From the NCBI GenBank assembly GCA_037447655.1, contig JBBHKE010001511.1, positions 72,106 to 136,105 of the forward strand: 64,000 nucleotides of DNA. Reading direction: 5' to 3'. Positions 1-64,000 of this stretch are shown here, piece by piece; position 1 is the stretch's first letter; each line of letters begins with the position of its first letter. A program made the position numbers and the translations under genes. The notes under the pieces were generated by a model. The model saw only the letters and a program-made list of their open reading frames with translations. It was not told where the DNA came from and searched no databases. The DNA is from Zygnema cylindricum. Lineage: Eukaryota; Streptophyta; Zygnematophyceae; Zygnematales; Zygnemataceae.

Positions 1-545
1 CGTATACTTTGGATATGATCCGTACAAACAACGCATTGGCTGTTATCTTAGATATGATTCAGTACGAGACAATGCAGCTGCGATTGATACTAATCAAGTC
101 AACGCACCTCAACTTAGTGGTAGCTCAGTGGTAGCTTAGTGGTAGCTTAGTGGTAGCTTGACATATTATTATTAGCTTAGTAGCTTGACGTACCTCTCAG
201 GTACATTGGTATCAGCGATACAACACAAGTATAAGACTTAGAAATCAGAACACATTATGTATCTATACTTCCAAGTAGTAAAATTGCACACAATTTTTGG
301 GAAACTTCTGAGTATTATATCTTGAGTGTTATTGGGTCAATTATACTAAAGCTTTGGGAGTTGTCAGTGTTTATGTTGCTCTATACTTTTATAGAGCTTT
401 GTGAATTTTGAATGTGTGTATAAGATTTGGTGAGCACTTGTAAACATCTATTTGGTAGGATTCTTAATAGCTTCTAAGGGAGTATCATGTCTACTTCTAC
501 TACTACTGCTGCTCCTCCACCTGCACCGGTGGTTGTAGAACAACA
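1..545 (+). mobile_element. Truncated copia-like LTR/leader with start of gag
   Basis: This AT-rich stretch ends in a short open frame starting at ATG 487, whose first residues are rich in Ser, Thr, Ala and Pro (MSTSTTTAAPPPAPVVVEQH). That composition resembles the Gag N-terminus of copia elements, including Cop1 in this window, which also begins with a Ser/Pro/Ala-rich tail. The frame is cut off at about 545, where the 40-bp satellite begins and brings a stop. A short direct repeat (about 13 bp, core agtggtagctt) lies at 118-170. No partner LTR is visible, so the assignment rests on the gag-like start and the position beside other copia remnants. Confidence 0.4.
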
Positions 546-2356
546 TGGTTACCTAATTTACAGAAACTGTTAGCGATAACAAGAGTTGTTACGTAAATTA
601 CACAAACTCTAAGCGATAACAATATTTGTTACCTAAATTACACAAACAGTTAGCGATAACAAGAATTGTTACCTAAATTACACAAACTATAAGCGATAGC
701 AGGAATTATAACCTACATAACACAAACAATTAGCAATAAGAGAAATTGTTACCTAAAGTACACAAACTCTTAGCGCTAACAATAATGGTTACCTAACTTA
801 CACAAACTGTTAGCGATAACAATAATTGTTACCTAACTTACACAAACAGTTAGCATTAACAAGAATTGTTACCAAACTTACATAAACTATTAACAATAAC
901 AAGAATTGTTACCTAAATTACAAAAACAGTTAGCGATAACATGAATTGTTATTTAAATTAGGTGCGCTAAAAGGAATTGTTACCTAACTTACAAAAACTG
1001 TTAGCGCTAACAGGAATTATCACCTAAAGAACACAAACTGTTAGCGTTTACAATAATCGTGACCTAACTTACACAAACTGTTGGCGATAACAGGAGTTGT
1101 TACCTAACTTACCCAAACTGTTAGCGGTAACAATAATTGTTATCTAATTTACAAAAACTATTAGCGATAACAAGATTTGTTACCTAAATTACACAAACAG
1201 TTATCGATAACAGGAATTGTTATCTAAATTACAGAAACTGTTAGCGATAACACGAATTGTTACCTAAATTACACAAACAGTTATCGATAACATGATTTTT
1301 TTTCTAACTTGCACAAACTGTTTTTGATAACAAGAATTGTTACCTAAATTACACAAACTTTTAGCGATTATAAGAATTGTTACCTAAATAACACAAACAA
1401 TTAGCGATAACAATAATTGTTACCTAAATTACACAAAGAGTTAGGGATAACACAAATTTTTATCTAAATTACACAAAGTGTTTGTGCTAACAGTTATTGT
1501 TACTTAACTTGCGCAAACTGTTAGCAATAACAAGAATTGTTATGTAACTTACACAAACTATTAGCGCTAACAATAATGGTTACCTAACTTACACAAATTG
1601 TTAGCGATAACAAGAACTGTTACCTAAATGACCCAAACAGTCAGCGATAAAAGGAATTGTTATCTAACTTACACAAACTTTTAGCGATAACAATAATTCT
1701 TACCTAAATTACACAAATTGTTAATGATAATAAGAATTGTTACCCAAATTACAGAAACAATTAGCGATAATAGGAATTGTTACCTAACTTACACAAACTG
1801 TAACCGCTAAAAATATTGGTTAACTAACTTACACACACTCTTAGCGATAACAGGGATTGTTATCTAACTTACCCAAATTGTTAGCGATAACAAGAATTGT
1901 TGCCTAAATTACACAAACTAGTAGAAATAACAATAATCGTTACCTAAATTACACAAAGAGTTAGCGATAACAAGAATTGTTATCTAAATTACACAGTGTT
2001 TCCACTAATAGAAATCGTTACCTAACTTACGCAAACTGTTAGCGATAACATAAATTGTTAATTAACTTACAGAAACTGTTAGCGCTAACAAGATTTGTAA
2101 CCTAAATTACACAAACCGTTAGCGCTAACAGTAATTGTTATCTAAATTACACAAACGTTTTGCGCTAACAGGAATCGTTACCTAACTTACGCAAACTGTT
2201 AGCGATAACAGGAACTGTTATCTAACTTATACAAACTGTTAGCGCTAACAAGAATGTTTAACTGACTTACACAAACAGTTAGCTATAACAAGAATTGTTA
2301 CCTAAATTACACGAACTGTTAGCGATAACAAGAATTGTTACCTAAATTACACAAAC
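541..2356 (+). repeat. 40-bp satellite array, left arm
   Basis: About 45 tandem copies of a 40-bp unit can be followed by eye; the core GTTAGCGATAAC recurs at 570, 610, 650 and so on with a strict 40-bp step. Each unit carries two dyad-symmetric segments: GTTAGCGMTAAC (a perfect 12-bp palindrome in copies reading GTTAGCGCTAAC) and TAACAA-GAA-TTGTTA. The units differ by scattered substitutions and rare deletions, for example near 957-966. There are no open frames of note. The array starts inside a gag-like frame and ends inside the Cop0 gag remnant. Confidence 0.95.
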
Positions 2357-3821
2357 ATTGTGTTCCATTTCCATGAACTATCAGACATTTCTTGTACTCG
2401 GTACACTATGTTCTTAAACTCATCTGGTAACTTCATGATAAAGGTGTATACTTTCATTTTCATTGTACCTGTCCACCTGGCACTTTCCATCTCCATATAC
2501 AACAAGAAAGATCATTACAGTAATCTAACATCTTTCCACTTTTGTAAATGTAACTTACTAGCTTTTGCTTAGCCAACTGGAGCTCCTGAATAGTTCCAGC
2601 TCTATAAATCTCCACCACACTCACTTCTCAGCCTTATAAATGTGAAGATGAGGAGTGGCCAAATCTTAAGTGAGGTGCCTGATAATAAAGTTATTGGCAG
2701 CCATGTTAATATCCTCCCACATTTGAGTATCGTTCTCCGCGGTCTTCATGGTCGCCGCTCTCGGTACTGTGCCAATAGGAGTGAGGGGTGTCTCCTTCCC
2801 TTTCCCCTTTTTGGACACACTAGTGTCCCCATCACTTGCCTCCTCTGTTGAGGCAGCCGTTGCTGCAGGAAACCTTACTCTCCAAATCCTGGTGGAGTTC
2901 CTGAAGGTGGACGTTTCACTTGTCCACTGACAATACCCAGTATCGTTTTTCGCACAAAGCTCCCATCATCATGGCTTCCCAATAGATGAACCCAAATCCA
3001 TTGAAGGTGGGCAACCTGGAGGGTGGGCCCATAACCTGAAATTCTGTGTCCTCCATTGGACTACAGAATATAGGAAGCCTCTAGATACTTATTAACTAAC
3101 CCACTTTCAATGGCAACCACTACTACCCAAGCAAAAAAATGACAATTGACTAAATTCTTGTGCTGCGTGGACTCCCCTCATTCCGTAGCAAAAAGAATCA
3201 CTGAAAACAACCAACCGATAAGTTATAAGTCGCCAAAAATAACAAGTTTATACAAAGAGAGAGATGTACCTATCTACCAAATTCTCTAAGTCCTTAATCC
3301 CTCTCACAACCCCTATAAATTGAAGTGCGAACCCATCACATTACTGTAGGGTATAGAAAAGTACTATGGCCGATATACTTTCTGTACGGCCTACGTACGG
3401 CAACACCATTGAGTGGACGAGTGTCCACTTTTAACTTGCCCTAATGTTCTTCGGAATTCTTGGACCAAATGTCATCCTCCACATGGCGCCACGTCATTCC
3501 ACGTCCATAAACGCCACAGTGACCAATCCACGATCTTGGCAGTGATATATGCCGTCGGATGAAATTCGACATTAAATGTCCGCCGTCAAAACAAATGTCC
3601 GATTCATTTATTTTCGTGTGATATAATGTTGGCACAATATAACATTAGTTTAATGCTCTTCTGTTCGTCATCCCATTAATTAGAATCATGTTTTTAACAG
3701 TGTTAATATCTCTCTATCCCTCAATGACTACGAAAATTATGGTGGGTAGAGAGAGGGGGTAGAGGTAGGTTGTACTAAATTTAGACCTAGAAAATACCAT
3801 ATAAAACTAATAAATTCAACA
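2357..3821 (-). mobile_element. Cop0: 5' fragment of a Ty1/copia element (LTR plus start of gag)
   Basis: Read on the minus strand, this fragment starts with an LTR (3821 down to 3037), then a primer-binding site (3036-3022), then about 660 bp of gag, and stops abruptly at the satellite. It is the same family as Cop4: 2357-3660 aligns by eye with about 34110-35400, including the motif around the gag start. The gag frame is broken by stops. Its LTR is about 220 bp shorter than the Cop4 LTR because the tRNA-like segment present in Cop4 is missing. No 3' half of the element is present; it was lost at the junction with the left satellite array. Confidence 0.85.
3037..3821 (-). repeat. Cop0 5' LTR
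   Basis: On the minus strand the LTR begins TGTTGAATTTATTAG at 3821 and ends TTTCA at 3037, followed at once by GGTTATGGGCCCACC. The outer end matches the Cop4 LTR terminus (TGTTGAAATTACTAG). The gag start codon lies about 20 bp inside the LTR end, and the frame reads on through the primer-binding site without a stop. Confidence 0.8.
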
Positions 3822-5529
3822 GTTTGTGTAATTTAGGTAACAATTCTTGTTATTGATAACAGTTTGTGTAAGTTAGGTAACCATTCTTGTTAGCGCTAAC
3901 AGTTTGTGTAAGTTAGATTACATTTCATGTTATCGCTAACGTTATGTGACGTTAGGTAACAATTCCTTTTAGAGCAAATTGTTTGTGTAATTTAGGTAAC
4001 AATTATTGTTATCGCTTACAGTTTGTGTAATTTAGGTAACAATTATTGGTATCAATAACAGTGTGTGTAATTTAGGTCACCATTCTTGTTGTCACAAATA
4101 GTTTGTGTAATTCAGATAACAATTCCTCTTATCGCTAACAGTTTGTGTAAGTTAGGTAACAATTCCTGTAAGCGCAAACAATTTGTGGTATTTCGATAAC
4201 AATTCGTGTTATCGCTAATTGTTTGTGTAATTTAGGTAATAATTCCTGTTATCGCTAACAGTTTGCGTAAGTTAGGTAACAATTCCTGTTAGCGCTAAAA
4301 ATTTGTGTAATTCAGGTTGAATTGTTGTTAGGGCAAACATTTTGTGTAATTTAAATAACAATTCCTGTTATCGCTAACTATTTGTGTAATTTAGGTAATA
4401 ATTCTTGTATCGCTAACTGTTTGTGTAATTTAGGTAACAATTGTTGTTTTTGCTAACTGTTTCTTTAATTTAGGAAACAATTCTTGTTATCGCTAACAGT
4501 TTGTGTAAGTTAGGTAACAATTCTTATTATCGCTAACAATTTGAGTAAGTTTGGTAACCATTCTTGTTAGCGCTAATAGTTTGTGTTATTTCGGTGAAAT
4601 TTTTTGTTATTGCTTAAAGCTTGTGTAATTTAGGTAACAATTCTTGTTATCGCTAAGAGTTTGTGTAATTTAGGTAACAACTCTTGTTATCGCTAACTGC
4701 TTGCAAGCTCTAGCAATTCTTTTACCACAGTTTCAGTACAGGCAACAATTACCACACTACCAATGTAATTTGGCAACAACCCGCCAAACAGCTTTGTGTA
4801 ATGGGGTAAAATTTTTCTCTAGCGTTGGTAAAATCAGTAATAATTTTTTATCAAGTTTATGTAATTTAGGTAAATAATTGTTATCATAATATGAATTAGG
4901 TAAACATTTTTGTAATTATTTGTTTGGTTAGATAATAACTCTGATTATCGCTAAGTAGCTAGTGGGTAATAATTCTTGTTATAACAAAAGTTTGGTTTTT
5001 AGATACAATTCATTATCATTACCGGTAGAATTTAGGTCACAATTCTTTGCTATCGTAACTGTGTAAATGGGGTAAATTCTCATCGCCAATGCTTGTTTTA
5101 TTTAATGAAAATTTGTTGTATAATAGTTTGTGTAATTTAGTAACAATTCCGTTATAAGTAATAGTTTTCTAAAGTTAGGTAATTTTGTTAACAAAACTGC
5201 TAGGTATTTTAGGTAACCATTCTCATATCACTAACAGCTTGTGTTAGTTAGGTAACATTCTGCTATCCTAACATTTTCTGTTAGGTTACAATTTTGTAAA
5301 ATAAGGCTGTAATTTAGATAACAATTTTGTTATCGTGGTTTGCGGAAACCAACAATTTTCATATTCAATACAAAGTGGATAATTCGTGTTATCGCTAATG
5401 AACGAAAATAGGTAGCAATTCCTATTAGCACAAACGGTTTGTGTAATTTAGATTACAATTCCTGTTTTCGCTAACTATTTCTGTAATTTAGGTAACGATT
5501 CTTGTTATCGCTTACTGTTTGTGTAATTT
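3822..5529 (-). repeat. 40-bp satellite array, right arm (inverted)
   Basis: The same 40-bp unit as in the left arm appears here as its reverse complement (core GTTATCGCTAAC, gtttgtgtaatttagg). It is regular from 3822 to about 4700 (about 22 units), then eroded by many small deletions to about 5400, and recognisable again to 5529. It begins exactly at the outer end of the Cop0 LTR and ends exactly at the first base of the Cop1 LTR. No genes are seen. Confidence 0.93.
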
Positions 5530-6232
5530 TATTGAAAAGTAAGCTTTAGTAAGTCTAAGGAATAAGTGTCTTGGACTTAAAATATTTTTGGAACACCAAC
5601 TATTCAATATTAGGTATATTAAGTGTGGACTTTTTAGTATCTACTTGCATAGTTACCTTTAAGTAAATTAGTGTGTACGGTTGCCTATGAATGTAGACGT
5701 GAAATTTACCTCCTGCATTTTTTGGGTCTAGATATTGTTACTTGACAATTTTGGTCCAAGCACTTAGAATTTTGTAAGTAGATATTTACGTGAACTCTGT
5801 ACATACGTTTTAGATGTTTTCTAGATCTTTAAGATGTTTTCTAGATCTTTTGAGTATTAAGTTCAATTAGGATTGATCAATTCAATAAAGAATGTACATT
5901 CTACACAAGAGTTAAAGAAATGAGAGCACTGAGTGTAGTTTAAGGTGTTTTATGTTCTATTGTCTTTGATTTGATTGTTGTACATGTTTGTTTGGTTGAA
6001 AGACCTCTTTCATTTGGAGTAACATATCTTACACTATAGATATAGACTTCTAGGCATTTCTCTTTGGGTTTGCTTCCGCTAACATGTCTGATAATGGCTC
6101 AGCTCCTGTTGGAAGTGCTCCTATTAGCCCTAGTGCTCAACCTGCTCCTCCAAGTACGAATATCCTGATTTGTTCAAGTGTGATTCCTAGTGGGAGTGGA
6201 TCACAGCGGAGTCTAAATGCCCATGACCTTCA
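5530..6232 (+). repeat. Cop1 5' LTR
   Basis: The LTR starts TATTGAAAAGTAAG and is matched from 8659 by TATTGAAATGTAAG. Shared blocks continue through the segment with tctagatattgttacttgac. The likely end is the CA at 6231-6232, just before the primer-binding site. The match to the 3' copy is visible only to about 6030 because the 3' copy is cut off, so the end is inferred from the other elements. If correct, the first 49 codons of gag (ATG 6084) lie within the LTR. Confidence 0.7.
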
Positions 6233-8637
6233 ACCGGTTATGGGCCCACCGCCTAAATTGCCTATTTTTGACGGACCGGACTACTTATACTGAGAATATA
6301 TGTTGAGTTCATATTTCGAGGAGAGGGACTTCTCACCCATTGTGGAAGGAACAACGGGTGTGACTGCGTCGGATTGGAGAAAGAAGAATCTCCATTGCCT
6401 CAACGTCTTAAAGCAGTCTATGACAAAAGATTTGGAAATGTCGTATCTAGAGATGAATAAAGCCTCTAAAATTTGGTTCATTGTCCGTGCTATGTATGTT
6501 GAGCTAGATGTTACTGTCCAGACTAACATAGCCACTCAGATTTTTGAATTTAAGTATTCTGGAGGTAGTATGTTGGTTCATTGTCATGCTAGGAAAAGGT
6601 TGTTCCTTCAGAGAACTAGTGTTGGTGGGGACTTTTCACCACCTCAGTAGGCTATGTTGTTGATTAGAACTTTGCCTAATGAATATAAGGGGGCCATGGA
6701 TAGGCTTAGGGCTATTCCTCAGCGTCAATGGAACATAGCATTAGCAACTAAACTTATTTTGAGTGAAAAAGCTAACTAGATGTCACAAAGAGGTAGTAGT
6801 AAGTTTGTTTAGGCTCTAGCACACCAGTTTTCGATTTATAACATTGGTAGTGGTAGTGGCAGAGGTAGTGGTCCTAGAAGGTTACCTTTGATATGCTATT
6901 ACTGTGATGAAAAAAGGGAATTGTTCAGAATGTGTAATGCATACAATAGAGCGAAAGCCACAAGATTTTTTTTCTTTCGATAGGAGGAAAGTCGGGTTCT
7001 TTCTCAATCAGGTGGTCGCCCAACTTCTCTCTTCAACGAACTTAAGGAGGAGGACGTGAGCAGCTTTCCCGACAACAAGGAAAAGAAATACTTTGCGATG
7101 GCACAAGCAACGAAAGGCGTGGATGAAGACGAATGGATTATGGACTCCGGCGCATCTTCCCACATGTGCCGCAATCGCCATCTATTTGAGAGTATTCAAT
7201 CTATTTCACCCATCAAAATTTATTTTTATGATGATACGTTTGTCTAGTCGAAAGCAAAGTGGAGGGTGTCACTTATATTGAATGTAGATGGAAAACTTGT
7301 GAAAATGGTCTTGGAAGATGTGTTGCATGTCCCAACTTTTAAAAGAAACTTTTTCTCTACGTTAGTGGTAGAAAAAAAAGGTTTTAAAACTATATATGAG
7401 AATGGAAAGAAAACAGTAAGTAAGAATGGGAAAATAGCTGCAGAGGGATTTGTTAGAGGAAACAATTTGTATCGGTTGAGTCTTGCAAATGATAAGGAGA
7501 ATGATGTTATGTACTTAAGTGTAATCAGTGATTTTGATTCATGGCATAAACGTTTAGGACGTGAATTATGATAGATTAGAAAATATGGTAAATCAAAAAA
7601 TGGCGGAAGGTGTAAAAATTAATCAAAAACTAGCATCAAATGTATGTGATGGTTGTGCAATGGGATATAATCTAAAAAAGGGGATAGATTATGAAGAAAC
7701 TTTTTCACCTGCTGTAAGGTTTCCATCTGTCCGCATCTTTACTTACATTAGCTGCCATTGAGGATTTTGACATCCACCAAATGGATGTCAAAACTGCCTT
7801 CTTGCATGGTGATTTAGATGAGGTCATTTATATAAAGCAGCCTAAGGTTTATGAGGAAACAGGAAAAAAATATATTGTGTGCACACTTATAAAATCTTCG
7901 TATGGCCTAAAACAGGCCAATAGGCAATAAAATTGAAAGTTAGATGAGTTCTTGACAGGATCAGAATTTACTAAAACTTACTCATATCATTTAGCATATG
8001 TGATATGTGGTGATAATTGTGATGACGTGATATTCACTGCTGTGTATGTTGATGATTTGCTGCTAATTAGTAGGAAAAAAGAAGGAATTGCTAGAGAAAA
8101 ACATACTCTTAATTCACAATTTGAAATAAAAGATTTGAGTCAGGCAAAATATATCCTTGGAATATAAGTTGAAAGAGATAGAGAGTAGAAAATAATTAGG
8201 CTAACTCAAAAAGAAGCGATAGGAAACATGTTGAAAATTTTTGGCTTAGCTAATCCCAAAGGTTGTGCAACTCGTATGGAATATAAGCAAAAAATTGAAG
8301 GAATGGAGCATATGTTTGGAGTCATAATAGATAAGGAGTCTTAATAGAGCTGCTTTGGATTAAGGCATTTCTCAAAAAATAGGGTTTACGCAACACATAA
8401 CACAAATAATGTGGTGCGGCAATCAGACAACCATTTTTGTGGCTACAAACCCAAGTCACCATTTTATGAGGAAGCATATGGATATTCGGCTACATTTGGT
8501 ACGAATGAAAGTATTTGCAAAAGTTGTCAAACTTTGCTATTTGCCAGATGAGAAAATGGTTGCGGACATGTTGACAAAAGCCCTTTCATCTCCTAAGTTG
8601 GAGTACTCCAGAAAAACATGTGGTCTAAGTGAGTAAG
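6084..8637 (+). pseudogene. Cop1 gag-pol remnant
   Basis: Gag begins at ATG 6084 with a Ser/Pro/Ala-rich tail, then the family-conserved VMGPP block (encoded by the primer-binding site) and a typical copia Gag body to about 6780, with stops at 6291 and 6648. A protease-type DSGASSHMC motif is near 7143-7170, followed by the integrase zinc-binding segment (WHKRLG near 7540, CDGC near 7650). The frame then jumps directly to reverse transcriptase (DYEETFSP at about 7690), so the integrase DDE core is gone. Intact YVDD is at about 8047-8058. RNase H is reduced to its last third (HMDIRL to MVADMLTKALSSPK). Many stops and frame changes; not functional. Confidence 0.85.
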
Positions 8638-8658
8638 TCTTCTAAAGATTAAGAGAAG

Positions 8659-9141
8659 TATTGAAATGTAAGATTTAGTAAGACTTAAGAGTTTGAGTCT
8701 AAGACTTCGAATATTTTTTGACCACCAACTATTCAATATTCGCTATATTTAGTGTGAATATTTAGTATCAACCTAAATATATATCTTTAAGTAAATTAGT
8801 GTGTATGGGCAGCCTATGAGTGTAGACATAAAACATATCTCTTGGATTTTTAGGGTCTAGATATTGTTACTTGACAATTTTGGTCCAAGTACATAGATTT
8901 ATTGTTAGAAGATGTTTAGGTGAACCCTGTATATACGTTTTAGATGTTTTCTAGATCTTTTGAGTATTTAGCTCAATAAGGATTGATCAATTCACCACAG
9001 AATGTACATTCTACACAAGAGTTAAGGAAATGAGGGCACTGAGTGCGGTTTAAGGTCTTTTATGCTCTATTGTCTTTGATTTGCTTATTGTACATGTTTA
9101 TTTGGTTGAAAGACCTCTTTCATTTTGAGTAACATATCCTA
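8659..9141 (+). repeat. Cop1 3' LTR, interrupted
   Basis: This repeats 5530-6025 with many point differences, so the element is old. It follows a degenerate purine stretch (aagattaagagaag, 8645-8658) at the polypurine-tract position. It stops at 9141, exactly where a terminal sequence of another LTR family begins. The remainder of this LTR is not found downstream. Confidence 0.75.
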
Positions 9142-9700
9142 TGTTTTTTTTGAAAAGTTAGTTTCGTGCGTACGTGAAGATTCGTGCGTACGCGACGTTT
9201 CTTCCGTACTCGACGCGTTTTTTAATGCGTTAGTACTCACAAAATCTAATGTGAAGGTTCGATTATTTTTATGTGTGGGGGAGAAAATGTATGATTTTTT
9301 TTTGAAACGTACGGAATTAAATTGAAGTGACGCGAACCAACATATGTAAAAGTACGGTTCGCGTAAGTCAAATGGACGGCGGACCCCAAAGCGATTCGAA
9401 TGGAATTCAAAGTATGTAAAAAGGTACACCGCACGTACGAAAAATGAAGCGACAGGCGGAATTTACGAAAAAGAACGTCGCCTGTACGGAGCATCAATTT
9501 TGGACAGCTGTACTTTATATTTGGGACCATGCGGCACGACATCAAAGGTGCCGAATACGAGCAACGGACGGCAGAAAATGGTCGCCGTTATTTTCCATCA
9601 AATGGGGACGCGAAATCGCGTCAATCACACGATGTATATTTTTGGACGTTCCGGATGCTTTGAAAAACTCGAGGACTCACGTTGACTTACTAAACATATG
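9142..9700 (+). repeat. LTR-like sequence of retroelement family E (copy 1)
   Basis: The segment begins tgttttttttgaaaagttag, which matches the sequence after a polypurine tract at 40667 (tgttatttgggaaaagttag). Both then carry a short tandem of gtgcgtacgcga-type motifs and several further shared blocks (tcacaaaat, gggggag). The similarity fades by about 9700. No inner coding region of family E follows here, so this is a solo or truncated LTR. It interrupts the Cop1 3' LTR. Confidence 0.6.
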
Positions 9701-10440
9701 ATTTGGTGTTGGTGTTAATTATTTGGAGTAACATTGTTTTGTCTTTTGCACCATTATAAATTAGTGTTGATTATGACATGTTTTATTTACGTGATCAATT
9801 AGGGTTTCGACAGTTTAATTTATGTGTCTTTATGTGTCGTATTTGCAGACAAGTGTACGCTTACGATTGCTTGAATTTCAGGTGTACGCTTACGATCTAA
9901 TTTTGACCCTTAACCCGTTTCAATGATACCCACCTGTTATTTAGACCCCACACTGCCACCTAAGTGCACCCATAGCTATAACTTTTGAAATATAACTCCA
10001 AATCGCGTGATTCTTTCGCGAACATCTACCAAATTTAATAATCTATAATCATATTTCCTAAATACCCTTTTATAAACAAGTTCGATCCGCTATTACTGTT
10101 ACACCAAAGATGTAGTAATTTAGGGTTATCGATTAGGTCATGCATTTGCGTGATATATTTATTGATATAATTATGTTTATTTAATGTTGATGTGTGATTG
10201 CACTTTTACTATTATTTATTTATGTTATTTTATATATATGTTTGATATGCATTGTTTATGCATTTGTTGTCCTAAGGTTTGTTTATGTTGACTATTCCAT
10301 CAAACCTTAGTTGTTGTCATAAGGTTTATTTATGTTGATTATTCCATGAAACCCTAAATGTTGTTTGTTGCGTCTGTGTACGTATATGGAGGATGCATTT
10401 CAAATGAGTGTTCATTGGCCTAGCTTTGCTTAGCTTCTTG
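9701..10440. other. Unassigned AT-rich stretch
   Basis: No gene or recognisable repeat was found. It contains a near-duplicate of aaggtttrtttatgttgaytattccat around 10274 and 10321. It may be the remainder of the family E LTR or of the Gypsy 3' end; neither could be shown. Confidence 0.3.
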
Positions 10441-10467
10441 CATGATAGTTTGGGTCGCTTCTGCGGT

Positions 10468-11560
10468 CTATTTTAGACCAAAGAACAACAAAGTGTACTC
10501 CATAGAGGTAAGGCCTAAAATGCTGGATGGCCCACAGTGCGGCGAGTAAACCCCATGGTAACTGCTGTAATTCCCCTCGGCTCTGTTCTTACTCCAGCTT
10601 GCGTAGGCCACTACTTTCTCAGCCCCTACATCGTCCAATTGAGCCAAAAATGCTCCTAATATGAAACTGCTCCAATCAGTATAAAGGAGGAAAGGTCGCT
10701 GGTGATTGGGCCTCCGAAGCACGGGATGTTGCTTGAGGGAATCTTTCAGGAATTGGAAAGCAGTCTGATGTTCTTCCCCCCACCGCCACTCGTGGTTCTT
10801 TTGCAATAATTCAATCAATGGCTGGGCGTGGCTACTAAATTTGGGAATAAAGCTGTGGTATTAGTTAGCCAGACCTAGGAAAGTGCGAAAAGCAGAAACG
10901 TCCTGCGGGGGAGGAAGGGCATCAAGAGCTGCCACCTTTACCGTGTGGGGACCCACTGCCTCAAGAGTCACCTCATGACCCAGATAAATGATTTATGCAC
11001 CCCAAAAATGCCCTTCCACCGGTGACACTTCAAGCTCGCTGCTTGGAGAGCTCGGAGAACGATATGTATATGTCCCAAATGCTCCTCGAAGGTCATGGAA
11101 AAAATGATCTAATTGTTGATGTAATACCGTGCGCAATCGATTTCCAGAAGGGCCTCGTCCATGGCCCGTTGGAATTTGGCAGGTGCATTTTTGAGGCCAA
11201 ATGGCATCTACAAAACCATTCATACAACCTAGATCCTGCCCAAAAAACGGTCCTCTCTCGATGCTTCAACTCCATTGCAATCTGGTGGAATCCATTCTTC
11301 ATATCCAACCTAGAATAAATGGTGGCCCCAGCAAGAGAGTCAAAGATCTCTCCCCAGTTAGGCATTGGATAAGAGTCGGAGACAGTTGTGGCGTTGAGCA
11401 TGTGATAGTCCCCACACATCCGAAAATCCACATTTTTCCCAGAGGAGTCTTTATTTGGCGAGAGCACTGTTCGAGAGGCAAACCCAGGTAACCCTATTTA
11501 TTCCTCCACCAACCTTGCGTACACCAAAGTCTGCACCTTTGCAGTGATGAACTCCTTCTC
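10468..11560 (-). pseudogene. Gypsy reverse transcriptase and RNase H remnant
   Basis: The frame entering from the methyltransferase carries the pre-RT linker and the RT fingers/palm: DFRMCGDYHMLNATTVSD, then YSRLDMKNGFHQI (about 11290-11420), typical of Ty3/Gypsy. A frameshift near 11210 moves to another frame with the GLKNAPAKFQ block. The catalytic YxDD position (plus strand 11112-11123) reads Tyr-Ile-Asn-Asn followed by a stop, so both catalytic Asp are lost. The connection and RNase H start at about 10850, with FLLYTDWSS (first catalytic Asp) and AEGNYSSYHG. The frame ends at 10468, before the rest of RNase H. Not active. Confidence 0.88.
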
Positions 11561-11890
11561 TTTGAAGCTGAGAGGGTACTGCTTCTACCAAACAGTTGCC
11601 GTCTCGTCGGTCAGGTCAATCCGAAAAGTGGTCCCCTTATAGTTCCCTAAATCTGTGTCAGACCAATAGAACACTTGCCCGTTCTCCTCTAACAATTTGG
11701 AGAGCCAGGCCTTATGCTGTGGGTTTAGCTATTCCCCTAGAGTCCAGTCCATCTTCTCGGGTTCCACTGTCGCCAATGCTTCCCGTGGCCGACCCTGGAG
11801 GGAGATGTCGAATTCTAGCTCTACTTGTGGATCTTTCCCTTGCTTGGCTGCTAAAATGTTGCTGCTGACAACTTCCCCTAAGCTGCCCTG

Positions 11891-12910
11891 TTATGAGCCT
11901 TCGCTCCCCGCCACTAAGGAAATTCGTGTGTTCAGTGTGTTATCTGAATGTAATTTGGTGAATTTTCCCCTTCTTGCCTCTCTCCCCCCCTTAAGTTGTA
12001 GAGTCGCTTGCATCGCCAACAAATGTGGAGCTTGAAGGTATGTTGCCCGTGATTTTGGAGACTGGTGGCTGGAGAATGCCAAAGAATGTTCCAGCACCCA
12101 TGAAATTGCATTCAAATCCATACTTTACCAGATTAAACTCCACCTTTTTGAGGCTGAGACCCGCGGTGCTACTGTGGTTGTCGGTCGAAATCCCATTGCT
12201 CGTTCCCGTTCCTCAATACTTGGTGCTGTCTTATTAGCGGTCGTACTGTCAAAGATCATCCATGGTGCGCCTTTCCGGTAAGCATGGCTGTTAAGGAAAG
12301 ATACCAGGGTCGGTAGGGCCCTCCGTGGATTTCCGGGTTTATTGCAATAGAAGAAGGGTGCTCGGTCGGCTGTGGCCACGGGGGTGGCCATTCGCCCTGG
12401 TCCGAGAATCTGTTTAACTGTGATGTTGGGATCCGGAACATGTGTTTTCAATAGCTGTTGGAGGATGGGAAGAGGAGCCAAGTTGGTCCAATAAGCTCAA
12501 ACTTTGTGGGCTCTTGATCCGATTTGAGCTGCATCAAACACTATAGGAGTTCCCATAACCTTGGTCACTTAGTTCCACCTGTTGACCACCTGTTTCCTTT
12601 TATCATCTGTGGGGTGAATATTTTCCAAGACGTACCCCACTAGTGTGTCATGGCGTTCTCGTAACCATGTTATCAGTCGAGTCATCTGAAAGAATGTTTA
12701 GATATCCTGGTGTCCCTTGCCCGGTCCCGCTAGCGAATACCATTGGCAAGGCCATCCAGCGACCACCAGATCTACCCTTCCAAGCTTCTCCAAATGTGAA
12801 TCCATGATGTTGTCCACATTATGAGGAAGCGTGGGGTGAGAGTTAGACATGGCAAACACCGTGAGTTGCTGTGGGTAAAGTTGGTGCAGCTGTTGGCCGT
12901 ACTCACGCAT
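11891..12910 (-). pseudogene. Cytosine-5 DNA methyltransferase domain inside Gypsy pol
   Basis: The domain carries the ordered motifs of C5-cytosine methyltransferases. Motif IV is DLVVAGWPCQWYSLAG with the catalytic Pro-Cys at 12744-12755. Motif VI is YVLENIHP (about 12611-12631). A motif VIII-like segment is DAAQIGSRAHKV then YWTNL (12479-12540). Motif IX-like IEERERAMGF lies at about 12187-12224, and the motif X-like end DLNAISWVLEH at about 12085-12121. The spacing and motifs VIII-X resemble the DNMT3/DRM type more than DNMT1. The frame is continuous with reverse transcriptase, with stops at about 12696, between 12482 and 12695, and at 12122. Motif I (the SAM-binding FxGxG) is absent: the sequence before motif IV passes straight into a protease remnant. 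The copy is dead, but its place in pol is clear. Confidence 0.88.
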
Positions 12911-13284
12911 AAGTCACTCGGACTGATTTTTGGCCAAAGTTCCTCGGGCATTTGCTGTAATGTTGATGTTGTTATGGGGTTAGGGAAAACTCTAGTATCC
13001 ACCACTGCGTGTTGATACCCATCGTATCCATTAAGTTTAAAATTACTTGTCTTGTTAAGAATAAGAGCCACTGACAGGGCCTTGTAATCTTTATCCGCTA
13101 TAGAAGTTTTTAGTTCAGCCGACATGAAGACTGTCTTGGGTGGTTCTGCCAACGCGACCCTTTCCCTCGTGGTGTGAATCTCTTCCCCTAGTGTTTGATT
13201 GAGGATTTTTTCGAGCAAATTGTGGGAGGAAGCTAAGGTTTTGACGTGAGTCAAGGCGTAGGGCATCAGGTGCCGTCCTAGCAT
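12911..13284 (-). pseudogene. Gypsy aspartic protease remnant
   Basis: The frame includes HAVVDTRVFPNPITTSTLQQ, which matches the active-site region of retroviral-type aspartic proteases (usually D-T/S-G-A) with the Gly replaced by Arg. It is followed by a flap-like LCVSTAN segment. The domain stops there and, after a frameshift near 12910, is joined to the middle of the methyltransferase. The rest of the protease and the methyltransferase N-terminus appear to have been deleted together. The assignment rests on position between gag and DNMT/RT plus this short match. Confidence 0.6.
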
Positions 13285-13293
13285 AACTGCCGG

Positions 13294-15191
13294 TTAAGAA
13301 GAAGGAGGGTGAGCTTTGGGCGATGAAATGGGTGAGTCCTCGTCTTTCGATTTCTCCTGTTCCCCCCCCCTTTCTTTCTCACTCTCTGCGTCAAAATTCC
13401 ATGTTGAAGGTGTAATTGGCGGATCTGTTGGTGGACTTCCAGCCAAGTATCGGTCGAACCATTCCTTATCTGTTTCAATGGTCGAAGCATCCTTTTCCGG
13501 ATCTGGTTTCTCGTAATCCTCCAAACCAGGAGAAAGTTTCTTTGGAACCGGAGGAGGCGGATGGGTCGGTTTTAGGCCCAGCCCAATGTCACTATTCAGA
13601 GTGACAACTTGTGGTGTGAATGATAAAAGGCCGGTGGCTTTGCAGCTGTGGTCCTTTGGTTTCATCGCCTCTTTGTCCTTTCTCTATGAGAACGTGGTAG
13701 AGTGGAGTTGCTTGCGACTGTCCCCTACGCCGACGCTCCAAACTCCAGAAAGAAATGTCCAAGCATGATGTGCATTTGGAGGCTCCATATCCTAACCCAT
13801 GAGGTCATCATCATCTCCACCCACCGTGGTTTGCTGTTCCAGCTCCGCTAGTTTTTATAGCAATTATTCTTTCTGTTTTTGTAATTTTTGAGCAGACGTC
13901 AGAGGTTGAGGTTTGCGAGCATTGGATCCCAAGTAGAGAGCAGCCAATTTTGCTCCCATGGCGGTCAATTGAGTACTCTGCTGCTGAATGATATGTTCCG
14001 GGGTCTTGGTCACGGTTCATTGGTAGATCGACGTCCCTAAGGATACAAAAGTTGCAATAGCAGAGGATTAACGGTTGTTTCCCTTTCGCCCGTGAACATA
14101 GCATATTGCATCATTTCTTTTGGGACCCCATTCTTCCAGAAGCATTGCATTTCCTTATGGCCCATGGACCCAAAAGCCTCACATTTTGAACCCTCAGTTG
14201 TATACTTCCCCTAACCTCATTAGAGATCTGAGCATCATCAAATTTAGGAAGTCGGATTTGTCTTAACTGAGATAAAGACATCTTAACAGTTTCGTAGCGC
14301 GGGGTAGGATTATAAGTTTCTTTGGTGACCGGCGTACGGTCCCCTCCTTCGCCTCCCTGCCTCCTTTCCTGTTGTTTCCGAGTTCTTTTTGCACGTTCTT
14401 TCTCAAATTCTTTTTGGTTTATAGCGAGTTGTGGGTCGAGCTTCCTGGGGCATCGTTTCCACCTGTCATCGGTTTGGTTGCAGTTCAGGCAATTGTACAG
14501 ATTAACTTTTTCATCTGCCCCCATTGGAGGTTCGGATCTGGTCTCAGCTTCCTGTTTTCCTTTAAGCTTCCGCAAAGCTTGAAGTTTTGTTTGTTCCTCT
14601 TGGTTAAGAGAGGATTCCCCCGCGAAACCTGCAAATTTGGCTCGCGCTTTGCCGGTAACAGCCTTTTCCCTCACCTCGCCGTGTACAAAATGATCATATA
14701 ACTTCATTGCAACCAATAAAATTTCTTGTGCCGTTGGGTTTTTTGTCGTGGATAGCCTGACTGGCACTCCAATTGTCTAAAGCTGCCTGTCCTGTTGACC
14801 CGAACAAATTTCGAACTGCGACAGAGTATTTTGTGGCCATGGCCGGGGTATCAATTGTAGACAGCTTGATTTTTCTGACAGAGGCGTGAGAGGTGGTTGA
14901 ACAACGTCTGCAGTGTTTCATTTTCAAAAAACGTCGGAATTCCGTGAACTTCTTGACTGCAGTTTCGTTCGTTTTTGTATAAAAGAGTCTCCTAGCGTCC
15001 AGAATAGTGATGCAAGGAGCTGGGTTGGCAACCATCCGGGTGGCTGCCTCGGCGGTATGTACGGCTTGCAGTTGGTTGACATAAGCCCTACCTTGGGCCT
15101 GCAATTTCATGTCCATAGTGAAAGTGGAGGTGAGAAGAACTACTGCGGCGGCAGCCATTTCGGCTGCTGGCTGAAGGGCTTCGGCGTCCAA
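13294..15191 (-). pseudogene. Gypsy gag remnant
   Basis: Three minus-strand frames cover this region. 15191-14694 is Ala-rich and helical at its start (MDAEALQPAAEMAAAAVVLL) and holds a capsid-like body with a TxxxKFTEFRRFLKMK segment. 14767-14111 contains a Cys cluster (CLNCNQTDDRWKRCP, a zinc knuckle that lost its His) followed by a highly charged Lys/Arg/Glu stretch. 13665-13294 is Pro/Ser/Glu-rich linker. Several frame changes show decay. The assignment to gag comes from its order upstream of protease and the zinc-knuckle-like motif. Confidence 0.65.
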
Positions 15192-15576
15192 AACCAGATC
15201 AGATATTTTGATGCAACATGGGTTAACGCTCCTCCTAGTCGGCCAAAGATCTTCTAGCTAGATAGTTGACCATCATAGGAAAAATAGTTGTCTCAAAATC
15301 CCCTAGGATGGCCCCTCACCTATATTTGTCAATTTCGGACTGCGTGAAGGATTTCCACAACAGTTCAAAATCAGAAAAAGCAATTCCCGAGTTGTCCTCG
15401 TGAAGATCCAGATTTCCTCCATTCTCCTTTCTTCCTTGGTAGGACTGGTGAACCGTGGTGAGGCCTGTACGGTGGGGCTCACATACTGAGCCGGTGAGAT
15501 TGCTTGGGATCAGAAATCTCGAGACCCGAATCGATCCCTCCTCTTATTGGAAAGGCGGTAGCAACAATAGTGGTTG

Positions 15577-16477
15577 TGTTGAAAAGAGGTAATTAATAGT
15601 TCACTTCTATATTTTAGTTAGAATGTAAAGAGAGAGAAAGAGAGAACCAAAGACACGCCATGGCTGCCGCGTCATTTAGAAGGAGGCAGAATGAAATAGA
15701 AGGTATTTTTCTATTTGTAGCAAAATACTACCTAATGCCGAATTTGAACCAGGGTCTACGGACTACTATTTTGACCTAAGCCTTATCCACTAAGGCACAA
15801 GCAAAACGATATACGTATTACGTTCTACGCATATTCATCTATTTATTAAACGGACTAATTTGCAGCACACTAACGAAAACACGCATTAATCAATTCATTC
15901 ATGGAGGCGAATCGAAGCCGCATTAATACAAATGATCGGACGGCCACAATTGCAGCCGCCACCCGCAATAAACTTTTGGCGGCCTTTGGGGACATGGTCA
16001 TGCGACGCCACGTGGCACCATACTATTCGATATCGAGAAGATGGAAGGAGGAACCATGGCTCATGTTTTGACAAGCGTCACTTTGAAAGGCATGTCGTAC
16101 AATGGCTGTACAATAATTTCATCGCCTAGTGTACCTTCTTGTACCATATAGTGTTTCTATTGGACTAGGGTTTAGTAGTAGGTAGTCTTTAGTAGGCAGA
16201 CCAGGACTTAGTGAAATTTAGGTACCTCTCTCTAAGAGATCTTGTAAATATAAAGGTCATCTTTGACCAGCCATAACTTACTGCTCAGAGGAGCAAATTC
16301 AGTGATTCTTTTTGCGTTTGACTCAGGGGAGTCTTGTCCTCACAACGTTGAGAGTGGTCAGAATATTTGTGTGCCTGGGCGGCGCTTATTCATTGGGAAA
16401 GTAGAAGGGGCAAATATTATCCTAGAGGCTTTACATAGGCTGCTCATTCACTGCTCAATGGAGACCACATAATTGCA
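15577..16477 (+). repeat. Cop2 5' LTR
   Basis: It begins TGTTGAAAAGAGGTAATTAA and ends ATTGCA before the primer-binding site. It holds an antisense tRNA-like segment (about 15732-15811). Compared with the 3' copy it differs by scattered substitutions and small indels (901 versus 872 bp), so the insertion is not recent. Confidence 0.9.
15732..15811 (-). other. Antisense tRNA-like segment in Cop2 5' LTR
   Basis: On the minus strand this reads as a D-arm-like GCCTTAGTGGATAAGGC (A-box position) and, about 35 nt later, GGTTCAAATTC (B-box/T-loop position). It is repeated in the 3' LTR. No full cloverleaf with a good anticodon arm can be drawn, so this is a tRNA-related module, not a tRNA gene. Confidence 0.6.
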
Positions 16478-19400
16478 GGTTATGGGCCCACCCTCTAGAA
16501 TGCCCATATTTGATGGATTAGAATATATTTTTTGGGAAATGATGATGGAGGGAGAAATATTTGAGAAACAACTATGGGGCATAGTGTCTAGATAAGTTTG
16601 ATACCCACCTCCACCTGGGTTTGGAGGAAAGCGTTTTTTTTGCACCTCCGCCTCTACAGTAGGTAGAATAGCTGCCACCATCACTGAGGATGAAGACGAG
16701 GAAGGAGAGGAGATTGTCATGGAAGGAGTTATGTGAGGAGTTGCACATGAAGTGACACCATTGCCGAAGGCGATACCGGCAGCAGCACCACTAGCAACGG
16801 CGACAAGGGTTCAAATCAAAAGATCAGAGCATGAAAAGTGGAACTACAAAGACAAAGTTGTTAAGCTCTAAATTCTTAAAAGTGTAGCAAAAGGCATTGT
16901 CATTTCCCTTATGCATGTCAAATCTCACAAGTTAACAAATATAAGAGTGGATCATTGCAGCAGCAACAGTTGGCAGAAAACAAGATTGCAGCTTATACTT
17001 ATAAGGGAGGAAGCATGAATAATTATTGCAATGATTTAAGAGAATTATTTGGAGAGCTAGAGAGTGCAGGTAACTCATGGTCTGAGAGAAAAAGAGTGAA
17101 CACATTAATGATGAAACTACCTGAAGAGTATGAGAATATCATTAATCGATTGCAGGACAAAGGAGATAGCAATTGAAATTGGGATGACACAGTGGGAATG
17201 ATTTTAGTGAAAGAAAACACCATAGAGCTTAGGGGAGGGAGTCCAAGTGTTCAAGCATTGTCTCCAAGAGTTGATTGGCGGAAGCGTGATGAGGAGAGAG
17301 AGAAAGATCCCTATCGAAACTTTGGAGGAAGAGGACAAGGAGGTGGTAGATTTGATAGACAGGGGAGAGGAACTTCTCGCGGAGGACTATGCCACTTCTG
17401 CAAGAAACCAGGACACTATATGGCAGATTATGGCAAACTTGCAAATCTTCGACTAAAAGATGGGCTAGAGACCTTAAGAAATGGAGGAAAGAAAAAGGTT
17501 TTCCTAACTCAATTTCATGATGAGCAAGAGAACGAGAAACCGAACAAGAAGAGGAGCTTGAAGAGCTTCTTCTTAATCCGAAAAACACTAAAAAACATGT
17601 TGACATTTCACGGAGACAAGAGTGTGCTTTCAGAGGTAAGAAAGATCCACCTGAAGATGGGTGGATCATAGACTAAGGGGCCTCAATGCATATGTGCAAA
17701 GATAAAAGGTGGTTCACTAAACTGAGAAAGATCCCAACAGTTTAGATAGAGTACGGAGATGGTAGAGTAGAAACCACAAGTCTTGTTGGAACTGTTGACT
17801 TGAAGGTTCTAGTTGATGGAAAGGCCTCAATTGTAACACTCTCATAGGTTCTTTATATTCCACAGCTTAGTATAAACTTGGTCTCAACAGCTGCCCTAGA
17901 TGAAAAGGAGTTTGAAACAGGAACTAGGAAAAGAATCTTCACAATAAGCTTTGATAATGAGGTTTATTTCATAGCTGAGAAGGGCAGTCAAGGAATGTTC
18001 ACAATTGTTCATTGCAATGAAAAGATTGTTCTCTACTTGTGTGCAAGTGAGATGATGCTTTGGCACAAAAGGTTGGGGCATGTGCATCTAGATAGACTAA
18101 AGAAAATGAAGAAAAACGGAATAGTGGAGGGTATTACTTTTGAGGATGATGAGACCTTTGATGGTTGCAGTGGATGTGCCCAAGGGAAGATTCATAAACT
18201 TCCGTTTCCAAAAGCAACCACATTTAGGAGAGAGAAAGTGTTGGATCTAATTCACACAGATGTTTGGGGACCTGCTAGATATGCTTCACATGGGGGAAAG
18301 AGGTGGATGTTAACTATCACAGATGATTGGTCTAAATACACGAAGGTATACTTTCTCAGACATAAGTCAGAGGTATTGAGATGTTTCAAAGAGTATAAAG
18401 TATGGAGTGAAAAACTACAGAAACCTCAATAAAAGAGATAAGAAGTGATAATAGGAAAGAATACACCTCAAGGGAATTGGAAGAATATCTTAAAAAAGAA
18501 AGAATTCATCATGAGAAAACTGTTCCCTATAATCCGGAACAAAATGAAGTAGCAGAAAGAGTGAATAGAACTTTAGGAGATATGTCCAGAAGTATGTTAA
18601 CTGATAAGAGGATAGGGTTGCAGTTTTGGGCGGAGTCTATGAACTATGCTAATTTCATCAAAAATATAGTCATAACTTCAGCAAATAAGGAGGAAACTCC
18701 GTATGAGAGGTGGACAGGAAGAAGGCCTAAATTGTCTAGTTTGAGAGTGTTCAGAAGTCAAGTCTACAGTTTGGATTCCGATAAGACTAAATAGAAGTTA
18801 GAGGGGAGAGGGAAGCCAGGATAACTTGTAAGATATGATGAGAGCACAAAAGGATACCGAGTATATGACTTGAAAAAGAGAGATATAAATTTGGTAAAAC
18901 ACATAGTGGTGATGAATGAAGAGAAGTCCATTGATTTATTCAAATATAATAAGGAAGTCAAAATCAGATTTGAAACAGATCAATTTTTTGACTTTGACTT
19001 TGAAAATGAAGAGAAGGAAGAGGGAGAAAAAGAAAAACTTGCAGATCTACCAAAGGAGAAGGAGGAAAGGACAACATCCGAGGCAACGCCATAATACGAA
19101 GTGGAAACCGTTGAGAAACTTGATGAGACACCGGAATTGGAAGATACGGAGCTGAAAATTTTCCTAAACGAAACCCAAGGATGCCTTCTATACCGGCGTC
19201 CGATATTGGAGGGGGAAGAAAAAGTAGTAAACGACTTCAAGAAAGACAAGTAAATAACCAACTCACAAAGATTTCTCGCCCTGATGAACCTTAAACATAC
19301 TTAGAGGCCATAAACACTCCAAAAAGTAGTTGGTGGATCACAGCTATAAATGAAGAAATGGCCTCTATCATGGAAGCCAATACATGGGAGTTGGTAGATT

Positions 19401-20872
19401 GTCCACCGGACCGAAAACCGATCGGATGTAAGTGGGTTTTTAAACTTAAATTAAACCCGGATAATACCATTGAGAGGTACAAAGCTAGGTTAGTTGCAAA
19501 AGGATATACTCAGAAAGAGGGGACAGACTACGAAGAAACCTTTGCACCTAGAGTCAGATTTCCTTATGTTGGAATCCTTTTAGATTTAGCCGCAGCAAAG
19601 GATATGGAAATACACCAGATGAATATTAAAACGGCCTTTTTGCAAACAGTGTTGGAAGAAGAAATTCACATGAGGCAACCGGCTGGATTCGTGGAAAGTG
19701 GGGAAGAAAGCAAGGTTTGCAAATTGATATAATCACTCTATGGGCTTAAGCAAGCCCCGCGACAGTGGAATATAAAGCTCGACGAATTTCTGACCGGTTT
19801 GGGGTATATCAGAATTAGTTCAGATCACTCTATATATTTATTTGAGGATGAGGATGGATTGATATTTATTGTTATTTATGTGGCTGACTTGTTCGTCTTA
19901 AACAAGTCATTAGATAAAATAAACAAACTAAAACGGAATCTTAGAAGCCGCTTTGACATGAAAGATCTCGGCAAAGCAAAGTACCTTTTGGGAATTCAAA
20001 TGGAGAGAGATAGAGGGAATAGGATATTAAGACTCACTCAGAAAGAAGTAATTGGTAATATGCTAGAAAAAATTCAAATGGATAAGGCAAACGGATGTAT
20101 TACTCCTATGGATTTGAAAAAAGTGTGTGAGGGGAGTGAAGAGGGAGGAATATTGATCATTAATGATGAGATAGATGACATAGAAAGAAGATTTATGGAA
20201 AGTATCTCTTTTCGACAGATTGTAGGCAGTTAAATATATTTTATGAATTGTACCCGGCCCGATATAGCTGTAGCCGTAGGAGTCCTCAGCAAGAGTCTAA
20301 ATGAACCAAGAAAGAGAGACTGGAATGCTACCAAAAGGGTGATGAGGAATCTGGTGGGGACAAGGGAATTGTGGTTGCATTTGGGAGGGGAGCACAGTGA
20401 CATCACAACCTGGAGTGATGCTAGTTATGGAGATGTGCCTTTAAGGCGGTGTAGGACTGGATTTGTGTTGCAAATTGGATCTTGTGCATGTTGTTTGAGT
20501 AGCAAGCAACAGAAAGTAGTTGCTCAGTCCACTATAGAGGCTGAATACATGGCTTATTGTGCTGCCACCAAAGAATTAATGTGGGTGAAGTCTCTTTTTG
20601 AAGAACTTGGGTTCATAAAGACGAGAACTCATAATGTTTTTTGTGATAATCAAGCTGCTATCTCTATTGCAGCTAATCTGAAACATCACTTCAAAGCTAA
20701 GCATATGGATATTAGACTAAGCTTTGTCAGAGAGAAGGTTGAAAATAAAATCATTCAACTGGTTCAAAAAACTGATAAAGAAATGATTGCAGACATGATG
20801 ACAAAACCAGTATCTTCTCCTTAGTTGATTTATTGCAGAGAAAACTGTGGATTAAAATTGAAATATGACTAA
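16458..20872 (+). pseudogene. Cop2 gag-pol remnant
   Basis: Gag runs from ATG 16458 (inside the LTR), has a TAA four codons later, and continues through the family-conserved VMGPPSRMPIF block. The zinc knuckle is CHFCKKPGHYMADY at about 17389-17430, where the last Cys became Tyr. The protease active site reads D-stop-G near 17670. Integrase shows WHKRLGHVH and CSGCAQGK (18060-18190), HTDVWGP, and NPEQNEVAER; the middle DDE segment is frameshifted near 18430. Reverse transcriptase (19358-20230) has YVAD instead of YVDD at about 19878-19889. RNase H (20243-20872) has TTWSDASYGD and ends with the usual MTKPVSSP block. It is broken by at least eight stops or shifts. Confidence 0.93.
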
Positions 20873-20888
20873 GAATTAAGAGGGGAGC

Positions 20889-21760
20889 TGAAAAGAGGTA
20901 ATTAATAGTTCACTTTTATATTTTAGTTAGAATGTAAAGAGAGAGAAAGAGAGAACTAAAGGCACGCCTTGGCTGTTGCGTCATTTAGAAGGAGGCAGAT
21001 TGATATAGAAGGTATTTTACTATTTGTAGCAAAATACTGTCTCTGGCCGGAGTTGAACCAAGGTTTATGGACTACTATTTAGACCTAAGCCTTATCCACT
21101 AAGGCACAAGCGAAACGATATACGTATTACGTTTTACGCATATTCATCTATTTATTAAACGGACTAATTTGCAGCAGACTAACGAAAACACACATTAATC
21201 AATTCATTCATAGAAGCGAATCGAAGCCGCATAAATACAAATGATCGGACAGCCACAATTGCAGCCGCCACCCGCAATAAACTTTTGGCGGCCTTTGGGG
21301 ATAGCGTCACGCGACGCCACGTGGCACCATACTATTGGAAAATGGAGAAGATGGGAGGAGGAACCATGTTTTGACAAGCGTCACTTTGAAAGGCATGTCG
21401 TACAATGGCCGTACAATAATTACATCGCCTAGTGTACCTTCTTGTACTATATAGTGTTTCTATTGGACTAAGGTTTAGTAGTAGGTAGTCGTAAGTAGGG
21501 AGACTAGGACTTAGTGAAATTTAGGTACCTCTCTCTAAAAGAGCTTGTACCAGCCATAATATAATGCTCAGGGGAGCAAATTCAGTGTTCTTTTTGGGTT
21601 TGACTCAGAGGAGTCTTGTCCTCACAGGTGTGAGAGTGGTCAAAATATTTGTGTGCTTGGGCGGCGCTTATTCAGCGGGAAAGTAGAAGGGGCAAATATT
21701 ATCTTAGAGGCTTTGCATATGCTGCTCATTTTCTGGGTCAACGGAGACCACATAATTGCA
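20889..21760 (+). repeat. Cop2 3' LTR
   Basis: It starts TGAAAAGAGGTAATTAA after aagaggggagc and ends CATAATTGCA; it is collinear with the 5' LTR including the tRNA-like segment. The first TGT is lost or altered compared with the 5' copy. Confidence 0.9.
21042..21112 (-). other. Antisense tRNA-like segment in Cop2 3' LTR
   Basis: Minus strand: TGCCTTAGTGGATAAGGC followed by TTGGTTCAACTCCGGCC. This copy keeps a perfect B-box core (GGTTCAACTCC), better than the 5' LTR copy. Confidence 0.62.
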
Positions 21761-21972
21761 GGTTCCCTTCCCCACTGAGGAAGGTCTTGCTCTTCAATAA
21801 AAGGTCTTAGTGCTGCTCCTCTATATCCAAGAGAGGCTTGTTCCTCCCTGAAAATTGTCTCCACCGATGGGATGTGGAGACGAGGTCTGTTTAAAGAAGG
21901 TCCTTGGGGAAGGGATGGTGGCGGAGACGGAGAATACTGGGGCTTTGAGGGAAAGGTGTCTTTCTCCCAGGC
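21761..21972 (-). mobile_element. Gypsy piece between Cop2 and Cop3
   Basis: These 212 bp lie between the Cop2 3' LTR and the Cop3 5' LTR. The last five bases (CAGGC) are the Cop3 target site, repeated at 28420-28424. By continuity of the target duplications it belongs to the Gypsy gag side. The minus-strand frame at 21864-21640 is partly this piece and partly Cop2 LTR, so it is not a gene. Confidence 0.75.
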
Positions 21973-23017
21973 TGTAGAAACTAATGGTTTTTATTAGTAT
22001 TTTCTAGGTCTGAAAAGAAATATAGAAGCCGAGGCAGTCTATCTCTAACTTCTCTCTCCAACTCTCAAACTTGTCGCAGTCACTGAGAAATTGGAGAGGA
22101 AGCTAGAGCCATGGCTACCTTGGCTATCCTGAGGTTTACGGGAATTTTATATCAGGGTTTATTTATTTAAAAGGTATGTGCCGGCGGCAGGATTTGATCC
22201 TTGTACCTACCAGCCGGCAGACAGGATATAGCCGGTAGCCTTAGCCGTTAAGTCTAGCAATAGTGTTAAATACTATATAGTTTGATATTTATTTAAATAT
22301 GTATACGTACGATAAATCATTTAACTGTTATGGATTACGGGATACATAGATCCAGTAGTATATAATGTACGAATTACGGTACGGACAAAAATCAATACCG
22401 CACATTTGTTTCGTAAGTGAAACAAATACCGCGCATGTATTTATTACGGCTACGATTAAATCCGAATTTAATCGGACAGCCAGGATTAGCGCCGAGATCG
22501 CGAAGGAAGATTTCGGCGGTTTGTGGCCATCGCCACATCGGATGACGCGTGGCGAAATTCCGTTGGATTGTGGAATCTCCGGAGATTATGGCACCGAATC
22601 CGGATTTGACATGTGTCGACATTTTGGCCATGTCGTACAATGTCCGTACCTAAAGTACACCGGCAACTGTACTTTTGCGTACGGAACTCAATTCTGATTG
22701 GTTCCGTACATCAGTAGATAGAGTCTGTGAGAGAGATAGGACTTAGAAAAATTAGAAGATAGGACCCCCTCTCCCAGTGAGCTTCTGTACAAAAGGTCAA
22801 CTTTGACCCTCCATAGCTTACTGCTCAGGGGAGCAAATTCAGAGATTCTTTTTGCTACCGACTCAGGGGAGTCTTGCCTTCACAAGGGTGTAAGTGGTCA
22901 GGGTTTTTGTCTGCCAGGGTGGCAGTTATTTTTGCTGAAACACAAAGGGGTCAGGATTACCTAGAGGCTTCTTGGAAGCTATCCACTCTGAGGACTTATG
23001 GAGGTCTCAGAGTTTCA
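21973..23017 (+). repeat. Cop3 5' LTR
   Basis: It begins TGTAGAAACTAATGG and ends GAGTTTCA. It includes an antisense tRNA-like segment (22178-22258), a long stretch with cgtatacgtacg-type motifs, and at its end the gag ATG (22998), 20 bp before the LTR boundary. Confidence 0.95.
22178..22258 (-). other. Antisense tRNA-like segment in Cop3 5' LTR
   Basis: Minus strand: A-box-like GACTTAACGGCTAAGGC, a GC-rich hairpin (CCGGC...GCCGG), then AGGATCAAATCCT, which can form a T-arm with AGGAT/ATCCT paired. The opposite strand is the LTR sense strand. Confidence 0.58.
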
Positions 23018-26000
23018 AGTTATAGGCCCACCCTCTAGGGTACCAATATTTAATGGAACTGGCTTCATATACTGGGAAAGTATGATGATAGGAGCTCTAT
23101 GCGAAAAAAGGTTTTGGGGGATAGTGAGTGGACGGTTGGGGCGTCCATCAAGTTTTGAAATTCCTCCAGGGTTTGGAGGAACCAGATTCACCAGGAAAGA
23201 GAACCCACCTTCAACGGAGGAAACAAAAGAATGAGAGGTGGTGGAGAAAGGAAAGGAGAAGGAGACGACCACACCAATAGCAACTGGTTCGACATTCATG
23301 TCACCTATTCCGAGGAATGAGGAGAATGACACTGAAACCTGGGACTTCAACAATATGGCGGCAAAGCACTTCATCCTACGCCATCTCACTCAAGGACTTG
23401 CATGTCTTCATTTGCAGGTAGAAAGAGCATCCGATCTTTGGATGGCTCTCATAGAGATGTACCGAAGTGGTACGATTCAGCAACAACAGTTGGCTGATCA
23501 GAAAGTTAAGGAGTATGTATACAAAGGGGGAAATATGTTGGATTTTTGCAATGAGCTTGCTACACTCTTCATGGAGCTACAGAGTGCGGGAAAAGATTTT
23601 AGTGAAAAAAAAGAAGTTAACTGTTTACTGATGAAGTTACCTCATGAGTTCGTGAACATAGTTTACCGTGTGCAGGACTTGCCTGACTCAAGGTGGATAT
23701 GGAACTCAGTGGTAGGGATGATTCTCGTTTAAGAGAATACAATTGAGATCCGAAGGGGAGGAAAGAGTGGCCAAGACTTGGCAACAGCGACTGATTGGAA
23801 GAACAGGGATTCCCGAAAACCGGTCGGAAACTATGGGGGTAGGGAGCAGAAAAAACAGGCCGATGAGTTCAAACCAAGGGCTCCCAAAGGTCTATGTCAT
23901 TTTTGTAAGAAACCGGGGCACTATATGGCAGAGTGCACTAAGCTAACCGAGCTTCGATTAAAGGAGGGGCAGACCGGTGGTACCCCGAGAGGAAAGAAAA
24001 AGGCCCTTGTCACACAGGTACTTGAGGCTGAATCCGAGGACGAGGACGATCAGCTCCTTTTGGATGAGGAGTTGGAGGCAAAAAATGAGGTCGAAATTCC
24101 ACGAAGGCAGAAATGTGCTTACGGTGGATTGAAAGGTGAAGCAGGCTGGATTGTAGATTCAGGTGCCTCCATGCACATGTGTAAGGATAGACACCTGTTC
24201 ACTAAGATAAGAAAGATTCCCACCGTAGAGATAGAGTGCGGGGATGGGAGGATAGTCACCACTACTCTTGTAGGATCGGTAGATCTAAAAGTGTTAGTAG
24301 AAGGAAAGACATCCATATTAACATTCTCCGATGTATTGTTTATTCCGGAGCTGAACAAAAATCTTATCTCTACATCAGTATTAGATGATAAGGGTTTTTT
24401 TACTAGCACTAGGGAAGGAGTCTTTACTGCTAGTTTTGAGGATGATGTCTATTTCATTGCTGAGAAAGGTAGCCATGGGATGTTTAGGCTGATCTTAAGT
24501 AATGAAAAGAAGAAGCTTTACTATGCTGGTGTTCATGATATTATGATGTGGCATAAGAGGCTTGGGCATGTGAATCTAGATAAGTTAAGAGAGATGAAAA
24601 AGATGGGAGTGGTGGAAGGGATTCAGTTCAGTGAGAGTGATGATATAAGTGATTGTAGTGGATGTGCTCAAGGTAAAGCACACAGATTACCCTTTCCTAA
24701 GTCAGCCACCTATAAGGGAGAAAAAATTCTAGATCTAGTACACACAGATATTTGGGGACCGGCTAAAGTGCCCTCACCGGGGGGGAAGAGATTTATGATG
24801 ACTATAACTGATGATTGGTCTCGGTATTCCCGGGTATATTTTTTGAAAAACAAGTCCGAACCTGAGGATTGTTTTAGACAATATAAAGCATGGAGCGAAA
24901 AACTCCATGAAACTCCAATCAAGAGAGTAAGGAGTGACAATGGTGGAGAGTATACTTCTAACCAGTTTGAAGATTTTCTGAGGGAAGATGGGGTTCAACA
25001 CCAAAAGACAGTTCCAAAAAATCCGGAACAAAATGGGGTAGCTGAAAGGTTAAATAGAACAGTAAGTGATAGTGCTAGAACTATGTTGTCAGATAAAATG
25101 ATAGGAAAAAGGTTTTGGGCAGAAGCAATGAACTGTGCTAATTACCTCAAGAATACAGTTCTTACTTCAGCTATAAAAGATCAAACACCTTATGAGAGAT
25201 GGACAGGCCGGAAACCAGACATATCTCACTTAAAGGTTTTTGGCAGTCAAGTGTTCAGTCTAGATACTGATCGGTCCAATTGGAAGCTAGATCCTAAAGG
25301 AAAACCGGGATACTTATTAGGATATGATGAAGATGTTAAAGGATATAGAGTTTATGATCTAAAAAGGGAAGATATAATCTTAGTAAAGCATCTAGTAGTT
25401 ATGGACGAAGGAAAGTCTGTGGATCCCTTCAAATATACGAAGTCAGTAAAAATCAGATTTGAGTCAGAAAATTCCAATGACTTTGAGCTTGCTAACTATC
25501 CAGGTTTTAGAGAAGATGCCATTCTTGCACGTACAAATCAGACCGAAAAGGACTCGGCTGTGGAAACTCCAGTGACAACTCTACTCGAAGCGGAAGACGT
25601 GGTGGAAATTGATTCGGAATCAAGGGATAGGGGAGAAGCCGAGTTTGTTCGACAGAATCCACGAGAACCATCTATTCCAGCCTCAGTTTTTGAGGGGGGG
25701 AGGAGAAGTAGCAAAAGACTGCAAGAAAAACAGGTTAATAACAAGGTAACTAAACTATCTCATCAAGATGAACCTCAAACTTATGGAGAGGCGATGACTT
25801 GTCCAGAAAGAAACCGGTGGAAGACAGCCATCAATGAGGAGATGGCTTCAATCATGGCAGCCGATTCTTGGGAGCTGGTGGACTGTCCACCTAACTGAAA
25901 ACCAATCGGTTGTAAGTGGGTTTTCAAATTAAAACTGAACCCAGATAACACAATCGAGCGCTACAAGGCCAGATTAGTGGCAAAGGGATTTACACAAAAG

Positions 26001-27359
26001 GAAGGAATTGACTACGAGGAAACCTTTGCCCCGGTGGTTAGATTTCCCTCTGTCCGCATACTTCTGAGTTTAGCAGCGGCGGAAGACATAGAAGTGCATC
26101 AGATGGACATCAAGACAACCTTTTTGCATGGAGAATTGGAAGAGGAGATCTTCATGCGACAACCCGAAGGTTTTGTGGAGGAAAGAGAGGAGAGTAAGGT
26201 ATGTCGGCTGATTAAATCTCTTTATGGTTTGAAACAGACACCTCGACAATGGAATAAGAAGCTTGATGAGTTACTTACCGGTCTGGGATATATTCGGATC
26301 AGCTCAGATCACTCAATCTATGTTTTTGAAGATGAGGAAGGTTTGATATTTATTGCAATTTATGTTGATGATTTGCTTGTATTAAGTAAATCAATGGAAA
26401 AAAATAAACAAACTGAAAACCGATCTTAAGGGGAGATTTGAAATGAAGGATATGGGAGAAGCAAGATATATTTTGGGAATTCAAGTAGAGAGAGACCGAA
26501 AAAGGAAAATTATAAAACTGACTCAAAAGGAAGCAATAGGGAACATGCTTGAAAAATTTCAAATGGATAAAGCTAATAGTTGTACAACTCCAATGGAGTT
26601 GAAGAAGGGAAGTGAGGGGAGTGAGGAAGAACGAGTCATAGTCTTAGACGAGGAATTATCTCCTGATGAACAAAAGTTCATGCAGACTATTCCTTACAGG
26701 CAAGTAGTGGGAAGTCTAATCTATTTTATGAATTGTACCCGGCCGGATTTAGCTGCAACTGTAGGAGTGCTGAGTAGAAGTCTAAATGCTCCCACTAAGA
26801 AGGATTGGGAGGCAGCTAAGAGAGTCCTTAGATATTTGGTGGGAACTAGGGATCTATGGTTGCATTTGGGTGGGGAGAATACTGACATCACTACTTGGAG
26901 TGATGCCAGTTATGGTGATGCTCCGATGAGGAGATGCACTTCTGGATATGTATTATATGTGGGTGATGGGGCTTGCTGTTGGAGTAGCAAACAGCAAAAG
27001 GTTATTGCTCAGTCCACCATGGAGGCTGAGTATATGGCTTCTTGCTCTGCTGTAAAAGAATTGATGTGGGTCAAGTCTTTGCTTGGTGAGCTTGGTCACC
27101 TTAAGAGTGGTGTGCAGAAAAAATATTTTGTGATAATCAGGCAGCAATCGCTATTTCTGCCAATCCTAAACATCATTTTAAAGCCAAACACATGGACATC
27201 AGACTCAGCTTTGTTAGAGAGAAAGTAGAAAACAAAATAATCAGTTTAGAGTACAGACCAGATAGTGAGATGATAGCAGATATGATGACCAAACCTGTGC
27301 CTTCCCCTAAGCTAATTTTTTGCAGGGAGAAGTGTGGTCTGAAATTAAAGATTGACTAG
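22998..27359 (+). pseudogene. Cop3 gag-pol polyprotein (three stops, two frameshifts)
   Basis: One frame of about 1453 codons starts in the LTR at 22998 and ends TAG 27357-27359. Gag: MEVSEFQVIGPPSR, then the typical copia body to about 23760. Zinc knuckle CHFCKKPGHYMAEC (about 23898-23940). Protease WIVDSGASMHMC (about 24148). Integrase: WHKRLGHVN, CSGCAQGKAH, then HTDIWGP, RSDNGGEY and NPEQNGVAER supply the DDE residues. Reverse transcriptase: GCKWVFKLKLN, YVDD intact at about 26361-26372. RNase H: TTWSDASYGDAP, STMEAEYMA, ending in MMTKPVPSPK. Stops at 23232, 23730 and 25896; the last is TGA where Cop2 has CGA, a CpG transition. An extra A near 26400 and a missing T near 27125 shift the frame and shift it back. 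Confidence 0.95.
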
Positions 27360-27372
27360 AAAATAAGGGGAG

Positions 27373-28419
27373 TGTAGAAACTAATGGTTTTTTATTAGTA
27401 TTTTCTAGGTCTGAAAAGAAATATAGAAGCCGAGGCAGTCTATCTCTAACTTCTCTCTCCAACTCTCAAACTTGTCGCAGTCACTGAGAAATTGGAGAGG
27501 AAGCTAGAGCCATGGCTACCTTGGCTATCCTGAGGTTTACGGGAATTTTATATTAGGGTTTATTTATTTAAAAGGTATGTGCCGGCGGCAGGATTTGATC
27601 CTTGTACCTACCGGCCGGCAGACAGGAAATAGCCGGTAGCCTTAGCCGTTAAGTCTAGCAATAGTGTTACATACTATATAGTTTGATAATTATTTAAATA
27701 CGTATACGTACGATAAATCATTTAACTGTTATGGATTACGGGATACATAGATCCAGTAGTATATAATGTACGAATTACGGTACGGACAAAAATCAATACC
27801 GCGCATTTGTTTCGTAAGTGAAACAAATACCGCGCATGTATTTATTACGGCTACGATTAAATCCGAATTTAATCGGACGGCCGGGATTAGCGCCGAGATT
27901 GCGGAGGAAGATTTCGGCGGTTTGTGGCCATCGCCACATCGGATGACGCGTGGCAAAATTCCGTTGGATTGTGGAATCTCCGGAGATTATGGCACCGAAT
28001 CCGGATTTGACATGTGTCGACATTTTGGCCATGTCGTACAATGTCCGTACCTAAAGTACACCGGCAGCTGTACTTTTGCGTACGGAACTCAATTCTGATT
28101 GGTTCCGTAAATTAGTAGATAGAGTCTGTGAGAGAGATAGGACTTAGAAAAATTAGAAGATAGGACCCCCTCTCCCAGTGAGCTTCTGTACAAAAGGTCA
28201 ACTTTGACCCTCCATAACTTAGTGTTTAGGGGAGCAAATTCAGAGATTCTTTTTGCTACTGGCTCAGGGGAGTCTTGCCTTCACAGGGGTGCAAGTGGTC
28301 AGGGTTTTTGTCTGCCAGGGTGGTAGTTATTTTTGCTGAAACACAAAGGGGTCAGGATTATCCTAGAGGCTTCTTGGAAGCTGTCCACTCTGAGGACTTA
28401 TGGAGGTCTCAGAGTTTCA
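27373..28419 (+). repeat. Cop3 3' LTR
   Basis: It is collinear with the 5' LTR over its whole length, with a few percent differences at most by eye. It ends GAGTTTCA followed by target duplication CAGGC and Gypsy sequence. Confidence 0.95.
27579..27658 (-). other. Antisense tRNA-like segment in Cop3 3' LTR
   Basis: Second copy of the segment at 22178-22258, with the same A-box-like and T-arm-like parts and two or three substitutions. Confidence 0.57.
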
Positions 28420-29458
28420 CAGGCAACCTTCTAGAGGTCTCGGGAGGAGCAGTTCATGAGCCGAAAGTTTGGGAGCGCCTGCGAGGTGGTGAGTAGGCGG
28501 GGACGAATTTGTACGGTAATACAGGCGGGTCCGGTGACCCACGGACTACTGCAGCGGGAGAAAGGGATGGCGAAGGAGAGGAGGCATGAGGTGGTTATGG
28601 TGGAGGATTGGACAGTCCGAGGGAAATGTGTAGTCTATGGTCGGGTTGTGTTGCACCACAGCCTCCACATTGGAAGATACCGCTACCGAGACAAAGGTAG
28701 GACGCTCAGTGGAAGCGGCTGCCAAGTTACCTCGTAGATCTGCACCTAACCCCTCCCGTTAAGCCCTGTTGTTTCCTCCCCTTCCCGTTGAAGAGGAGAT
28801 TCTAGTCTAGTTCCTTGTGAAGTCCTTAGATAGTGCGTCGCAAGAGGAGTTGCTTGACCGTGAGGTTGTCCTCCAGCAGAGGGACCTGTCCTACCAGGAG
28901 GAGCTATCTGTCCACTAAAGATCCCTTTTGATCTCCGTCTAGCCTCCCGAATTACGAGGAGGAGCTATCTATCCACTAAAGATCCCTCCTGATCTCCGTC
29001 TAGCCTCCCGAATAAGGAGTAGTTCATGTTCCAATGCCTTCTTCCTTTCCTCTTCAAGAGCCTCCTAGTCTATGGTGTTGGGTCCGGCCCCTGCCGTAGC
29101 TTTACTCTGCGACCACAGGATATCAACCAGTTTCTGTGTACTGCTCACCATACCCGAGAGATTCACAATCCCCAAACGCGGTACCTCGGGGTCTGTGGGT
29201 CTTGAACGCCAGAACCCTTTGGAAGGTCAAACAACCGGTGATGATGGAGACAGGGAGCTTGGTGAGACTGAGGCGGAAGGGAAGAACAACTCCTCTTTAG
29301 GTCAGGGAGCAAACTTGCCCTTGCAGTCTTGATGGTCGAACCGGTGCACTCTCTTGGGCTCTGGTAACCCCCCCTTGTTGGTTCCTTCCCCCGCCCGGGC
29401 CCTAGAAGTCGCCTTGCCCCTACACGGTTTACTGGGTGCAGTGACTTGAAATTGAATG
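28420..29458 (-). mobile_element. Gypsy piece between Cop3 and Cop4 (gag region)
   Basis: This GC-richer stretch is bounded by the target duplications CAGGC and GAATG, so it is part of the same Gypsy. On the minus strand around 29050-28950 it encodes a charged helical segment (EALEEERKKALEHELLLI), as expected for a gag linker or coiled coil; stops and frame changes are frequent. It includes a 62-bp tandem duplication (about 28897-29020). Confidence 0.7.
28897..29020. repeat. 62-bp tandem duplication in Gypsy
   Basis: Two copies starting gaggagctatctrtccact and running to cctcccgaat, at about 28899 and 28961. They differ at a few positions. The unit is not a multiple of three, so it shifts any gag frame. 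Confidence 0.85.
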
Positions 29459-30466
29459 TGCAATTCTTTGTCCCCTATTAGACTACAGAATTCAGAAAGT
29501 TTCTAGATAAATTTTAACTAACCCACTTCAAGCCACAACCACTGCTACCCAAAAAGGCAAACTGACAGTCTCACTGTACGCGTGTGCAACTTGGACTCCC
29601 CTGAGTCCGTAGCGAAAAAAAGTCACTCAAAACGACCAACCAACCGATAACTTATGATGTGGCATAAAATGCCAATTTATACAAACTCTCAAAGAGAGAG
29701 GTGACCGTCTATCCCAAAAATGCTAAGTCCTAACCCCTCTCACAATCCATATCTACTACGTACAAACGAATCAAATAACTGTGAAGTAGAGAAAGGTACT
29801 AAAACCGATGTTCTTTCTAAACGGCCTGTGTACGACAAGGCCACTGAGTGGACGGGTGTCACCTTTCCACTCGTCCGTATGTTCTCCGGAGATCCTGCAA
29901 TTAAAAATTTTTCCATCCACGTGGCGCCAAGTCATGCCACGTATATAAACGCCAAAGTGACCATTCCGCGATCCCGGCAGTGATAAATGTCGTCCGATTA
30001 AATCTGACATTAAATGTCGGCCGTCGAAACAAATATCCGATTCATTTGTTTCGTGCGAAATGACGTCCGCACCGAAACTTTAACTGGTTCTATGTTCCTT
30101 TGTTCACACTTTAGTTAATCAGTTTCAAGATCATGTACAAGTTTAAATATGTATCAAACCCTATGTAACTTAACGCACTTCTACGACAAACTCGTTAGAG
30201 CTAACGGCTACGCCGTACTCTACCGGTCGGAGGTTCAAGTCCTGCCTAACTCAACATTTTGTTGAGAGTGACATAAGTCACTCTTTAGTCCTGCCTCTTG
30301 AACTAAAGCAGCCATGGTTCAACCACCCTCTCTATCATTTAGTGACTACAACAAGTATGGTGGCTAGAGAGAGGAGGTGGAGGCAAGTTGTCCGCCCTTT
30401 TCTTTTTCTTTTTATACTGATATATTTAGACCTAGAAAATACTTTATAAATCTAGTAATTTCAACA
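29459..30466 (-). repeat. Cop4 3' LTR
   Basis: Minus-strand start TGTTGAAATTACTAG at 30466 and end at 29459 (TTGCA). It contains a tRNA-like segment at 30193-30251 on the plus strand, that is, antisense to the element. Confidence 0.92.
30193..30251 (+). other. Antisense tRNA-like segment in Cop4 3' LTR
   Basis: Plus strand: GTTAGAGCTAACGGCTACGCC, later GGTCGGAGGTTCAAGTCC (perfect B box GGTTCAAGTCC) and a 3' end CCTAAC that can pair with the 5' GTTAG like an acceptor stem. The anticodon arm is too short for a working tRNA. Confidence 0.65.
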
Positions 30467-30479
30467 CTCCCCTTATTTT

Positions 30480-33400
30480 CTAGTCTAACTTTAACTTCAG
30501 TTTTAGTCCACATTTTTCTCTACAATATTTTAATTTTTGAGAAGGCATTGGTTTTGTCATCATATTAGCCACCATTTCCTCATCAAATCTATATACAAAA
30601 TACACAATCTTATTCTCAACTTCTTCTCTCACAAAACTCAATCTTATGTTCATATGCTTAGCCTTGAAATTATGTTTTGGATAAGCTGCAATTACAATGG
30701 CATCGTGATTCTCATAAAACACTTCATGCACACCCTCCTTCATATACCCCAGTTTTTACAACAAGGATATGACCCACATTAACTCTTTCACAGCAAAACA
30801 AGAGGCCATGTACTCCGCCTCCAAAGTAGATTAAGCAACCACCTTTTGTTGCTTGTTGCTCTAACAACAGCCACCTTCCCCAACATACAACACATACCCA
30901 AAAGTGCATCTTCTCATTGGTGCATCCCCATAACTGGCATCACTCCAAGTAATGATATCAGTGTGCTCCCCTCCCAAATGCAACCGTAACTCTCTGGTTC
31001 CTACCAAATATCTCATGACTCTCTTGGCTACCTCCCAATCTTTCTTCCTAGGATCGTTAAGACTCCTACTGAGGACTTTTACTGCTGCCGCTATGTCCGG
31101 CCCTGTACAGTTCATAAAGTATATCAAACTTCCTACGACCTGTTTGTAAGGAATAGACTTCATAAACTCTCTCTCCTCATGACTCATATGATCATCTAAA
31201 ATTATCACTCCTCCTTCTACACTCCCATCACTTACTTTCTTCAAGTCCATGGGAGTGGTACAATTGTTTGCCTTTTCCATGTGGAATTTCTCGAGCATAT
31301 TACCTATTGCTTCTTTCTGAGTAAGTCTGATAATCCTTTTCCCCCTATCTCTCTCCATTTGGATCCCTAAAATATATCTTGCCTCCCCTAAATCCTTCAT
31401 ATCGAATCTGCTTCTAAGATTTTACTTTAACTTATTGATCTTTTCAAAATATTTATTTAACACAAGCAAATCATCTACATAAATTGCAATAAAATTGACG
31501 TCATTCTCATCTTCAAATATATAGATAGAATGGTCCGAGCTGATCCGGATGTATCTCAGACCGGTGAGAAACTCATCTAGTTTTTTATTCCACTGTCGAG
31601 GAGCCTACTTCAGTCCATATAAGGACTTTATGAGCCTGCAAACTTTGCTCTCTTTTCCTTCCACCACAAATCCCTCTTGTTGCCTCATGAACATTTATTC
31701 CTCTAACTCACCATTAAGAAAGGCAGTCTTAATATCCATCTGGTGTATTTCCATGTCTTCCGCTGCTGCCAGACTGAGGAGAATCCTTACTGATAGAAAC
31801 CGAACAACTGGAGCAAAAGTCTCCTCATAGATAATCCCCTCCTTTTGGGTGAACCCCTTTGCTACCAGTCAAGCCTTATATCTCTCAATGGTATTATGTG
31901 GGTTCAGTTTTAGTTTAAACACCTATTTACAACCAATCGATTTTCTGTCCGGAGGACAGTCCGCTAGCTCCCAAGTATTTGCTTCCATGATGGAGGCCAT
32001 CTAATCATTTATGGCTCTAATCCATTTGTCTTTCTCTGGACTGTTTACTACCTCCGATGTGATTGAGGCTCATCAGGGTGAGATAGCTCAATTATCGTGT
32101 GAGCGGCCTGTTTTTCCTGAATCCTTTTGTTGCTCTATCTCCCCCCCTCAAACTTTTAAGTTGGGATAGAGGGAAGTCTTTTATTTCTCCTTACTGTCTA
32201 ATCGTCTCCCCTATCCATGGAAGCCGGTTCTGGTTCCTCCTCTTCTGTCTCCTTGAAGTCCATAGAAATATGTGAGGTTTCCAATGGATCTCCTATGTCT
32301 TAGATCTCCCCTTAATCTTCAATCCATGTTTCACTCAAGTCCCTTTCGGGAAGGATGGAGTCCTCCTCACCTTCAGACTCAAATCTGATTCTTATCTTCT
32401 TGGTATATTTAAAGGGGTCAAATGACTTCCCTTCATCCATGACAACTAGGTGTTTGACCAGAATGATATCTCTCTGTGCTAAGTCATATACTCTATATCC
32501 CTTGACATCCTCATCATATCCTACAAAGCATCTAGGTTTTCCTTTAGCATCTAGTTTCTAGTTTTTCCTATCCGTGTCAAGACTGCAAACTTGGCTACTG
32601 AATACTTTAAGGTGAGAGATATCTGGTTTCCTTCCAACCCATCTCTCATAAGGTGTCATTCCCTTTACAACTGAGGTAAGGGAATGTAGTTGGCACAGAT
32701 CATGGCTTCTTCCCAAAATATCTTTCATATTTTCTTGTCGGCCAACATACTGAATGCACTATCTTCTAGTGTTCGGTTCAACCTCTCAGCTACCACATTT
32801 TGTTTCGAGTTATATGGTACGGTTTTTTGGTGCTGAACTTCCTCATCTCTTAAGTATTCCTCAAAGTGGTTAGAGGTATATTCCCCCCCATTATCACTCC
32901 TTATTCTCTTAACGGGGGTTCCATTCAACTTCTCACTCTAGGCGTTATATTCTTTGAAGTAAGTTGATGTTTCATACTTTGTTTTTCGAAAGTAGACTCT
33001 AGAGTATCTAGACCAGTCATTGGTTATTGTCAACATAAACCTTTTTCCTCCAACCGAAGGTACTTTTCCAGGTCCCCAGATATCTGTGTGGACCAGATCT
33101 ATAACTTTCTCACTTTTGTATGTGGCGGTTTTAGGAAAGGGAAGTATGTGAGCCTTACCTTGAGCACAGCCACTACAATCATCCATCATTTCATTTTCTC
33201 CAAACTGAATGCCTTCTACTACCCCAAGCTTTTCCATTTCCCTTAACCTATTAAAATGCACATGCCCCAATCGCTTATGCCAAATCATCAACTTTAGAAC
33301 ACCAACATAGTTGACATTCTTCTTTTCATTACTCAGGTTAAGCCTAAACATTCTTTGGCTACCCTTATCTGCCTTCAAGTAAACATAATCCCCATACTTA

Positions 33401-34821
33401 GCTGTAAAGACTCCTTTTCTAGTGAAGGTATCAAACTCTTTGTCATCCAACACGGACGTAGAGACAAGAATTTTATTTAATTGAGGAATGTAGAGTACAT
33501 CTGAGAAGGTGAGTATAGAAGTCTTTCCCTCCACTAAGACTTTGAAATCTACCGATCCCACTAAATCTCTTGTAACCACTCTCCCATCCCGATACTATAT
33601 CTCAACAGTAGGGATTTTTCTTTGCTTAATAAAGAGATGCTTATCACGACCCATATGCATGGATACACCTGAGTCGATAATCTATCCTTCTTGTGGAGCT
33701 TCCCGAATTGCTCCGAGATCACACTTGTGTTTCCGAGGGATCTTTTTCTCCTCCAGACTCTCGTCAAGAAGAAGCTCCCTATTCTCCTCCTTAGATGACT
33801 CGTCTTCGGTTTCTCCTTTCACTTTTTTGACCACAAGTGCCTTCTTCTTCTCTCGGAAGAACCCCTTCCATGGTTCTCTTTGAGCCTGTGCTCCAACAGC
33901 TTCACATAATTTGCAATGAGGTGTCCCAGCTTTTTGCAAAAATGACAAAGACCCTTTGGAGGCCTTGGTCCTCCAAACTGATCTCTTTCCCCTTTGTACG
34001 GTTTCTTCGGGTCCTTCCCCCATTGGTCCCCTCTTGCAACTAGAGCTTAAATTTTATTTCCTCCTCTTCTAATCTCTATTGTGTTTTCCTGCACAAGTAT
34101 CATCCGGACCACTGTATTCCACTTCTATGAACTATAAATCATTTCTAATACTCGGTACACTATTTTCTCGTACTCGTCTTGTAACTTCATGATGAGAGTG
34201 TTAGCTTTCATCTTCATTGTACTTGTCATCCCGGCTCTTTCCATCTCCATGTACAAACAAGAGAGATCATTACAATAATGTAACATCTTTCCTTCTTTGT
34301 AATTTTAACTCACTAGCTTTTGCTTAGCCATTTGGAGCACTTAAATAGTACCATCTCTATAGATCTCCACCAAACTCACCCACAACTCCTCGGCCTTGTA
34401 AATGTGAAGGTGAGGGGTGGCCAAAGCTTGAGTGAGGTGCCTTAGAATGAATTTCGTGGAAACCATATTTACCTCTTCCCACATTTGAGTATCGTTCTCC
34501 GCGATCTTCACGGCTGCCGCTCCCGGTGCCGTTGCAATAGGAGTGAGGGGTGTCTCCTTCCCTTTCTCATTTTCGGACACACTGCAGTCCCCATCATCTG
34601 CCCGCTTTGCTGAAGCAGTCGCTGCTGCAAGAAACCTTAATCCTCCAAATCCTGGTGGAGTTCCCAAAGGTGGACGTTTCACTTAACCACTAACGATACC
34701 CTAGTATCGTTATTCACACAAAGCCCCCATCATCATGGCTTTCGAATAGATGAACCGAGATCCATTGAAGGTGGGCACTCTAAAGGGTAGGCCCATAATC
34801 TTGCAATTATGTGTCCTCCAT
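30480..34821 (-). pseudogene. Cop4 gag-pol remnant
   Basis: On the minus strand: gag start at 34821 (inside the LTR, soon broken by TAA and a one-base shift in the primer-binding site), Gag body to about 34340, zinc-knuckle region near 33930-33900, protease and integrase from about 33700. Integrase shows WHKRLGHVH, CSGCAQGKAH, HTDIWGP (33579-32938), then RSDNGGEY and a degenerate NSKQNVVAER (32928-32725). Reverse transcriptase is broken by stops but keeps IYVDDLLVL at about 31480. RNase H (31400-30480) has ITWSDASYGDAP and ends MTKPMPSQK. Not functional. Confidence 0.92.
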
Positions 34822-35808
34822 TGAACTACAGAATTCAGGAAGCCTCTAGATAGTTTTTAACTAACCCACTTCAAGCCACAACCACTGCTCCCTAAAAAGG
34901 CAAACCGACAATCTGACTACACCCTTGTGTAGCTTGGACTCCCTTGAGTCTGTAGCAAAAAGAATCACTGAAAACGGCCAACCAGCCGATAAGTTATTAG
35001 GTGGCAAAAATTCCAATTTTTACTTACTCTAAAAGAGAGAGGTGACTGTCTATCCAAAAAATGCTAAGTCCTAACCCCTCTCACAATCCCTATCTACTTC
35101 AGTACCAACCAATCACATAACTAAAAAGTACAGAAAGGTACTACAATCGATGTCATTTCTGTACGGCCTGTGTACGACAAAGCCACTGAGTGGACGCGTG
35201 TCACCCTTCCACTCGTCTGTATGTTCCCCGAAATTCCTGCGACCAAATGTTATCCCTCCAAGTGGCGTCAGGTCACGCCACTTCCATAAACGTCAAGGTG
35301 ACCATTCTGCGATCCCGGCAGTGATAAATGTCGTCCGATTAAATCTGACATTAAATATCGGTCGTCGAAACAAATATCAGATTCATTTGTTTCGTGCAAA
35401 ATGACATCCGCACCGAAACTTTAACTGGTTCTATGTTCCTTTGTTCACATTTCGGTTAATCGCTTTTTAAATCATGTACAAGTTTAAATATGTATCAAAC
35501 CCTATGTAACTTAGCGCACTTCTACGACAAACTCGTTAGAGCTAACGGCTACGCCGTACTCTACTGGTCGGAGGTTCAAGTCCTGCCTAACTCAACCTTT
35601 TGTTGAGAGTGACATAAGTCACTCTTTAGTCATACCTGTTGAACTAAGGCAGCCATGGTTCAACCACCCTCTATATCATTCAGTGACTACAACAAGTATG
35701 GTGGCTAGAGAGAGGAGGTGGAGGCAAGTTGTCCCGCCTTTTTCTTTTTCTTTTTATACTGATATATTTAGACCTAGAAAATACTTTATAAATCTAGTAA
35801 TATTAACT
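34802..35808 (-). repeat. Cop4 5' LTR
   Basis: It is collinear with 29459-30466. The outer base reads T where the 3' LTR has A (aact versus aaca), placing the end at 35808 directly before the GAATG duplication. Confidence 0.92.
35533..35591 (+). other. Antisense tRNA-like segment in Cop4 5' LTR
   Basis: Nearly identical copy of 30193-30251, including GGTTCAAGTCC and the GTTAG/CTAAC end pairing. Confidence 0.65.
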
Positions 35809-37200
35809 GAATGGGCTGCTGGTGTGAAGTTGATGGCATCCCTTGTTGCTCTCGGACAAAGGTTGAAGAGCCGCTCTCGGACTAACTCCTCAGTATTTCC
35901 ACTACACCTCCCATCGGGCGTACGATCGTGGCTCGGTTTTTTTTTTGGCAACCCGCTGCACCAACTCCTTCTTAACCTTCAACTCATAGAGATTGCGAAG
36001 GGCTAAGATTTCCTTGCGACATGGTTGGTTAGGATCTGCCAAAATTTTAGGATCCATGTACATCTCAGCCATATGAGCCTTAGACTCGTATAGCACCCTA
36101 CCTCGAAAGGGTGACCAAGGACCGCTTCCTTATTGGCCAAACCCTTCCTACGTGATTTAGGAGATAACGTCGGTCTCTCAATCTTCTCCCCGGCCCGAAA
36201 CCTGGCAACCACGGTCAACGTAGGGAAGTTCACGCAAGAAAAGATAAGGGGAGGTGGAGGAGAGGGTTGCCTCACTGGTCGTTTTGGAGGAGTCTCAGCT
36301 ATAACAGCCTCAGGCATAATTCCCTTAAGAAACTGCTCTATGTTTAAAGTTGAGGCCAAGGGGACTATTTCCTCGGGCACTTGTGACTCTTCCTCCTGTG
36401 CCACTGTTTCTTGCCACTCCCGCTCTTCCAAACTGACACCTGAAAGATCCGTATCTTGAACTTCTCCTCCTCACTTAACTGACCGGAACAGAGGAGCTAA
36501 CTCCCTTGATGAAAGTACCACACCTTAAGCACCTATCCTCTTTAACCAAAAGGAGCAAGTGGCTTTTTCAATACGGTGCTGATCCACCAAAAGCCCACTA
36601 AATACTACACCCCTGAGCACTCTCAAAAGAATAAAAAAAGGAATGTGGGTCGTCAAATTCGGCCTATAAAAACTCCGAACAAGAACCAAGGACGACGACA
36701 ACCGTGCGCAAATAAATCCCATGCAGAAAAATAGAAACAATAAAAATCGGCTCTTTCATATTAAACAATATCACCTTGCCCCAAAAAATAGAAATAAAGA
36801 TAGAAATCAATGAAAATGGTGAAGCAAGCTCACATACCCCGAAGTGCAACGATGACAAAAATCAAAAGATCAAACCTCTCCCAATTGCCCCGAAGACAAA
36901 TATGATTCTCCCTCACCCCTTACTTTTGCCGTACGGATCCGACCAGACTCTTCTCAATTTCAAATAGCGAAAGTCCAAACCGCCCAAAGAGAGGATAGTG
37001 CCAACCACCCACCCGAGCTAGGATTTCCACAAAAGACAATCCAAAACAAATATGGCAATAGAGTCCACGACACAGTGCAACTGTTCTCCAACAGAAAGAT
37101 TGATTGGATTCTCTGGGGGTTTTCTTAGGAGACACTATTGAAAAAGCAACCTGTCTCCTTCGGCCCCAAGTGCCTTATACAACCAAGGTTTGTCTTACTG
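35809..37200 (-). mobile_element. Gypsy 5' piece with gag-like coding remnants
   Basis: This continues the Gypsy beyond the Cop4 target duplication. On the minus strand 36431-36003 encodes an acidic, Pro-rich segment followed by a basic one (TPPKRPVRQPSPPPP is included), and 36096-35902 in another frame continues with YESKAHMAEMYMDPKILADP and a Lys-rich helix. Upstream frames to about 36858 are hydrophobic and uncertain. I do not recognise a named domain; position at the 5' end suggests the start of gag. The outer boundary and the 5' LTR were not found; about 37200 is a guess. Confidence 0.5.
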
Positions 37201-38600
37201 CAGGTGCCAAAGTCAAAGCAATCCCAAAATCCAATCAGCGGCCAGCAATTGTTATCGTATTGACATAAGACAAAAAAGTCTGTACTATACTCAAGGCAAA
37301 AAGTCGACTGGTTCTAGTTGGATTTGCAGCCAAAGGTCCTTTTATGGTACACTAATGGGCAACAAAGTCCTGAATTGACGTGAACCGCCTAACTTTAACC
37401 CAGCGTCATAAATGCTCTGCCTATCTGTTGGGCCTGAACTAACATCCTACTAACGGCTAACAGTAGAATCTACAAGACAATCCCAAAGGTTACGTCACTT
37501 TCCAATATGTTCCCCTCCGCTAGAGCTACATAGAACAGATGCCATGTCATGGAACCGCCACCGTTGCAACGGACTAACTCTATCGTTCGACCTCCGTTTG
37601 AGGTGAACTAAAGTGGGTTGTGCTCCTAGGTGAAAATACAAGGATATGATTCCATTGGTTGTCTGCCCCTTCCCCGTACGCAGGGGTCCGTACATGGTGG
37701 AATGAGGCCCCAGAAATCTTAGGAGTAGAAATGTGCCTAGAATGCACACGAGCTTGACATCACACCGCCAAACACAATCTCCAAAAATACCACGTGCGTA
37801 AAATTCACACCGGCCAAACAACAAACGTACAATTCATCACACGGAATAAACTACGTAGTCTTCCGAAGCATCATTGCTTTTCGTACACGAACTAAAAGAA
37901 CGTATGCGAACGTCAACCAAAAAACTCCACGACAAAGTGAAAGGATCTCGATCGTATAAATGTACGACGCAACCCAAAAACAAATATCCACATCGAACCG
38001 AAATAGCATTGTGCGTCGCGAAGCGAAACATTCTCAATTCTTAGGGACGCGCGATTCTCCAAATGAAATGTCACAGTACCGCGACCTCCAACGATTCGCA
38101 AGTACCAAAGTATAATAAGACGCGGCGCGTGAAACACGCGCTAACAACGTACTACGAAAGAGTACAACTCCAGAACAAAGACCACTACGATCACCACGAC
38201 ACAAAACTTATAGTGACCTTAACCCTCCGTACAAACACTTAAATAAGACGGGACACAAAATACACCGACGCACGAAATCAACATTTAAATCAAGCTTATT
38301 ATAATTGCTAAATTGACAACCGACGCAAAGATAAATCCCACAATGAAAAACCTAATAGGACCCATGAATGAAAGTGGAGGTCTGAGACCCCCGCAATTTT
38401 TTTTCCGTACATGCGCGTGACGGGCACAGAGAAAAATAGTGAGTACTCTCTCTCGTCCAAAAATTTTCCCATTCGTGTGGCGCGTGCGTGTTTCATTTTT
38501 CATTCGCTCTTTGGGCGGTACTTTAACTAGAAATATCCCCTCGAGGTAATTTTTGATGAAGTTTTTTTATGGTCTGGATTCTCTTGCCCGAGGGTCGAAA
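37201..38600. other. Unassigned region, possible LTR
   Basis: No gene was seen. The base style changes to scattered cgtac/tacgcg motifs, as in the family E LTRs and the hAT-like elements. It could hold the Gypsy 5' LTR, but no matching copy exists in the window, so this cannot be shown. Confidence 0.3.
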
Positions 38601-40666
38601 AGAGTAAAACGCCAAAATGCATTCTCATGACGACAAACATGTAGTACATTCAAAGTATAGAATTGACGTTCACTGTGTTGTTTTGGAACATTGTGGAATA
38701 TTGTACTGGTATAGAAAGATTGTTTTGACAGGAGGATGCTTTACAGATGCTCAACAAGTTGTTTTATTAATGAGAGGATTACCAAGTGATTCTAGAGATG
38801 CATAAAAAAGAATAGCTCAAATTGATAAAAGGGATTGGAACATAAGCCAAGCAATCGGCATAGTGTTAGATGAAGAAGATTGGATAATGTGTTTTGAGAG
38901 GAATATGGAGGTTTCTAATTCTTATTTTTAGAAAATTAGAAGTGATAGTGAATCCGAAATGGAGTTAAGAATTGTTTTTACTGTAATGATTTGGGACATA
39001 CCTTCAGGGTATATCTATCATATAAAAGTGCTTGTGTTACAGGAATTTTTAGAGATGGATGGGACAACAACCGATTTCTACCCTCAACAAGGAGGGAACC
39101 AAGTGCTTTCATGAGTGAGAGACAAACCTCAATCGATGACAAAAGGCTTACACCTTTGGTCGACAAATTCGTTTACTTGCCGATTGTTTGTGATTTTTGG
39201 AATATGGTGCAAAAAGACTGGAAAAAATGTTGTCACAAAATATAGTGTGGAGAAAGAAGAGGGTGAAAAAAACTCGGTTTTAGTGACTCTTTCTTGTGAT
39301 AAATTGTTGTGTGAAAATTACTTACAAAGGGATGAGATTCTTGAAGAAATGGGAGTAAAAGGAAGTGAAGTACACTTAAAATTGGATCCAAAATATTCTA
39401 TAGGTAATGAACATACTGAACTGAAAACAAAACTAAAAGAAGGGCCGAGAGAAGATGATAAGATTATTAGAGTAAGGGAGGAGAATGATGAGAGATAAAA
39501 TGGTGGATTGGCACAAAATGGGGAAACACAAATAGAAAATAGAAAGAGAATAGTGTGGTTGAAATGCAAAGGAATCAAAAGGAAAAACTTTAGGATAATA
39601 ACTCTACAGGGGAGTGATAAAACTACGAAAAAGACCAAATTATAGTGAGAAGAATCACACTTTAAAGAGGTAATGGGGAGGCAACCAGTGGAAGAGGTAC
39701 AAATTCTATGTGGAGACTAGAATGTAGTAAGAAAACAAGAAGAAGTTACTGATTAAAGAAGACCAGTAGGAGAAGAAACCAACTCCAAAGGCGACCACAC
39801 AAAATACCGGAAAAGCCATTTTTTAGCCAAACACATTCCATGGGAAAAATAATTGTTTAAACGGGAGAAAAGTTAGAGCGGCTAGTATGGTGACTAAAAG
39901 TTTGACAAAGTTTTAGATTTGCCAATGTAAGAATGCTTAAAAATTGACAAATACAAAACTTAGGAGGAGTGTTGTTTTTGTAAAATTTTGGATGTTTAGT
40001 AGTTGAGATTGTGAGAGGGAATCTCCAACTTTGAATATTTTTCTAAGTCCTTCCTTTTTGTATGTACCTACATTAGAGTAGAAAGATCTACAGACGGAGT
40101 GAAGTACTGAGTCTAAAGCTTTAGGGGAGTGTTGAGTTTGAAAGCTTTCATCCTCAATAGATGAGGCTGTGAGGGGAGTTTTTAGGACTTAGAATATTTT
40201 TGGTCTAAGTCCTTGTAATACTTACCTTAATTAGTCTGAGAGTTGCCTTAGTACAGAAAAGTGTATTGTACTTCTACAGGGACACACGTCGGCATATGAG
40301 GACTGTGAAGGTATTTCGGAATGTCACCGACGCTCACATACACGTGTCGAATATCGAACGAGCAGACTCACAAAGTTGGACGAAAGAAGTCTGAACCGGA
40401 CATCCGGTAAAAGTACTGTACGAAATTCAATATGGAAAATTGATTCGAAAATTTAATCGGAAAATGAAAAATATATTATGAATTTTGAAATTTTGAAGGT
40501 ATGTGGAGGTAGCGGAAGCATTGGTGGAACAAGGGGGAACTTGGTTGAAGGCAGTCTACGGGTTTAATTGGAAGAGGCAGATGGAAGAAACGTATAACAG
40601 CTGATGGCATGTGTGACAGCTAGTTACGTGGCTCCATGTATGCACAAAACTAAATTTTCAGGGGAG
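38601..40666 (+). mobile_element. Retroelement E: degenerate gag-like region and 3' end
   Basis: Around 38720-38930 a copia-Gag-like body can be read (QQVVLLMRGLPSDSRDA, then a stop, then IDKRDWNISQAI). At 38979-39020 a half zinc knuckle follows (YCNDLGHTFR). A charged frame of unknown nature occupies 39115-39498. Near the end are three purine tracts each followed by TGTT (see separate entry), and the last leads into an LTR at 40667. No integrase or reverse transcriptase was found, so this is either non-autonomous or heavily deleted. No 5' LTR was identified. Confidence 0.5.
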
Positions 40667-40676
40667 TGTTATTTGG
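39962..40676 (+). repeat. Three successive polypurine/LTR-start motifs
   Basis: taggaggag|TGTTG at 39970, ttaggggag|TGTTG at 40130 and tcaggggag|TGTTA at 40667. After the first and second, the following 100 bp are similar to each other (blocks gaatattttt, ctaagtcctt, tacctacatt/tacttacctt). This suggests LTR-start fragments of related elements placed in series. Confidence 0.55.
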
Positions 40677-41200
40677 GAAAAGTTAGTTTCGTGCGTACGC
40701 GAAGTTTCATGCGTACGCGAGGTTTCGTGCGTACTCGACGCAAATTTACTTTGTAAGTAGTCACAAAATGTAGCGTGGAGGTTTACATGGTTTCATTGAT
40801 TGGGGGAGTAAATGTACGGATAAATTAAAGCGACATAAGTAACAAATTGAGTGGCGTCGAATGCGATGGGAAATGGGCAGTGGATCGCGAAGCGATCCGA
40901 TGTGAAAATTTGGAGTGTTTAAAGTGACGCCCGCCGTACGAAACATATTTGCGACAGCCACATTTATTGCAAAGGAAGCGGTTTCGATACGGAAAAGTTT
41001 GGGATGGTACAGTATCACTTCGACAAAGTGGTTCATTATAAATTTGAAGTGCGGACGGCGTCCGTCGATATTTTTTTGGGTGCACACTATTTATGATGAT
41101 GTTTTACAAAGTGGACTGTACGTATGTGATGTCGGTTTGATACATGCATTTGTCGTCAAGTGACTAGCAAGTTGACGCTTAGTATGCGGAATTTGCGGAG
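40667..41200 (+). repeat. Retroelement E 3' LTR (start; end not defined)
   Basis: It begins TGTTATTTGGGAAAAGTTAG directly after a purine tract and is similar to 9142-9700. The end was not located; 41200-42239 has no recognisable gene or repeat apart from a short poly-A at about 41818. Confidence 0.6.
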
Positions 41201-42239
41201 GTGTCAGTGTAAAGATTTGTTTTTTTTACAATTAGTTTATTAGTGGAGATTCATTCATTCTAACATACCTCAAATAATTCGGGTATACTCACATTAATAC
41301 GATTGGTATGCCTCCGTACATTCAGTATTGAACTCTCTGAGTATAACTTGTAAGACTTGAACTATTTTTATTATCACAACTGAGTTTTCAAAGACACGGC
41401 AGACTGTTTTTCTGCATTTTTGACCTGTTAGTGTGACCACTCTGATTATTAGTTTAATGCAAAACTTTGTGAATATATTCTATAATCTAGAAATTATATG
41501 TGTGTGTAGTTTCAGTCTGTTTTGTTGTTTCAGTAGAATTCTGTGAGAGTCTACCTAGTTAGTTTGGTAAGCTAACAAATATTGTTGGGAAACTCTGCCG
41601 CTCATATCTTTTGGATGCCTTGGTGGATTTGGCTGTAACTGTGGGAGTTCACAGTATCTAGAATATACTGCATGCTGGTGAAGTTTCAATTGTTTGTAAT
41701 TATTGTGGAGTAATCTATGTTGTCTGAAACACAGTTGGTTTTGGGGGTAGTCTGTGGTGCTTCCGAGAGTAATCTATGGCTGAAATAGGCTATGGACAAC
41801 ACACTGTACTTTGTTAAAAAAAAAAATCTCCTACGGCTGAAGTTTTTCTCAAAGTTCCCTGAATTTTAGGGCAAAATGACAAAGAAAAGTCGATACTTTA
41901 ATACATGGGGACACCCCCTCAGTCGTACATGTAAAGTCAATTCTTGTAACTTTGACGCGTCTTAAGAACTAATTGCCAAGGTTTTACACGCGCCCACATA
42001 ACCAAGGGGATAAAATATTTTGGGTCTCAATTATTGATTTATTATCGCTCGTTGAAAATAAAAGTCTGGACAAAAATGCTACAACCACGTTGAACCCTGC
42101 GAATCCAAAATTGCAAATGTGTGTTAATTCTTAAGGCTCCACGTCGCTGCCAATTTTCGTATTTTCTTTCACATTCGACAAAAATTTTAAACACAAATTT
42201 TTTAATTTTGCAAGTATTACAACTAGATAATATTTCATC
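41201..42239. other. Unassigned AT-rich stretch
   Basis: I see no gene. It may be the remainder (R/U5) of the family E LTR. A run of A lies at about 41817-41826. Confidence 0.3.
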
Positions 42240-42242
42240 TAA

Positions 42243-43008
42243 GGGTGAACCTCCATCAGGCGAAAAGTGAGGTTCATTACTGGAAAAAATGTATTTTCGT
42301 ACAGATCCAGCTCATTTTCGTACTTGACCGTACTCTAATTTTTTTTTTATATATAAAGCATGTTTATTCGATATTCGTTAAGATTCTCCAAGCTTTTTGG
42401 CGAAAACTTCCACCTCCGATTTTGAATTTTCGACACAAACGCCCCTTCTATCCAGTTTCTAGCGAGTCTCCTCAACTGTCATCGCGAGGAGACTTGCCAG
42501 GTACTGGACGTGTCTATTGGTCCACTTGGAAACAAAAAGGTATCATCCACGAAAAACGAGCAATGACGATCTCACAATTAGCAAAGGCCATGTGCCTTCG
42601 TACAGGGCGGATTCGACAGCAACCAAAAAATCTTTGTTGCAGGATATCTCTTTGACAACTCTTTCCCTTCGTGGAAAGGACTTTGCGTACAAAACATAAT
42701 GGCAAACGATAAAAGTACAAATTTTTATTTTGAAAATGATTTCGAAACGGTTTGGTATAACGAAATGACAAGATCGTACAAATTGTACATTTGCATAGCC
42801 GTGCTAGATATTTAAATCTGCGTTCGTCCGTACATGCACAATTCAGATTTTGTGTTTTTTGAATCTTTTAACATTCGCGGCCAGCTGAACAAGATCCGGC
42901 GTACCAATTAGTTCCTCGCTGGCACAATTAGATGGAGAAGTGAATCAAATATTACTGCCAGTAAACGTGTCCAAACGATTATTGGGAACGCCTGATAGAG
43001 GTTCACCC
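42243..43008 (+). mobile_element. Element A1: inverted-repeat transposon, TAA target duplication
   Basis: Ends are GGGTGAACCTCCATCAGGCG and, inverted, CGCCTGATAGAGGTTCACCC, flanked by TAA on both sides (42240-42242, 43009-43011). The GGG start and 3-bp TNA duplication are typical of PIF/Harbinger-type elements, which is the likely class. It is about 766 bp with no transposase frame; it is a non-autonomous element. Its interior repeats in A2. Confidence 0.85.
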
Positions 43009-43011
43009 TAA

Positions 43012-44329
43012 GGGTGAACCATAGTTCAAAAGTAGGCGTTTTTATGGTAGGCCATTGGTAGGCGCACAAAACTTGGCACAAAACTCGCGTAGAGTAGGCA
43101 TACTGTATGTGTGTGCGTTTGTGCATACTCTTGTACGAATGTACGAATCTGACGTATGATCAAAGTACAGCGCACGTCGCGGGACGAAATTTTTCAGGGA
43201 ACTGACACGACGTAGGATGAGTTGTGTTATGGGCTTTTCGTGTGATCTTCTTAGATCGCAACTTTGATCAGCAATCGTCCGATCGTCCAAATCTGGCGGT
43301 TAAAATAAAAAATACCTCAAAACTGACAGAAAAAAATAATTGTCCGAATGTTTTTCAAAATTTAGACATGACGTTTAATTCTCTATCGATCGATGTGCAA
43401 CTCAACCCTGTTACTATTTTTTTTCATTTTGCTACCAATACAACACGGATCTTAAGGTCATACTGTATGTTTTACATACAATAGGCATATTGTATGGGCC
43501 TGTTTTCACCTACTTTTGAACTATGGGGTGAACCTCCATCAGGCGAAAAGTGAGGTTCATTACTGGAAAAAGTGTATTTTCGTACATGTCCAGGTCATTT
43601 TCGTACCTGACGGTACTGTATTTTTTTTATATATATAAAACATGTTCACTGGAGATTCGTTAAGATTCTTGAAGCTTTTTGGCGAAAATTTCCACCGTAA
43701 GATTTTGAATTTTCGACGCAAATGCCCCTTCTATCCAGTTTCTGGGAAGTCTCCTTAACTGTCCTCGGGAGGAGATTTGCCAGGTACTGGACGTGTCTAT
43801 TGGTCCACTCGGAAACAAAAATGTATCATCTACGGCGGACGAGCAATGAGGACCTCACAATTAGCAAAGGCCACGTGCCTTCGTACAGGGCGGATTCGAG
43901 AGGGACGAAAAAATCTTTGTTGCGATATATCTCTCTGATGAATCTTTCCCTTCGTGGAAAGGACTTTGCGTACAAAACATAATGGCAAACGATAAAAGTA
44001 CAAATTTTTATTTTGAAAAGGGTTTCGAAACGATTTGGTACAACGAAATGACAAGATCGCACAAATTGTACATTCACTTAGCGCTGCTAGATATTTAAAT
44101 CTGCGTTCGTCCCTACATGCATCGTTCAAACTTTGTGCTTTTCTAATCTTTTAATATTCTCGGTCGGCTGAACAAAATCCGGCGTTGTTCCAATCGCAAT
44201 CCAACACGTCAACAATTGGTGCCTCGCTGACACAACCTGATGGAGAAGTCTGATGGCGAAGTGATACAAATATTACTGCCAGTAAACATGTCCGTACGAT
44301 TACTGGGAACGCTTGATGGAAGTTCACCT
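43012..44329 (+). mobile_element. Element A2: second copy of A, interrupted by B1
   Basis: The first 8 bases (GGGTGAAC, 43012-43019) directly follow the TAA after A1. The element resumes at 43526 after B1 and ends GTTCACCT at 44329, followed by TAA (44330-44332). Its interior matches A1 over its length, for example gccatgtgccttcgtac versus gccacgtgccttcgtac. A1 and A2 thus lie in direct tandem sharing one TAA. Confidence 0.83.
43020..43525 (-). mobile_element. Element B1: hAT-like non-autonomous element inside A2
   Basis: Ends CATAGTTCAAAAGTAGG and, inverted, CCTACTTTTGAACTATG. The 8-bp duplication GGGTGAAC lies on both sides (43012-43019 and 43526-43533). It is a 506-bp, reverse-oriented, deleted relative of B2. 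No transposase frame. Confidence 0.85.
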
Positions 44330-44436
44330 TAACACTTGCGTTGTGGTCGAAAATGATTATATTTGTCTTTTTCCCCTTTTTTCTAAAGTGTACGAAAAGT
44401 ATGAGAGTAATGTACGAAGTCGTGTGTCGTTTAAAT

Positions 44437-45588
44437 CATAGTTCAAAAGTAGGTGACAGTACACCCATAAAATATGCCTATTGTACGTAAATTTTACAAT
44501 ACTACATTAAGACCCATATTGTATTGGCCGCAAAACATAGTTATTCAAAACGTATTTTACGCACGTTTCGAACGCGCGTACAATAGGTAGAAGCTGGAGA
44601 GGTCTATTTGAAAAAAACGTTAATGAATTTTTTTCCGTACAAATCCGTACATTTTTAAAAAATTGAATTGAACATGTACCGCATTTTGTGATTTTTCTGT
44701 GATTTTTCGCGTTCAGCTGTTCAAGTAATAATGGCGGCTTCTTTTCAAAATTTGAAGAAGACGCCCGTACAAAATTTGAACTCACCGTGCTCTAATAGTG
44801 TGACGCCGCAACGTCTCTTTTTGGAAATATTTGTAGACGTCACATTATTTTCCCGTACAATCCATGTACATTCTGTTCGGTTTACTGAACAGAAAGTACG
44901 AATACGTGCATCGAATTTTTTTTGTAAACTACCGTACAGTTACCGTAAAAAATCTAACAGTTACAGTATTTTGTTTATTAGCTTCCGTAAAATTTCAGTT
45001 TCAGTTTACAGTAGACGTTTTTTTGCTTATATTTCAAAAGTCACGTACAATACGTAGAAACTGGAAAAAATGGAAAAAACCAGTGTATTGAACAACTAGG
45101 CCGCAAAATGAAATAAAATAGTAACAGGGTTGAGTTGCACATGGTTCGATAGAGAATAAAACGTCATGTCTAAATTTGAAAAAAAAAACGGGCAAAAAAA
45201 TCTCTTTTTGTGAGTTTTGAGCGACTTTTTTTTATACCGTCAGATTTGGACGATCTGACGGTCGTTTATGAAAGTAACGATGTAAGAAGATCACATGAAA
45301 ATCCCATACCACAACTTACGACAGGACTCTCGTCAGATTCGTCCGCGGGTTTTTTTCTTTTTCCCGGTTTTTTTTCCCGCATAATGTCATCCTACGTCGT
45401 GTCAGTTCGCTAAAAAATTTCGTTCGGCGGCGTGCGCTGTACTATGAACATACGTCAGACTCGTACGGTCGTACAGGGTTGTGCACAGCACACACACACA
45501 TACAGTGTGCCTATGTTGCGCGAGTATTGTGCCAAGCTTTGTGCGCTTACCAAAGGCCTACCATAAAAACGCCTACTTTTGAACTATG
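44437..45588 (+). mobile_element. Element B2: hAT-like non-autonomous element
   Basis: Same ends as B1 (CATAGTTCAAAAGTAGG). Flanks GTTTAAAT (44429-44436) and GTGTAAAT (45589-45596) match at 7 of 8 bases. It is 1152 bp; its outer 300 bp on each side match B1 in reverse, and its middle contains extra sequence shared with C2 (cttcttc...gaagccgccat). The small frames in it are not convincing genes. Confidence 0.83.
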
Positions 45589-45997
45589 GTGTAAATTGTT
45601 AAAAAGATTTCGGTTGATATAGCAGATTCCCCTCGTTCGATATTTTTGTTTTCCCAGACAGAAGACAGAAAGAGAAGAAAGAAAGAAGACCTATATGCTA
45701 CAGCCTGCAGTCCTGCAGCACGGTATACGCCTATACTGTCAATCGTAATGATTGTCAAGAATTGCTCGGGGTTTATTTTACTGCTATAAATGTCGCTGAC
45801 CAAAAAAATGAGAAGTCTACAATAAACCGTTGTTGAAGTGCTTTGTACATGGTAGCCTGTGTATTTGACTCTTCTTGACGAAAGTTTTCCTGGAAATTTC
45901 GGTGTAGTTTATCGGCGTTCCTACGCTAATACTGATTCACTTGTAGTGCTGTAGTTTCGTATTCTTTCTACGTTTCCACTTTTGCCGCTTTCCTCCT

Positions 45998-47554
45998 ATG
46001 GCTCTGTCGGGACTTATCTTTCCAAGGACAGTTTTCCATGCTCTGGCTCGAGGCGGATCGTACGGCCGGGTGTTCACACGCGCGAAGGCAGACATTAGCG
46101 GAGGAGAGTTTGACGTAGAGCTTTTGAAGTGGCTCGCTTGTCCTTTAACAAAACAATCCTTAAGGTAGGAGCATCCTGTTCAAGTTTTATTTCGATTTCA
46201 AATTATTAATGAGGAGTTTGAGGAATGGACAATATTAGTGTTGTCATAGTCCGGTCAAATAAAGTAAACGTTCAAGCGGTTGTATGTTGTTCAAAAGTCG
46301 TTTAAACGTTAAATTTTTGTGAATGAAAACGATATAGTTAAAACGGTATATACGAAAATATTTTAGTTTTAGTTACCTTTGAGCTCCTAACATTTCTGAG
46401 TAATTTAAGCATTTGTAACTTTTGTGAACTCAGAGTTGTAAATTTCGAAGTCTTGAGTTCAAAAGTTAATATAAGAAAGTTGAAAAGGCGCTCGGAGGAG
46501 GTGAAATTTTTCGAAAAGTGAAAATAAATGGCATCATAAAGATCATGAAGTCACCCATTTATTTTGAGTCTTGCACGAAAATTTAAAGGTTTAAAATGAT
46601 TTAAACAATTTAATCGGTAATATTTAGCTGTTTAAACGATCATTTAAAGGATTGCAGGTCAAGGAAGTATTGTTTAAATCTAGGGTGGTCAAACTTGTAT
46701 CCGGGGATACGAATGTATACACCCACATAGTCTGTCATGGTGGTCTTTGGTCCAAGACGTCCTATGATTTATAGTTATTTCTTTTTGTTTTTTGTTTCTC
46801 TCCCTTCCTCTCCCTTGTTTTTCCTTTTGACAGATATGACAAGGAAGCACAAGAGCTTGTCAACGACGCTCTTGGAGTGGCGTATCCAGTATGCTTTCAT
46901 CATCCTCCTGTCATTTTATGCTATGCATTTATTGTTTCTCGTTTTAGAAGTACTTTTAACTTTTTTCTGCAAGTTTGCCTCTAACCTACCATTAGTGTGG
47001 CTCCTGTTAGTATCAAATACAATAGGATATATTTTTCACAACAACTCAGGAGAGCAAGGAAGATTTCTTTTGCTGGAATGTACTTGGTTACACTGACCAA
47101 TTTTAGGTTCGACATGATTCATTATCGACCACTGCAATCAATGATAAACAAAAATAAGGTGATATGGGTCGTCCAGACTTATTATGGTGAGGCGTGTACC
47201 ACTGTCGAGAGAGTTTATTTTTTGGAATTTATTCCATAAAATGGTCAGTGTAGCTTAATGAACTTTGCCGAGGGAAAAAAAAGAAAAAAAGTCAATCCAT
47301 TTTGATGTGGTCAGGGTCCGTGTTCTGAGTACCGAGACTTTTGACGCTCACTGCAGCCAATGTGGAAAGAATCATTTCAATTCTGCCCATTTTTGTGTGT
47401 CAAAGGGTAGGACTATACTAAATCTGGGCACACTAATGGGGTATACAGAATACTGATTCTGAATGGAGGGCATGTTTGGCAGATTATCGGAGGCCTTCCA
47501 AATCTTATTCCAACTGAGGGTCGCTTATTGCACGCCGTTGCCAAAGTGGTATAA
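45998..47554 (+). CDS. PREY/Trm112-like (UPF0434) small protein, two exons
   Basis: Exon 1 is 45998-46164 and exon 2 is 47449-47554, with GT at 46165 and AG at 47447-47448. Together they give about 90 residues. Exon 1 has a basic, Arg-containing N-terminus (MALSGLIFPRTVFHALARGG) like a mitochondrial presequence, then LLKWLACPLTKQSL, the signature of this family (L.CP.TK..L). Exon 2 contains IIGGLPNLIPTEGRLL, matching the family's DGIPNL.P..G.ll block. Proteins of this family act as stabilising partners of methyltransferases; the mitochondrial PREY form supports coenzyme Q and complex I assembly. Compared with relatives, about five residues between the two blocks are missing, so a small middle exon may be overlooked. 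ATG at 45998 is the first in frame. Confidence 0.72.
46165..47448 (+). other. Intron of the PREY-like gene
   Basis: It runs GTAGGA...ATACAG, 1.28 kb, AT-rich, with repeated tttaaacg motifs at 46270-46690. No other gene was seen inside. Confidence 0.6.
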
Positions 47555-48843
47555 CTTTGGAATGGAAGGTGAGCAGCAACCTAAATTGGTGGACTCGGCG
47601 CAAAACTCTAAGAATGGATCAACGTGCTCAGTCTTGTAGCAACATGTACAATTTTATGGTAATATTCAACGAAGGAATGAACTTTGTGTTTTTCTTATGA
47701 GAATATATCACTTTTCTCATGACATTTGCTGTCACATTTCTTTAACGCGTATATGGATTTTACTTTTGCCTCCAATCTCTTTTACTTTTTTTTCAATCTT
47801 AGGTGTGGGTTTATCTACGCATGTAAGACATCACGTTGCCATTTTAGCAAAATGTATACTGTCAAAAGTTAGTTTTGGAATATTTCCATGTTTCTGGCCA
47901 TTGTAATTCGGTTTCTTTCCATTATTCTTTCTTAGCCCACTGACTCAATGTCCTAAAAGTTGGTGCTCTTAGTGCGATGGGACCCTGACATCGTTTGAAG
48001 TTTGTTTGATTTGATCCTGCCTGCTGACTTACGACCCTTTTTTTCAACTACATCACATGATTTCGCTTTACCAGACATGTGACTGGGCAGCAATATGTTT
48101 GTGTTTTTGTCATAATTGCCGGCATCTACAGCCACTCTTCTCTTTGACTTCTGGTCGACTTTCTGGCAGAAGTAAAAGACTTGACTTGAAGATGAAGAAT
48201 TCATGACACTTGAGGCTTTTGAACACCGGCTTTGGTCGACAACCTGGGTATCAGTCATGCAATTGCCAACATAGAACCCCGTGTCCCGTTAATACCATGT
48301 GAGGAACAACACGACGGATCATTCATGCGTGACATGCCATGATCCCCTCACCTGTACCCTGGGCCAATTGCTGTCCTCCAATTGTTGAATGCACAGTCCA
48401 TCTCAGTACAGTTCGTATGATACTTGAATCAAACTTAAACATTAAAGTAATATTCGATTTTTCCTGCTTAGCAAGAAGAATCTGTGTGTCTAATCCTTGC
48501 CCTCCCTGTTCTTTAGTGACTGGCACTTTGTCGATTAGGCATTTGGACAGCTTATCAGAAGTAGCAATTTTCACAATAAAGCAAAGCAACCATGTTCGCG
48601 ATTATCACAGTGATTGTCGACAGAGTACTTGGATTTGAAAAAAAAATGGCAAGAATATTCGGCAGAGCCAAAACTCCCATTTAATTCACACGTCCAATGG
48701 AGGATTATATGTTTCTTGACCAAGTTAATTGAGATAAAAGTAATCGAGAAAGAAATGACAAAACATATTGGACGTTTGTTCTGTTGCGTGTTGAAAGCTT
48801 CAGCAGAGAAGAGAATGGAGGTTACACATGAAAAAGAAAGTAG

Positions 48844-49101
48844 CACCACAAGATTGAGAGACGGAAGCAGAAAGAAAAGAGGAAGAGTAAAAGTCAAGGA
48901 GCAGGAGTTAGTGACAGTTACACGTTGGCAGAATTAGAACAAAAAGTACATTCAGATTTTACTCAACCTATACGATACCTAATTCAGTTGGACAAGGTTA
49001 ATCAAGTGGGTCCCACAGAAAGGAATCTGTACAAAACTCAGCGGGTTCAATTTGCATTGATAGACACCCTTGAAATACTTCATAGTATTACATGTTCATG
49101 A
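48844..49101 (+). CDS. Candidate exon of unknown protein
   Basis: An open stretch of 85 codons ending in TGA 49099-49101. Its second half (LAELEQKVHSDFTQPIRYLI, then a hydrophilic region and FALIDTLEILHSITCS) looks like a soluble helical protein rather than random translation. The first half is Lys/Arg-rich. No start codon lies in frame after the stop at 48841, so if real it is an internal or terminal exon. I do not recognise a family. Confidence 0.25.
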   Translation, partial: HHKIERRKQKEKRKSKSQGAGVSDSYTLAELEQKVHSDFTQPIRYLIQLDKVNQVGPTERNLYKTQRVQFALIDTLEILHSITCS

Positions 49102-49994
49102 ATATCTAGACGCAGCTGCAGAACGCCGATGTCACCGATGAAACAAACTCAAACCAGTTTCATAATTGTCCATTGCTCCATCTGCTGTGGCACCTGTTTG
49201 CTCTGTCTCAGCCAGGCAAAAGGAGCTTTGCAGTACATTGTGCGCCTGTTTTCTATTGTTCACCTACTTCTCCAGGCTCACATGACTTATTTGAGTTTTC
49301 ATGTTTTAAACTGAGGTGTTGGGTCAACCTCAAACATGTATTCAATAAAATGCCAAATCTGTAATAGAAGAGTCAGGGACACAATTTATTATCAAATTTC
49401 AGTCTCAACATACAAAATAGCAACACATCTTTTTTGTTGCACTTAGAACTCTACTTCAACATCTGCACGGCATTTTCTTTATAAAAGATAATATTTGACC
49501 TCTCACGGAGGCGTCCACGAGCCCGAAAGGAATAAATCTCGAAACGTTGTCCACTTTGCAACAATAAAAAATACTGCAAAAATATCCAAACATTGTAATC
49601 AATCAAAATTATGGCATTGTCAATTCTCAAGAAAAGAGGTCGTTTTCTTAAAAAACAGAAGAGAAGTTAATAGACAATTCCTTGTGTTTCGAAAACAATT
49701 GAAACAATCTTTGAGGAGATTCGTGTACAAATGTAGAAAAATGTGCCCAAGCTTTTTACATCTTTTAATGTTACAATACCGTAACAAGGCAGAATTTGAA
49801 CTTCAAATAATCATTGTTTGAAAAGTATGATATTATATTTTTGCAGAAAGTTCAAACTCTAAAAAAATCCAAAACAAGTGGTTCAAATGAAAAAAAAAAT
49901 GAAAGCCGTGATACAATATGCTCGCCAAAAAAAAGGAACGACTTTGGTTACACTTCATTGTACACTGAAGCAAACCATGCAGTGTACTTACCAT

Positions 49995-50463
49995 TTGGCC
50001 CGGTTCAGTTCAATTTGGTTCCGGTGTGGGCCAAACCGAACAGTTCAGTTTGAGAACGCGATTACAAACCAAATTAGACCGTTGGATTTTGCCGGACCGG
50101 ACGGTTCAGACCATTAAACAGCTCAAATTCCTTAAGAGCCCTAAAAACTTAAAAATTACATAAGAAAGTCCTGAAATGACGTGCCATAAATTTTAGCATA
50201 CTGTTTCTACTTATTCCGTACATCAGTCGGCTGTCCTTTATGTACTTTTATTGTGTAGCTTTGTATTTTATGATACGGTATATCCGTACATCCATACATC
50301 CATACATCGGTTCAAATCGGGTTTGGCGTGATTGAACCGAACCAAGCAGTTTTTAAAATCGATCAAACCGACGGTGTAAACGGTTAGAGAATTAACGAAA
50401 GCGAACTGGTGAAACCACCAGTTTAAGTTCGGTTGGAAACAGTTTCGGCACAAACTGGGCCAA
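49995..50463. mobile_element. Possible inverted-repeat element
   Basis: Starts TTGGCCCGGTT and ends with AACTGGGCCAA (inverted TTGGCCCAGTT). The interior is rich in ggttc/gaacc motifs at both ends, a style common in plant inverted-repeat elements. No clear target duplication was found. Confidence 0.4.
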
Positions 50464-51058
50464 GTAATACCTGTACTATAGATGTACTTCACATGTACTA
50501 TTTTTCGTCCTCGCACATATTTTGCGTAGAGGCTTACTTAATTTTAAATGGTCAATTCGTACCTGTGATTTATTTGTACTACATACTTCAGCATTTACAC
50601 ATACTTCTGTTTACATTGATATACAGGGTTCAAATTAGAACAAAATGACTCTGGCTTTGTTCATTCCATGAAAAAAATATTGGCACTTGGTTCAAATAAC
50701 CGGGCAGGAGAAAATAATTTTGAACCGCCAACTGCGGTTCAAATACTGTGTTGTTACGGTAGTTACAAAAGACATCTTCTACAAAACATAAAAAGTTCCT
50801 TAAAGGAAATAACTCACCTGGTAGCCCTGGGACAGTATGACCTGGCCGAGACAGAACAGAGCTTAAGGACTCACGTTTTCCCATTTGTACCCATTTCTTT
50901 TCTCCCCTTTCTGCATCCCCAAGAGTGCAAATTCCAACAATCATCGGAGTTAAATGTGGAAACAGTAGAGAGGGAAAATGGTACGAATTTCACACCGCAT
51001 GTATGGAAGAAACTGAAAGAACACATACAATGTGCTCCACATTAATACATGTGTGAAT

Positions 51059-54000
51059 TCACGTAACATTATTTGAGAACAACTTTCTCCAATTACCAGA
51101 CCAGTCTACTCCCTCCAGTGGGTCTTCATCGTTTTCGATATTATCTTCTGTGAAAGTTAGCTTCACTCCACCTTGGTCTTCCACAAGAGACTGAGCCACT
51201 TGGGAATACTTGAGAGGTTCTGTGGAATTTGTCTGCATCAACCAGTCTCCGTACACGCAGAACCAGTAATGGGCATTTGCTAAAAAAAACGGAAAAGTGA
51301 ACATCCATGCAAATAATGACTATCCACTAGTTGTAAAACGACAAAAGAGTGATAAGTAACCTGCTATTACAGATATGATGGGCCAGGGAGAGAGGGGGGA
51401 AGGGAGCATTGAGGAAGAGAGGACAGACTTGAACAGTGAAGTTCCTTAACAATATCCATAAATGGAATCCAGAGAGAACTTTCAGAAAAACTAAAAAAGC
51501 CGGAAAATCATAAAAGAAAACCAAAGTAAAATCACAACGAAACCAAAAATTCACCAACATTCTCGCACTACTGTTGTTTACACTAGGATGTGCACTGGCA
51601 GAGTCTTATCGATAATCAATATGTAATTTCCATTAGTCAATATATCGATAAGAGATTCATCACGATATATAGTCGATATGTATTTATATGTTAGGATTTA
51701 ATTGGCTGAACTTAGAACATCACCATCTGATTATGATAGATTTCGGTCCCATCTTAAACCGTAACTTGTTCAGATACTAATTTTTCATATCAATACTCGG
51801 CAATCCACGCAATATCTAGTACTGATCATGCAAGCTAGAAATAAATCGGAAAGAATCGCCCAACAAGACAGTATTATTTTCCCGTCTCTATTATTAAACT
51901 GTCTTGATAAACCACAAAGTAGGATCACACAATTAGGACTAACTGCGCACTGTGGTTTACTTAGTACAACTGTAGTATGGAACATAGTACACTTTCACTT
52001 TCAGTAGACTAACTAGTGCAACTGGTAGTAGATCTGGTACACTAGTACTGTGCTTGTAAGAGTTTCACACTAACACTTTTGTGATTACCAAGTGTGCAGT
52101 ATTCCACTAAAAGTGCAGCTTTCAGCTGTGCAGTGAAGTACTTTAACTGAAAGCAGTAAAATTGCAATAGGATCTGCACTTACACCGACCACACTGTTTT
52201 AACTGCGGTAGGGAAACCGATTTTCTGGAGGCTGCAGTAGGTCATGTCTTTTCGCGGCCCCAGCCTCGCATGTGAGAAAAATAAGCAGGGAGACAAATTG
52301 GAAGTATGTCTATTTAAAACTCTTTAGAAGCTTATCTATCAATACGTTACAGTGCAAAATTGTAGCTGGCTTTGTGGTGTGATCTCTTTGTATATCAACA
52401 TCTCCTTTTTTGTAAAGCTCTTCTACTCCACAAAATATTGTGTGCATGAAGTTCTCCTAGTGTGAAAGATGTTAGAATGAAACAACATGTAGTGGAACTG
52501 GTAAATAGTACTTTCCGTCGTACAATTTGTGAAGATGACTGCAAAGTACAGTCTAGGTTCGTTACGAGGGCCAGTAGTTAAGAAAACCGTGTGTCACTGT
52601 GTCCACACGGGGTAGAGATAGTCCCACACGCCGTAATCGGGTATCGCAATAGGGTCATAGGGTTTGTTTTGTGTTTTTTTATAATAAAACAAATAAAAAG
52701 AGAGAAATAAAATAACCCTAAACATACGGTCGCGCGGAGAAAACAGGGTGTGGCTCCAATCAGCGCGATCGCGCGTGCGAAAAGTTGCAAAAAATCGCAA
52801 GGTTCAGCAGTGTACTTCGCGTCAATACTACCCACTAGTACACTTTCAGTAGTAGAGCTGGTACACTACACCAACAATCGTTATTAGCGTTGTGTACGCT
52901 AATTCCGTCCCGCTTTTTTTTATTTTTATTCTCAAATAGAATTATCCACACTATTTAAAAAAAAACCCTAATTCCTAATTAGAATAGACGATTTCTTCGA
53001 AAATTTCCAAATTCCCAATTAGCGTAAACCACGCTAATTCTTCGTATACGCTAAAAAAACTTACACGCTAATAACGATTGGCGGTGTAATACTTTCAGTG
53101 GTACAATTTGTACGGCATAGCACACTACATACATATCATGCACTATGTACCACAAATATATCGTCAGTGACCATTTAATCGTAGCCCTGGATATATCCGA
53201 CCTTGGACATATTGTATTCTCCCCGACATTCAACACCAGTTTAAACATCCTTAAGGTGCACACTCTTCCTCTATAGCATGAAATCTCAATATCTCAAACA
53301 TGTTTTAAGCCCTGGATTGACTTGAGATGGGGCTAAATCCACAATATTTACTGTGCAAGGAGTGGATGTTCCAGCAGAAAATGCAAAAGAGGACATACCT
53401 GAAAGTAGACCTCCACTGTATCGCGTCTATATTGCCAATCCTTATCCCACAATAAGGGAGGTGCCTCTTCACCGAACATGTGTTAATAGTTAAGGACTAA
53501 ATGTTCAGAAATTCGACATAAAAAGACAGGAGCTCCAGGTCCTCTACAAGGCTTTCGACTCATTTAATTTTAAGTTTTGACCTCAAAGCTCCGTTTCCCT
53601 CACCTTAGATATTAAAGCAGACTGAATACTAAAAATCCATTGTCCCGCATCTCCGCTTTTGATTATGCTAGGAGAAGCACACTAGGAGTAATTACAACAT
53701 TAATCCTGTTAACAATGTATATACTATTAGTCTGTCCACATTACAGTGAAGAGTGCACTAGGAACAAAATGCCATTCCTAAGAGTGGATATAAAATCAAT
53801 GTGGTTAACAAGGAGGTCCGTTTCGCAGAAATCCTCAATAATATCACTCGTCATGGACTCTGGATAGAGGAAAACCACGGGCCAATGGAGGAGTCCACTT
53901 GCATCCAGCCATGGCTTCTTCCCTCCTGTATGTTCTTTATAGAGAGCCCTACCCATTCTAATACTTCTTTGCCGTAAAGCTCCTGCCAGCGACTTCCCCC

Positions 54001-56370
54001 CCCAAAGCATCATCATCAAATGTTTTGCCAACAAAAAGTCAAAGCATGCTTATGCGACAGAGCAAAACAAGACTAATAAACCTACTAACTAGACAGAAGT
54101 ACATGCAACAAGCTGTCAACAACTTTGAAATCAATGATAATGATTCCACATGAGGAGACAGCAAGGTCGATGAAGCAAGCGAATGGGAAAAAGAAAAGTG
54201 AGAGTAAGGAGGAGAATTTGAAGGAAAGGAACAAAACCAAAAACTCCACGGGGTTCAAATTTAACGGCCCTGGAACCAATATACATTCTGGTCATTTATC
54301 AAGAAGACTTAAAACCCATTGTCGAGACATAACCCAAATGCCATTACTGTCTCAATACATCGAAAGCTAACCATATTAAAGCCCATTCACACAGGAAAAT
54401 ATCGTCATTTAAGTTTCAATATTCAAAACATATTGTACAAAAAATGGTGTATTAGTTTCATGCATACCTGAGCAGCTGCCTTAACGGAAGCAATTTTCTG
54501 CTCTTTTTCTGTGATTTCTCTTAATTTCTCCTCAGATTGTTGTAAAACCTTCTTCAACTCTTCATTTTGAGGGTCGTGCAGTAAACCATTCTTGCAATGC
54601 CCTATGGTCACTTGGAATGATCCAATCATGAAAGCTGCTTTAGAAGCTCTGTAATAAGCCTGATTTCCATTTCAAATCGACACGGAAAAAAACATGCATA
54701 AAAACGAGGTCTTGATTTGCTGTCAGTCTTCCTTTGAAACACAATAGGCATGTGGTTCACTAATCACAGTTGCTCAACGAGCTATTGAACAAAACATAAG
54801 CCAACATTGACCATTACATCAAAAAACTAAAATGAATGCTCAAGGAAAAAAGAGATGTCGATCACCAAAAATCTTACAATCCCACATCAACATTGAACGA
54901 ATCAAATGAACAAAGTTCTCTATAATTAAGCATAACATTGAAGAAACCAAGGAAATGCAACTAACCTTCACATTTTTTGGATTAAGTTGTACGGCCATCT
55001 CACTATCTTTAAGAGCTCGTCCATAATTTCCTAACAAAATCTCAACATGTGCCCGATTTGCGTAATACACTGAATTGTTGGTCGCAATATTTCCCTTGCA
55101 TTCAATAGCACGGTATAATATTTAAGAGCTATTTGGTAATGTTTTCGACCCTTTTTGAGGGCCATGTTACCTTGCTCCTGCACTGCCACACAAGTCCCAT
55201 ATTGGTTCATATGATGCCTGTTGTCAAGAATGGACCAATTTAGTTTGTAAATAATAATTACAGAGAAGTGTGTGAAGAGATGATTACTACCCTATGAGAG
55301 AAATCGCCCATGTTTTCTGCCGCACCATGGAATAACTTTGCTTTGCCATAGCCACTCACACACTTCTCCCCAAATGACAAGTCTCTGTTTGCAAGGTTGC
55401 GCTGAACACTCGGCACATGAACTCATCAAAACCTGAGAAGAGACTGAGTAGCCTATAAGACGTTTTTCGCTTGAAAAGGTTAACAATTGGTTCAAATCTA
55501 TACTAAATGCACTGGAATTGACATGTTAACCGAAACTGCTCTGAAGGTGAAGAAACAATTCAAAGCCCTAACATTTCTCTATGTTTTTTTGCTTTTTGAG
55601 TGCAAGCATCTTTCTTAACAACTAGAATTTGGTGGACTCTACCATGTTTCCCTCACAGGACATTTTATCCTACAATACACCAATAGCTGTACAATTTTCT
55701 CCAAGAAAGAGACTTCGCTTTACTAAAACTATCTACATGGGCCCGTTCTTAACATTATGGAATCATCCTAAGCTACCTTCAAAAAAACAATCGGCCAAGC
55801 TCCCATATTTAATTAGAATATGTTTTTTTGCTGTGTTCCGAATGCTGACAAAAAACATGATATTATAATCGTTTTGGCAAGTGCTTCTTTTTGTGCTGCA
55901 CACCTCCGGGCCGTTGGCGCAAGATGAAGCCCACCTTAATTACATCAACAAAACCTTATCCAATTTGGAAAATAAGAAACAAGTTCGCGCTTCATAACAA
56001 ATTCTAACAATAGACAACGACTTAGCCAACAATCAATAGTCCACACTGCTCTTTTCAACACCATTAACAAGAAAAGAAATCTCTTGCATTTTCAGAACAG
56101 GAAAACACCATCAGATGAACGAGTACATAAGTTTCTATCATGTTTTTTTCTCAGCCGACCAAACGTACATTAAAGATTCATCTTAAACCCAGCTTCCGTC
56201 TAATTTCAAACCAGACTGTTAACTATGTAAAGCATAACTCTCACCTTCATAAGCTCTGCTGTCTCTTCTGGTGGCTCCTCCATCATACTTTTCAATCCAA
56301 GAAGGTCTGCGTCATCTTCAGCATCTTTCCAAGCCTCTGGAGCCTTATCATTATCCATAAACAGAGCCAT
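51059..56370 (-). CDS. TTC4: TTC4/Cns1-like TPR co-chaperone, six exons
   Basis: Minus-strand exons: 56370-56245, 55177-54966, 54659-54468, 53992-53792, 53479-53399, 51232-51059 (stop TGA). All junctions are phase 0. Family members bind Hsp90/Hsp70 through a TPR domain and have a C-terminal 'wheel' domain. Seen here: N-terminal MALFMDND and PPEETAELMK; TPR units over exons 2-3 (YYANRAHVEILLGNYGRAL, NPKNVK, AYYRASKAAF); a charged helix (EEKLREITEKEQKIASVKAA); the wheel domain in exons 4-6 (LLHWPVVFLYPESMTSD, IEDFCETD, then MFGEEAPPLLWDKDWQY and DTVEVYFQ, then TEPLKYSQVAQSLVED). I prefer ATG 56370 over 56421 because relatives begin MAL. Exon 2 is 212 bp, one base short of phase 0: a frameshift near 55112. 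The exon 4 acceptor is weak. The last exon ends earlier than in relatives, so a further exon is possible. Intron 4 is AT-AC. Confidence 0.88.
51233..53398 (-). other. Last intron of the TTC4-like gene
   Basis: It runs GTATGT (53398) to TGATGCAG (51233), about 2.2 kb. It contains the D1 element, several gtaca/agtac inverted motifs near 51940-52160, and no convincing gene. Confidence 0.7.
52867..53088. mobile_element. Element D1: short inverted-repeat element
   Basis: Begins TACACCAACAATCGTTATTA and ends with CGATTGGCGGTGTA preceded by ACGCTAATAA, so 20 or more bases pair with few mismatches. It is 222 bp, AT-rich, without coding capacity. A relative (D2) is at 58806-59337. Confidence 0.72.
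53480..53791 (-). other. AT-AC (U12-type) intron in the TTC4-like gene
   Basis: On the minus strand exon 4 ends GATTTT at 53792 and the intron starts ATATCC. It ends with branch sequence TCCTTAACT followed by ATTAACAC, with AC at 53481-53480, and exon 5 opens ATGTTC. ATATCC and TCCTTAAC are the two hallmark signals of U12-type introns. No GT or AG fits here, and this join restores the family's conserved HxDxMF block in frame. Confidence 0.87.
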
Positions 56371-56675
56371 GTCTGGCACGCGTGCAGTCAAAAAGTTGGG
56401 CCCAGAAGAGGAAAGTGACAAACTTCGCTGATTTCCCTCCCTCTTTCTCCACTATATCTCTCTACCTCTCCTCCCCTTTTCCAGAAGCTTGCAAACTATT
56501 TTACTAAATTTTTCTACGTGTCTCGAGCGTTTAGAAAAGTCCTTAATGCTTGTTGACTGTGGATGTTTCCGCAGTTCTGTCTATTGAGATAGTTCCAGTA
56601 ACCGTTATAGATCGCCACAAGCTAGAGTGGATTCTATGGTTCGAAACGTACGTAACGTACGAGAAGCGTATAGAG

Positions 56676-57158
56676 CATAGTTGTTCAAATCGCGCGATTT
56701 TTTCCTTTTTTCCGATTAAAACGTATAATTCGTGACTTTTAAATAAATCGGAAAAAAAACGCGATGTACTTTCCGTCCGGTAAACTGAACGGAGAATTTA
56801 CGGAAACTGTACGGTACATACATTAACTGTACGGTTTTGTACCCAAAAAGTACGGAATTTGAATAAAAGATACGTTGCACTTCGTAGTACTTTCTGTCCG
56901 GTAAACTGAACAGAAATTTAACGGGAAACGTACGGAATTGTACCAACATTGTACGGACTATGACGAAAAAAGACGGGAACTATACGAAAAATGTACAAAC
57001 TGCGGGATATGTAAAATTTATACTTGTTTACATGTACGGAATTGTACGGAAGAAAATTCATTAACGATTTTAACGATTTTTTCAAAAGGTTCAATGCGTT
57101 TGTTACGTATAATTCGTCGCGATTAAATCGTTCGCACGAAACGCCGTGAACAACTATG
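56676..57158. mobile_element. Element C1: hAT-like non-autonomous element
   Basis: Ends CATAGTTGTTCAAATCG and, inverted, GTGAACAACTATG. A perfect 8-bp duplication GTATAGAG flanks it (56668-56675 and 57159-57166). It is 483 bp, lying about 300 bp upstream of the TTC4-like start codon. The interior shares short blocks with B2 (ggtaaactgaac, cgtacgg). Confidence 0.88.
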
Positions 57159-57639
57159 GTATAGAGTATGAACCAGTGTTGTTCAAATCGTGCGATTTTT
57201 TTCAATTTTTCCAATTGAAACGTATAGTTCGTCACTGTTGAAAAAATCGCAAAAAAACGCGATGTACTTTCTGTCTGGTAAACTGAACGGGCAATTAATG
57301 GGAAAAGTACAGTCTTTCCCGTAAAATGTACGGTTTTAACAGCATTGTACGGAATTAAAGGAAAACATACGTCGCAGTTATTAGTACTTTCTGTCCAGTG
57401 AACTCAACAGAAATTTCATGGAACATGTATGTAATCTTATTGAAATGTACGCACATTTTTCAGAAAGAGACGTTGAAATGTCATACTACTGTATTTGCGC
57501 GGGGTAAGTTTGAAAACTAGACGAACGTCTTCTTCAACTTTTTTTGAAAGAAGCCGCCATGGAATGTTGAAAAAATAGAGAGAGAAGGCGGCCATGGCTG
57601 CCTGTTAGATAGCATCAGACAGATAGACTTAAATAAAAA

Positions 57640-57725
57640 GTTGTGGTGGACGAGATTTAAACCTAGCTCTACGCTAGTTTGGCAAAGCATCACTTGCTAT
57701 TGTCCGTAACCAGTCGATTAGAAAA
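57640..57725 (-). other. tRNA-like segment inside C2
   Basis: Minus strand: ACTGGTTACGGACAATAGCA followed by CTAGGTTTAAATCTCGTCC, resembling A- and B-box positions of a tRNA. Weak; it may be the head of a short interspersed element next to the TA run. Confidence 0.35.
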
Positions 57726-57752
57726 TTAGGACGTACAATTGTAGTGTGATAC

Positions 57753-57753
<1 letters not shown>

Positions 57754-57804
<51 letters not shown>
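57754..57804. repeat. (TA)n microsatellite
   Basis: About 25 uninterrupted TA units inside the insert in C2. Confidence 0.98.
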
Positions 57805-57807
<3 letters not shown>

Positions 57808-58233
57808 GTTGTTTAGCGCTCATTTAACGGACTACTTACAAATTGCGCTATATGTGAAAAAAAAAAAACATGCACGACAAAGTACGGATAAAAAATCATT
57901 AACGATTTTTAACGATTTCTTCAAAACGTTCAATACGTTCGTTACGTATAATTCGTTGCGATTGAATCATTCGCACTAAACGGTGTGAACAACTATGGTA
58001 TGAACGGTATGAATTATTTTAATATTTACAACTTTTAATTCTATATGAAGTTACGAACAAAAGCCAACTTTGCTCGTCAGTATATAAATAAGGGAACGTT
58101 GTTCGCCTTCGGGGAAACCCTTATATAGGCGTTGTGTCTGTCTCGATTTTGTTCGGTTCGTCCGCAACACGGACCGCCGTACCGCTGGCATGACGTATCG
58201 TTGCTGCCCATCGCGATACATAGCGTTGTGTTG

Positions 58234-58664
58234 TGGCACAATTGTACGCTGTCGCCCACCCGCTGGCATAATTTTACACTGCCGCCCGCCCGCTGGCATA
58301 ATTCTACGCTGCCGCCGGCCGACATAATTCTACGCTGCCGCCCGGTGGCGTAATTATACGCTGTCGCTTGGTGGCGTAATTTTACGCTGCCGCCGGCTGG
58401 CATGATTGTACGCTGCCGCCCACCCGTTATTTTCTATGTTAACGGCCGCTGGCAATTTCCTACGCTGCCACTGGCTGGCAATTTTATACTCTGCCTCCGG
58501 TTGGCAATTTTCTACGTTGTCGGCCGGTGGCAATTTCCACGCTGTGCCGACTGGCAATTTTCTACGTTGCCATCGGCTGGCATAACTTTACAATGCTATA
58601 ATTATACGCTGCCGCCGGGTGGCATAATTATACGCTGCCGCCGGGTGGCATAATTCTACGCTTG
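58234..58664. repeat. GC-rich minisatellite 1
   Basis: Around 15 diverged units of 26-30 bp with the core CTGGCATAATTCTACGCTGC. Lengths are not all multiples of three, so the minus-strand frames across it (GGSVKLCQRA-like repeats) are by-products, not a gene. Confidence 0.88.
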
Positions 58665-58805
58665 CCAGTCGTCGCTGTACATACTACCGTACGGCTGACG
58701 TAATATGACATTGCCAACCGTCGATGTACAGACCGGCGTACCACTAACGTAAAATAACGTTGCCAACCGTCGGTGTAAAAACCGCCAGACCGCTGGCACA
58801 ATGCG

Positions 58806-59337
58806 CACCGCGAATCGTTATTAGTGTCAATAACTCTAATTTGGGTTCTTAAAATTTTGATTTTTTTCCTCAAATAGGATACATGATTTTAATTTTTCAT
58901 TGACGTTAATTAAGCTACCGTACGAAATAGCTACGAAAGTACAACAAGTTCTAAATAGTGTGGCGTACCGTCGCTGTCAGACCGTACATAAATGTACCTT
59001 TTCAAGTGAAAATTTTACAAAAAATGAATTAAATCAGATGCGCACGCATAGGATCGTGCGCTAAAAAAACTGAATTAGTCTGACACGTAAATTAGTCTGA
59101 CATGTACGGATATTTAAATATCACGATGGCGTACGATTTCTAATATTTTGTACGAATACATATGTTAATGTATACAATCGTATGGAGAATATTTCATTTT
59201 TGCTGTTACCAAATTAGCATTAAGCCGAAACTACAATACACCTTTTTAAAAAAAAAAACGAATTCTTAATTAGCATCAATTACGGTAAATTACCTTCAAC
59301 ACTATTTAAACTTTGACACTAATAACGATTCGCGGTG
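58806..59337. mobile_element. Element D2: inverted-repeat element inside minisatellite
   Basis: Ends CACCGCGAATCGTTATTAGT and, inverted, ACTAATAACGATTCGCGGTG: a near-perfect terminal inverted repeat of about 24 bp, related to D1. It is 532 bp and without coding capacity. It lies between two blocks of ctggcacaa-type repeat, which it appears to have split. Confidence 0.82.
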
Positions 59338-59356
59338 TAACGTTGCCGTGCGATCG

Positions 59357-59569
59357 TCCGCAGTACGGACCGCCGTACCGCTGGCACAACGTTACGTTGC
59401 CGTGCTTCTGCGGTACAGACCGCCGTACCGTTGGCACAACGTGACGTGTCCGTGCGTGAGTGGTACAGATTGCTGTACCATTGGCACAACGTGACGTTGC
59501 CGTGCGTCAGTGGTACAGACCGCCGTACCGCTGGCACAACGTGACGTTGCCGTGCGTCCGCAGTACGAG
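59357..59569. repeat. GC-rich minisatellite 2
   Basis: Four units of about 50 bp with CCGTACCGCTGGCACAACGT and a following GACGTTGCCGTGCGTC. Related in wording to minisatellite 1 (CTGGCA core). Confidence 0.88.
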
Positions 59570-61660
59570 CATGATAAACTGGACAGGTACATGCCCGTGT
59601 AACGGGCGTTGATTTGCTCGTTAAACAAAACTGACGCTGTTTGGTCACTCCAATTTTTTGTCGCGCTAGGAAAAAAAAGTGCGACGGTTATACTAAACCC
59701 TGTTTAGGACGCACGGTACGAGACGTAGAGTTTAGTGCGTGTGCACTAAAAGTCTAAAGCGAAGTATCGTGCGTTTCAACACCACAAATTGTTTCCCGGT
59801 TCGATTCCCCCTTGACCCACACCTAATCCCTCTGCCTCCCACCCCGTTCCTCTTTCCCATACTGTCACTCACACTATATGTCAGTCGCAAGAGAGAGGGA
59901 GAGAGTGGGAGAGAGTGGGAGAGGAGGGAGCCAGCCCTATGAGTGGGGGAGAGAGAGATGAAGCCATCTCTATCTTGCACTGCATCTCCCCCTCTTCCCA
60001 TCTCTCCCTCCCTCCCTCCCTCCCTCCGTCCCTCCCTACCTCCCTCCATCCTCCATCCGTCCATTCGTCCGTCCGTCCATCTGTTCGTCCGAACCTCCGT
60101 CCGTCCCTCTCTCTCTCTCCCTCCCTCCCTCCCTCCCTCCCTCCTCCCTGTTTTTATGTGTGTGTGTGTGCAAAAATATTATCACTTTCACTCTTTTTTC
60201 GAGAATAATTGGCAGCTCTTTTTGTCGTCTTCTGGTATCGGAGAGATAACTGGTCGTTTAGAGATCAAAACATTGGGATTTTGAAGTTTGAACTTGAGAC
60301 TTTACAAAAGGCATGAGAAGCCAAAATTTTATTATTTTGTCGTCATGGTTGAATATACCATCAAAAAACTCAAGCACAGGGCGTGGAACATCGTTCAAAC
60401 TATACTTTTTTTTGCAAATGAAGATCATGACTCTGGAATACACGACAATTAACAAAAAGGATTGGCAAAACTTGGAAATAGGTCGAAATTAAAATCCAAT
60501 GAACCATAGGTTGGGCTTTTCAAGATCTCTGCTAGAAACATAGTGTTCTGGATGGAATTGTCATTTCCAATTTCCTTTGTTTTACTCCTCCGTATGCTAT
60601 GAGGGCTACATTTTGCTGTTTATCTAATTTTTGTGCGCATTTCAATTCAAAAACAAATTTAACAACGAGTACACTTTATTCACACTCGCCAAGCGAAAAT
60701 CAAGGTTGGAAGGGCGCTCTAATAGGTTCACTGTTTGGCATGGCATCTATCCAAAAGTCGTATGCTCCCGTTAATCCTGTTGCCATTGCTAATGTAGCCC
60801 TCAACACACTCAACAGTAAAATTTGGAGACGCAACAATTGAAAAATACAAAAAAGAACTTGCGAAAAAGACCTTCCAGTAAACACTTTATATTTAGACCC
60901 ACTCGTCCACCCTCAGAGTTCTCTTTCACCTCTTTCTCTCACTCTCACCCTCCCTCTCTTTCACTCCCTCACCCCCCCCCTCACCCTTGTCCTCCCTCGC
61001 TCTCTCTCCGTCTTACACTTTCACACACATTTTCTCTCACTCCCATGGAATTTTGTGCGACCATAATGTACACCTAAATCTAACACTTAATGGTGCTTGG
61101 GTGTGCTACGTGCCGCACTATCATCACTCTACAATGTTCCCTTTTCCACACTACTGTACTGCTACGTTTACTGGCCTTACAATCTCGAATCAGCCCCATA
61201 GCACTAAAATTACAAAAATTCAACTTCAACCCTGGTTTTTCCGATACTAAGATGTGAATTAAGACATGGTCAACATCTAATTTCTTTGTTCAAATTATTT
61301 GAAAGAAATAACATGATTGAAAAGGGAGATGAGAATTGGCGATGGTCATCAAAATGAAGAACCAATAAAAACATAGAAACAGGGAAAACATACAACAGAA
61401 CTAACGATTATTTACGGATTGTAAACAGTTAGGAGAAAGATGCACACTAACACTCAGAGGATGAACAAAACCTAAAAAAAACCAGAAGATATTTTCATCT
61501 GGTACCTTTAGCCCTTCCCTTTCTCCATACTGTTCAACTCCTGTTCGACTCATCCTACATGTGCCAGAAACTTCTAAAAACTATAAACCTCAGAAAGGAA
61601 AGATCACTGTACACAGCCAAAAAGAATAAACATCTTATCTTATCTAATGTCGCCATTACT
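59570..61660. other. Intergenic region with low-complexity tracts
   Basis: There is a (GAGAGTGG)-type tract at 59890-59960, a long pyrimidine tract of CCCT/CCGT units at about 59990-60145 and a second CT-rich tract at 60900-61040. A plus-strand frame at 60599-60841 is not recognised. No gene is supported. Confidence 0.6.
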
Positions 61661-61662
61661 CT

Positions 61663-61784
61663 CCTCTAATCTGGACCCACGAAACCAATGAACCATTGCT
61701 GTTTTTCCCATTCCCTCATATTAATCTGGACCCACAAAACCGATAAACCGTTGTTGCTTTTTTCGATTCCCTCCTTCTCCATAT
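61663..61784. repeat. Tandem duplication at the end of the AAA ATPase gene
   Basis: Two copies of about 57-64 bp, each containing atctggacccac, with the second (61721-61784) encoding the last residues of the protein and the first (61663-61720) lying after the stop but still able to encode a similar tail (QQWFIGFVGPD, then a stop). Confidence 0.82.
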
Positions 61785-63957
61785 TGTTCATTCCATCTTT
61801 GAAGAGCAGTTATACTACTTGCATCTGATGATACACTTGCTCCCACCTGATATATAAAAAAGAGAAAAAGAAAAAGAAAAAAAGAAAGAGAAATGCCCCA
61901 GAGAGAAAGATCAGAGAGAAGGACCCAGACAGAAAGAAAACAAAGTGCTTTGTTCTAATTTAATGTTTTTCTTTTTCCCTTTGAGCGTGTGTGGGTAAGT
62001 GTAAAGTGTGTTTATGTCTTATTTTGAATCCTCTGAAAAAAGAGAATGTTAGTTTGATACCGGAAAGCGGCATAATGCAAACTAATCACCATGTCTGTGA
62101 GGCTCAAGATTACAGACAAATTTTCTTATGAATACATCCTGTATGGCTATTAAGGGAATTATCAGTATTAGTGCAATGCAAAATAAAAATCCATGACTAT
62201 AGTTTTAGGATCGGTTGACGTGGACAATTTCTGGCCGTTTGCGTATTCGACTATCTTATGGTTAAAGCCCAACAAGATAGAAAGAAAGAAAGAAAGGGGA
62301 GGAAGGGGAGTGGGAGAGGAGTAAGGGCCAAAAAAATAGTATTATCACTCTAAAAAAAGTTCAGAGCAGTACTGCTCAAGAGTTCCCTGAAACACTCAAG
62401 AAAAAAACAAAAATCAAGAAATACAATAGCAATATATACCATAGCAATATAATTAAGTAAAAAACATAAAATACCTAAACAAAACAAATAACAATACAAC
62501 ACCCAGCGATCGTATCGTGACCAATTTTGATACAGGCAGCAAAATCTGGCTGCAACATTTGAAGAATGTGTGCTTAGTATGAAAGCATAAAACAGGAAAA
62601 TACAGAGTATGAGAAAAACCTTCATTTTATGTGACAAAGGATTGGTGAAACGTGGCCTTTCAAAACTCTTGCAAAAAATCATTTCACATGGAAAACATAT
62701 AAATAAATAGTGATTTTCTCTCCATCTTCCCCCCCATCACCTACCTGAGTCATAGCTTGTCTGAAATCCTCTAAACTGATTGGCCGCAAAGGAGGTGTAC
62801 TGCTTCCCTCCGTCGAGTGAACGCCATCCTCGCTCTGCTTCTCCTTCTCCTACATAAAAAGACAGAAGATACAGTGTTGTTAAGTTCACAATAGTGACTC
62901 ACAGTCTCCAACAAGGTTTGTTTGTTTGTTCCTTTTTCGTTTATGTTTTCAAACGGCATCCGAATATTTGCAGAAGAATGTCAGAACATTATGTGCTACT
63001 TCTACGGTTTGGTTTCAGTTACAAATTGACAACCCTCTAGTCAGAAAAAAACGTTAACTTTCTGTGAAAAAAAGCCTTTCCAACAAGCTTTGTGACGATT
63101 CTAATTTTCTTCCGAGACAAAAAAGGTGGGTATGGCGTTATTTGTGTGGACCACACAAATTGGAACGAAGTAAAAACATGGTTTTTGGCACAAAAAAAAA
63201 CTTGCTATTAGGCATAAAATACAGAGCTAAGTAAACAACGCTTGATTTCAACGTTCAAAACATGCAAGAAAATTGCAAAAAAAACAACCCACATTATTTA
63301 CTGCAAATGGTGTACCAAAGTCATATTCTTTCAATAAGTACTAGTCAGAGGTTTGTGAATCTGACTAAAATTCCTGTCACACACTCATATCATCATCATT
63401 ATCGCGAAATTTACACACGTGAATCCTGTTTTTAAAAAACCCTAAGACGTATAAAAATGTTAAAAACCCCAAAAAACACACAAGAAAGTCGGCATTGATA
63501 CCTTCTGTAGAATTTCTCGGATTGGTCGATAGGCTGCAGCTATGGACAAATTCTGTAAATCATAACAGTAACATGTTAGAGATATCCAAATGACTAACAA
63601 TATTTCAAAAAAAAACAATCTAAACGAGAATAATATAAACATTTCCACTTTTCCAGACACCTGGAACCTAATTTCTCACATAACTCGCTCAACCTTTCCT
63701 CTCTTCACACAACAAAAAAATAAGAAGAAAAGAAAAAAACCCTAAAAAATACCCTAAAATGGTAGAAAACCCTAAAATAACTTACAATGCCCTAAAAAAG
63801 GTATAGAAAAATGTTTACTCTTAAATCACTTCCGGAGTAACCGTCCGTCATCGCCGCCAATTCCTCGAAACTGAAATTTTCCTCCATGGTTTCCTTCTTC
63901 AAAATGATTCGCAAAATCTTTTCCCGGTTCACGGCGTCAGGCAAGCCCACCATGATT
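61721..63957 (-). CDS. AAA ATPase, C-terminal exons (gene continues beyond window)
   Basis: Minus-strand exons: 63957-63819, 63552-63502, 62849-62745, 61846-61721 (stop TAA), all with GT/AG borders. The encoded order is MVGLPDAVNREKILR, then FEELAAMTDGYSGSDLR, NLSIAAAYRPIREILQK, a Glu/Ser linker, LRPISLEDFRQAMTQ, and VGASVSSDASS...RWNEQYGEGGNRKK. This is the end of an AAA domain and the C-terminal helix of the meiotic/spastin-katanin clade, closest in my memory to plant AAA ATPases ending in NELYGEGGSRKK. Walker A and B lie outside the window. The last residues after GGNRKK (FIGFVGPD) differ from relatives, which end in a short SYFM-type tail; a tandem duplication affects this end. Confidence 0.9.
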
Positions 63958-63964
63958 CTGTATC

Positions 63965-63989
63965 AAAAAAAAAAAAAAAAAAAAAAAAA
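63965..63989. repeat. Poly-A tract (T-run of intron on minus strand)
   Basis: 25 A in a row; on the gene strand it is the pyrimidine tract before the acceptor ATACAG of the AAA ATPase exon. Confidence 0.95.
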
Positions 63990-64000
63990 GTAGAAATACC

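Follow-up and report, generated by a model that had tools for sequence, protein, structure and literature searches.

The window, a 64,000-nucleotide stretch of the Zygnema cylindricum genome, contains a copy of a Ty3/Gypsy-type retrotransposon, now dead, with a C5-cytosine methyltransferase (MTase) of the DNMT3 type in Pol between the protease and the reverse transcriptase (RT). We assign this reading as a whole a probability of roughly 0.85. The anatomy of the element is nearly certain from its sequence, and the functional steps proposed below have about an even chance of being correct. The decisive support for the MTase in the window comes from relatives within the same genome. The coding remnants in the window are as follows.

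12068..12895, minus strand: decayed C5-cytosine MTase of DNMT3 type, equivalent to residues 46-323 of the L013 domain (82% identity), with motifs IV, VI, VIII, IX and X present
12743..12757, minus strand: motif IV GWPCQ with the catalytic Cys (position counted by hand)
12617..12625, minus strand: motif VI ENI (position counted by hand)
10816..11482, minus strand: Gypsy RT remnant with frameshifts and stops
10481..10800, minus strand: RNase H remnant (Pfam match 10471-10860, E 6e-21)

The original prediction of a minus-strand C5 MTase ahead of a Gypsy RT was borne out by profile matches to both domains, by phmmer and by the genomic relatives. Pfam analysis of a 71-aa open piece (12701-12913, minus strand) gave a match to PF00145 with an E value of 1.4e-4 and 21.8 bits, just under the curated cut-off of 22 bits. 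When the MTase was read through as a single frame with stops as X, the score was 22.7 bits (E 8e-5), above that cut-off. Among solved structures, the best relative found by phmmer against the PDB was DNMT3A (E 4e-6, residues 32-176). The RT gave an RVT_1 match at 11096-11497 with an E value of 3.5e-5 and 24.1 bits, under the cut-off of 29.6. The GWPCQ motif IV, the ENI motif VI and motifs VIII-X described earlier were all located inside 12895-12068 on the minus strand. The MTase had been drawn as 11891..12910; 12895-12068 stands, but 12067-11891 is spacer. It had also been placed in the frame of the RT, and 12913-11093 is indeed a single frame, although stops interrupt it. A protease remnant upstream of the MTase had been proposed, and Pfam analysis of the window gave none. 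The window copy is dead and cannot yield an active enzyme.

The genome assembly (352.8 Mb) was searched with PF00145, yielding at least 123 scored matches and 782 first-look candidates. Open frames of at least 700 aa hold 16 of these scored matches, and frames of more than 1000 aa hold 7 (counted by eye). Twenty 10-kb loci, selected by MTase match and mostly for long frames, were fetched, and an RT was found behind the matched MTase in 19. In the exception, L025, the matched MTase lacks an RT behind it, and a second, partial MTase on the opposite strand has one. A search with the L013 RT returned at least 147 scored matches and 3633 first-look candidates, and for at least 33 of the 147 the listed PF00145 matches include one that lies 0.5-3 kb upstream in the same orientation. 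This low fraction arises because part of the candidates was scored, at least for the ten loci checked: upstream of the best 10 of the other 114 RT matches, an MTase was present in register in 10 of 10, two of them partial (residues 77-323 and 185-323). MTase-less relatives may exist among the other 104 RT matches and the unscored candidates. One family RT (C961:71719-72495, minus strand) sits in a 5743-aa open frame, far over the length of one element and perhaps representing two elements head to tail; the stretch upstream of it (L052) holds MTase residues 185-323 only.

Five long frames (L009, L011, L012, L013 and L018) were scanned with Pfam. All five gave DNA_methylase scores of 41-49 bits, against the PF00145 cut-off of 22, and all five are open across MTase and RT. 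The 2395-aa frame of L009 encodes, in order, a zinc knuckle, a protease motif, MTase, RT, RNase H, a DDE integrase and a PHD finger, with Pfam matches to DNA_methylase (E 2e-11), RVT_1, two RNase H models, H2C2, rve and PHD (E 1.5e-9), a weak zf-CCHC match (16.6 bits, under the cut-off of 20.8), DTG at 720 and YIDD at 1598. The frames of L012 and L013 run from the MTase through the PHD finger (21.5 and 17.5 bits, under the cut-off of 24) and also contain YIDD, and those of L011 and L018 stop after RNase H. Evidence for the protease consists of the DTG motif in L009 and an Asp_protease_2 match under cut-off in L011. The second and third residues of the integrase triad are 35 apart (D-x34-E) in L009, L012 and L013, and these three frames share a PHD-like Cys/His (C4HC3) pattern. 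A PHD-type Cys/His pattern C-terminal to the Gypsy integrase was noted in L009, L011, L012 and L013. The motif order in intact copies is I-IV-VI-VIII-X. Gypsy copies with the order protease-MTase-RT, for which the original prediction proposed a genome-wide search, were found, and the MTase inside Gypsy pol proved to be a regular component of the element family. The two outcomes that had been named as speaking against the prediction, no match to C5 MTase profiles and other copies lacking the segment, did not occur in these analyses.

Alignment with the C544 copy revealed that window 37759-10491 (minus strand) is collinear with it in five pieces (37759-35812, 29452-28427, 21967-21809, 15501-12885 and 12895-10491), with Copia elements filling three gaps between them.

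35812..37759, minus strand: 5' end of the element, with the start of repeat A, the leader and the start of the gag region (77% identity, collinear with C544 608-2554)
29459..35808, minus strand: nested Copia insertion 1 (aligned LTRs 29459-30459 and 34802-35801, 89.3% identity)
28427..29452, minus strand: element piece 2, gag region (collinear with C544 2559-3528, 73-75% identity)
21973..28419, plus strand: nested Copia insertion 2 (LTRs 97.4% identity, exact 5-bp duplication CAGGC)
21809..21967, minus strand: element piece 3, gag region (collinear with C544 3536-3695, 71%)
15580..21764, plus strand: nested Copia insertion 3, aligned ends (LTRs 89.5% identity)
12885..15501, minus strand: element piece 4, the remaining gag region and the stretch ahead of the MTase (78% identity, collinear with C544 3885-6506)
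12885..12895, minus strand: deletion junction, about 685 bp gone (683 bp against C544, 688 bp against L013)

The junction at 12895/12885 has a 6-11 bp overlap, and MTase motif I is missing from the window copy because of this deletion. DNA homology with the relatives stops at 10491, indicating that the integrase and PHD finger have been lost. The repeat A found in the 3' ends of L021 and L026 likewise begins at the equivalent of position 37759. Insertion 2 is, by LTR identity, the youngest of the three Copia elements. For insertion 1, GAATG stands ahead of 29459 and is repeated 7 bases past the aligned LTR end, and insertion 3 is flanked by the near-duplicate GGTTG/GGTTC (both read by eye). 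Across the 64-kb window, Rfam at gathering scores gave no match and ARAGORN no tRNA, and Pfam gave no match on 10 ORFs located at 39-63 kb. Among host markers, PsaA/PsaB gave four short matches; a DNMT3 bearing DUF3444 would indicate a streptophyte other than a flowering plant (PMC6453930), and a group I intron in 18S rRNA would indicate a member of the Zygnematophyceae. A tRNA-like A-box/B-box sequence was seen at 15730-15810 (minus strand), in the aligned Copia LTR 15580-16481. A large tandem satellite with a period of about 40 bp occupies 539-2356 and 3814-4703, the second array being inverted relative to the first.

Both copies resolved end to end (C1344 and C829) have the repeat layout A-coding-B-A-B. 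The A repeats are 931 bp and 100% identical in C1344, and 1388 bp and 99.6% identical in C829; the B repeats are 99.6% and 99.5% identical, respectively. This near-identity indicates that both insertions are young. C1344 has a GC dinucleotide between the inner B and A, and both copies have TGTC...GACA ends, with the 4-bp sequences TTGG and AAGG seen by eye to be duplicated. Over 7.4 kb, L010 and the C1344 copy share 99.9% identity, and their 3' flanks differ. The group B 3' ends (L021 and L026) read B-A-B, with A matching the window from 37759 downward. Two complete LTRs are not present, the repeats being split in both end-to-end copies. The protease-RT-RNase H-integrase order, DDE integrase, TG..CA ends and target duplication are Ty3/Gypsy traits that the family shows; by its domains the element is of Ty3/Gypsy type, but its split repeats set it apart from canonical elements with two LTRs.

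Over eight pairs with unsaturated dS, the MTase omega is 0.10-0.32, a set in which L009/L010 rests on hardly any changes and three other rows carry one MTase stop. RT omegas are 0.07, 0.13 and 0.14 for three pairs and 0.16 and 0.20 for two more, with zero nonsynonymous changes in the L009/L010 RT; integrase omegas are 0.10 and 0.48 for two pairs, the latter showing that single values are noisy. MTase/RT omegas for the three pairs with both are 0.165/0.072, 0.129/0.130 and 0.178/0.144, the MTase value in the first (L009/L017) being twice that of the RT. Between subfamilies, NG86 (Biopython) gave saturated dS, and pN/pS was recomputed: between A subfamilies, pS is saturated at 0.76-0.82 and pN is 0.10-0.14. 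The omegas are biased downward, since the copies were mostly picked for open frames. Taken with this bias, they indicate that the MTase is under purifying selection.

The original prediction had described the MTase as DNMT3/DRM-like, of which the DNMT3 part holds. A phmmer search of the PDB with the L013 domain returned DNMT3A at 1.2e-14, HhaI at 6e-5, DRM2 at 2e-3 and DNMT2 at about 0.1, and the L009 domain matched DNMT3A at 1e-10; the top solved MTases for the family domains are DNMT3A/B/C. An AlphaFold2 model from a 9-row alignment has a mean pLDDT of 59.5, with the first approximately 95 residues modelled well and pLDDT below 50 in the motif IV loop (99-113) and residues 164-257. Foldseek analysis of this model gave 108 matches at E <= 0.001, the best 50 of which are all DNMT3 chains, with TM scores of 0.48-0.56 on the query. 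A DRM identity was rejected: the motif order is canonical, with motif I before IV and not VI-X before I-V, and DRM2 reached no better than E 2e-3.

The family MTases fall into three groups. Group A has motif I LDLFAGIGTSL and motif IV GWECQ; group B, to which the window copy belongs with Pro-Cys in motif IV, has motif I SLFSGISSDL or similar and motif IV GWPCQ; group C (L018) has motif IV GWPCQ. Read in frame, motif IV is GWECQ in 13 of 20 loci, GWPCQ in 5 and neither string in 2. Identity between groups B and C is 80% for the RT and about 50% for the MTase, and between A and B about 52% and 42%. As RT and MTase identities group the copies alike, we favour one ancient MTase capture, which would predate the split of the groups. 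Between the A subfamilies L009, L011 and L015, the MTase is 79-84% identical versus 92-94% for the RT. L044-L048, L051 and L053 form a second group-B subfamily, with MTases mostly 69-75% identical to L013. The Pro-Cys catalytic dipeptide is, to our knowledge, near-universal among C5 methyltransferases, and Glu in place of Pro could lower or alter activity. In a 9-row alignment of the MTases, the motif IV Cys, motif VI Glu-Asn and motif VIII Arg-x-Arg are invariant.

The insertion of an MTase gene or fragment into one Gypsy copy by chance would fit the decay of the window copy and a Pfam match lying only at the cut-off. Its probability is negligible: the order recurs in 19 of the first 20 loci fetched and in all 10 of the further set, the five scanned frames are all open across MTase and RT, and omegas are well below 1. 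The recurrence of the order led us to reject it. The source of the MTase is a separate matter, as capture from a phage-like Dcm instead of a eukaryotic DNMT3 gene would account for matches to phage Dcms (23-30% identity among the matches listed, the best with E 3e-15 at 30%), for one of which the top PDB match is DNMT3B. An unrooted tree of motifs I-VIII (15 rows: nine transposon domains, four phage sequences and two DNMT3s from mammals) placed the nine transposon MTases in one clade with support of 100/99 and separated the transposon, phage and animal DNMT3 rows into groups on long branches. Capture from a phage-like Dcm is less likely than not. No close donor emerged among phages or in IMG/VR or GTDB genomes: the phage matches are distant, and relatives were found in none of 8 and one of 29 (L029) stretches of IMG/VR viral contigs and in none of 23 stretches of GTDB genome contigs. 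L029 has a weak match to MTase motifs IV-VI at 5001-5153 (41% over query residues 86-141).

In the proposed mechanism, Pol would be translated with the MTase included, the protease would free the MTase from Pol, and the freed enzyme would carry out de novo methylation of DNA newly reverse-transcribed from the element itself or of its new insertion. Self-methylation is probably the function of the MTase. CpG observed/expected ratios are 0.59-1.0 in ten element-bearing 10-kb loci including flanks and 0.63 in a Copia element of the window, and this similarity leaves no clear element-specific scar of self-methylation. Pol proteins of LTR elements are packaged together with the element's own RNA/cDNA, and an MTase sitting in Pol would be packaged likewise. 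This argues against an enzyme directed at the host genome or at defence (a silencing block, masking of cDNA from sensors, an antiviral role) and not at new copies of the element, which we consider unlikely; in its favour are the many copies (at least 123 scored matches, 782 first-look candidates) and the antiviral function proposed in PMC6338049. It is equally improbable that the MTase was kept for a structural role or for binding nucleic acids within Pol, and not for methyl transfer, at least among the Glu-Cys elements of group A. The Glu for Pro replacement in 13 of 20 loci, the faster divergence of the MTase than of the RT between A subfamilies and the lack of strong CpG depletion would agree with such a role, but the motif residues invariant in the 9-row alignment, the Pro-Cys kept in the B and C copies read and omega well below 1 speak for an enzyme, as does the report by de Mendoza et al. 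of retrotransposon DNMTs methylating CG de novo (PMC5890265).

At the other end of Pol, the PHD finger may guide integration by reading histone tails, by analogy with the chromodomains of chromoviruses. Chromoviruses are Ty3/Gypsy elements with an integrase chromodomain, which steers integration. The Zygnema elements resemble them in Gypsy order and in a chromatin-reader-type domain behind the integrase, and differ in having a PHD reader, an MTase between protease and RT, and split repeats.

An MTase-bearing Gypsy element is already known from Klebsormidium nitens. KnitGypsy-Dnmt3 carries Dnmt3 in a Gypsy Pol with DIRS-type repeats, and the paper describing it suggests self-methylation (de Mendoza et al. 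2018, PMC5890265). The precedents from dinoflagellates and a charophyte named in the original prediction agree with that paper. By published description, not by sequence, the Zygnema elements are like it in the Gypsy domain set with a Pol ORF that includes an unrearranged MTase of Dnmt3 type, in DIRS-type split repeats combined with Gypsy domains and a DDE integrase (Fig. 4 legend of that paper), and in purifying selection on the MTase. The Zygnema genome has three coexisting MTase groups, one of them Glu-Cys, and at least 123 MTase matches, and its elements have a PHD finger, a term absent from the main text of PMC5890265. As the comparison is by description only, we claim no novelty for the PHD finger or for Glu-Cys. 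Our literature search gave no related report on a PHD finger with a Gypsy integrase and a cytosine methyltransferase in plants. SymbioDIRS-Dnmt3 and SymbioLINE-Dnmt of Symbiodinium, as described in PMC5890265, are likewise retrotransposons with embedded DNMTs; the former shares the repeat layout of the Zygnema elements, and both have other RT classes. DIRS elements use a tyrosine recombinase, whereas the Zygnema elements have a DDE integrase and target duplications. A later study, citing the 2018 paper, mentions DNMT3 within streptophyte and dinoflagellate retrotransposons (Mol Biol Evol 2025 msaf176, PMC12344493); the families it names there are LTR Copia and DIRS, whereas the RT, RNase H and integrase of the Zygnema elements are of Gypsy type. 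The titles, abstracts and passages covered hold no report of such elements from land plants, which is not proof of absence, and PMC6338049 states that land plants such as tracheophytes lack transposons that encode methylases.

We tentatively suggest, at odds well short of even, an old, recently mobile methylating Gypsy lineage that passed from Pro-Cys to Glu-Cys, has retained the latter under purifying selection and bears a PHD finger on its integrase. If this is true, the element would itself both deposit DNA methylation and recognise chromatin, perhaps using a modified chemistry or acting on a different substrate, such as an RNA/DNA hybrid or cDNA. Retrotransposons are normally targets of DNA methylation, and members of this family carry the methylating enzyme. 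Their charophyte host widens a known algal phenomenon, and the large number of elements, their division into several subfamilies and the near-identity of the young copies could be used to test whether self-methylation aids persistence.
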